Assembly (NCBI GenBank): GCA_935421135.1
Contig: OW285196.1
Location: 1,178,001 to 1,242,000 of the forward strand
DNA: 64,000 nt
Source of the DNA: Bugulina stolonifera
Lineage: Eukaryota; Bryozoa; Gymnolaemata; Cheilostomatida; Bugulidae
Direction of reading: 5' to 3'
Shown here: positions 1 to 64,000 of the stretch, one piece after another
Position numbering within the stretch: the stretch's first letter is position 1
How the letters are laid out: each line of letters opens with the position of its first letter
Notes under the pieces: model-generated
What the model was told of the DNA's origin: nothing
Database searches by the model: none
The model's input: the letters and a program-made list of their open reading frames with translations, nothing else
Made by a program: the position numbers and the translations under genes

Positions 1-826
1 GGACTCTTTGTAAAAAGATACAATCATGCAGTATTGTAGTTATTATAAAATTCTACTAGCTAGTAATAGTACTGTAACACTTTCACTCCTGTTGCAAGTA
101 GTAGTAACTGTATTAAGCAGAAGTAGTAATGAGTACTTGTTGTGGTGATGCTAGAACTAGCATGCCGCTATGTCTAATTTTTGCACTTCAGAGAGTGAGA
201 TTTGAAAATTTTCCGCTGCGCGTGCATTTGCGGCGGGTGCCCGCACCCCACCCCCTGCACCCCCCTCCCACCCAACTTTCTGCCTCCCCACTCAATTTTT
301 CTAACCTACGCCCCTGTCAGTAAAAGATGTTTCAGCCAAGTTTCTAAAATTTAAATACGGTGGAACTTGCTTAGCTCAACCTTGGATAATTCAAAAACTT
401 GGTTAGTTCAAACTGTTAGCCTTGGTTCCTGCTGAGCAGTATATAAATGGCTTCCAATAATTTAAACTTACCATCTAGACCTGCCAACCTAGGGGTGGGG
501 CAATAGAGTGAGTTGCATAATCATAATGATAATCATAATCGATAATGATAAAAGAGCAAAAACTTTTTTGACTGGGGCACTCACTCAGAAAGCCTCTAAA
601 CTGATTATCATAATCACTATGGCAATGGAAGGTATTAGTATCATTATAATTATATAATTTAATTACCTAATTACCTAATTTAATTACTAGCTGGCAGCTA
701 GTAGCTGCTAGCATGCTTGTGAATTTGGCAGAAAATAAAAATTAAGGTTTAGTTGTTATAGTACTTGTAAGCCAAGGGTGCTATACCTTTACTAAAAACA
801 ACTAGCTACTAGCTAATGTACTAATA
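1..826. other. Intergenic relic DNA
   Basis: No convincing coding sequence. A C-rich block at about 236-320 (runs of CCCCACCCC and CCCTCCCACCC, ending in CTACGCCCCTG) resembles the ends of degraded hAT-type repeats. The rest is AT-rich with simple TAATTACC and TAAT motifs. The 64-aa frame across the C-rich block is not supported as a gene. Confidence 0.5.
358..420. repeat. Possible pogo/Tigger-like terminal remnant
   Basis: The stretch reads GGTGGAACTTGCTTAGCTC followed by two phrases of the type TTGGATAATTCAAA and TTGGTTAGTTCAAA. Pogo/Tigger ends typically combine 'GTGGAACCTCG' with tandem 'ATAATTCGAA' phrases. No second end or target duplication was found, so this is a weak family guess. 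Confidence 0.25.
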
Positions 827-1104
827 ATGCTGCCGACATCGATGACTACCATGATATATCGGATCCATGACTTCCTCACTGAGCGACACCAGCGTGTTGT
901 CCTGGACGGACAGTGCTCACAGTCTCTGGGTGTCACCTCAGGTGTTCCCCAGGGGCCCGTTCTAGGACCAGTGCTTTTCTTAGTATTTATCAATCATCTA
1001 CCAAAGTGTATAGGCTGCTACTATACCAAACTAGCCAGAGTCATCGAGACACCACGAGATTCCAGACCAATCTGAACTCTCTTGGAACATGGGCTAAACA
1101 ATGA
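827..1104 (+). pseudogene. Non-LTR retrotransposon reverse transcriptase fragment
   Basis: The frame from 827 encodes a short piece of a LINE reverse transcriptase (Jockey/CR1-like): 'DFLTERHQRVVLDG', then the diagnostic 'TSGVPQGPVLGPVLFLVFIN'. The normal motif is SGVPQGSVLGPLLF. After 'LPKCIGC' the frame breaks, and a second frame ends with 'NLNSLGTWAKQ', which matches the 'L..DLN.L..W...W' part beyond the catalytic YADD box. The YADD region is therefore deleted. There are no element ends, 3' tail or target duplication. It is a dead, internally deleted fragment. Confidence 0.75.
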
Positions 1105-1639
1105 GTGCCAGTGCTTCCTAGCACCAGTTACGAATGAAACCCTATCTGTGCACTGCATATGATGTAAGTGTGATTCTCTGTGGTCCAATGGATGAAAATA
1201 ATGTTATAAATGTAAAGAAATAAATAAAATGTAATCTGATAAATTATAAATGACTCTACATATAATAAATGAAAGTGATTATAAATTATTAGAATATTAG
1301 TAAGAATGGTAGTATTACATGTAGTACTGTATTTGCATTTTACATGTATTTATAGAATATAGAAACAGGCTTCAGGATGATGTAAATATTTAGTAGTTGA
1401 TAAAGAATTGAATTGTTGTTGATTGACATGTAGGTAACCTTGAGTTTCTGAATGATGTGATTAGTGAAGGATCACAACTAATATTTAGCCACATGACAAC
1501 CTGAGTTTATAAAAGGAAGCTTGCAGACATCACTGATAAATATGAATATTTCTACTTTGTACAACTAAAAAATATTTTTAAAAATTTTGATTGTTTACAA
1601 TATTTAGTTAATTGATTCTATACTTTTGCTAATATATAT
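1105..1639. other. Stretch without recognisable feature
   Basis: AT-rich sequence with many stops in all frames. No gene, element end or RNA gene is visible. It leads directly into the 34-bp minisatellite. Confidence 0.5.
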
Positions 1640-2061
1640 GGCCCATGTGTACTGTACTATATACTTTACCTGTAGTCCATGTGTACGGTATTATATACTT
1701 TACCTGTAGTCCATGTGTAATGTATTATATACTTTACCTGTAGTCCATGTGTACTGGATTATATACTATACCTGTAGTCCATGTATACTGTATTATATAC
1801 TTTACCTGTAGTCCATGTGTACTGTATTATATACTTTATCTGTAGTCCATGTGTACTGTATTATATACTTTACCTGTAGCCCATGTGTACTGTATTATAT
1901 ACTATACCTGTAGTCCATGTGTACTGTATTATATACTTTACCTGTAGCCCATGTGTACTGTATTATATACTTTACCTGTAGTCCATATGTACTGTATTAT
2001 ATACTTTACCTGTAGTCCATGTGTACTGTATTATATACTTTACCTGTAGTCCATGTGTACT
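1640..2061. repeat. 34-bp minisatellite, left half
   Basis: About twelve tandem copies of a unit of the form GTACTGTATTATATACTTTA plus CCTGTAGTCCATGT, with scattered substitutions (GTCC/GCCC, ACTTTA/ACTATA). The array stops at 2061, where the BEL element begins, and resumes with the same unit at 10805. The two halves were one array before the insertion. Confidence 0.95.
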
Positions 2062-2909
2062 TATAGCAGTTTGGGTCTGCTAGAAACCCGCAAGCACTTA
2101 AATGGAGGACGTGAAACTTTAACTGATGCCGCCACAAGTGTAGTTGTTGTAAGAAGCAGTTATTTTAATGTTTATTTATGTTAATCCAACTTCCACAGAT
2201 AACACATTAGCTTGTAGACCAACACCGTGAAGTCTGTAATGTAATTACAGAGCATATAAAATACAGCAGAATGCATAGACAGTTGATTACAATAATAATA
2301 GGAATATTGTAAATACAGCTCATAATAATATTTGCCAGATAGCACAATGAAGGTAAAATCCAAAGAGGTGTTACACACAAGAGCATCCATTATTATATAA
2401 AATGTGCTTATTAATAAAATGATAATAATATAACTGACCTTTTGTTCTCCTTTGCTTGCTTTTTATAATATTGTATGAGTAGGCACTTTTAAAATTAGAA
2501 GATTTATAGAAATACGTATGTTAGCAAAAATTAGTGCAACTTGCTCTCTAGATGTTCAAAAGCCCACTGCCCAGGAAAATCAGTCTTTCTACCAGAACAA
2601 AAAAGGAGCGTCATAGTCTAAAAAATACTTGCATCATTTTCATCCCATTGGCCAAAATAATTGCACCATCGTTTCCAGCCAATCCCAAAAGATGGCCCTT
2701 TAGTCAGCCCTTGTGGAATCATCACCCCCAGCCTTCCTGTTGATGCAAGCAGTTGAATCATATCCTGTGGGCAGCAGTCAGATGTTTGACACTATTGTTT
2801 TGTTTACTTCTAAATTGATTGCAATATGCTGTGTGGTATGCGCATCTAGTATATTATTATGTATAGCAATAACAAGGGGAGGTATATGACAATACTGGGT
2901 TCTACTACA
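2062..2909 (-). repeat. BEL/Pao 3' LTR
   Basis: In element orientation the LTR starts TGTAGTAGAACCC and ends AAACTGCTATA. It is direct-repeated at 9952-10799. The 69-aa and 63-aa open frames inside it occur identically in both LTRs and are not considered genes. Confidence 0.95.
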
Positions 2910-2924
2910 CTCCCACCTTAATTT
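2910..2924 (-). other. Polypurine tract of BEL/Pao element
   Basis: Read on the minus strand, AAGGTGGGAG lies immediately upstream of the 3' LTR (forward CTCCCACCTT). A purine run at this place primes plus-strand DNA synthesis in LTR elements. Confidence 0.65.
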
Positions 2925-3180
2925 TCCCAAAATTAAAATACCATGTTTAGCCTTCGATTTGTTTTTATTTATTTCAAAATATTTTTTTTTTTTTTTTTTT
3001 TGATTTACTTTATCGTTTAATAGGGGTATAATACATAGGTAATATGAATTGCATGTATTGTAATAATATATATGAGAAGCAATAGCGTGAATAAGCATGG
3101 TATATCATATGAGTAATATGAGTAATATAATATTATGGTTATCTGCATGCAGTGGAAGTTGGTAGCCTATTCCTATCAAA

Positions 3181-6100
3181 TTAACTTATGCCTTTCTGAA
3201 GCAAAATGACCTGCTGCACCGGCCTTTCAAGTATGGTACTAGAGAATACACGTTTTCCGGTGTTGTCAATTCCCGAGTTAGCCATGTTGATTGTGACTCT
3301 CCTTACCATGCCGTCGGCTCCTTCTGTCGTCTTGTCTACCATCCCAATTGACCATAGGTTTCTTGGAAGGTTGTCGTCCCTTACTAAGACTAAGTCCCCA
3401 CTTTTCAGGTTTGGTTTTGGTTGCTCCCACCTTTGCCTTTTGTTAATAGACGCTAGGTAGTCGCCTTTCCAGGCTTTCCAAAAATCATTAGCCAGTTGCT
3501 GCGATTTACGCCACATCTTAGTTCCATACACCTCCGTATCGTCAAAAATCCCAGGTGGTGGTGTAGTTCCAATTGTTTTGGCAGTGAGAAGGTGGTTTGG
3601 TGTTAACACCGGTATCTCTGGGTCGTTAACTGCACTTACGGAGATGGGTCTGCTGTTTACTGTAGCCATTGCTTCATAGAAGGCCACTCGCAGTCCACTA
3701 GTGCTCAGTCGCTGTTTGTATTTGCCCCCCATCAGAGCACTTAAAACAGACCGAATACTACGAATCTGTCTTTCCCATACTCCGCCGGCATGGCTCGCAT
3801 GTGGGGCGTTAAACTTAAATTCTATCTGGTTATTCTCGAGATATCTGGCTAAGGTAGATTTTGGGTCCAGACTATTCATCTCCCTTTGGAACTCGTTGCA
3901 GGCTCCGATAAAGTTTGTACCTTGGTCACAGTGAATGGACTTAACTGCACCCCGAAGGCAGATAAATGCCCTTAGTGCATTTATCATAGAATCTGCTGTC
4001 ATGTCATCCAGGATCTCTACATGTACTGCCCGAGAGTACAAACATGTGAGTAGGAGGCCCCAACGCTTCACTTCAGAACGACGTTCTTTGACTTGAAATG
4101 GCCCAAAGCAATCCATGCCAATATGGGTGAATGGTGCGCATGGTTCGAGTCTTGGTGCTGGTAGCTCTGCCATTATTTGCTCGACGGGCTTCCCTCTCAA
4201 TCTTTTGCACGTGATGCAAGTGTGAAGGCAGTGCATTACGAGCCTTGCTGCACCTACTATCCAGTATCCTGCATTCCTGATGGCCGCCTGTGTTGCATTT
4301 CTACCCTGATGATGCACAGAATTATGATGATGTCGTACGATAAGTGTAGAAACATGATGTTCTCTTGGGAGGATAATGCCGTGTTTTTCCTCAAAGCACA
4401 AGGTTTGTCCCTTGGCAGCCCGTCCACCAACTCGTAATAGTCCTTCCTTATCGATGAAAGGGTTGAGTTTGCGTAAGGGACTCCTTTTGTTGATGGGTTT
4501 GCCAGCTTTGACTTCTTGTAGCTCTTTGCCATAAGAACTTCGTTGCACTTTTGAGATTATTGTTGTAGCTGCTTCTTGAAGACTGGTGAGAGTTATGGGC
4601 TTCACTGCCCACTTATTTGAGGCAGTTTTGTGTATACTCTGTACAACTGCTATAGAACGTTTCAGCTTGTCCCATGTTGAGAATTTCTCAAATTTATTAG
4701 CAATTGGTGGCATGTTTGATGTAACCACAGCAGTTTTTAAGCTTTTGACCTCTAGATCTTTTTCATCAGAGTGAGCTGGGAACTTCTGGTTTTGCTCCAT
4801 CAATGGAATTACTTGTTTGCTTAGAAATTCAGGTCCAGAAAACCACATGGAATTCTTTAGCTGGTTACATAGCTTCCCTCTGGATGCTATGTCGGCAGGG
4901 TTCAGGTCGCCTGGCACGTGGAGCCATTGCGATGCTTCTGTTCTTGACAATATCAATCTGACTCGATTGTGTACAAAGGCTTTATAGCGTTTGGAGTCAT
5001 TGGTTATCCATCCTAGTGCTATCATGGAGTCTGACCAAAAGTACTCTCCATCTAGTTCCATATCTAGCTCATTGTGTAGCGTTTTGCTAAGTTGTGTAGC
5101 TACTACAGCAGACATTAATTCACACCGAGGGGTGGTGAACAGGCCTTTAGAGGGAATAACTCTAGATTTCCCAAGAAGGAAGGACATGTGAACTTGGCCT
5201 TGATCGTTGGTTTGGCGAATATATGAGCATGCTCCAATTCCAACATCACTTGCATCACAAAAATGATGCAAGTCTGTACGAACAACCTTACCAAAATCTT
5301 TTGGCTTAAAGCATCTTGATATAGTGATTTGTTCTAAGGCTGGTAATTGTGCCATCCATTTATTCCATTCACCAGCTATTTCTTCAGGGATCGCGTCATC
5401 CCAGCCAAGTTTCGCTTTGTTGGTCTTTTGCAGTATGTTTTTGCCAAGAAGTGTATAAGGGGCTATAAAACCCAGTGGATCATACAGTTGACTTATTATG
5501 GAGAGGATTCCCCGTCTGGTATCTGGCTTCGTTTTGACGTTATTAACGAATTTGAAAGCGTCTGTGTGCATGGACCATTGAAGTCCTAGAGTTCTTTGTT
5601 CTGGGAGGTGGCCACTAAATAGCTCCACATCCTGAACAGCTCTTTCTGTCTCTGGCAGAGAAGCAAGTACACTTTTACTGTTAGACGTAAACTTATGCAG
5701 TCTTAAGTTGCCTTTACCACATATCTCTCTGGCAGCCCATATTAGGTCAATTGCTTCAGCCTCGGACTTTATGCTTGTTACACCATCATCAACATAAAAG
5801 TCCCGCTTGATAAATGATGCTGCTTCGCTGGAGATGGCTTTGTTGTTCTCCGCTATTTTACGAAGACCATAAGTGGCCACCGCTGGAGAAGATGTGGCAC
5901 CAAAAAGATGTACTTTCATCTTGTAGGTCTGCGGGCGCTCTTCTTTGTCATGCCAGAGGAATCTCAGGTAGTCTCTGTCATCGGGGCTTACCAGAAAGTT
6001 ATAAAACATTTTCTGGATATCACAACTCAAGGCAATAGACTCTCTTCTAAATCTGCATAATATTCCTATGAGGGAATTCATCAGATCAGGTCCTTGGAGA

Positions 6101-8994
6101 AGGTGGTCATTTAGGGAGGTTCCAGCGTATTGTGCTTTGCAGTCAAAGACTACTCTTAACTTTTGCTTCTGTGGATGTTTAACAGCAAAATGCGGTATGT
6201 ACCACATCTCTCCTGGATTTGGCGTGTCAATCTCATTGACTGGCTCGGCTAACCCTGTATCTATCAAGTCATTCATAAAGTTTGTATATTCTTCTTTCAG
6301 GTTCTTGTCTTTCTTGAAGCGGTTGTATAGAGAGTCTAACCGTTTCTTAGCCTGCTCGAAGTTGTTTGGCAGACATGGCCTTTTTTTGAATGGCAAAGGC
6401 ATTTGATACGAGCCTCCAATGGTGATGGTTGTTTGCTGGTCCATTATTTCGAGAAATTTGAAGTCTTCCTGAGACATCATTTTTTCTCCAACTTCCTCAT
6501 CGCTTATTTGAGTCATCTTGCTCTTTGTCTTTTTGTTCGTTTGATTTTCTACGCCAAATACAACCCAACCCAATTCTGTCCTCATGGCATATGGCTGATT
6601 TTCTTTACCTCTCACTGCCTCTAATGGAAACTGAGCTGATGCACAGTTGGCACCTAACAACAAGCCTACTGGGGCATCTATTGGTGGTGGTAAGAGTTCT
6701 GTGAGTGGTTTGAGGTGTGCGTATTCTTGAACGTTGATGTTATCTGCAAATTCCCCTGTAGAGTTTGGGATTTGGTTCCATTCATATGCAGAAGACAACC
6801 CAACTTCTCCATTAAAATATCCTTTGATGACTAAGTCTCCGTATTCTGTTACTTGGCTGTTCTGAATGTCGCCTGTCATTGTTTCAACTTCTATCGGCTT
6901 CGAACAGAGCTTTCTGGGCTGTAGCTGATTGGCGAGGTCCTTAGTCACGTAGGAATGATCTGAGGCTGAATCAAAGAAGGCATATACGAGAACTTGATTG
7001 TTCGGGTCAGATTTGGTAGAGACATAAACAGGCATACCCATGTTAAACAGTTTACCTTGAGCTACAGAGCGTGTATTCTTGTTTGCATGTTTTGTAGGTT
7101 GGGAGTCTGGTAATCCATCATTGCACTGTTCTGACTCATTTTCTTCAACTGACGAGAATGGCGTCTTCTTAGAAGTTGTGATTGGCGGTTCTGCTGTAGC
7201 TGACTTGGTGTGAGCCTCTTGACTATCGATTGGCCGCGGAGTATTCTTGTAGCGGTTTGGTCCTGGTGTTTCATCCCAATCCTCTTTGCGTTTATGCAAG
7301 CAAGTGGGGTGCCCTGGTTTTCTACATTTCTTGCAGATAATTCTGTGTCTATTCATACAAGAGGTGGATCCATGTCCACTCTCACCACATGCAAAACAGA
7401 GTCTTTGACCTTGTAAAAATTTGATACGCTGGTGATAGGGGCGCTCAGATAGCTCGTAACAATCAGTTGTGTGGTGATTCTGTGTACAGAAAAGGCACCC
7501 GGCATCCTTATGACTGTTGTTTTGAGTAGCGAACACCCTAGTTTTGGGGCCTGATCTATAATACTGATCCTTTGGAGCTTGGTCTTGCCTGCGCTGGTTT
7601 TGTAGAAGTGGTATGGATTGCATTTCTGCCACTTCATTTAAGAAGGTGGTGAACTCGGCGAAGCTAGGGTATTCACCCACATTCTTCTGGCTTTTGTAGA
7701 CTTTCGTGGCCCACTTTCTTCTTGTCCATTCTGGTAAAACTCCTGCTAGTTTTTCATTGACTTGAGGGTCATCTAGGATCCTTAGCCCTGACAGAGAACT
7801 CATTGCACTCCTACAGTTTTCAGCGTAGTCTGCATACTCTTGTAAGCCTTTGTTGTCATTGGCTGCTATTTTTGGCCATGAATCCAGCTTGTTCCTCATG
7901 TGTCTTGCGACGTCCAGTTGGTTTCCAAATCTGGCCTTTAACTTTTCTCTTGCTTGTAGGTAGCTTTCATTGTTTCGCACATAGAATAGCCCCTTGATGG
8001 CTTCCCTCGCTGGTCCAGAGACATATTTTTTCAGATATCGTATTTTCTCAGCACCGTCCTCTACTCCTGCCGATTCTAGGTAGCTGTTGAAGTCACATTC
8101 CCAATCATCGTATTCGAGTGGGTTACCACTGAAGACCTCTGGCTCTATATCTACTCTTTTACTACTTTTTATACCCATTGCTATATTTTGTGCTAACTTG
8201 CTTAGGCTGGTATTTAAGTCGGATGTATCATTGTGGGTTGTTCTGTGATCGTGTTCGATATGGTTCGGTATGCTGTCCATAACTCTTGATGACCTTGGGG
8301 AGTCACATGGGCTCAGGTTTATTGCTTGAGCTTTGATAAGACGTGGTCCATCTGTTGGCATGCGAGGGTAGTTAACTTGCTGAATTTGAATGGGTGTGGA
8401 CTCATACTTTCTGCCTAGACCTTCATCTGATGACTGATGTTCACGATCAGCCCGCTGTCTTCTTCTCCGTTCTTCAATGAATTCTTCTAGATCGCGCTCT
8501 TCCTGCTCTAGTCTTGACTTCTCCAGCTCCTCCTTTTCGACTCTTGACTCCTCCTCTGCTGTGGCAAGCAACTCATCTCGTTTGGTGGTTAGCTTCTGAA
8601 CAGTAGCACCAACCTCACCAATAAAATACTCGAAGAAGGATTGTACTTTTTTCTCAACTTTATTATTTGACAAATGAGATAGCTTGGAATATTCTGAGGT
8701 CATTATTTCAGCTTTAGTTTCAACATCGCTAATGCCAATGTTAAAAGTTTCAAGAGAGGGATTGTTACAACACTGTTTAAAAATACTGTCCACTGCTCTC
8801 AAATCTTTTTTTATTGCAGCGTATAATGAAAATGCCAATTCATTCTTTTGGCTCTCAATGCCCAGCTGTGATACTCTAGTATCGCGGGCAGGCCTGGTCC
8901 TTCTATTAGAAATATCATATTGTTTATGAGCTGTGTGTTGCTCTGGATCATCCAGATCAATCAAACTCACATTGGATGCCATAGTATCATTCAA
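3181..8994 (-). CDS. BEL/Pao gag-pol polyprotein (1937 aa), intact
   Basis: A single open frame. Approximate domains: coiled-coil-prone charged N-terminus 100-185; DUF1759-type gag 280-460; CCHC-like zinc knuckles 500-567 ('CFACGESGHGSTSC' and 'CKKCRKPGH'); aspartic protease with catalytic 'FFDSASD' near 674; reverse transcriptase 900-1110 with 'YVDD' near 1067; RNase H region with 'FCDASD' near 1246 and 'WSDS' near 1320; integrase with His-His-Cys-Cys zinc site about 1555-1596 and Asp, Asp, Glu core ('GMDCFG', 'HCDQGTNF', 'GGVWERQ'); DUF5641-like tail after 1830. The length fits an autonomous BEL/Pao element. No stop or frameshift is present. The protein would make particles, copy the element RNA to DNA and integrate it. 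It is antisense to the Cys-rich gene at 11.3 kb. Confidence 0.97.
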   Translation of the reverse strand: MNDTMASNVSLIDLDDPEQHTAHKQYDISNRRTRPARDTRVSQLGIESQKNELAFSLYAAIKKDLRAVDSIFKQCCNNPSLETFNIGISDVETKAEIMTSEYSKLSHLSNNKVEKKVQSFFEYFIGEVGATVQKLTTKRDELLATAEEESRVEKEELEKSRLEQEERDLEEFIEERRRRQRADREHQSSDEGLGRKYESTPIQIQQVNYPRMPTDGPRLIKAQAINLSPCDSPRSSRVMDSIPNHIEHDHRTTHNDTSDLNTSLSKLAQNIAMGIKSSKRVDIEPEVFSGNPLEYDDWECDFNSYLESAGVEDGAEKIRYLKKYVSGPAREAIKGLFYVRNNESYLQAREKLKARFGNQLDVARHMRNKLDSWPKIAANDNKGLQEYADYAENCRSAMSSLSGLRILDDPQVNEKLAGVLPEWTRRKWATKVYKSQKNVGEYPSFAEFTTFLNEVAEMQSIPLLQNQRRQDQAPKDQYYRSGPKTRVFATQNNSHKDAGCLFCTQNHHTTDCYELSERPYHQRIKFLQGQRLCFACGESGHGSTSCMNRHRIICKKCRKPGHPTCLHKRKEDWDETPGPNRYKNTPRPIDSQEAHTKSATAEPPITTSKKTPFSSVEENESEQCNDGLPDSQPTKHANKNTRSVAQGKLFNMGMPVYVSTKSDPNNQVLVYAFFDSASDHSYVTKDLANQLQPRKLCSKPIEVETMTGDIQNSQVTEYGDLVIKGYFNGEVGLSSAYEWNQIPNSTGEFADNINVQEYAHLKPLTELLPPPIDAPVGLLLGANCASAQFPLEAVRGKENQPYAMRTELGWVVFGVENQTNKKTKSKMTQISDEEVGEKMMSQEDFKFLEIMDQQTTITIGGSYQMPLPFKKRPCLPNNFEQAKKRLDSLYNRFKKDKNLKEEYTNFMNDLIDTGLAEPVNEIDTPNPGEMWYIPHFAVKHPQKQKLRVVFDCKAQYAGTSLNDHLLQGPDLMNSLIGILCRFRRESIALSCDIQKMFYNFLVSPDDRDYLRFLWHDKEERPQTYKMKVHLFGATSSPAVATYGLRKIAENNKAISSEAASFIKRDFYVDDGVTSIKSEAEAIDLIWAAREICGKGNLRLHKFTSNSKSVLASLPETERAVQDVELFSGHLPEQRTLGLQWSMHTDAFKFVNNVKTKPDTRRGILSIISQLYDPLGFIAPYTLLGKNILQKTNKAKLGWDDAIPEEIAGEWNKWMAQLPALEQITISRCFKPKDFGKVVRTDLHHFCDASDVGIGACSYIRQTNDQGQVHMSFLLGKSRVIPSKGLFTTPRCELMSAVVATQLSKTLHNELDMELDGEYFWSDSMIALGWITNDSKRYKAFVHNRVRLILSRTEASQWLHVPGDLNPADIASRGKLCNQLKNSMWFSGPEFLSKQVIPLMEQNQKFPAHSDEKDLEVKSLKTAVVTSNMPPIANKFEKFSTWDKLKRSIAVVQSIHKTASNKWAVKPITLTSLQEAATTIISKVQRSSYGKELQEVKAGKPINKRSPLRKLNPFIDKEGLLRVGGRAAKGQTLCFEEKHGIILPREHHVSTLIVRHHHNSVHHQGRNATQAAIRNAGYWIVGAARLVMHCLHTCITCKRLRGKPVEQIMAELPAPRLEPCAPFTHIGMDCFGPFQVKERRSEVKRWGLLLTCLYSRAVHVEILDDMTADSMINALRAFICLRGAVKSIHCDQGTNFIGACNEFQREMNSLDPKSTLARYLENNQIEFKFNAPHASHAGGVWERQIRSIRSVLSALMGGKYKQRLSTSGLRVAFYEAMATVNSRPISVSAVNDPEIPVLTPNHLLTAKTIGTTPPPGIFDDTEVYGTKMWRKSQQLANDFWKAWKGDYLASINKRQRWEQPKPNLKSGDLVLVRDDNLPRNLWSIGMVDKTTEGADGMVRRVTINMANSGIDNTGKRVFSSTILERPVQQVILLQKGIS

Positions 8995-9951
8995 GATGAC
9001 AAATATAGTGAGTGATATGTTATTAATTACTGTAAAATATGCATACTGGTGTAGTAAACTTATTCACTAATTAGATATGCAAACAAAACAAAAACTTACA
9101 GCTGACTGCAGACCACAAATATCCGACCCAGCCTGCCTGTTATAATGTACACTGGATTGGGTCCAGCAGCCCACAAAGCTGGAGTAGATGATGCAACTTA
9201 TTGAAAAATGGGTACACGCGCTTGCCGATAACAATTAAAATTTTGCTCTTTTATTTTGTTCTGGTAGATAGACCGGCCCCTGTTCAGTTTACAGGTAGGT
9301 TATAGTTGTTTGTTTTTTTTTTGTTCAAAAGATAATTTATGAGATGTACTACACAATAATTATGTTGAGGTGTTGTTATGTGATATTCTCACACAATCTC
9401 GATAGATATTGAACTGAATGTTAATAATAGTGACAAAATACAATGTTAATAAATAGAACACTGAATACTACTTATCTAGTCTTCTCTGTTGGAGAATCCT
9501 TGATGTGTTGATCACTTGTGGTTACGCTAGTGTTGAGTTAGTTGGCTGTCTGGGAAATATTTGTGTCATCAATGTTGAATAATACTCTGGTGTAATTTGT
9601 CGGGACGCTCCAGAAGGGTGGAGTAAATGACAAGTAGTTGTGATGAATAGGTTGTCGGGACGCTCCAAAAGAGTGGAGTAAATGACATGTAATTGCGGTA
9701 AGTCCAATAATCGCTTGGTCAGTATGGCTGACCCTCGCTGAGGTAAGTCCGCTAATTGGTCAGAATCTGCTGACTATTGGTTGACGAAGAATATATTAGA
9801 AGGTGTCAGGGACGCTCCGAATAGTTGGAGTAAATTGACTTAGTTCCTTGTTGTGAAGTAATATTGTTTGTGGTGTAATTGACTTAGTTCCTTGTTGTGA
9901 AGTAATATCGTTTGTGGTGTAGTTATCTCCTCCCGAAAGAAAAGACTTCAC
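8995..9951 (-). other. BEL/Pao 5' leader with internal repeats
   Basis: Untranslated leader between the 5' LTR and the gag-pol start. It holds three copies of a GGGACGCTCC...TGGAGTAAAT motif (about 9602, 9658 and 9809) and a tandem duplication of about 52 bp (about 9833-9925, phrase GACTTAGTTCCTTGTTGTGA). Next to the 5' LTR I see no TGG-starting tRNA primer site (it reads GTGAAGTCTTTTC on the minus strand), so the primer is unassigned. Repeats in a leader could serve packaging or internal initiation, but that is inference. Confidence 0.6.
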
Positions 9952-10799
9952 TATAGCAGTTTGGGTCTGCTAGAAACCCGCAAGCACTTAAATGGAGGAC
10001 GTGAAACTTTAACTGATGCCGCCACAAGTGTAGTTGTTGTAAGAAGCAGTTATTTTAATGTTTATTTATGTTAATCCAACTTCCACAGATAACACATTAG
10101 CTTGTAGACCAACACCGTGAAGTCTGTAATGTAATTACAGAGCATATAAAATACAGCAGAATGCATAGACAGTTGATTACAATAATAATAGGAATATTGT
10201 AAATACAGCTCATAATAATATTTGCCAGATAGCACAATGAAGGTAAAATCCAAAGAGGTGTTACACACAAGAGCATCCATTATTATATAAAATGTGCTTA
10301 TTAATAAAATGATAATAATATAACTGACCTTTTGTTCTCCTTTGCTTGCTTTTTATAATATTGTATGAGTAGGCACTTTTAAAATTAGAAGATTTATAGA
10401 AATACGTATGTTAGCAAAAATTAGTGCAACTTGCTCTCTAGATGTTCAAAAGCCCACTGCCCAGGAAAATCAGTCTTTCTACCAGAACAAAAAAGGAGCG
10501 TCATAGTCTAAAAAATACTTGCATCATTTTCATCCCATTGGCCAAAATAATTGCACCATCGTTTCCAGCCAATCCCAAAAGATGGCCCTTTAGTCAGCCC
10601 TTGTGGAATCATCACCCCCAGCCTTCCTGTTGATGCAAGCAGTTGAATCATATCCTGTGGGCAGCAGTCAGATGCTTGACACTATTGTTTTGTTTACTTC
10701 TAAATTGATTGCAATATGCTGTGTGGTATGCGCATCTAGTATATTATTATGTATAGCAATAACAAGGGGAGGTATATGACAATACTGGGTTCTACTACA
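9952..10799 (-). repeat. BEL/Pao 5' LTR
   Basis: Second copy of the 848-bp LTR. As the element runs on the minus strand, this right-hand copy is the 5' LTR and would carry the promoter. It is followed by the GTACT target duplication and the continued 34-bp array. Confidence 0.95.
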
Positions 10800-10804
10800 G
10801 TACT

Positions 10805-11302
10805 GTATTATATACTTTACCTGTAGCCCATGTGTACTGTATTATATACTTTACCTGTAGTCCATGTGTACTGTATTATATACTTTACCTGTAGTCCATG
10901 TGTACTGTATTATATACTTTACCTGTAGTCCATGTGTACTGTATTATATACTTTACCTGTAGTCCATGTGTACTGTGTTATATACTTTACCTGTAGCCCA
11001 TGTGTACTGTATTATATACTTTACCTGTAGTCCATGTGTACTGTATTATATACTTTACCTGTAGTTCATGTGTACTGTATCATATACTTTACCTGTAGTC
11101 CATGTGTACTGTATTATATACTTTACCTGTAGCCCATGTGTACTGTATTATATACTTTACCTGTAGTCCATGTGTACTGTATTATATACTTTACCTGTAG
11201 TCCATGTGTACTGTATTATATACTTTACCTGCAGTCCATGTGTACTGTATTATATACTTTACCTGTAGCCCATGTGTACTGTATTATATACTTTACCTGT
11301 AG
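10805..11302. repeat. 34-bp minisatellite, right half, ending at a splice acceptor
   Basis: About fourteen to fifteen more copies of the 34-bp unit. The last copy ends in ACTTTACCTGTAG, which is also the 3' splice site of the exon starting at 11303. Every unit therefore carries a copy of that pyrimidine/AG segment. A 118-aa frame here is only the repeat read through. Confidence 0.92.
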
Positions 11303-11445
11303 CCCAGGGTATCACTGGTTTGGTGGAGATGCAGGTGTTCAACTTCCTAACAAATGTAGACCTTATTATGGAGTGACACAGAAATGCCAACTAAAGTTGG
11401 ACAGATCATATTTATGCTCATATATGGAAGCTCGCTGTACAACTG
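11303..11445 (+). CDS. Cys-rich protein gene, internal exon
   Basis: Bounded by acceptor ...TTTACCTGTAG and donor ACTG|GTGAGT, entering in phase 2 and leaving in phase 1. It encodes about 47 aa including 'GYHWFGGDAGVQLPNKC' and 'CSYMEARC', with four cysteines, so an extracellular or secreted domain is likely. I do not recognise the family. The upstream exon would lie beyond the minisatellite and the BEL insertion, or outside the window. Its frame and splice phase join cleanly to 11509-11607. Confidence 0.55.
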
Positions 11446-11508
11446 GTGAGTTGGGACCGTGTTGTATATTTTACAGCATTGTGATTGGTTAACACATGTC
11501 TCTCTCAG

Positions 11509-11607
11509 ACCACTTTGTGGATGTTGTGATATATAATTGCGCTATACATCCCTATGCAGTGTTTAGCTGCAGGACAGTATATGCACCATGTAGTGTTTGC
11601 AGTACAG
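11509..11607 (+). CDS. Cys-rich protein gene, second visible exon
   Basis: Acceptor TCTCTCTCAG and donor ACAG|GTACAT bound a 99-bp, phase 1-1 exon of 33 codons. It continues the cysteine-rich pattern ('VVIYNCAIHPYAVFSC' then 'CSVC'). The intron before it is only 63 bp. Family not recognised. Confidence 0.55.
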
Positions 11608-11879
11608 GTACATGTGCAAGATGGAGGGCACCCACTCCCCCTCCCCATATATATCTGTGTGGAGATTGTGGAGCAGAGGCCAAATCTATGTTCCATGCTA
11701 CTGTATACTTGTTTTCCATTGTATCATATAACCCACTGTCCATAGATGGCCTTGGCGCCAAACACAATTCTTTAACGTGTTTGTCTAATAGCAGAGCTAA
11801 TCGAGGGGCCACCACTGCTCCTAGAGCTGGATATTGTTATAGTTCGATATGTCACAGAGGAGAAAGCTTTGGGACGAAA

Positions 11880-11979
11880 GCCCCCAAATCATTGATGGGA
11901 CTCGAACCCACGTCCTTGCAGATAACTTGTGTTATTGCTGCAAGACCAGAGTGACTAGTGGTAGACCACTCAGCCACCA
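11880..11979 (-). repeat. tRNA-derived SINE head (or tRNA pseudogene)
   Basis: On the minus strand an A-box TGGCTGAGTGG (11966-11976) and a B-box GGTTCGAGTCCC (11897-11908) lie about 58 bp apart, as in Ser/Leu-type tRNAs with a long variable arm. The would-be acceptor strands do not pair, so this is not a functional tRNA gene. The element body probably continues leftward to about 11750, but the end is unclear. It sits in an intron of the Cys-rich gene. Confidence 0.65.
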
Positions 11980-12575
11980 ACAGGTACAAGATATACTTGT
12001 TGTTACATGTTTACAGGTACACATGACCATCACATGACCCCCTCACCATACAGAGATGTTCAGAAAGACCAGTACTTCTGGACATTCCAGAATTATATAA
12101 TTGTGGGGTACCAGCAAATCAGAACAAATCTCGTCTCGTCTGCTCAAAATCTCTCGACAAATACCGGATGCCCTGGACATACTTAGTAAATTATTTGAAC
12201 ACAACTTACCTTTAAAGTGTTTCATCAAATTATTCATTCTAGTGTTAATTAGTTACATTTAAAGTATCTTCTTCAATGTAAATGACTTATTTTAGGTTAT
12301 ATATTTTGTTGTATGAGGTTTGAGCACATTTTCACTATAAAGTGACTAAATCTGGACGCTTGACAAGTATGGCCATCTGGACACTTGGCAAGTATGGCCA
12401 AAACAGTAACCACAGCAGTAGTAACAACACTGATATTATATTATAGCTGATTACAAAATAATAGCTAAACACTATTTCACTACCAATATTTGATATACAG
12501 TAATAATAAACACTTGTATGTAATAAGAATTGCGTTATGACGTCATGCAATTTGAAATGTATTTTTCATCTTTAG

Positions 12576-12712
12576 TTGCAGATAATAAATATGCTACCTG
12601 TGCCAGTCATGGACTTGATGTTGTATTACAAGTATTACACTGTATGACCACCATGTTTATAATAATTATAATACAATGTACATTGTATATTATACTTACT
12701 TGGCATACATAA
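12576..12712 (+). CDS. Cys-rich protein gene, possible terminal exon
   Basis: Acceptor CATCTTTAG is followed by a phase-1 frame that matches the donor phase at 11607. It encodes about 45 residues and a stop: 'ADNKYATCASHGLD...' then a hydrophobic run 'MFIIIIIQCTLYIILTW' and two final residues. This could be a C-terminal membrane anchor. The phase agreement is the only link to the upstream exons, and AT-rich DNA yields such hydrophobic frames by chance. Confidence 0.35.
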
Positions 12713-15700
12713 CACTTACATGTATATAAGTACAACACATACTAATCCTATTGTATATAATATTACACCTGGTGTGTAGACAACTACTTGTATCAACCTG
12801 GTAGTCAATGAAGTGGACAAGATGGTCATTTGACTGAATGACCAAAGCAAACCCTCCTTAGCTGATTAACACAGTTGACTTTCTTGTACACCTAAGGTGT
12901 CTTGTGTTTGTCTGTGTTTTTATTATATACATTATATCAACCTAAGGTACATAATTATATAATATACTACATGATTGTATCATCACTATATTATATACAT
13001 ACTAACTCTAGACTATGTGTTCATGAGACAGATAAAGGGTTATATTCTCTCAATTTAACTAGAGTAAGGGTAGACAACTCCATATCAATTGAGAGTAGAT
13101 GTTACCCAGTTATCTGTACAACTAGTAGACACTTCATTTCCATACAGTGAATAATGAATATTATCTAGTACCTTACAGCATGAGCTTCCTCAACCTGTTG
13201 ATCATAATATGGAGTTGTCCTCTGTTTGTGATTAGAGAGGACAACTCCACACCACTAATGATAAGCTGTTCTGTAAAATTGTTAAAATACTTGGAAAGAA
13301 TGTGCATGTGTACAATTACACATGTACATATATCTATGTACTGCAAGCATGTACATATCTGTGTACTATTATACATGTACATATTCTGTGTACTATACAT
13401 ACAGTACATACATGCGTACTAATTTACGCCATAACATGATTCTAGGTTCCTGAAAGTCAAAACTGAGGAAAGTTGTGTAAAAATACAGGCAGAAAGCTTT
13501 ACATCTTGCAATTATTATTTGGATGGATTGAGGGGTGTTAACATAATGTAACATAAGTTTAGTTGTTTCATAGTTTTAGTTATATAAAAATAAAGCACAT
13601 GGTTCACCATTTGTGGAAAGTTTGTTTTATACCAGATAAACAGCTGATGATGATTCCTGATAGCAAAGCCTGGCTACCTAATATTAAGGTAATAATTGGT
13701 TGAGGGGGTAATTAAGACACCCATTGAGTAAGATTAAAGATCTAATGCTAAATATGAAATTCATTTCTCCATTTCTACTTCAATTCACTTGAAATAATTT
13801 CTCTCTATTATTATTTCATTTGATGCTATTTAGTAGCACACTTCAGTATTGACTATCAACTCCAATAGTCATAATTGATTATATTCAATACACACATTAG
13901 TGTCATTAAATATAACTAAACTATATGATTGTATTCCTACAATATAGTCTGTTATACTTTAGTGTTTATTTCTTACTATCAATATTATTAAAAGATGTTT
14001 AATTGAAACAAATAAGGAACAGAAATCAACAAGGCAGCATTGCTGTCAATCGCAAGGCTTGTGGAGTACATTGTAGTTGCCTTAGACTACAAATAGCGTC
14101 TTATTATACTAACACCCTCACACTCACACAGGAATATTATATTGTATTATAGGTGTTGGATGGTTATCTAAGAACCACAGGCTATTCAATATTTTAATAT
14201 AGTACATTGTGATGTCACAGTGTACTATATAGCCTATATAGCTGCATATTATCAAACAGGTGTTGATATCAATATCTCAGTATAAGAACATCTCAGATAA
14301 CTCTAAACTATAGAGCTACACACTACCAGGTAGGATGTATGAGTTGTCAGCCCCTGTTTCATACAACCATAAGGGAATACTTCCTCTCTTACCAGCTAAA
14401 GGCTTGGCTTGGCCACGTGAGAGGCCGATTGTTCTTTTCCAGCCTTCGGAGCCTCATTCTAGAGTAAGTCGGTGGGCTGTTTGTTCATCTGTACAAATAC
14501 CACTGTTGTGATTGGTACATAAATTACCTTTGGTTATTGGATAGATATTAATCATGTTACCACTTACAGTCATACTGTAGTAATAATAACTACCAGGATG
14601 TAAGGAGCTGTAGTAATAGAAAATATTTATGGACTTTATATTATTTTATTAAATATTATAGTAATATGTCATACAGCAGTGCATGTACTTGTACATTGGC
14701 TATACAGTAGGCTACATTTACAGTGCTTTAAAGTCCTATATAGGAAAAGACAACTCCCTCCACTTCTGTGTACGTGGAATACTAATGTTATAAACTGTAC
14801 ATGTATATCACCAGAGCAGTAGGTAGAATATACATGTACAATATATACATGTACATACCTTGCAGTATTTATAATGTTTATATGTTACTACATGAATATT
14901 AGCTTAGATTAGCCTAATTTCTAGATTAAATTGTAAACAATAGGTCTGCCTCTCCTTAGCGTACCGACCTGTTAGTATAACTGTACAGTACTCTACACTA
15001 TTTCATGTAGTCTCTTACTATTATGCAGGAATAACTGTTTGTATGACCTCTACTAGAAGGCTCTTATTCAATACTGTCATAGTAGTTGACAAAATTATGT
15101 AATAACCATCACGGAAAGAATTTTGCCTCCAACATCCAATAATGTGGAACAATACAGAATATTGTACATGTATATGCTGTTATATGTATATTATTTACAT
15201 GGATATGTACATTACACAGTATACAATAACATGTACTCTGTTATCAAGTATACAGTTATAATTAATACTGTACAATTTATACATTCATAAAACCAAAACA
15301 TATACCCTTATAATTTAGTTTCATAAAATGAACATATCAGCCAACAAAATTTTAGCAAAAGACAAATTCAATAAAAATATGACTTGCAGATCATACATAT
15401 GTGTTACACAGCCACATCTGGCTTGATTACACACCTAGTCCTATGATACACACATACCTACATGTACATGTAATTTATATGTATAATTTATCAGATGAAA
15501 TACAAATAGTTTATTTCAAGTTGTTAAAATGAACAGACAAATGAGAGAATCAATTACATATCATTATATCAAACGTTTGTTTAGTAAAAACAAGTTTACC
15601 AACTATTAGCTTTGGTAATGATAGCTTTACATATTCAACTGAGCAAGAGCCAGTAGAGGAAGGGTGGATCCTACACTGTCCCATAATACATTAGTAGACC

Positions 15701-17747
15701 TCAAGCTAACGTTGCTCTATTTGTGAATACCATTTCTCAGCTGGTGTCTAATATACTGAGTTCCATTCAACCCACAGTTTAGAATAAAATGGATTCGGTT
15801 GTAATTAAACTGGTGGAGTGAATGAATAACTAGAGAGTATGTAACTATTAAATATAGGAGGAGCCTGTGGTGAGAGTAAATATCACTTTCCTTCCATTAG
15901 ATAAAAAGAAAAATGTTGATATGCAATTATTGCTATATATATATATATATCTCATGTACTAATGTGGTATATACATGTAATAATATGTCAAATTGGAATG
16001 GACCCTCTCACCATTATTACTTTATTTAGTATCTTGTAGAGGTTTATGTTTTGTTGTACTCAAGTTTCTATGTAACACTTAATTATCATACAGATGAATA
16101 TAATATTAGCCTGTCTTCATACAGTTTGACAAAAATAAAACCATAAACCAACCAAATTCAATGTATTAATGTTATTCATAACAAAAACTATATAAATTAA
16201 AATAAATATTTTTATTGTGCTGTTGTTGATGAAATACTTGTGAAATTTAACTATAAATATTTTATAGATATGTGAAGGTTTTAAAGCCAACGTCTACCTT
16301 TTGGGGGATGAACAGGCTGAGAGTACACCAAACTGTTATGGAGTTAGACCTTACAGCCTGTGAAATAATATTCAGTGAAATATAGTGTTATACTCTCAAG
16401 GTATAACAGGTAATTATCATAACTATTTACAGCTGTGTTTAGCTAAGGGGTACCTTATCACCAACATCTCCAACCCACACTCTATCATTAGAGTAATTAC
16501 TGACAACTCCTGTCATTTATACAGATATTGAAATGGTGAAATATTGTAACAATTACATGCTACTTGATACTTCCAACACTATATACAATATTACATTAAA
16601 TGGATTGTATGGTTTCATTACTATACTATCATTAGCTAGATTATCAAGTTATATTCTAATGTATATTTGTTACTTTGTTATACTATTATGTTATACGATG
16701 GACATCTTTAGCTATCTTAGATGGTTCACAGTGATACGACAGCATATTATACAGTATAACAGCTCAGTCAGCGTGATTTACAGTTAATATAAGCTATGAT
16801 AAGCCTGACCCCTTGAGACGTTACGTAGAGCAAACAAGAGTTCTACGCTGGAAGAAAACAATATAAGTTTATGAGTGGATTATGAGACACCCTTACTGTT
16901 TCGTTTGCAGTAAAAGCTGACCACAGTCTAAACTGATTCAACCCCACTATCTTGAGTAAAGCATATGCCTGTCTCTCTAGAATCTACACTCAGTCTCTGT
17001 ACTCCTTCCAACTTTATGTTGAGTTTTATAACAAATTAGATTACAAACACATTGGTTTTATAATTCTCAACAAAAGCATAATTTAATTTGTTGTAATCTG
17101 ACACTATACAAGGTGTTGAGTGTATTAGTTTGTGGTGCTATTCCCTTTATAAACAGGCTCTTCTCTTGTTATATACAGTTTATGTGTTTATATGCCGCTA
17201 CTGGTAGTGCCTAGGGTCACTGACTGCCCAGCTACACACAATATTTACATATTTACATGTATTCCTGTATTTATGAAAAATAATGTTTCTTTATAATATT
17301 ATGATAGGCCTGATTTAGTTTACATAGTAGAATATACATGTATGTACGTATATGCATATTCAAAACAGTTTCATTTTAATATGTTCCATAAAATGCTTAG
17401 ATTGAGGAATTAGAACATTAGAATAATAGTGTATACTTCCTCTTACATCTCCGACAGCGCTGCCTATGCATGTGAGTAATTACACTGGATAATGGAACCT
17501 AAGTATTTGATCATAGCTAAGTGTTCCTTAATTTCTCAAGGATATACAAGTATAGGAACATCCAGGTGTGTGTTATACCTGTACATGCGTAGCTCAGTGT
17601 TAATCCAATATACTTATAACACATCCGATCTGTTAACCACTTACTCCTATTATATTAATTATGGAAGATTACAGATAATTAAATTATCAGTTTTTAATAA
17701 ATAAGTAGATTTAGAGTACATGTACATATATTTATTATTTCTAGACT
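12713..17747. other. Long stretch without firm features
   Basis: AT-rich, with simple repeats (for example TATATATATATATAT near 15937, frequent TACATGTA). A short frame at about 14336-14463 (starting 'MYELSAPVSYNHKG', followed by AGA|GTAAGT) has a coding feel and could be a first exon, but its phase does not fit the ZIC exon at 19113 and nothing else supports it. No RNA gene or transposon end was recognised. Confidence 0.4.
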
Positions 17748-17890
17748 GGAGCAGCCATGGCCAAGTGGTTAGGGCTCTGATGATCCAGGTTCGATTCCCG
17801 TAAAGGCCATTGGTGGTGCTAGGAAGGGCATCCAACCTTATATTGCTCCTGTGCTACTTTGTCCCCTTCTCTGTACCAAACTCGATAAAA
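17748..17890 (+). repeat. tRNA-derived SINE, copy 1
   Basis: Starts GGAGCAGCCATGGCCAAGTG with A-box TGGCCAAGTGG (17758-17768) and B-box GGTTCGATTCC (17788-17798), then a body with GTGCTAGGAAGGGCATCCAA and ATTGCTCCTGTGC. The A-B spacing is short, implying an internal deletion relative to the sister copy at 58.1-58.36 kb, which shares head and body. Confidence 0.8.
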
Positions 17891-18128
17891 TACAGAACTC
17901 TTCAGATCCTAGAAGTTCATGTAATTTTCAAACTACTGTTTTCCAAGCTTGTTACATAATGTAGGTAATGTAGACAATATAACAACTAACGATTCAACCA
18001 AAGTATCTCCAAGAGAAGATATTTTGTTCAGATACCAGCAGCGTTAGGTGACAGTACAGCAGATATAATTTAGTGACAAGTTTAACACATGTTTAATTAA
18101 TCACCCATCATACTGCTGACTATTAGCT

Positions 18129-18613
18129 ACATTCACTCATTAGACAACTTACTATCAAATTATTGCTGCTGTGCTCAACCAATCAGAGTGAAAATGGAAT
18201 TCCAATTCTCTTGCAATCAGCCAATGAGAGTGAAGAAGTGTGCCAATATGATGCTGCTCTCTTTATTATGGTTTTCAATGAGGGTGTCTTGCTGGTTTTA
18301 TGATAAGCTCACAGCATTTCTCAGCAGAATCACTGCAGATATCACTAAGACAAGAATGACTGTTTATCTCATCAACACAGGTTTATATTAGCTTCAACTT
18401 AACACTCATCAGCAGGTGAGAGATTACAATCACTTGTTACATCTCACCCTCATATTTGGTCACTTTACTCAGACTATGGGTTTAGTAAACAGGTTCAACT
18501 ATCTCTACCATTCTCTAATCTTTAGTTTTGTATTTGTTTTACTAAAGAGTATTTAAGTATTATCATGGATATCTGTAAAGGCTTTCAAGGTAATCAATGA
18601 CATTGTATAACTC
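18129..18613. repeat. Duplicated segment, copy A (partner at 28.6 kb)
   Basis: About 480 bp starting ACATTCACTCATTAGACAAC and ending near CAAGGTAATCAATGACATTG, repeated in the same orientation at 28582-29060 with only scattered substitutions. The 67-aa frame shared by both copies differs mostly by amino-acid-changing substitutions, so it is not taken as a gene. The two copies flank the ZIC exons. Confidence 0.85.
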
Positions 18614-19116
18614 ATTGGTATAACATATAATAATACTTTGGTTTAGTAATCTCAAATGAATATAATTAAATTTTTTCAAATTATTTTATTCTATTTAGTG
18701 TACATTGTCTATATACATATAAGTACATATAAGTACGTGTATTACATATATGCACATGTAGGCCTATATGATTCTTTCCATATAATTTATATTTCTACCA
18801 AAAGTATTAAAAAATATTATACATCTAGTTCACATTTCCAATAAAATAATTGGTCAAGCACTTGCTGTATTGGGGATTTAGATTAGGTATAGTTTTAATA
18901 GCGGAGTAGTCAGTTTAGACATGATTGGAATTACCTGTAGGAATCTGAAATTGCTTATTTCTCTACAGTTTACCTTCACAGTGTTTTTATGGAGATTCAG
19001 CTGTTCCCGTCATATGCGTGTATATGAGATCTAAAAGGGATGAGAATATGTTTCACTAAGTCAGCTCAGCGACTCCTTTATTGAGAGGATTGTATTATAT
19101 CTTCTCTTGTAGAAGT

Positions 19117-29935
<10,819 letters not shown>

Positions 29936-31418
29936 GTGAGTCCTACATGTAAGTACTTTGGCTCCAATAAAATGTTATAACTGATAATACCAAAACCCCT
30001 TATTTTAGTTATAACACAAGGTTGGATGCTCAGTTTAACACCATCAATGCCCTTTACAGGAATGAAGTTGTGTGCATATTGTACCTCCTTTAATCTTTAT
30101 AATTCCATGTCATCCTTCCCATTTGTACTTTACTGCAACCACAGTTACCATCCAGTGATGACCTGTTGTAGTTTTAATCAGATTTCATGATTATACTTAT
30201 ATATTAATGAAATAATTAGTATTAAACAATGACAATGTGTTAAATGAAATCTTAATAACAGCTATTATAGTTAAAAGCGGAGTGTGACAACTCCCAAAAT
30301 TGAGCATGAAGTCGTCAAAAAAAGAACAGAGCAGTAGCAGACAACTTCGGCATTTTGAAAATATAGCACAAGACTGAATTCAAGTGCAAATCAAAACTGC
30401 CCAGTACTATGTCATACCTGATGGTGTTTGATTCTCTACAGCTAATCATGTTAATAAACAGTAACAAATTATTTGTTATTATATGTATAAGAATGGAGTG
30501 AGTTGTATAGTTAGTGATGGTACTATATGTAACTGTCAGGCCCTTAATAATAAAGCCTTTGGGAGTTGCACCCAATTATATCATACCATTAGTACCAAAT
30601 AAATGTAGAATATGATATCAGACATGACATGATGATCTAGTAACCTGTCAACAGAAACTGTCTGTAGAAATTATCCATAATATAGAGATAGTAGACTTAC
30701 CTTTGTATCTCCATAATATAGATATAGTAGACTTACCTTTGCAAATTCTCTTGAAAGTTTTACTTGAGAGTTTGAAATCATTTTCTTCATGTCTGACAGC
30801 AGTGAGAGTTTAGATGGATAGAATAGCATGTGGACCAACAGTAACAGAGGTAGGCTCACCATTGAGACGTACCACACAAACATGGGACTTAGTGTGTCAC
30901 ATGGATTACCATCTTGGTTCTGTCTTCACCTGTAGGTGTCTGTTTGTTAGAGCTCAGTCTATGATATACAAGTAGACAACTAAACGTCACACATAACTGT
31001 CATAAAGTGTTATGATGGAACTGAATAGAACCAAGAAAGTATAGAAACTAATAATACTATAAAATACTGTATTATATTCCTATACAGTTACAAAGGTGGT
31101 ACTACATGTAAATACAATACTACAGACAGACAGCTCAGGGTTTTTTTGGGGGGAGCGGCGCTGTAAGCCCCCCCCCCAACAGCGTCCGGGACGGAGCTCT
31201 CTGGTGAGATCTGAGGTAATCTAAGACTATTTTGGGGCTAGTTCACTTGTATATCAAGCGACTACAGTCAAAGTATCACCACCTCTACTTAATCCATCAC
31301 CTGCATGCAGTGGTGGGAGTTGTCCCATCATAAGTATTATAAGTAATGCAGGTATTATACGCTGAGGGTCTACCTAGTACAATATATTACTGTAAATATT
31401 TCAACCAATGGCCACCAC
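29936..31418. other. Intergenic region with small repeats
   Basis: Holds a partial MITE near 30357-30412 (AGACTGAATTCAAGTGCAAA, shared with 63170-63208) and an exon-like minus frame at 30736-30883. A G/C-rich dispersed repeat appears twice (about 31138-31240 and 31488-31605), sharing GGAGCTCTCTGGTGA and ATCTGAGGTAAT. Otherwise no gene is seen. Confidence 0.5.
30736..30883 (-). CDS. Possible exon with signal/membrane segment
   Basis: From ATG at 30883 the frame reads 'MFVWYVSMVSLPLLLLVHML', then a charged stretch ending 'KLSREFAK', followed by AAG|GTAAGTCTAC. The hydrophobic start could be a signal peptide or signal anchor. The donor and following intron bases are duplicated 33 bp further on (30676-30708 and 30709-30741). 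No partner exon was identified, so this is tentative. Confidence 0.3.
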
Positions 31419-34400
31419 CAGGGGCGGATTTTCACTTTTGCAAGGGGGATCTCCAAGCAGGTTTAGATGAAAAAGGCGCCCGAACTCAACAGTTGGGGGG
31501 GGGGCGGGGTTTGGGGGAGTACTGTATGCCCCCCCAACGAGGTCCGGAGTGGACCGGAGCTCTCTGGTGAAATCTGAGGTAATTTAAGACCATTTGGGGG
31601 CATGTTGAGGTGAAATAATAACGGTTCAAATTCACTCTGTGTGAAAGTTGATCACAAAACTGTTTGCAAACTGACTGATTGTTGTGGTATTCTTACTATT
31701 TATTTCTAGCTACTAGCATCGCAAGTTTACATATTCATCCATATATACAAATGAAATAAAAAGTATTCAGCTGCACCTCATATTATTCAAAAATAAATTT
31801 GTACTTCCACTTCCAGTGATACCTTACTTTGCTCTATTTCCAATATTTTATATAACATACCGTTTCATAATCATAAATCATACGCTTTTCAAAGAGAAAC
31901 TCTGGAAAACTAGTGTCTGGAAAACTACAGAAACTCAGACACACAATGAAAAATTCGGATGCGATTAAATTGATTGTTTCACTCAGTCTCTTTCGCTTCA
32001 TTCTAATAAATAATTTTGTCACAATATCTTTGTGTTTGCAGCCAAGTACAAATATATTCAAGGCCTGCTGACTAGAAATCGATCGCAATCTGGTTTTGAT
32101 AAATTTCAATGAGGGATTCGCTCTCTCAGTGTTAGCGCTGGTAGCAGGGATGGTTAACAATACCTTGAACAAATATGAGATATTTGTAAAGTTGTAGCTG
32201 TTAATCGCTTCCCTGTGTGCACTGAGTAATGTATCCGGCTTGGTAGTTGTACCCCGAAACTTGTCGAACCAGATTTCCAGCTCCTGGTGCAGGGTGTCAG
32301 CAGATGGTAGATCACCCATATGCCTGTCTACAAACTGCTTTGAGTCCGTAAGGTAAGCCGCTCTTGTCATAGCTTCTGACACACCCGGTACTAGATTGAA
32401 TCCTGAAAAGATCATAGTTATAGAATTCTGTTAGATATTATCACATGCCAAGACACATATCAGCTCATGTGTAATTCCAGAATCTATGATAGTGACCTTT
32501 TCAGGCATCTACCACCAAAGAAGGTGTCTAGACGTCACCAACACAAGGTGTTATGCAGCGTTTCTGAATGACAAATAGACCACACAAGTTGTTGGCTACA
32601 CAATACACATTGTTGACTCCTCGACAAGTTAATTCTAACATACCATGCTTGAACACGGAATACATGTATAAACTTAATACCAACCTCTCACGAGCTCAGG
32701 GGATGCTTCCTATCTTCTCACTAAATCGTTTACCAAAAGCAAGAAGTATGTCATTCGATAATAGCCTTCTGTGGAATCTGATTGGTCGGTTGATCTCAGA
32801 GTCTGCAATGTTATCCTTCGAGGTGGGGATAAATGCTAGTCGCCATTCACTTCCATCATCTTGGCATATAAGGCCTTAAACGCGTCATCTTCTCTGGATG
32901 TTTGTAATGCTGCAACAACTTCTCCAACATTCTTGTACGCTGCACACACACCTTTAGTTGAACCTAAAGAATAAAACAAATCCATAAAGCAAGTTTACAT
33001 GATGGTAATTGTTTGTGTAATGGCTTAGAAATTAAGCCCTACAAAATCTATGTAACATTAATAGAGCAGTCTAAACTTTGACCTGGCATTAGAGACAACT
33101 TATGTAGATAAATAAGAGCTGCTATGAGTTTCATTTCAACCAAATAAATCTCACATGAACAAGTAGTTGTATGGATAATAATGATTAGAAAGACGTATAC
33201 CTTCAAGCTATAATTCATGTGGTTACTATTCACATATTTATAATAATACTATAATAAATATCTTTACCTTGTAGTTAGAGAGTAAGTTGTTTAGAGTATC
33301 CTAGCATATGTTCTGATATAACAAAGGTGACGATGAACTGTGCTGATGTGAGTAGACTTCTCAGACTATTTACATCTGACACAGTTATACTATCAAATCC
33401 TGGATGTGTCACCATGATGTCCAAAGTATATACTCATACATGTTCATTAGTTCTGTGAGAGTGGTGTGACATTCCACCTATCTAGTCTCTGTCATTAGTC
33501 TCACCTAAACAAAACAGAATTGGTGTACATAGATATAATATGAGTGCTACAAGACAACAAAAATATCATGGAAGAAGATGGCAATTTGCATTACGTTTGG
33601 GACTATTTGGCCATTTTCTGGGCTGAAACTCATAAGTTTTGAAAAAGTATTGAACTGATATCACATTTCATATTTCAACATTGTTGTGATTTTTCACAAC
33701 CATAATTTATATTAATAAAATAAGTTCTAGAATATGTTCAATCCATATTTTTATATTCACTTCATCTTTAGAGTAGAGACTGGTGGGTCAGCTTCGTTAA
33801 GAACCCTTTCAAGTACTCGGGATCTATTCGGGGAGTACTTGAAGAATATACCAGCTTCTTCACACTTTCCATCATCACTCTGAATTCTTGAACAGAGGAG
33901 GTGTCATTGAGTGCTAGGAATTTCCATTAGCCGAATTAGCACTTCAGTATTATCTGCTGTGACGGCTGTATTCTATTCGCAGAGATTTTCTATAACTGAC
34001 GTGCCACCCTCCGTTACCTTCTGGAACTGCTCCATTCGTACCTAACATAACAAAACCTTCATTAACCTTTGCATACCAGCATGCGTGTTCTAAATTGCTA
34101 TGACAGTATATCGTAAACGCACTACTAATACATACATGTACTTAACATTTACATAAACATCTAGGTCATACAAGAACACAATTTATAAGGTTTGTGACAT
34201 AAACAGAACACCTGAGAGTAGTTTTTAGTCATTCGACACCTACCATGCATTTAGTGTGGGCACTGCTCAGTCCACCGACATGATCCTTCACCTTGTTGTG
34301 AAACTGTTTCCAGTCACGGAATGGATCTGTTACTAGTTGATTATCAGTGGGAAACAGATGACATGGTAGACAGTAAACAGCATCTTTGACAATACTGGAA

Positions 34401-34500
34401 GCGAGAAATGGATAGTTGTTGAACTTGTCTTCTGAGCATTTGTGCATGGTTATTCCATCTCTGTTCTTTTTCTCAGGAAAGGCAGATGATGGGAAGTTGA
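31419..34500 (-). pseudogene. Decayed hAT transposon with split transposase
   Basis: Minus-strand pieces in the expected order of a TTF-finger (ZMYM/DUF4371-type) hAT transposase. At 34229-34447 a TTF-type zinc finger ('YCLPCHLFP', 'WKQFHNKVKDH', 'SAHTKC'). About 33270-33370 'FIVTFVISEHMLGYSKQLT'. About 32800-32968 'KNVGEVVAALQTSREDDAF' and then a stop. At 31834-32415 the C-terminal dimerisation region ('PATSANTER', 'KFIKTRLRS', 'QALNIFVLG'). Stops break the central part. AG/GT-like borders (acceptors at about 32407 and 32967) suggest intron-containing structure. A CAGGGGCGGATTTTC phrase at 31420 resembles a hAT terminus; the other end was not found. Confidence 0.75.
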
Positions 34501-36339
34501 ATCTGTGAAAACCAAAAATCTGTTAACTATTCGGACAATCAACAACAACCATGTCAGTTCACAAAATAAACAATAATTGAGGCTGTTAAACTACTTCTTG
34601 TAATGCTGCCTACCTCACAGACTGAGTTCATAATATACTAATTAACAATCATTACAGCATTCTGTACATACCCTGTTGGAAATCGAGGCCGTGTTATTAT
34701 CTCATATTTAGCTGTGGCACTATCTGTACTGTTAACATTACATATATCCCTTAAAGACTCTGTATAACTTTGGTCAGATTCTTGAGTGTTTTCTACTGGA
34801 AAAACAAATATGCATAGATATGATTAATAGCCAAATCAGCTGTTGCTTTGTAAGCAAGTAGTTCTGAAGGAGACTAAATGAGTACAATTGGAAGCCATGC
34901 TCATTAGTTGGGAGATTCTATACTAACAGTAGTAGCAGCTATGAATGTAGGTCAACACGGACCATTCTGTGACACTTTAACAATGCACTTCAAAGAACAC
35001 TGATTGCCGACCCAATTCGTCTAAAACAGCCGACTCACAAGTCAGACACCAAATCCAAAAATGAAGTGCCTGTATTCTACTATGTACATGCTGCTCAGTA
35101 TTCATATCATTTAATTAGAAATATTTAACTCTAACTTTAACTTCATGTAATAAAGGGTTACCTGGCAGTGATGTAGAACTAGACATAAAGGTAACAAAAG
35201 GGAATTGTTAGACCATAAGTACCTAGAGGCCTATAACACACATTGCTAACAAAAGAGCCTTACAAGTACATAGTGACAGCAAATGTGATATCAAAAGGTC
35301 TGACAGTATCATATCATCTAGCACTAACCACATAATCCTGGTACACTGTAGACTGTGGTACACTTGCTAAGATATCTATGAAGGTAGGGGTGACACTGGG
35401 AACCATCAAACTGGGTGTATTTATTTTCCTTCCACTATCTTTGCATGTGGAATTGTCCTACCTCTAGTACAGAACACAAGGTTCCCCACACTCCAGCTCA
35501 ACAGCACCAGGGTACGGGTATATCAGGTTTGTCTACAGTAAAGGACCACTAGTTATCGTGCGTCAGTCATCTTACAATAGCTAGTATAACTATTCTTATT
35601 AACTCCTACTATTACCAGACCTGCACGATTTTGTCTCTCACTCACATTCGGTTTACCACCTCCGTGTAATCAAACACAGGTTGACATCAACTTTGTGACC
35701 TTCAGTTTGTTCATTGTCAAACTGTCATCTATGATGCGACACACCTAACGATATTGACTTTCCAGAGAGTTGTTCCCTCTTTAAATGAAAAGAGGGTACA
35801 AAACTACTAATTTCTAAGGATTTATCACAGCATTTGTTTACACACGTATATAGAACAGTACAAATGCAGATCATTTTGTTTATTGCTTTTTCGGATGCAA
35901 CTGGTCACCAGTTGTTAAGGTGGTAACAGACCAGCGAAAATCGCGCTGTTGTTCGCCGCGAAATGACGGTGGAGCGACAAGGCTTCACAAAATTGAGCAG
36001 AAATGCCCTGTTCGCCCAATAGCAAGTATGTTTAATTTTAAGTTTCGCTTTCGACAACGCTGGCTTCTGATTGGCAAGAAAAGCTTTAGCGACTCCATTC
36101 CATTCCATTAATGACTTTCGAATTTGACTTATTTCTGCCAAGTCAATGTGGTGGATAAAAATTTTGTACAGTGCATAGCCAGCATGGGAAAAAAGTCTAC
36201 ATATTATTCACTTTTACTTCATCAGTGCCACTAGCAGCATTTAGAGTATATCAAGGTTAGCGACGAGGATACACGCCAAATGTAACATCTAAGCTGTGTG
36301 TACGTGAGACTACACAGTGCATAGTCACAAGTACACACA
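34501..36339. other. Stretch without firm features
   Basis: No gene recognised. A GC-richer block at 35915-36120 (ACCAGCGAAAATCGCGC... to CATTCCATTAATG) stands out from the AT-rich surroundings and may be a transposon remnant; open frames on both strands there overlap and are not convincing. Confidence 0.45.
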
Positions 36340-37197
36340 GTGTAAGTGTAGTGTAGTGTCAGTGTAGTGTAAGTGTCGTGCAAGTGTAGTGTAAGTGTAG
36401 TGTCAGTGTAGTGTCAGTGTAGTGTCAGTGTAGTGTCAGTCTAGTGTAAGTGTAGTGTCAGTGTAGTGTAAGTGTAAGTGTAGTGTAAGTGTAGTGTCAG
36501 TGTAGTGCAAGTGTAGTGTAAGTGTAGTGTAAGTGTAGTGCAAGTGTAGTGTAAGTGTAGTGTAAGTGTAGTGTCAGTGTAGTGTCAGTGGAGTGTCAGT
36601 CTAGTGTAAGTGTAGTGTCAGTGTAGTGTAAGTGTAAGTGTAGTGTAAGTGTAGTGTCAGTGTAGTGCAAGTGTAGTGTAAGTGTAGTGTAAGTGTAGTG
36701 CAAGTGTAGTGTAAGTGTAGTGTAAGTGTAGTGTCAGTGTAGTGTCAGTGTAGTGTCAGTCTAGTGTAAGTGTAGTGTCAGTGTAGTGTAAGTGTCAGTG
36801 TAGTGTCAGTGTAGTGTAAGTGTAGTGTCAGTGTAGTGTAAGTGTAGTGTAAGTGTAGTGTCAGTGTAGTGTAAGTGTAGTGTCAGTGTAGTGTCAGTGT
36901 AGTGCAAGTGTAGTGTAAGTGTAGTGTAAGTGTAGTGTAAGTGTAGTGTAAGTGTAGTGTCAGTGTAGTGTCAGTGTAGTGTAAGTGTAGTGCAAGTGTA
37001 GTGTAAGTGTAGTGTAAGTGTAGTGTAAGTGTAGTGTAGGTGTAGTGTAAGTGTAGTGTAAGTGTAGTGTAAGTGTAGTGTAAGTGTAGTGTAAGTGTAG
37101 TGTAAGTGTAGTGTAAGTGTAGTGTAAGTGTAGTGTAGGTGTAGTGTCAGTGTAGTGTCAGTGTAGTGTAAGTGTAGTGTAAGTGTAGTGTAAGTGT
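36340..37197. repeat. 11-bp minisatellite
   Basis: About 78 tandem units of an 11-bp motif AGTGTAGTGTA with A/C and A/G variants (TAAG, TCAG, CAAG, TAGG). It contains two long higher-order repeats (the block from about 36440 recurs near 36610). The minus-strand 146-aa frame here is just the array read as Thr-Leu-His repeats. Confidence 0.95.
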
Positions 37198-37439
37198 CAG
37201 TAATGAACACAATGTACAGTGCAATAACATGTACATGTAGATTGGAATTGCAAGGACTGGCCAATGGACATTCTAATCTATACTGTACCATGTGCTGATG
37301 TAACACTGTATCACCATTACTAATATATAATACTACATGACCAGTATCAACCGTAGTGCCAATATTACTACATAATATATAGACTAGTTGCCATAATTGT
37401 ATAACATACATGCCCAGCTACACCTTGGCATGGTTTTTC

Positions 37440-37685
37440 ATGAGTTGGGATGTTTACTATGAGAAAAAAGTGATGTCTTGAAAAAAGTAAAATTTTTGAA
37501 GTTGTCTCCCACTTGACTTGTTTTTCGACTCGCAAGTAGACAAGTCGACTTCGACTTGACTTGTGATTTACATGACGGCTGACTTGACTTGACGCAGCAC
37601 TGACTTGACTTGGACTTGCCTCAAAAATTTTGGAAATGACTTGACTTGTTGACTTGCGAGTAGACTTGGACCCAACCCTGCACAC
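37440..37685. repeat. ACTTGACTTG-rich dispersed repeat
   Basis: Dense GACTTGACTTG and CAAGTCGACTT phrases ending CTTGGACCCAACCCTG. This composition is typical of non-autonomous DNA-transposon fragments in animal genomes; family unassigned. Confidence 0.5.
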
Positions 37686-38333
37686 AGCTGGGTGCGGAGT
37701 GTTAGTTATCATAACATACCACAGATGATTTGAAATGACACACCAGCATCGAATAAATACCGCTTTGGGACTAGGAAAGATAGCTCTACACACAGTTCAG
37801 TGTCTACACCGCCAACATTGAACTACGCCAAAACATCGTGCAAGCCTACATGTATAGGCCTATTATACAGTATAAAATGAAACTGGTTTAATATCCCACT
37901 GCACTGTGACTGGTCATTGGGTACAATAGAGACAAGTATTAAATCTCAACCAAGTTAATTTCAGCTGTGAAAAAGATCTTTGACAACTCACATATAAATT
38001 GTTTGCAATAAAAATATTGCCTAGTATGTAATAGTAGTGACAGTCCACGAGATATGAGGGAGTGGGGATTGACAAGTAAATGTATCACAGCCAATGGTAT
38101 AGGCCTAGGGGTCGACATGGATACCTAATCATTTAGTTACCTTGAGCTCTGCCTGAGCCACTATCTGACTTGATTTATTATAGATATGGCACCTGAGTAC
38201 TGTACTGCCTACGTCTACTACTAGTACATGTATATACTTCTGTCCTACTGAGCCATCATCATCTCCTGGTCCCACATAACGGGGCGGAATATCATCAGCC
38301 ATAAATGATTCAATTCACCTGCCAGCAAATCTA

Positions 38334-38600
38334 CAATACCACAACCTCTACAACAGTATCTATATGTTGGTAGTATTGATACCACAACCTCTACAACAGT
38401 ATCTATATGTTGGTAGTATTGATACCACAACCTCTACAACAGTATCTACACGTATATGTTGGTAGTATTGATACCACAACCTCTACAACAGTATCTATAT
38501 GTTGGTAGTATTGATACCACAACCTCTACAGCAGTATCTATATGTTGATAGTAGTGATACCACAACCTCTACAACAGTGCCTATATGTTGATAATTTGAT
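38334..38600. repeat. 43-bp minisatellite
   Basis: Six tandem copies of a unit GATACCACAACCTCTACAAC plus AGTATCTATATGTTGGTAGTATT. One copy has a short insertion (ACACGT). Confidence 0.93.
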
Positions 38601-41040
38601 AGTAGATAACAGACCTAGTAACTAATGACTACTCATACAACATATATATATGTATATACTTGACGATACAGACGAGCATTTGAAAATTGTTAAAACTTTT
38701 AAACAGGAAGCATAATTACCAAAATAGTCAACTGTGTACACGAATAAAATGAGGAAACTGCACGGATTTAGATGGAAAGTTAGTTATTCATGATAGTCCA
38801 GCACCAAAGTCTTTTGATATGCTCATCATTGTTATAGGGAAATATGTTGAGGGTTTACATGAATTTCCGCATCAGATTTTATTGCTGCACATGTATTGGA
38901 TCTCTTATAGCAGTCACCCACTCACGTTCAGGAGAAACTTGCGAACAAAGTGTCAAATGTCATAGTTAAATACAGGAACATTAGCCTGCTTGCTGCAAAG
39001 AGCCAGACTTTGGATGAAAGATGATTAGGCAGTAGTTAATATAGAGTAGACATGGTGAGACACAAGAATGTGGAAGAATTTCTATAAGGAATGTGACCCT
39101 ATAAACAGTATATGATACTAAGACAGTATATGGATCCCAGTTAGAAGCTTGTATGTAGGCTATACTGTTCACCTAAGCACTACAAGGCCGTTATGGAGCA
39201 AACGGTGAAAATGCCCAATACTCTCATATTCATATTGCTAAATTTGCGAAATCCAATTGGGACAAATTTCAATGTAACTTATGGTAAAGCTTTACAGGTC
39301 TATTTTATTTACAATTTTTACTATTGAACTTCCCCTTCTAGTCTCTCTCTTTCTAACCATGTAAAATTTATTTACGTTCAAACTGTCTATCAAAAAAGAA
39401 TTAAAATAGTAGTTAATGTTTAATATCTGGGCTATGAAAATAGATATTTAGTATTAAACCTACCTAGCCTACAATATTGAAATATTTATTATATAATACT
39501 TGATCATATTGGTATTAAATTATTGTAATGGTGAGAAGAGACATGGAATTACTCAATTAAAATAATTGATTATAATACCACTACATTTTATTTTACAATT
39601 TTACAACTTATGATCTGACATGTACATGTATATACATATTCAATTATATTTAAGATTATTAATAATAATAATTGTAACCACTTCATTATATTATTATATT
39701 AATTTGATAAAATAATAATTCAATACAAATAATTTATTATCATCATTATACAAAAACCTTGTATTGCACAATTTTGCTACAGTAACAATAACATATAGTA
39801 GGCTTGCCAAGTTGTTTGACCCTTTTACTCCATAGAGTTACTTTATGGCCCCATCATTCACGCGGAATCGGGAAGAGTTAGTAAGCCTGACCATAGGATA
39901 GGTAGGGAGGGATAGAGTAGAGCAAGAGTTGCCTTTCAGATGAATTTGCGACTGTTTGAAAAAGGCAGTTTCAAACAGGACAGTACAAAACCGAACAGTT
40001 CGAAGCGCCAAACCCCCAGATTTCAAATAATTTTCAGTATTATACTTTTATTTTATTATTTATATTAATTAATTAAAATTAATTATCTGTGAGTTGTGCT
40101 CTTCTAAATGTAATCTTAATCTACACACTTTCGAATTGCCCTGTTTGGAACTGTTCTGTTTCGAACTGTCCTGTTGTGAAACGTCCTATTTCGAACTGTC
40201 TTTTTTGAAATGTTCTGTTACTCTTCCAGATAACTCTATGAGCCTGACGGATAGTAAGTATATTCTTACCTCAATGAGTTCAGGACACTCAACCTCCACC
40301 AGACCATAATGATACAAAAATAGAGGGCTTGCATGTTATGTTTAAGATAAGTAAGGGGAGAACCAGTGGTTGTGCCGTTTTCCAGCACTTTGCTGTTTTC
40401 AATTTTCAGATTGAGATTTTAGAGGCACTACCCTTAGATCTCGGATGGACCTTGGTAAAAACTGTCATGATATACATTGCTTGTATATAAGATGCAGTCT
40501 ATCCATGTGACACAGGTCCAGGACAGTTACAGTAGAGTATATCATATGTATTATGTATATCATATATGATATACTGTACTCACATACTATATGCGACACT
40601 CACACTGTGTTTGAGCGACTTGCAAAATGGAGCTAAGAAAGTGCATTTGTTTACAAAATAAAAATAGTCGTGTATAATATTAAAGTCATCGGTTTGATAT
40701 ATCAAGGGCCTTGATAACAACTGATATTGAAATTAATATAAAATCAAAAATAATATTCAATTTTAATAACCGGACATGTGGAAACTCAGTGGGCCTATCT
40801 TCACTTCCGGCTGAACCGAAACTTCATGGGTTTCAAGCGGTTTTCTCTTGCATATAGAGTAAAGGCTGAGGGAACAACTTCACATTTGGACCTGTAATTT
40901 ATAACCTACTAAAAAGAGTTGTAGACAACTCAATATACATTATACCATTACATTATACTCATTGGCTACTAAGACTGCATTAGCCTATTGACAATGGCTA
41001 TTTTCTCTAGAAAAAGGTCAAATTGCTTTTTTTACACTAC
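38601..41040. other. AT-rich stretch with one repeat-like patch
   Basis: No gene. Around 39955-40230 an irregular repeat of TTTCGAACTGTCCTGTT-like phrases occurs in both orientations (CAAACAGGACAGT on the left, CGAACTGTCCTGT on the right), possibly the ends of a degraded element. The remainder is AT-rich. Confidence 0.4.
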
Positions 41041-41203
41041 CTTATGTCTCAGTTTAATATTTATTGTTGCATGCAGACCGCAACAGAACAGTGTATAGGA
41101 ACTCTCCACTCTTGGGCACTGGTGGCAGGAGAATATGACTCCTGAACAGATTCACTGGCACTGCATATTGGGCACAGGTAGTGCGATTTGTTGAAAGAGT
41201 TGG

Positions 41204-41247
41204 CTAGTTCTGTATATAAAAGACATGTCTGTTATATACAGAACTAG
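41204..41247. repeat. Short inverted repeat beside gag fragment
   Basis: Arms CTAGTTCTGTATATA (41204-41218) and TATATACAGAACTAG (41233-41247) flank a 14-base spacer. Confidence 0.8.
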
Positions 41248-41253
41248 GGAGGA

Positions 41254-41311
41254 ACGTCAGCGGCTTGGTCAGCTCAAACGAGCTTGTTTAAGCTGACCAA
41301 GCCGCTGACGT
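41254..41311. repeat. 21-bp inverted repeat at broken end of gag
   Basis: ACGTCAGCGGCTTGGTCAGC+T at 41254-41274 is the reverse complement of 41291-41311, with a 16-base loop. The right arm is gag coding sequence; the left arm is an inverted copy of it, lying exactly where gag homology stops. Confidence 0.88.
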
Positions 41312-41535
41312 GCTTTCCTAGGGGACATACCAAAATGACACCTAAGGGTTGCCCAGATCCCTGCAGTGGTGTCCGGACGTCCACAGTTCTTTGCTATCTC
41401 TTTGAGCGAGTCCCGAAGATGTAGAAAGGTGACCGCCTCGTTCCAGCCGTTTGCCGTGGCAACGGCTTGGAACTGGCTCATGAAGAACTCAACATCACTG
41501 GTACCGTCATAGCAGGTGCCTTCAAGGCCTGAACT
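41269..41535 (-). pseudogene. Truncated gag of a second LTR element
   Basis: The 70-aa frame ('MSQFQAVATANGWNEAVTFL', 'HLRDSLKEIAKNCGRPDTTA') is homologous to the capsid region of the gag at 26.1-27.0 kb, including the 'CGRP' and 'RLGQL' positions. It ends abruptly at the inverted repeat. Upstream coding is frameshifted. Together with the primer site and LTR start to the right, this is the 5' end of a related element whose remainder is lost. Confidence 0.8.
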
Positions 41536-41691
41536 GCTGGACAGGGTAGTTCCAGTAGAAGTCGTTCAATGAGACCAACCAGTCTGTTAACATCTCCAGC
41601 ATCCTCTCAAGTAGAAATCCGTACGCTCTCCATGGTTAGGTTTTGCCTCCGCATTAGCTGCCATTGCTACAAGTCGTCTGGGGATTCGCTC

Positions 41692-41709
41692 ATCCCACTG
41701 CTGCCACCA
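41692..41709 (-). other. tRNA-Leu-like primer binding site of second LTR element
   Basis: The plus strand reads ATCCCACTGCTGCCACCA, one base different from the site at 27369-27386, and is again one base from an LTR edge (TGTTGTGGATG at 41711). Confidence 0.75.
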
Positions 41710-41710
41710 A

Positions 41711-43650
41711 TGTTGTGGATGTGTCTCCGAGGGCCCAAGGTCTGCACACAAGCCTCCAATGATTTATATAGCAATGCAGAGAACGGCTACCTAGTCAAGC
41801 AATTCCTGTGCCCAAACGGCTTACAAGTGTATAGTAAAGTCCAGATTAATAATGTACTAGCATAATTCAGCATAACTGTATGCTAATGTCACGAGCAAAA
41901 ATAGAGGATAATATACTGTGTTACTAATAGACTATAGTAGTGTGTATGTGTATATGTATATGTAGTGGAGTAATGAATGTTATATGGATGTATATATGTA
42001 TAATGAATGGATGATGTGTGGGTAATGAATGTGAACTGATATAATGTGTGTATATGAAATTGGTAAGTTGTAATTGTCTGTCCTTGAACGTTTATGAGAA
42101 GACTACTCCAATATGATGATAATCAAGTCTAATCTCAGTCTATATACATGTAGTCCTATGCTATATAATTTCTAATGGTTTTATTTTGTGTAATATGAAT
42201 GGTTATGTATGTGTAATGGTGTGTATGGTTCTATGCTCTATGGTATAGTTTGTATGGTTAGCACTCTGGGTTCTCTCCTACTTTGCTCAGTGACAGTATT
42301 TGTAAGAACAATATAAATATTAATTTAAAAAAAATCGTTCTAGGGCAGCACATAGCGCATCGCGTGATGCATCATGGGAAGCAGAAATATGTTGAGAGCA
42401 CAACTCTGCAACTTTTAACTTTCCTGCTGCCTTCATTTTAACACAAATCTACATTTGCTGAGCAAGGTAATTAGTGACAGGCATCCTTTAAGGGGGTTGG
42501 CCATTTTTTATACAATGATGTATTTTTGAGTGTACAGACCTACCATAATGCTCTGTGTGTGGAACTCATGCTATACTACAACCAATACTTGATGTGGCAA
42601 ATTGATGGGAAACTGGACACTGGCTACTAGCATATATATAATTATCATAGGAAGACCCTCTGTCTATTTCTAGTAAATGTTGACTGGGGTTGAAGGGCCA
42701 TGTTAATTTATGTCTATCATGTTAATATCTGTGGACTGACTCATACATGGGTAGAATAATATGTGGTAGAATAATATGATTAATTATTATTTTATTCAGG
42801 CCTTGTTGTTCTGTCTAAGTGACACACTAGCCTAGTAGCCTATTGCTAGTAATGTAGTATATAATATAATAGTTTTATTTCATAACATATTATTAATATT
42901 ACATTGTGTGTATTCCACTAGATGAACAATGTTATTGTAATGTTCCTCCTAATTACATGTACTGAGTAGATTGTAGACTGTTACTGCTGACTAGACTGCC
43001 TGTACTTATTGTATTCTCTACTACATTTATATATAACATAGTAAACTGGTTAGTTCAAAGGTCATAGTCATTCAACTACCAAGACTGTCAACCTTCTACA
43101 ATTTGGTTTATATAGAGTTGTGCTCTCTCTCTCAGTAAGAGCAGATAACTCATAATTCTCCTCACTGTAACTTCTATTATATTTTGCTACTGTATTTACA
43201 TGCATATGTTAGATTTGGTTCTGTAACTGTGGTGTTAGGAATTGTCTGTTCTCATTATCATACTAAAACTATAACCACTCAAATAACACATGACATAAAT
43301 TTGAGATATTTTTTGTTGCAAGGTGCCAGTACTTCCTGCTATGCTACTGTAACAGGTGCAGCTGTGTGATGAGGCATCAGTCCCCTGAACCCATGCCTCT
43401 CACAGCCTAGTATTGCAGTCTTTGTCATGAAAGCTGGTGGCAGTACTTCAGTAAAAGAGTGTTCATTAAAATCATAAGAAATCATTTATATTGTATGATA
43501 AATCACTCTGTAGGCCTATCATACTGGCTAAAAATCAGGCTATCAATGTTATGTAATACAAACCATTATTAGTAAAGCATTTTATAAGAAGTACATGTAG
43601 ATAAATGATAATTCTCACAGCTCTGGTACGGCTACTGCTACCTTTCCTGG
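41711..43650. other. LTR start of the second element, then unassigned DNA
   Basis: The edge at 41711 begins a probable 5' LTR (minus orientation; ends CATCCACAACA). No second copy is present, so its length cannot be set. Beyond about 42,000 the sequence is TATATG/TGTATG-rich and then AT-rich without a recognised gene. Confidence 0.45.
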
Positions 43651-44785
43651 TGGTGCTATGGTACCAGTATCACACCTCTGTGCTATGGTACCAGTATCAC
43701 ACCTCTGTGCTATGGTACCAGTATCACAATTCTGTGCTATGGTATCAGTATCACACCTCTGTGCTATGGTACCAGTATCACACCTCTGTGCTATGGTATC
43801 AGTATCACACCTCTGTGCTATGGTACCAGTATCACACCTCTGTGCTATGGTATCAGTATCACACCTCTGTGCTATGGTATCAGTATCACACCTCTGTGCT
43901 ATGGTACCAGTACCACACCTCTGTGCTATGGTATCAGTATCACACCACTGTGCTATGGTACCAGTATCACACCTCTGTGCTATAGTACCAGTATCACACC
44001 TCTGTGTTATGGTACCAGTATCACACCTCTGTGCTATGGTACCAGTATCACACCACTGTGCTATGGTACCAGTATCACACCTCTGTGCTATGGTACCAGT
44101 ATCACACCCCTGTGCTATGGTATCAGTATCACACCTCTGTGCTATGGTATCAGTATCACACCTCTGTGCTATGGTACCAGTATCATACCTCTGTGCTATG
44201 GTACCAGTATCACACCTCTGTGCTATGGTACCAGTATCACACCTCTGTGCTATGGTACCAGTATCACACCACTGTGCTATGGTACCAGTATCACACCTCT
44301 GTGCTATGGTATCAGTATCACACCTCTGTGCTATGGTACCAGTATCACACCACTGTGCTATGGTACCAGTATCACACCTCTGTGCTATGGTACCAGTATC
44401 ACACCACTGTGCTATGGTACCAGTATCACACCTCTGTGCTATGGTATCAGTATCACACCTCTGTGCTATGGTATCAGTATCACACCTCTGTGCTACGGTA
44501 CCAGTATCACACCTCTGTGCTACGGTACCAGTATCACACCTCTGTGCTACGGTACCAGTATCACACCTCTGTGCTATGGTATCAGTATCACACCTCTGTG
44601 CTATGGTATCAGTATCACACCTCTGTGCTATGGTATCAGTATCACACCTCTGTGCTATGGTATCAGTATCACACCTCTGTGCTATGGTACCAGTACCACA
44701 CCTCTGTGCTATGGTACCAGTATCACACCACTGTGCTATGGTACCAGTATCACACCTCTGTGCTATGGTATCAGTAGCAGTACCA
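43651..44785. repeat. 27-bp minisatellite
   Basis: About 42 tandem copies of TGCTATGGTACCAGTATCAC+ACCTCTG, with variants GTATC/GTACC and CCTCT/CCACT. Because 27 is a multiple of three and the unit lacks stops in two frames, it yields 381-aa and 257-aa pseudo-frames. It ends about 130 bp beyond the stop codon of the Roco-caspase gene. Confidence 0.96.
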
Positions 44786-44911
44786 GCACAGAGTCATTGG
44801 TAGAGAACACTGAATCAATCAATGGAAGCTGTACATACATTGTAGAGCTACATACATAAAACTATATATTTATATATATATATCCATAGTATAGTTCACA
44901 GTTAGTATAGT

Positions 44912-45073
44912 CTAGTTGGACTTCAGTGCTCTGGAGTCAAGTAGAGGAAATAAATAGAGTTTCCTGAAGTTGGTAAAAGTACAGCGGCATTCTGGGACAG
45001 CACCACCAGCCCATCTTCTATCACCCACTCTGTTCCTTCTGGCTTCACAAGCTCTCCTAACCCTGTGTTGTAT
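44912..45073 (-). CDS. Roco-caspase exon 13: end of caspase small subunit
   Basis: Acceptor CTTTACAG, phase 0, 53 codons plus TAG. It contains 'RVRRACEARR' and 'VPECRCTFTNFRKLYLFP', which correspond to the final helix and the conserved K-LYF-type end of caspase p10 subunits. The other frames of this exon do not continue the upstream phase. Confidence 0.8.
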   Translation of the reverse strand: MQHRVRRACEARRNRVGDRRWAGGAVPECRCTFTNFRKLYLFPLLDSRALKSN

Positions 45074-48000
45074 CTGTAAAGTGTTATATAAATACTATAT
45101 AACTGCCTAGCATATACAATACAGGTACAAGTAGTAGTGTTAGTAAGTTACAGGGGAGATAACTGTTTATTAGACTTACTATTTTAAACAGAGTCTCAAC
45201 ATCTCTGTGACAGGAATGTTTGTAGAATGTGGCCACAAGTATTCTGATGAATGGTGAACCATGAGTAGTATATCTTAGAGAGCTGTAAGCTACAACACAT
45301 ACATATACAGAACGTGACGTAAATTAACATAAGTAAGGTCTTTGGTTTGTGTACTACAGCCATGGTCTGGTCTTTCACCAAGACAGAAGCAAAAGTAGTG
45401 GTCCTCTCTATTTATTCTGGAACAGAGCCAAGCTACTTACTCAATCACAAACAAATAATGTCTAAACCTGTCAAAATCTCTTCATTAAAACTATGACTGT
45501 ACTTACATTCACTACTGGATTTCATTATAATGAAGTCATCCGCATCAAATATGACTCGTTCATTTGATGTGACATCATCAGTTAGTGTAGGTGGAGGTGT
45601 GACATCATCAGTTGGTGTAGATGGGGGTGTGACATCATCAGTTGGTGTAGATGGAGGTGTGACATCATCAGTTGGTGGAGATGGGGGTGTGACATCATCA
45701 TTTAGTGTAGATGGGGGTGTGATATCATCAGTTGGTGTAGATGGGGGTGTGACATCATCAGTTGGTGTAGATGGGGGTGTGACATCATCAGTTGGTGTAG
45801 ATGGAGGTATGACATCATCAGTTGTTGTGGTGTCATTATTGGATTCATTACTCTGCGTGTTAGTTGATGGCGGTACGACATCTGTCTCTACTGATGAAGT
45901 CACTGAATGTTGTGTATCAGTTCTATCTTCACTCACTACTCCTCTGTCTACTTCAGCTAAAATAATATAATAATTATGTTGTTTATACATATTCACTAAC
46001 ACTGAGTAAAATGAAATCTGGAAAAGGGGTGGGACCTGAAGATATCCCACCATATGCCTGGAAGAGGGATAGTTCGTCTGGCCAAGCAAAATCCCAGGCC
46101 AATAACCCTGCTGGCCTAGGCTGGTCGGCCAACTTGTAATTTTTATTTGTAGTCGCGAAGACACTAGCAAGGGTGTGGAAATTATTGAGCCACACAATGA
46201 AAGTCTGGAAAAGAGTGCTTTCCCAATTTATAAATTGGGAAAGCACTCTTTTCCAGATTTTCATTGTGTGGCTCAATAGTTTGATATACGAATAAATTCC
46301 ACACCCTTGCTAGTGTCTTCGCGACTACAAATAAAATTTATAAATTTACAATTTATAAATTGGGAGAGGACAACTTATGACCAATAGCTTGTTAGTGCCC
46401 ATGTGTTGTCGGCAACCAGTAGTTTGGCTTCATACCAGAGCAAGGTACTACAGGCCCTTTGTTTGCACTGTGATCACTTATGGAGAAGTACAGGGAGTGA
46501 CAGAGAGAACTGTATCTAGTGTTCATAGATGTTGAGATGAATTATGGCATTGCTGCATGAGAGCCACTGAGATAGCTGAGCCTTATGTAAGAGCAGTGCA
46601 GGATTTGTATAAGGGGAGTATTACAGCAGTTAGAACAGCTGTAGGAATGACGGCTTCCTTTAATGTGGAAGTAGGTTTGCACCAAGGATGAGCATGAGTC
46701 TATTTCTATTACAGAGCAAAAGAGGGAAGAAATGGAGTGGACAATGCAGACAACGTAGTACATAGAACAACCAGAGAGGACATATAGATTAAAACTGAGA
46801 AGTGGAGGGAAGAGCTAGAGAAGAGAGTATATGGGAGTCGGAGTGCCTAAAGTATAAGGTTTCAAATACCTGGGTTGTCTACTACAAAGTGATGGGAAAT
46901 GTAACAGGGAAGTGAAGAAGAAAGTGCAAGCCGGGTGGAAATCTTGGAGGAAACTCTCAAGAGTGTTGAGTGATAGAAGGATAGCTCGGAACCCAAGGGA
47001 AAGATTTACCAAATTGCTGTGAGACCAGCTATGATATGTGGGCTAGAAGCACTAGCAACCACCAAGAGGTATGTAGAGGAGTTGGAAACAACAGAAATGA
47101 GTATGCTACGCTTTGGACTGGGAGTAACGTGATTGGACAGAATCAGATAAATGAAAGAATAACAGGAACGGCTCACATTACGGTGGTTTGGTCATGTGTT
47201 GAGGAAAGAGAAGAATCATCTAAGAAAGAAAATGCTTGAATTTGAAATATTAGGAAGAAGACGCAGGGGTAGACCGGGGAGAAGGCATCTAGATGTAATC
47301 ACAGAGGACATGAAAACAACAGGAGTGACCATGGAACTGGCAGAAGATAGAATTGAATGGAGAGAGAAAGCAGGAAGGTATACAAGATGTAGTATATATA
47401 GTGTGATGTCTGACAGACAGGTAGGAGTTGTATTACCTTGTACTAGTACAATGTACATACTAGACACCAAGTAAGCCAGTATAAGTACACATGTACTTAC
47501 TCCCAGAGCAGGCCTGAACTATTATCAGCTTTGGTTTTCCTTTCATTGCAGGGAAGTTGGAAGCAGTGAGAAGGTTTTGTATAGTAGAGAGGGGTAAGTA
47601 GACGTTGTCAGAACAGAGGATTTGGTCATTTGAAGTACCATGACTCATCAGGATTAGTATGAACATTGAATATCTGCAGTGAACAGGTAGAGTTGTCTCC
47701 TCCTTGATTAAACTCAGCATTTCCTACAATATACAAGTACACTATAATTATAGTAATATATGGTAATAACTATACACTGTATAGTAGTGTACTGGGAGTA
47801 TATCAGATTCTCACCTCTGACGGCAGATCTGTGACATCAACCTCTTCACCCACCATCTCAAATTTCATGTGTTCAAACAACCTCTTCAGATTATCAAAGT
47901 CTACACTGGCACCCGGTCTTCTATGACGAGGACAGTCAGTAAACAGCTGATTGTTTATTATGAGGAATCTACCTCTAACTCCGTCTCTCATAGGATACAC

Positions 48001-51000
48001 CTACAGATATTCACCAGAGGATAAGAGTATAGAATATTATGTATTAGTAGATGTACAGACAGTAGCAGATAACTCCTAATAAATACATAGTGCTGGTACC
48101 TTAGTGGTATTTAGATAGAGACTCCTAACTGACTGTCTAGTGCAGGGTTTAAGGTCCAGAGTTATACAGACATTGTCTTCTCTCTCCAGATCTACATATC
48201 CTTCCTCCTCTATGTCAGATAAATCACTCTCTACCTCCGTCTGTGGTGCAGAGGTCTGTGGGAGAGTAGTATTATCTGGTGCAGAGGTCTGTGGGAGAGT
48301 AGCACCATCTGGTGCAGAGGTCTGTGGGAGAGTAGTACTATCTGGTGTGGAGGTCTGTGGGAGAGTGGTACCATCTGGTGCAGAGGTCTGTGAGAGAGTA
48401 GTACCATCTGGTGTAGACATCTGTGGGAGAATAGCAGCATCTGGTGTAAAGGTCTGTGGGAGAGGAGTACCATCTGGTGTAGAGGTCAGTGGGAGGTCTA
48501 CCTTGAGGTCTACAAACAATGTCCAGAACTGAAGGTTAGTTTCAATCGACTAATAGAATAGCTGCAGGTAACATCTGAGCACATGAATTAGTCTACTGGT
48601 CTATATAGATAAATGTAAACTATAAGTCTACTTTATAGAACAAACTACCTCCAGCTGGAGAGAGTGGTAGACGCTGTTGTTCCAGTTGACGTAGATACTT
48701 CTCTAGTTTGACTTTCTCTCTCTTTGTTAAATGGTAACCTGAATAAGACAAACTGTTACGGTAGTTCACCTTAATATGTATATAATATAGTATAATACTT
48801 CTACTGCAAAGTACTTGTGTTTATGAACATCCAAAGAGTTTGTTTTTATACAGTAAGTGGAGTCCCATACACAGTTGGTACAAAATGCAGGTACAGCTCT
48901 CTTGATTAACTTCCTGTTTGGAAAGATAAGCTGTCTACTAAGCTAGGACAGCAGAAATGGAAAGAAAGGTGAATCACTAAAACAACAGGATGCCGGGCCA
49001 GGCTTGAACATAAATAACATGTCATCCCTATTCTTACTCACACCTGTCTATTTAAACACATACATAACTTACATGGAAATCTGAGAGGTTTGGGGACAGT
49101 GAGTTGTCTTCTCTCTGTTGACTCATCATTATCACAGGCTACAGGTTCCACCCCAGAGAATGTGGTGACAGAAGGTAGACCATCTCTGGACAGATGTTGG
49201 TGGAAACATCTGAACCAACTTGGGTTGATGGTTGTATCTGGGTGGTCTACGTTCAGGAACAGACAGTGGGAGCAGTAGAAGGAGAGTACAGGACGTGCTG
49301 CTTTCCATACCCTCGTTGCGTTGGTTACAATATGCTGTGCGAGTCCTAGCAGACGTTTCCAAGAGGGACCTAGCTGCTCCACACAAGTTGATACTTGTAG
49401 GGTGACTCTACTGTTGCTATAGTCATGTATCAGGTAGGTGGAGGTGGAACCGTATAGGATAGTAGCTCCGTTAGCAGCAACCTTCACTGTGCTAGTGTCA
49501 TCGGACAGGACGTTCAGAGCTACAACGGTCATGAGTCTGTATACGTATTCTGGCACAGTGAGTCCATTAAACAGGATGTCGAGTCTCAGCTGCAGGTAGC
49601 CATCAGAAAGCCAGGCTCTGTCCATGTATTTGGTGGAGAAGTAAGGAATGATGTAGCCATCACCCTGTGACTGTTTCACTGGGCCATGGATGATGTGGAA
49701 TGATTGTAGAAGCTCTACAGCTACATCTTCAGGGAACTCGGATTCAGTTTCCAGCAGGTGGGAGAGAACAGCCTCATCTAGAATACCACTCAACATGAAC
49801 CTCTTCACCAGCTTCTCAAACAGCTGTTTCTCTATCACCCGGTCCTTGTGTTCAAACGCTGTGACACTCTCGAGTCTTTCTTTCCACTTGACGTCTGCAT
49901 GGTGATGAAACAAGATGGCAATCATGTCTGTAATCTTTGACACCTGATGGAATAGATAGTCTTTGAGGGCTGGTTTATCTGTAAACCTGAGAACTGTGCC
50001 GGAGTTATGAAGATATTGTAGAATCACCTCACAATCATCACCAGGGAACTCTTTCTTCACATCTGATACGAGTAGATAAGGTTTGCTAGTCTGCTGCTCT
50101 ACGTACGTACTTACACGCTGCCAGTTCCTCGGTAGAGTTACTGTGAACCTGACACTACGTGACTCTAAGCATTTCTTCAGACTTTCTATCCTAGCATCAC
50201 TCTCCTTGTCATCAAACACAAATATGTCTTCTCGAGCAATCACGGGTATTTTGGTATCTGAGAGATGTTCCACACTAGATATCCCTCCATCTACCCCAGC
50301 CAGCCTCCTCTCCTCCTGTAACAGCTCCCTCCGAATATCCTCGGTCAACTTGAGAATGTTCTCTACAGACTCACCAAACTTCTGCTTGGTCAGCCTATCC
50401 TGGTGCGTAAGAACGAGGATCGGAGCACCTAAGCGAGGACATGCCAGGTAGAAATGAGACAGCCAATCAAAGCAGAGACGTCTTGTAGCCTCCTTGGGCC
50501 CTCTACGAGTGGACAGGTCCACATATTCCTCCAAGTTGACTACAATGACGGGAATACACTGCTCTTTCGTGGCTAGTTGATAAGCTATGTGATAGATTTC
50601 GTGACCCGCAAAATCTACAAACTTCAAAACCAAGTCCGATAGTTGCAAGCTCTCTGTCTTGAAAACCTGAGTGGCTTCATCTGCAGCGGAATTGTCTTCT
50701 CTAAATGTCAAACAACGCTTTCCATATTTAAGACTCCGTATGAGGCTGGTTTTTCCTGCCTTGAGCTTACCCATAACAGCTACAGTGACTGCAGTCACCC
50801 GAGTCCCAGTTTGAGCGAGTAGATCCTTAAAGTATGTTTGTATAGCGGATATACCTTGTTCACACACGGCATATGGAGGGGATACTAGACTCTTACACCC
50901 ACTACAGTCTATCACTCCCAACTTACTTAGATTTAGTACGTCATTGTGTATTGTTTGTAGGTGTTTGTTGTTGCTTATATTTAGTGTCTGGAGATTAGAC

Positions 51001-54000
51001 AGCTGGTATACGACTGTGGGGAGTTCTGTAAACTTGTTGAAAGACGAACCATAGCTGGAGTTGGAGATATCCAATGTGTGTAGGTTGGTCAGCTGACACA
51101 GACTAAAACAACGCATACATGCACATTAGTACATGGTACATGTAACATTCAAGTAACTAATAGTATACACTGGTACTCTATCACATAATATTACATGGTA
51201 ACAGTCAAGTAACTAATAGTATATACTGGTACTCTATCACATACTATTACATGGTAACAGTCAAGTAACTAATAGTATACACCATAGAGGTAACACCCCA
51301 TAGAGCAGGAACTTAAAAATTTTCCGCTATTGAACGCCGATTGGCCACTTGATGCCAGTTTTCTCCACGAGCGGCCATGATGCGATGGGGATTTCGTCCG
51401 TTTGTTTACATTAGTTACCATTACAATTATATATAAAACATAAAATTTTTCAACGCTGTTATTTACAGATACTATTTGTGTAAAATGTTTTGAATTTATA
51501 TCTAAACTGTTTAATAATATCTCTGCTTTGTCACAATAATAGTGATTTTAAAAATCTCTTTGTAAAATAGGACTTTAAAGAAAAATAAGAATGGATGTTT
51601 ACTCGACCAAATAATACTAGTAACCGACTAGCACGGCAGCGTATATCGGTAGAAAGTCTGTGAATGCGTTGATTGGTCAACCAAAACAAAACCGCATGTT
51701 ATTGGGTATTAAAATTTCTAATCGCTAACATGATAGGCTTATTGTACAGAATTATCTACCCATAAAGGACTTTCGATAGCACGTGAACAATTCTCTGTTC
51801 ATTTCAAAAAATGAGCGTGGAGCTAGTTGTACTAGTGGCATTCCTGGAACAATAATTATACAATCTGACAATCTCATATAGTTAACATTGGTGTGATTGC
51901 AAGAGTGTACTTTGGGTTTCTTTGGACTAACAGTGTGGTTAGTAGGAATACAGTACGGTTGTTGTGAGTTAGAACTGGAAAGACAATGAAATAAATTCAA
52001 TTGTTATTTATTCTTATTGTAGAATTATTATTATATTATTGTTGTAAAATTAAAAAATTACTCAATAGTAAAATTAAATAATATAATAAGTTATAGCAAG
52101 TATAATATTGTTTAAAATTAATAAGCACATTCATTTATCCAGTAATAGTAGAATCTCTCGGTACTGTTATTGATTGATTGAGGCTGAGTTAAATTAACTT
52201 TGCTCACTGTCACTGCTGTACCTATAGTTATTAATTATAGTAATGGTAATAGGCTACTACTACGTTGTAAATACAGTAATACTATCAGGTGAAGTTGTGA
52301 TCGCGACTCACTAGCAATTTATTACAATAGTCACAGATCACAATCACTCACTCATTAGATCAGTGACTACACTATACCTACTAACTATTATTTTATTAAT
52401 TCAGGTGATTTCCATAGACTATCTATCAACATGAACATGTTTATCATTGAATTGATTATATTTATATAATTATTTTATAATATTAATATTTGTGATTGTA
52501 AATTAATTTTTTTGTAATAATAATTATAATTAATATAATAGGCTATAAATATAATAGACCTATTATGATTATAATTATTGAATGTTAGTATAGGCTAACT
52601 TTATATTGCTAGGAAATTTATTTAAGAAATCTATAAACTATCAATGACTTTGTTTCACAGATGTGAACTTTCCTTTGTCCATTCCTGTCTAGAGTTTGAT
52701 TCCGAGGCTTTGTAGTATCTAATTGCCTAGCACAGTTAGTAGCCTAAATACATTATAATCAAAGATCTACACCAGCTTAGCATAATCTTAGAATGGTTTC
52801 AAGCTAAACTATAACTTAAAGGAAAGATGATGTGGAAGGAAAAATCTAAATTTATTAGGGCTGTTAATTAGTCATTAAACATTATAATGTAGAGCGTTGA
52901 ATAGTCTTATGCAAGTTTATAGGCCTACGTCATTTATTTAATTTCTTGGTAACAGTTTGTTTAACCAAAACTTACCTAGCCTTTCTACCTACAATAGAAT
53001 AGGTGCAGGTTGAGTTGTAACATTGATTTGTTATTTATAGGTTGGAGATTAAAGTGAAATCTGGATACCACGATGCACATCGCCACAACTCTATGTGCGG
53101 TGCTCATCCATCATACCCATCAAGTACTGTAGGTTATGTTTATGAACTCTTTTCCTGGGACTCGTGCACACACAAACTGTAGCAACTGCTTCCCAATTAG
53201 AAATGGGTTTCACGATTAAAGTGAGATGCTTGATTTAATTAAGGCTTGTTGTTTTATATATATGTGTGAGAAGGTACTTGGTAGATTTCTGTCGTCTATT
53301 ATAGAGCTGTGATGAATTTAATTCACAGGTAACATCCAGAGTGATCAACTATATCAACATATATGTCTTATCGAAATCGTACTTTATTTTACTCTGATAT
53401 AATGTGATGCCAATTTGGCAAGAATTATGTAACTACTAATGGCTGTACTATTATGGTAGGACAGTAGGCATTGAACATGTTTCGTTACTGCTTTATTATT
53501 TGGATCTAATACCTCTTATATGTCTGTAAACTATTTATCTGTGGTAAGCGTGAAGCATTTATTTATCTGGTATCAATTTCCTAATATAGGTCTACTAGAC
53601 AGAATATTGATGTGTTGTGCTGATGCTGTGAATTTTGAAGAGCTGGCTGACCTTATTCCTAAGAATGGCGAGGAGCGACTTCTGAATATTGAATAAGAGT
53701 TCTTATGCTATTTTTATTCAGTAAATATTTAAAATAGATTTGGTCAAAAGAGTGGCATTTATACTCCATGTTATGAATTGGTTTTGTTTGTCTACATAAA
53801 TGTTTTTATTTGTAATATGCAACTTCTGCAAATCTGTTCTACATATAGAAATACACCTATTAATACTTATACTCTATCAATCATTTTATACCAGGGTAAA
53901 CCATAGGACGTAGGACAATTAACAACTACAGTAGCTTTAGCTGTATTGTAATTTGAGGTAAAAGTAAAGTAATCTTGCCTACTGAAAGTCAAAATAACTA

Positions 54001-57000
54001 GAACTAGGAGCTGGGTAATAATAATTTTGTGATGTACTTATATACTAGTATACAATATTTGCAATTACCATGCAGTTACTATCAAAGTTACAAAATATAA
54101 TAAATACAATAATTATGTTGGTCTGAAATAATTGGAAAATATGTGTGCAACAGAAAATTTCAGATTATTGGTAGCAAAGAACAAATTTTGACTACTAACT
54201 AAATGACTAACTAATCATAGCAGCGCATAGGTAACTAATGTAAACAAACGGTAACTACCCCAACACATCATGGCCGCTAGGGATGAAAAGTGGCATCACA
54301 AAATTTACCGGAGTTCCTGCTCTAGGGGAGATAACTCTATGGTATACACTGGTACTCTATCACATACTATTACATGGTAACAGTCAAGTAACTAATAGTA
54401 TATACACTGGTACTCTATCACATACTATTACATGGTAACAGTCAAGTAACTAATAGTATACACTGCTACTCTATTACATACTATTAGTAGTATACACTGG
54501 TACTCTATCACATACTATTACATGGTAACAGTCAAGTAACTAATAGTATACACTGGTACTCTATCACATACTATTACATGGTAACAGTCAAGTAACTAAT
54601 AGTATATACTGGTACTCTATCACATACTATTACATGGTAACAGTCAAGTAACTAATAGTATACACTGGTACTCTATCACATACTATTACATGGTAACAGT
54701 CAAGTAACTAATAGTACACACTGGTACTCTATCACATACTATTACATGGTAACAGTCAAGTAACTAATAGCATACACTGGTACTCTATCACATACTATTA
54801 CATGGTAACAGTCAAATAACTAATAGTATACACTGGTACTCTATCACATACTATTACATGGTAACAGTCACGTAACTAATAGTATACACTGGTACTCTAT
54901 CACATACTATTACATGGTAACGGTCAAGTAACTAATAGTATACACTGGTACTCTATCACATACTATTACATGGTAACAGTCAAGTAACTAATAGTACACA
55001 CTGGTACTCTATCACATACTATTACATGGTAACAGTCAAGTAACTAATAGTATACACTGGTACTCTATCACATACTACTACATGGTAACAGTCAAGTAAC
55101 TAATAGTATACACTGGTACTCCACATACTGTCCAATTCAAAGAATACAAGGTAGACTGTCTAAAGGTATTGATATACAGTAGATATAAATAGTACTATGG
55201 GAGTAGAATATAAATATATACTATAATCTATATCAATGTTACTAATATTAGCCTTGTCTAACAACAGTAGTGGATACAAGTCATATACATGTACTATAGA
55301 CAGTTATTACATCATGATAATAACAAATATACTGATAAATCTACACCAATAGACTGGGTGATACTGTAGTATTGGTACCTTACATTCTCTGATGTGGAAA
55401 ATCAAATGATTTCAGTTAATATTGTATGTGTGTCTGGGACAGTAGAGGTACTTATTCTGCTACAGGACTGTCCTAAACCAAGTGGAACACTAACTACACT
55501 AACACTATATACATGTACATATAATACACTCACCTCTGTGGGAGGTCTGTCAGTTGACACCCCCACAGATGTAACTCAGTTAGTGACCTCAGTCTACACA
55601 CTACATCAGGTAATCCTCTGGAGAAGTTGTTATTCCCCATATCCAGTACTTGTAGCTGTTGGAGAGACTCCATACTATATAATATAATAATTATACATGT
55701 AATTATTATTTCACAGAGTTGATCTCAATAATAAGTAGAGCTGTTAGTGACAATCTAAACATGATAATAACAAACATTCTGCTAAATCTACACCAATAGA
55801 CTGGGTGATACTGTAGTATTGGTACTCAGTATATCATAGCCTTAGTACCATGATTATACTGTCCAATTCACAGAATACAAGGTAGACAGTCTAAAGGTAC
55901 TGATATACAGTAGATATAAATATTACTATGGGAGTAGAATATAAATATACTATAATCTATATCAATGTTACTAATATTAGCCTTGTCTAACAACAGTAAT
56001 GGATACAAGTCATATATATGTACTATAGACAGTTATTATATCATGACAATAACAAATATACTGATAAATCTACACCAATAGACTGGATGATACTGTAGTA
56101 TTGGTACCTTACCTTCTCTGATGTGGAAAATCAAATGATTTCAGTTAATATTGTATGTGTGTCTGGGACAGTAGAGGTACTTATTCTACTACAGGATTGT
56201 CCTAAACCAAGTGGAACACTAATAGTCCATCAGCCAACCATCAAAAAGTGGCTTAGTTTTTGAAGTTCGCTCCTGACCTCTCCAATCTACACAAATTTTT
56301 GGCTCCAAAGTAAACAGAACCTGAATTTTATGATTCTGGAAACTAACTCTCTGAAATATGTTGACGGAGACCTCAAATTTTAGGTCAAAGTTCACCCCCT
56401 CAGCAAAAATTGCCAATATTTGCCATTTTTTGTGGTTTGCAAACCTTCTGACACAAAATCCATAATGCATGAGCTCTTCATATTTCAACATAATGTTACT
56501 ACAAGCAGTCTAGTGGTCTGTGTCAAAATTCATAAGTGTCAGTTCAAAGGTCTTATAATTACAGGGAAAATTCCTTCGTTACAGAGGGGATAATTCCCTG
56601 TAATAGAAAACCTTCTGGCACCAAATCCATAACACATAGGCTCTTCATATTCAACTATGATGCTACCACAAGCAGTCTAGTGCTCCATGTCAAATTTCAT
56701 GAGTGTCAGTCCAAAAGCTCTATGATTAAAAGATAAATCATTTCGTTACGGAGGGGGATAATTCCTAATAACAGCAAATCATTGAAATTTCCACAAACTG
56801 CAGAGATTTTTGGTGTTATCGTAAACAAGGCCTCAATCTCATGATTCCAGAATAGTTTGACAATGACTTTCTTCCTATTTAAGGATGGTGTTACTACATT
56901 TAGTGCAATACCCTGTGCATAATAACATGACAACCTGTGCAGACTTTCTACGGAGAGCAACATCTCTTTTGTCACAGAGGAAATAACACGTAAAATAATC

Positions 57001-60000
57001 ATTCATGAAATTTTTAGAATGTTATAAACATTTACTGTTACACAGGTGACCTTCCAAGTATACTCTAGTGCTGTTCTACTGTATCTACTTGAGAACTTAT
57101 AAGCCATCAGTGTATCTTGTAGTGTAGTTTCAGCATCAGCCCAGCGATTGTAAGATAATATTGATGTACTTTATTACAATTAAAGATACAGGTTAGGTAG
57201 TATATTATATTCAGTGACAAAGCATACAATATATGCAATAACCCATGACATAATGACTTCTTGCAGGGACAATAAGAACTAGAGTTAATAGACTCAAGTT
57301 GGAAGCAAAATGTGCTGTAATATGAAACTAAAAAATTTATTATAATTTGATTCCGTAAGATACAGGTAACCATTCAGGTAACCATAGGATACAGGTAACC
57401 ATTCAGGTAACCATACAGGTAACCATACAAGTAACCATACAGGTAACCATACAAGTAACCATACAGGTAACCATACAGGTAACCATACAGGTAACCGTAA
57501 CACAAGCACAAAACATGACATGCATATAAATTTAAAATTAGAATTTAGGCTAAACTTACAATTAATATACAGGCATACAAGTACCTATATGTCATCTGGT
57601 ACTGTGTACTTGCATGTTATTGGTCTTCTTACAGGAGCAACAGACAGTATGTAACATGTTAGGATAAAGAGTTTCACCACTAAATAACTTTGTAGGTAAG
57701 ATCTACATCATTCTCTCATCCATAGTTAACAGGGCTCAGTTTATGGACTCTTGTCATCATCACCATCGGTGGTACTGTATGCTGCTGAGGTTGATCGTGA
57801 TTCAGTTGAGGTAGTAACACAACACCATTGTTTCTAGCCAGTCCGTCCTAGCAAAAGACAAAAATACACAAACTCATTTTTTTAAAAAGATGTTTCCAAG
57901 GATATGAATTGCTAAACAACAAATTATATCTGTTTTTACCCTTCATAATGTAAGCGCATGTACGCGTGCTTGTAATTCATGTTTGAACATGTTTGAACAT
58001 AACGGAGAAAAATGAAGAGTTCTGCTTCAAGGAATTCTTACATGTACAATGTACATGTTCTTACATGTACAATGTACATGTATATAAAACTCACCGACTT
58101 GCATGACCAGCCCCTAGCAGCTCTCACTGCCAGGTGCCAGTGCTGGCCAACTCCCTGTGAGAAAGGCCCAGATAACATGGCCTTTTCTTTGTGCAGGGGT
58201 AGAGGAGTTGCCTTGAAGCCATGACCCCAAGGACTTTAATATGTGGCACAGGAGCAATTGTGGCTGGATGCTCTTCCTAACACCACCGTGACCGGGGTTT
58301 GAACCTGGAACCTTCAGCATGAAAGCTCAGCATCCTAACCCCTAAGCCACGGCTGCTCCCTTACAATGTACATGCATATGTCATCCATCAAAGATATTTT
58401 ATGATATCCAATCAACACACATCTAGCCCCTTACATCAGCAGTATGAACATACTTACTAAGGCAGGTCTGTCAGCAGACTTGCTGTGCATATCTTGTAAC
58501 GCTGGTATGGATACAGACGCCTTATCACTCACCAATCACATCTTCACGGTCACTTTTCAGCAATGCAACTTGCACCTAAAACAGCAAAGGCTTTACAACT
58601 GTAGGTAATGAAATATAAATGTACTGGTCCAGAAACAAAGAATTATTCTAGGGTGTAGGTGGTAAAATATTAGTAGAAGAATAATAGGAGTGGAAGGGCT
58701 GTGTGCATGTGAAATAACAGAAGGGCAAACATAATTGCAGTCTTCACAGTGAGATTAATGCCACAGTTTTAATGCTGGTATCCTCCTGAAAATATCTTGT
58801 ACATGTAAATATGGAACATAACGACAACCTCGATTGAACTACTTGAACATTACGCTTAATTATATACATTGAAATCAAAATGAAATTGAATTTTATATTG
58901 CATTGCTAGGCAAAATGTACACGTAGGCTACTATAGCAGTCTTGCTACAGTATAACGTATAATAACAGAGCAACACAATACAAGACTACAAATAGTATAA
59001 TTTTGTATACACTGGATCTTTCTATAATCATAATAAATAATTATAGGCTACATGTGTATTTAAAACTACATTTATTTTATAAATTTCTTGTGGATCAAGA
59101 TCATGCAAAAACATTTTGCTGATTGCGATCATTCTTATCACATTTAATTACATTATTATAAAAATAATATATTGAGTAATTATAAATAATAGATTTGTGA
59201 CGCGTTATGAGCATAATTCACATGGTAATGGAATAAGCAATAAGACTTTCATAAAATAATGATTATTATTAATTATAATTATGGATAAATCCATGTTTAC
59301 ATTAAAAAATAATTGCTATAAATTTTAATATATAAATAAGTAAACTGAAATTCTTATCCACGTCACAAAATCAAGAAAATTAAGTTCAAATTTTTCAACC
59401 AACTAGCTACTATATCTGTTGAATATAAACTTTCTACTAGTCAGTCACATACCTTTTCCAGAGAAACTGATGCCATATTTAGTCTTTGGTTTCTAGTGAT
59501 TCTCATGATAGACCTATATTATGTGCTGTAAACCCTAGAGTGAGTTAACTCTCAGTTCAAACTCCTTGTCTTATGTCTAGCTGTTTCCATTCTTCAATGA
59601 ATGTCTATGTCAATATTTATTTAGAGAACAGTTTGTCAGAGCTGCAGAACTTCTTGTACTGTCATTCTTTGGATGCTCCATTTAACTTTCAAGATAACCA
59701 ATATGGAGAACTGAATGAATTTATCATTAAACATCTGCTACAAAAGTTACCAAATCTAGTATCCACTATCTATCTTTGTTGCTACTACACTTTCTTAGAT
59801 GACAGGAAATGCATGCAACTGACCAATGAAAGTTGGCGTAGGGGGATTCTAATAATTTCCAACAGCGAGTAAGGAGCAGACAACTCTAATTTTAAAAATT
59901 TCGAAAAAATTAAATTTCCACTCTTTTGTCAAGTGATTTCGAGGGGTTAGTAAGTGGATTTGAACTTCCCATATTTTAATCTATCTGTATACAAAAAATT

Positions 60001-61902
60001 GCGTAGATTGGAGAGGTCAGGAGCGAAAAGTCACAATTTTGCTACTCAGCTGATGGACTATAACTACACTAACACTATATACATATAATACACTCACCTC
60101 TGTGGGAGGTCTGTCAGTTGACACTCTGACAGATGTAACTCAGTTAGTGACCTCAGTCTACACACTACATCAGGTAATCCTCTGGAGAAGTTGTTATACC
60201 ACATATGCAGTACTTGTAGCTGTTGGAGAGACTCCATACTATATAATATAATAATTATACATATAATTATTATTTCACAGAGTTGATCTCAATAATAAGT
60301 AGAGCTGTTAGTGACAATCTAAACATGATAATAACAAATATACAGATAAATCTACACCAATATACTGGGTGATACTGTAGTATTGGTACTCAGTATATCA
60401 TAGCCTTAGTACCATAATTATACTGTCCAATTCACAGAATACAAGGTAGACAGTCTAAAGGTGCTGATATACAGTAGATATAAATAGTACTATGGGAGTA
60501 GAATATAAATATACTATAATCTATATCAATATTACTAATATTAGCCTTGTCTAACAACAGTAATGGATACAAGTCATATATATGTACTATAGACAGTTAT
60601 TACATCATGATAATAACAAATATACTGATAAATCTACACCAATAGACTGGGTGATACTGTAGTATTGGTAGCTTACCTTCTCTGATGTGGAAAATCAAAT
60701 GATTTCAGTTAATATTGTATGTGTGTCTGGGACAGTAGAGGTACTTATTCTACTACAGGATTGTCCTAAACCAAGTGGAACACTAACTACACTAACACTA
60801 TATACATATAATACACTCACCTCTGTGGGAGGTCTGTCAGTTGACACTCATACAGATATAACCCAGTTAGTGACCTCAGTCTACACACTACATCAGGTAA
60901 TCCTCTGGAGAAGTTGTTACCCATCATATACAGTACTTGTAGCTGTTGGAGAGACTCCATACTATATAATATAATAATTATACATGTAATTATTATTTCA
61001 CAGAGTTGATCTCAATAATAAGTAGAGCTGTTAGTGACAATCTAAACATGATAATAACAAATATACAGATAAATCTACACCAATTAATAGACTGGGTGAT
61101 ACTATAGTATTGGTACTCAGTATATCATAGCCTTAGTACCATGATTCTACACAGGAATACAAGAGAGTGACACACAGAGGAAACACATACATTGTGTACT
61201 ATATAATAATGAACACTAGACATGTGTGGATACTCTACATAGGCTCTCTCTGTACTATATTATATATATGTATATACTACTAGTTATAATATATATGGTA
61301 GGAGGGAAGGTACATGTACATACCAGTCTAGTGAGTGATGTGACTTTATACCATGTATCTCTAGATGTGTCACACGTGGACAGATAACATTTAGTGGTGG
61401 CATCACATTACCTAACTGGATATATAAGTGTGTTATATAGTTAGAGCCCACATCTCTAGCTATATCCCCGGAGTTGTCTACCCTCTTCAGCTTATCCTCT
61501 GGTATATAAGGTATTCCATCAATCTCCTCTTCACCTGAATGTCTGTACCAGACTTTACATCCTACAATATAATAATATACATACACTAAGTATAAGAGGT
61601 AATATAATACTATATAGTATACAGTATAACTATTATATATGTACTAACTCTGTATTAATTACTGATTTATATACACTCTAACACTGTACATCTATGTGTC
61701 TGCTGTAAGTGTAAGTAAACAATGTAAGTATACAGTATATAGTTACAATACAGTCTATCAGTATAATATTATACCATTGAATTCACCACTAAACTCTACT
61801 ACTCACTGTACAGTGTATCCACCTCTAACACTGCTTATAGAATAGAATAATACACATACAGTATGTAATATATAACATCTACTCACCAAGCATGTTTCCC
61901 AT
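44912..61902 (-). CDS. LRR-Roc-COR-caspase fusion protein (about 1,444 aa, 13 coding exons)
   Basis: Exons (minus, 5' to 3'): 61887-61902, 61324-61561, 60821-60961, 60098-60238, 55534-55674, 49073-51102, 48649-48738, 48100-48509, 47815-48000, 47501-47723, 45503-45956, 45180-45282, 44912-45073. All have AG/GT borders and agreeing phases; they sum to 4,335 bp including the stop. Approximate domains: LRRs 60-320; Roc GTPase from 330 with P-loop 'GKLKAGKT' (337-344), 'DFAGH' (389-393) and 'THQD' (458-461); COR and tail to 900; Asp-containing 11-aa repeats 935-1020; caspase large subunit 1070-1206 (His near 1159, Cys near 1203); 10-aa repeat linker; small subunit 1340-1444. Roco proteins are GTP-regulated scaffolds or kinases; caspases cleave after Asp in cell death and inflammation. 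The fusion suggests a self-contained sensor-effector. Adjacent genes joined by misread splicing are possible but would have to keep phase at every junction. Confidence 0.82.
45180..45282 (-). CDS. Roco-caspase exon 12: caspase small-subunit core
   Basis: Acceptor TAGCTTACAG, donor ATA|GTAAGT. The phase-2 entry gives 'SLRYTTHGSPFIRILVATFY', aligning with the family block S-W-R...GSWFIQ. The Arg of 'SLR' corresponds to the substrate-pocket Arg of the small subunit; the usual Trp is Leu. A second in-frame reading is blocked by TAA, which fixes the join. Confidence 0.85.
45503..45956 (-). CDS. Roco-caspase exon 11: interdomain repeat linker and small-subunit start
   Basis: Acceptor TTATTTTAG, donor GTAA|GTACAG (the overlapping GTAAGT four bases earlier would give a frame with a stop). 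It starts 'EVDRGVVSEDRTD', like the residues after the caspase active site, runs through eight copies of a 30-bp unit coding TDDVTPPSTP, and ends 'VIFDADDFIIMKSSSEC', matching the ADFL-type start of the small subunit. The linker is therefore a coding minisatellite. Confidence 0.85.
46139..46338. mobile_element. Fold-back element in caspase intron
   Basis: Two arms of about 90 and 106 bp meet at TCCCAATTTATAAATTGGGA (centre 46230/46231). They pair through CACTCTTTTCCAGA, GTGTGGCTCAATA, CACCCTTGCTAGTGTCTTCG and CTACAAATAAAA, with two mismatches and a 16-bp insertion in the right arm. No internal coding sequence. Confidence 0.88.
46390..47410 (+). pseudogene. LINE (RTE/L1-like) reverse-transcriptase 3' part, degenerate
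   Basis: Multiple frames carry recognisable LINE pieces: 'VEVGLHQG' (family VGLHQGSALSP), then 'AVRPAMICGLEALATTKR', 'MSMLRFGLGVT', 'LRWFGHVLRKEK', 'RRRRGRPGRRHLDVITEDMK' and 'EDRIEWREKAGRYTR'. This order matches the end of a LINE polymerase. Many stops and frameshifts make it dead. It lies antisense in the intron between caspase large- and small-subunit exons. Confidence 0.85.
47501..47723 (-). CDS. Roco-caspase exon 10: caspase catalytic His and Cys
   Basis: Acceptor TATTGTAG, donor GGGA|GTAAGT, phase 0 to 1. It encodes 'EMLSLIKEETTLPVH', 'FILILMSHG' with the catalytic His, and 'KPKLIIVQACSG' with the catalytic Cys. The usual pentapeptide is QACRG/QACQG; Ser here is unusual. The Gln before Ala-Cys, part of the Asp pocket, is kept. 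The sequence joins exon 11 as QACSG-T-EVDRG, like executioner caspases. Confidence 0.92.
47815..48000 (-). CDS. Roco-caspase exon 9: start of caspase large subunit
   Basis: Acceptor TATCTGTAG, donor GAG|GTGAGA, phase 0-0, 62 codons. It encodes 'VYPMRDGVRGRFLIINNQLF' (family Y.M....RG..LIINN..F) and 'RRPGASVDFDNLKRLFEHMK' (family R.G...D...L...F). The Arg of 'RRPG' corresponds to the large-subunit substrate-pocket Arg. Confidence 0.92.
48100..48509 (-). CDS. Roco-caspase exon 8: Asp-containing 11-aa repeats
   Basis: Acceptor TTGTTTGTAG (an upstream acceptor at 48529 is out of phase), donor AAG|GTACCA. After 'DLKVDLPLT' come seven 33-bp units coding S-[TA]-P-D-G-T-T-L-P-Q-T, then an acidic stretch ('DLSDIEEEGYVDLEREDN') leading into the caspase. 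This is the position of a caspase prodomain linker. Confidence 0.82.
48649..48738 (-). CDS. Roco-caspase exon 7: short basic helical segment
   Basis: Acceptor TTATTCAG, donor GGAG|GTAGTT, phase 1-1, 90 bp. It encodes 'YHLTKREKVKLEKYLRQLEQ', which should be helical. No known domain was recognised. Confidence 0.75.
49073..51102 (-). CDS. Roco-caspase exon 6: last LRRs, Roc GTPase, COR
   Basis: A 2.03-kb exon, acceptor TTGTTTTAG, donor CCAT|GTAAGT, phase 2 to 1. LRRs: 'LTNLHTLDISNSSY', 'LSNLQTLNISNNKHL', 'LSKLGVIDCSGCKSL'. Roc: P-loop 'GKLKAGKTSLIRSL', switch 'VDFAGHEIYH', 'APILVLTHQDRL' in place of the NKxD motif, as is usual in Roco proteins. COR follows ('DVKKEFPGDDCEVILQYLHN', 'GYIIPYFSTKY'). 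The tail has a 'CSHCLF' Cys pair like MFHAS1-type Roco proteins. No kinase domain follows, so it is not LRRK. Confidence 0.93.
51147..51282. repeat. 56-bp minisatellite, left part
   Basis: About two and a half copies of ATAGTATACACTGGTACTCT+ATCACATACTATTACATGGT+AACAGTCAAGTAACTA, lying in the intron 5' of exon 6. It is interrupted at 51283 by a DNA transposon and continues at 54342. Confidence 0.92.
51283..54341. mobile_element. 3.06-kb non-autonomous DNA transposon with 8-bp target duplication
   Basis: Bounded by GTATACAC at 51275-51282 and 54342-54349, a part of the 56-bp unit that should occur only once. The ends start CATAGAGGTAACACCCCATA and, inverted, CATAGAGTTATCTCCCCTAG. Inverted similarity extends about 130 bp (AGAGCAGGAACT, GCGGCCATGATG, GTTTGTTTACATTAGTTACC). 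An 8-bp duplication fits hAT (also P or Merlin). No transposase frame; AT-rich interior. A short exon-like segment at about 53597-53695 follows CCTAATATAG ('DAVNFEELADLIPKNGEERL') and may be captured DNA. Confidence 0.88.
54342..55122. repeat. 56-bp minisatellite, right part
   Basis: About fourteen further copies of the 56-bp unit, one shortened near 54480. Units are nearly identical. Confidence 0.95.
55534..55674 (-). CDS. Roco-caspase exon 5: LRR cassette 1
   Basis: Acceptor CTATATAG-like (ACTATATAG|T reversed from forward), donor AGAG|GTGAGT. It encodes 'MESLQQLQVLDMGNNNFSRG' and 'CRLRSLTELHLWGCQLTDLP', two LRR turns. Variable positions: D, G, N in the first repeat; E, H, W, G in the second. 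Confidence 0.88.
57355..57497. repeat. 12-bp minisatellite
   Basis: About eleven copies of AACCATACAGGT with small variants, inside the TAA-flanked element. Confidence 0.9.
58100..58362 (-). repeat. tRNA-derived SINE, copy 2
   Basis: On the minus strand it begins GGGAGCAGCCGTGGCTTAGG, with a B-box-like GGTTCAAACCCCGG and then GTGTTAGGAAGAGCATCCAG and AATTGCTCCTGTGCCACATA. This matches the copy at 17748 but keeps a longer head. It is nested in the TAA-flanked DNA transposon. Confidence 0.82.
59573..59872 (+). CDS. Unrecognised 99-aa frame inside DNA transposon
   Basis: The frame has protein-like composition ('NSLSELQNFLYCHSLDAPFN', 'DNQYGELNEFIIKHLLQKLP', 'TNESWRRGI') and is longer than chance frames nearby. 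No family was recognised. It could be captured host coding DNA or a transposase remnant. It starts at a TTG; no promoter or splice evidence. Confidence 0.25.
   Translation: MSSCFHSSMNVYVNIYLENSLSELQNFLYCHSLDAPFNFQDNQYGELNEFIIKHLLQKLPNLVSTIYLCCYYTFLDDRKCMQLTNESWRRGILIISNSE
60098..60238 (-). CDS. Roco-caspase exon 4: LRR cassette 2
   Basis: 141 bp, phase 2-2. Same as cassette 1 except H, W, Y in the first repeat ('VLHMWYNN') and S, E in the second ('LHLSEC'). Confidence 0.88.
60821..60961 (-). CDS. Roco-caspase exon 3: LRR cassette 3
   Basis: 141 bp, phase 2-2. Differs by Y, M, G in the first repeat ('VLYMMGNN') and G, Y, Y, E in the second ('TGLYLYEC'). It is the first cassette after exon 2. 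Confidence 0.88.
61324..61561 (-). CDS. Roco-caspase exon 2: N-terminal region and LRR entry
   Basis: Acceptor ATATTGTAG, donor ACTG|GTATGT, phase 1 to 2. It encodes 'CKVWYRHSGEEEIDGIPYIP', then 'ITHLYIQLGNVMPPL' and 'VTHLEIHGIKSHHSLD', a probable LRR cap. Phase 2 matches any of the three LRR cassettes. Confidence 0.8.
61887..61902 (-). CDS. Roco-caspase exon 1: start codon exon
   Basis: ATG GGA AAC ATG CTT G|GTGAGT gives 'MGNML' with a phase-1 donor that fits exon 2 and yields MGNMLGC. Gly2 followed by Cys7 would suit N-myristoylation and palmitoylation, so membrane tethering is possible. The 5' UTR probably continues upstream; a tttcacag-type acceptor lies about 13 bases before the ATG. 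Confidence 0.6.
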
Positions 61903-63067
61903 GTTAATGTTTGTTGTCTGTGAAAGCTACATGTACCTACAGGTATATATTGTATATGTATATTACTATCACTGTCAATGTAGTGTTAGACAAGTAAGTA
62001 AATAACACAATGAAGTGATACATTAATAAATAGATAAGGTAAATAGTGTAGCAAATGTTACCATGATGACCCCATTAATATATTCTATATTGTATCACAT
62101 TCCTGGATTCAGATAATATTTGGAGTTGTCATTACAATATGAACATTACAATGACATATGAATGCATATGGTCGTACTTCTATACTATGTATTACAGTAA
62201 ATAGAATATAATATTATTACAGTGAGTATCCTCCTATTGGTGATAGCTAGGTAACTACACAGTCAGTAAACTACTATATAGTTATAATGAACAAACACTA
62301 CAGTATATATTAGTATATAGTACTAACCCTGTAGCTATACAGGTAGATGGTTTACTGCTGGTACCCCAGTAACTATCACAGTAACTATCTGTATAACATT
62401 AGTGGACTGTATTATAGTTAGAGTAATAAAATACTGATAAGGGAGTAGAATGGTTTACTCTGATAAGAAACTCTACTAAACTGATATGAGCTAAGGCTAC
62501 TTGATAATGGTCATTCTATACTACTTTGTAACGGCCTGTATAGACACAGAGGGCTTAACACACCGCGCAATATATACACACCTGGTAATATATACACACC
62601 TGGTAATATATACACACCAGGTAATATATACACAGCTGGTAATACATTGTATATATACACCAAGTAATACGTGCACCAGGTAATACACACACCAGGTAAT
62701 ATATACACACCTGGTTAGATAATAATTATATATACAAGGTAATATATAAGCACCAGGTAATTCCATGGAACTAAGGCTAAAGGAATCTTATTGCTACATA
62801 CCCTGTTAGGATTAACAGTCCAGCACAGGAAACAGTGGACCTGGTCAGTTGGTGTAATCGAAGAAGTTGCTAGCTAAGCATCGTGGGATGTGCCATATTG
62901 AATAGAGTTATCTAGGAAGTGTTCGTTCGGCCTCACACACTGGAATACAAACACACCCCATATGAATGACATTAGTGAAAGCAGGATATAGGACACGCCC
63001 ACTTATCAAATAAACCATCAAGTAACTCAATAATAGTAGAAAGCTGTCTATAAAATAACAGATGAAA
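61903..63067. other. Region upstream of the Roco-caspase gene
   Basis: Expected to hold 5' UTR and promoter; no core-promoter element can be asserted. AT-rich, with the 18-bp array below. Confidence 0.45.
62565..62765. repeat. 18-bp minisatellite
   Basis: About ten imperfect copies of TACACACCTGGTAATATA with CACCAGG/CACCTGG variants. The open frames on both strands here are repeat artefacts. Confidence 0.9.
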
Positions 63068-63208
63068 CTAGTGCTCAGCGGTTTTTCGGTTTCACTAAGA
63101 TTCTTTTAGTTCGTTTGTCGGTGTGATAACTACATTGGTATTATTTGCTTTGTTTGAGAAAAAACAGAAGACTGAATTCAAGTGCAAATCAAAACCGCCC
63201 AGCACTAG
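63068..63208. mobile_element. 141-bp MITE
   Basis: Terminal inverted repeats CTAGTGCTCAGCGGTTTT and AAAACCGCCCAGCACTAG (two mismatches) enclose AT-rich, non-coding DNA. The right part (AGACTGAATTCAAGTGCAAA) recurs near 30372-30412. Confidence 0.75.
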
Positions 63209-63272
63209 ATAATACCATGAGCTGATAGCTGTTACAATAAGTTATTAGTATTACATACATATTGAGGAATAT

Positions 63273-64000
63273 TTGGAATGTCTAGAGTGCTATTACACAG
63301 CTGCAGGTACAGAGGATTACAGAAAGGTATTTGTTTTATTAATGGGACTCACAGTTGGTCAATATGAAACACTACAGAGTTTAGAGTCACCTGTGTTACC
63401 TAGCATTATGTACCTGGTTAATCTTAAAACTCAATTCACAAACCACTTTGGAACTCCAAAGGATAAAAAGATACAAAAGATTCAATTTCGTTCAGTTGTT
63501 ATAAATAGAGAAGAATCAATAGCGGAATTTCAGGCGTGAAGTGCCATCATGAACTGCCCAGCACAAGGAAGAACATGCAGAGATGGAGTGTGGAACACAT
63601 CGCCGCCTGTGCTTACCTTGCCTCGAGAAATGGAATTGTCAAGAGGCAACATTGCACAGAGAAAAGAATGCTTGCCTGCTCTGCAGGTACCATACAAGAA
63701 ATGCTATTCTAGTACAACTTCTCTCCCAAGAGTGATGTGGCCGTTTTTGCTGATGGTAGCTATAAATACAGCAGTGAGTGTGTGCTTGAGGTGACAGGCA
63801 ATTCCAAGAAAAAACTGGTCTAAATCTTTATAAACCATGAGATCTCGTGTATATTAAACCACCGAATGCTAGATGTGCAACTCCTTGGAAAGTTGGGAAG
63901 GTGACATCACTGGTCACAAATACAAGTGTGGAAGTAGACTGTGTCAATCGTCACATCAGCGATTTAAGACTCAGTCACCCATTTGATGATGTTGTATCTG
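63273..64000 (+). pseudogene. Decayed Gypsy-type retroelement (gag start, internal deletion, pol tail)
   Basis: From 63273 an 88-aa gag-like frame ('YRKVFVLLMGLTVGQYETLQ', 'HFGTPKDKKIQKIQFRSVV', 'EESIAEFQA') matches the capsid region of Gypsy elements that have a PK..I..R..F..R.Q..ESI pattern. It ends in TGA. Broken Cys-containing frames follow. At 63841-63960 a piece resembles the C-terminal tail of pol ('VYIKPPNARCATPWKVGKV', 'VEVDCVNRHISDLRLSHP'). Most of pol is missing between them. The element may continue past the window edge. Confidence 0.7.

Follow-up and report, generated by a model that had tools for sequence, protein, structure and literature searches.

A predicted LRR-Roc-COR-caspase gene in the bryozoan Bugulina stolonifera and the large gene family around it

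On the minus strand of the window, the 64,000-nucleotide stretch of the Bugulina stolonifera genome (contig C10) analysed here, thirteen exons between positions 44912 and 61902 join in frame to give 4338 nt, i.e., 1445 codons and a single terminal stop. All 12 introns are GT-AG with matching exon phases, and the encoded 1445 aa run in the order LRR-Roc-COR-linker-caspase, which bears out the claim of an earlier note on this DNA that thirteen exons here form one LRR-Roc-COR chain with a complete caspase. Exon 1 (61887..61902) supplies the start, MGNML, a possible N-myristoylation signal, and the Watersipora subatra homologs P0001 and P0048 likewise begin with MG; the product may be a lipid-anchored sensor. 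Exon 2 (61324..61561) encodes an N-terminal domain (VWYRHSG..ITH) that retrieved 4 of 15 Watersipora proteins by blastp (P0001 at 6.5e-15, P0048 at 7.7e-10, P0049 at 3.2e-8, and P0052 at 9.6e-6). Exons 3 (60821..60961), 4 (60098..60238), and 5 (55534..55674) are LRR cassettes, each of 141 bp and phase 2-2, the last of them matching Pfam LRR_4 at 2.4e-9. The large exon 6 (49073..51102, 2030 nt) carries the last LRRs, the Roc GTPase, and COR. At the end of this exon (49073-49300), as well as in Watersipora P0001, COR is followed by a CxxC...CxxC pattern resembling a small zinc site. The first CxxC does not vary across a 43-row alignment, and part of the second pair has been lost in the window.

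The linker between COR and caspase is encoded by exon 7 (48649..48738) and exon 8 (48100..48509), the latter with 33-bp repeats, an SDLSDIEEEGY motif, and seven [TA]PD triplets, each followed by G, S, A, or N. The caspase large subunit begins in exon 9 (47815..48000; YPM..IINN, with an Arg of the S1 pocket) and continues in exon 10 (47501..47723). Exon 11 (45507..45956) encodes an Asp/Thr/Pro-rich inter-subunit linker with 30-bp repeats and the start of the small subunit, which continues in exon 12 (45180..45289; YSSLRYTTHGSPF) and ends with the stop codon in exon 13 (44912..45073). Adjoining the 3' end of the gene, at 43653-44776, is a 27-bp tandem repeat of 41.6 copies that is open in several frames on both strands. 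Elsewhere in the window, the minus strand of 3181-9063 holds an unbroken 1960-aa ORF, which we take to be a candidate LTR retroelement polyprotein.

Pfam searches of the exon-holding ORFs found the C14 caspase domain in exon 10 (6.5e-13) and exon 9 (1.6e-4). COR-A (1.3e-6) and Roc (3e-4) matched below Pfam's cut-off, and the identity of the Roc-COR part was therefore settled through an AF2 model (pLDDT 84.2), for which Foldseek's 26 top-ranked rows are Roco proteins without exception, among them LRRK1/2 and prokaryotic Roco, with the fold match spanning the Roc-COR tandem. A sequence-only Roc search of the PDB returned LRRK2 at an E value of 0.12, too weak to use, while the output of a PDB search with a profile of A2 was swamped by LRR proteins; a full-length model of Watersipora P0002 built from six sequences reached a pLDDT of 50.5 and was set aside. 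COR directly follows Roc, as is typical of Roco proteins, and the window Roc contains the P-loop, DxxG, and THxD motifs as GKLKAGKT, DFAGH, and THQD. By pattern search, P-loop and DxxG occur in 21/21 Bugulina genes and THxD in 19/21.

The window caspase aligns to caspase-3 at an E value of 3.8e-18, mainly over p20; its p10 matches caspase-3 weakly when aligned alone and matches the Watersipora p10 parts clearly, and Watersipora P0001 itself retrieves Pfam C14 at 8.3e-38. Similar to other C14 proteins, the window gene has a p20 with the His/Cys dyad (SHG, QACSG) followed by a p10, and the Arg, Gln, and Arg of an S1 pocket with Asp specificity are present (RPGASVD, QACSG, SLR). The catalytic and nucleotide-binding motifs are thus intact, and the product is a predicted GTPase and protease. 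Pfam detected no NACHT or NB-ARC domain and no CARD, DED, or Death prodomain in Watersipora P0001-P0006 (E 0.01) or in ten window pieces (E 1), which cover exons 2-11.

With the Roc-COR exon as query, a genome search yielded at least 69 rows on 11 contigs at 29-93% identity excluding the self-match, a lower bound set by the scoring of 65 of 90 candidates; merging at 3 kb reduces the rows to at least 61 loci. A C14 search gave at least 139 rows (150 of 192 candidates scored), merging to at least 95 loci. A C14 match lies within 9 kb downstream on the same strand in 57 of the 61 Roc-COR loci found, where chance alone would give about 0.11 pairs. Widening the distance to 12 kb gives 61 Roc-COR/caspase pairs, each with the caspase downstream (60 on the same strand and 1 on the opposite strand), and none of the 61 loci found has a caspase upstream of Roc-COR within that distance. 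The order of Roc-COR followed by caspase recurs on 11/11 large contigs. The earlier note had described a single gene and its architecture; the architecture stands, and that some 60 loci make up a family whose LRR cassettes have diversified lay outside its view.

The other four of the 61 loci depart from this layout. C1:11554797 is apparently the front half of a gene whose second half, at C1:11564272, carries the caspase, and at C11:3170592 and C9:15967340 there is no caspase within 12 kb of Roc-COR. At C10:1160515, likely caspase exons 10-13 (L036) follow on the same strand at a distance of about 33 kb, past exon 9; L015 taken together with L035 and L036 (C10:1125797-1162548) is either a paralog with a giant intron or a disrupted gene. 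Stops occur in 7/69 Roc-COR rows, so some copies look broken. Among the matches listed, 38 of the 95 caspase loci have no Roc-COR within 9 kb, and the caspases at C9:8971374 and C9:8987412 are family-like with no Roc-COR in the fetched stretch.

Exon borders were compared across 20 fetched paralogs (exon matches at E <=1e-3, any match for exon 7 and <=0.2 for exon 8), a border being scored only where the alignment reached it. The acceptors are AG in the window's phase in 68/68 cases and the donors GT in the window's phase in 74/75, the exception being exon 7 of L026. At the junctions between the two halves, the testable paralogs keep the exon 6 donor in 19/19 cases, the exon 8 donor in 11/11, and the exon 9 acceptor in 15/15. 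Exons 7 and 8 were not found in several distant paralogs, exon 9 was not found in L013x and L022, and exons 12-13 were not found in L013x, L014, L017, and L030.

We also calculated dN/dS between the window gene and individual paralogs. Against L018 (dS 0.57-1.32), the ratios are 0.13 for Roc-COR, 0.11 for linker exons 7-8, 0.08 for p20, 0.40 for the inter-subunit linker, and 0.11 for p10; among close paralogs (L016x, L014, L015x, and L036), L016x gives 0.30, 0.53, 0.16, 0.38, and 0.06 for the same parts. The comparison with L014, which has no p10 in the fetched stretch, gives 0.28 for Roc-COR, 0.64 for exons 7-8, 0.21 for p20, and 0.34 for the inter-subunit linker, and that with L015x gives 0.35, 1.62, and 0.19 (exon 9 only) for the first three of these. 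Against L036, exons 10, 11, and 12 yield 0.07, 0.18, and 0, and exon 13 yields 0.59 from three changes. These ratios indicate that the COR-caspase linker is coding and point to purifying selection on it that acts mostly, though not uniformly, across the family.

The same architecture was found in gene models of a related genome, that of Watersipora subatra. Public protein searches returned 15 matches from this species, all of which (15/15) contain Roc-COR in part or whole (P0050 is without the front of Roc). Roc-COR and caspase share one predicted chain in 11/15 (P0001-P0005, P0008, and P0048-P0052), a proportion that is not an unbiased sample because one contributing search used the caspase part as its query; that query returned 10/10 Watersipora rows, itself included, and in the two other protein searches, 5/6 and 3/6 of the named Watersipora rows carry a caspase. 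By pattern count, LRRs are also present in 9 of the 11 caspase-bearing proteins, and an SDLSDVE-like motif in the linker from COR to caspase is common to Watersipora and Bugulina. The four models that have no caspase are P0006, P0009, P0024, and P0028, of which P0006 and P0009 end where exon 8 would meet exon 9, immediately past the linker motif, possibly representing either a caspase-less form or an annotation cut. No protein with both Roc-COR and caspase bears a non-bryozoan source name, in searches that reach only word-sharing relatives of similar length. The entries P0010-P0023, P0025-P0027, P0029, and P0030 are short contigs (2.1-10.9 kb; ENA, lgn, JGI) that encode relatives of the Roc-COR exon and are perhaps animal DNA in metagenome data.

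The genome paper for Bugulina stolonifera lists a poly-A RNA-seq data set, ERR10123683 (PMC10213821). The architecture described here is predicted from genomic sequence and gene models, and this, together with the early ends of P0006 and P0009, is what could be said for two adjacent genes, an LRR-Roco gene and a caspase gene, that duplicate jointly as a cassette and whose products act as receptor and effector partners. We consider this very improbable. The continuity of phase at the exon 6 donor, exon 8 donor, and exon 9 acceptor in every testable paralog disfavours separate genes, the linker exons are coding and constrained in the comparison with L018, 11 of the 15 separately annotated Watersipora proteins are single chains, and at the 61 loci found the caspase is never upstream of Roc-COR within 12 kb, with just 1/61 pairs on opposite strands. 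The one-chain architecture proposed in the earlier note is therefore backed by the borders conserved in 20 paralogs, by purifying selection on most parts, and by the Watersipora models. Recurrence in the paralogs and in a second species also rules out a single-species artefact, a chance chain of exons, and an assembly error between 48.6 and 49.1 kb, which the note had named as a finding that would overturn its claim.

The catalytic residues across the family bear on whether the caspase of this single chain is an effector. Every exon-10 sequence read, namely those of 19 paralogs, the window gene, and L036 (split gene), retains the catalytic His and Cys. In six paralogs (L013x, L017, L019, L020, L023, and L024), HACSG replaces QACSG, i.e., the S1 Gln becomes His. 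Of the 15 paralogs whose exon 12 match is genuine, 14 keep the small-subunit Arg; L032 has a Lys there, as do Watersipora P0048 and P0049. Were the caspase to act within the single chain as a module for regulation or dimerisation and not as a protease effector, it would have parallels in inactive caspase-domain regulators such as cFLIP (named in PMC8195603), and the subfamily with the S1 change to His would suit this. The His and Cys present in every copy read, the Arg kept in 14/15 paralogs, and the low dN/dS of p20 and p10 (0.06-0.21) all speak against such a module, and we regard it as quite improbable; a protease effector remains the preferred reading.

At the other end of the protein, a genome search with the peptide of one LRR exon produced at least 150 rows (the best 150 of 278 candidates), many of them in tandem arrays. 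Among the matches listed, 122/150 are located 5' of a Roc-COR exon on the same strand within 25 kb, none is nearby in another orientation, and 28/150 have no Roc-COR within 25 kb. One stretch, C9:10130855-10142652, contains similar LRR cassette exons and no Roc-COR match closer than 25 kb, and is either an orphan array or belongs to an unscored gene. The 15 cassettes that were read (three in the window, six in L040, and six in L041) share the 141-bp length, the same borders, and phase 2, and each encodes a different peptide. Seven codons show at least three amino acids, and all of them fall within the ten x positions of two xxLxLxx strands (7/7; chance 2.2e-6), positions that are canonical but were not chosen blind, having been fixed after the alignment had been viewed. 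At these ten positions pN is 0.275 and pS 0.087, elsewhere pN is 0.0096 and pS 0.030, and 1.6% of codon bootstraps lack an excess of pN over pS at the x positions. These codon comparisons show diversifying selection at the predicted ligand-facing positions of the 15 cassettes.

The two halves of the gene do not always share a history. In pairwise identities, with the caspase compared over exon 10 alone, the Roc-COR of L013x and L017 is of the window type (93 and 89%), while their exon 10 is 53% like the window's and 86% like that of L019, whose Roc-COR is 68% like those of L013x and L017. The Roc-COR of L022 is 86% like that of L023 and its exon 10 is 83% like that of L027, the Roc-COR of L027 being at 43%. 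Judging from these identities, there appear to have been two or more exchanges between sensor and caspase halves (L013 with L034, L017; L022), leaving Roc-COR joined to a caspase of another subfamily. Recombination in the intervening intron would account for them, as would gene conversion of the large exon.

Bringing two caspase domains together activates them, and in Roc-COR proteins the dimer state depends on the nucleotide. For the Bugulina gene we infer a transcript spanning it, a ligand, activation by dimerisation, self-cleavage, and an outcome, as follows. A microbial, damage, or allogeneic ligand would bind the concave LRR surface, where the cassettes vary, and alter both the GTP cycle and the dimerisation of Roc-COR. 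This would bring two caspase domains close enough to activate by proximity; they would then cut their own inter-subunit linker and might be released at Asp sites between COR and caspase, leading to local proteolysis or cell death. The p20-p10 linker of the window gene has 26 Asp in 142 residues, and the Asp-rich linkers of this gene suggest such self-release. The p20-p10 linkers of Watersipora P0004, P0005, and P0048 hold one Asp each, so self-release is not generalised, and an Asp-repeat linker for self-cleavage is unsupported as a feature of the whole family.

We consider it likely that the locus is a member of a large, diversified bryozoan family of single-chain receptor-caspases serving immunity or self-recognition. 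Caspases have roles in development as well, and a receptor-caspase for development, tissue remodelling, or zooid regression could draw on these; we hold such a role to be unlikely, given that about 60 loci, tandem LRR cassettes, diversification of the binding face, and swapping of effectors fit changing ligands better. Taking the immune or self-recognition reading further, the family could be a germline-diversified repertoire of some 60 autonomous receptor-caspases, with interchangeable cassettes (perhaps alternatively spliced) and with halves swapped via the phase-1 intron, that joins recognition and response without adaptors in immunity and perhaps in colony allorecognition. This fuller picture is offered tentatively, as possible but on balance doubtful.

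Among known systems, NLR inflammasomes use a NACHT ATPase and CARD/PYD adaptors. They share with the Bugulina gene an LRR sensor, an NTPase switch, and a caspase output; in contrast, the Bugulina gene has a Roc-COR GTPase and a covalently joined caspase. The functional proposal of the earlier note, a sensor that would work like an inflammasome with no adaptors, is kept as a hypothesis. If this is true, bryozoans, a colonial phylum, would have a further animal route from LRR recognition to caspase, beside NLR-adaptor-caspase pathways and receptor-caspase hybrids. The nearest animal precedent is in amphioxus, where LRR-caspase and TNFR-caspase hybrids have been proposed to link directly to cell death (PMC2575513); there too a receptor domain is joined directly to a caspase, whereas Roc is unmentioned in the parts of that account drawn on here. 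The sponge proteins with Death-like and TRADD-N domains, some with a caspase, have likewise expanded in one lineage of sessile marine animals and carry effector domains, but the sections consulted describe no Roc-COR switch (PMC8195603). AP-GTPase-COR or caspase parts are among those combined in prokaryotic conflict systems, and a Roc-COR-caspase chain was not found in the portion of that account considered (PMC7159879).

With respect to Roco proteins, the relevant part of a review divides them into three groups, none with a protease, group 1 being LRR-RocCOR only (PMC6337361). Group 1 proteins (prokaryotic Roco, MFHAS1/MASL1) have the same order of LRR, Roc, and COR and match the tandem fold; they have nothing beyond LRR-RocCOR, whereas the Bugulina gene adds a caspase after COR and so falls outside this group. 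LRRK1 and LRRK2, among the top structural matches, have the same LRR-Roc-COR core, but their C-terminal effector is a kinase, where the Bugulina gene has a caspase. Neither Roco nor caspase is mentioned in the available parts of a Flustra genome paper (PMC13326412) and an immune-diversification review (PMC13428168). Among the matches listed from the open-access literature, preprints aside, we recognised no description of a Roco-caspase, and the titles and abstract openings of the bryozoan papers listed contain no study of a caspase or immune-receptor gene. Both halves of the protein belong to known families; their union and diversification appear to be undescribed. If correct, a Roco protein with a protease output would allow signalling from Roc-COR to effector to be read with a caspase substrate.

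The closest parallel for the LRR array is found in brown algal ROCOs, which, in the part of that work considered, have 72-bp phase-2 single-LRR exons that shuffle and vary (PMC11378527). Both systems combine LRR-Roc-COR with separate, symmetrical phase-2 LRR exons in tandem, and they differ in that the algal unit is 72 bp and the algal proteins, as described there, have no further domain, whereas the Bugulina unit is 141 bp and a caspase follows. This parallel between cassette arrays suggests that diversified Roco receptors may have evolved repeatedly.
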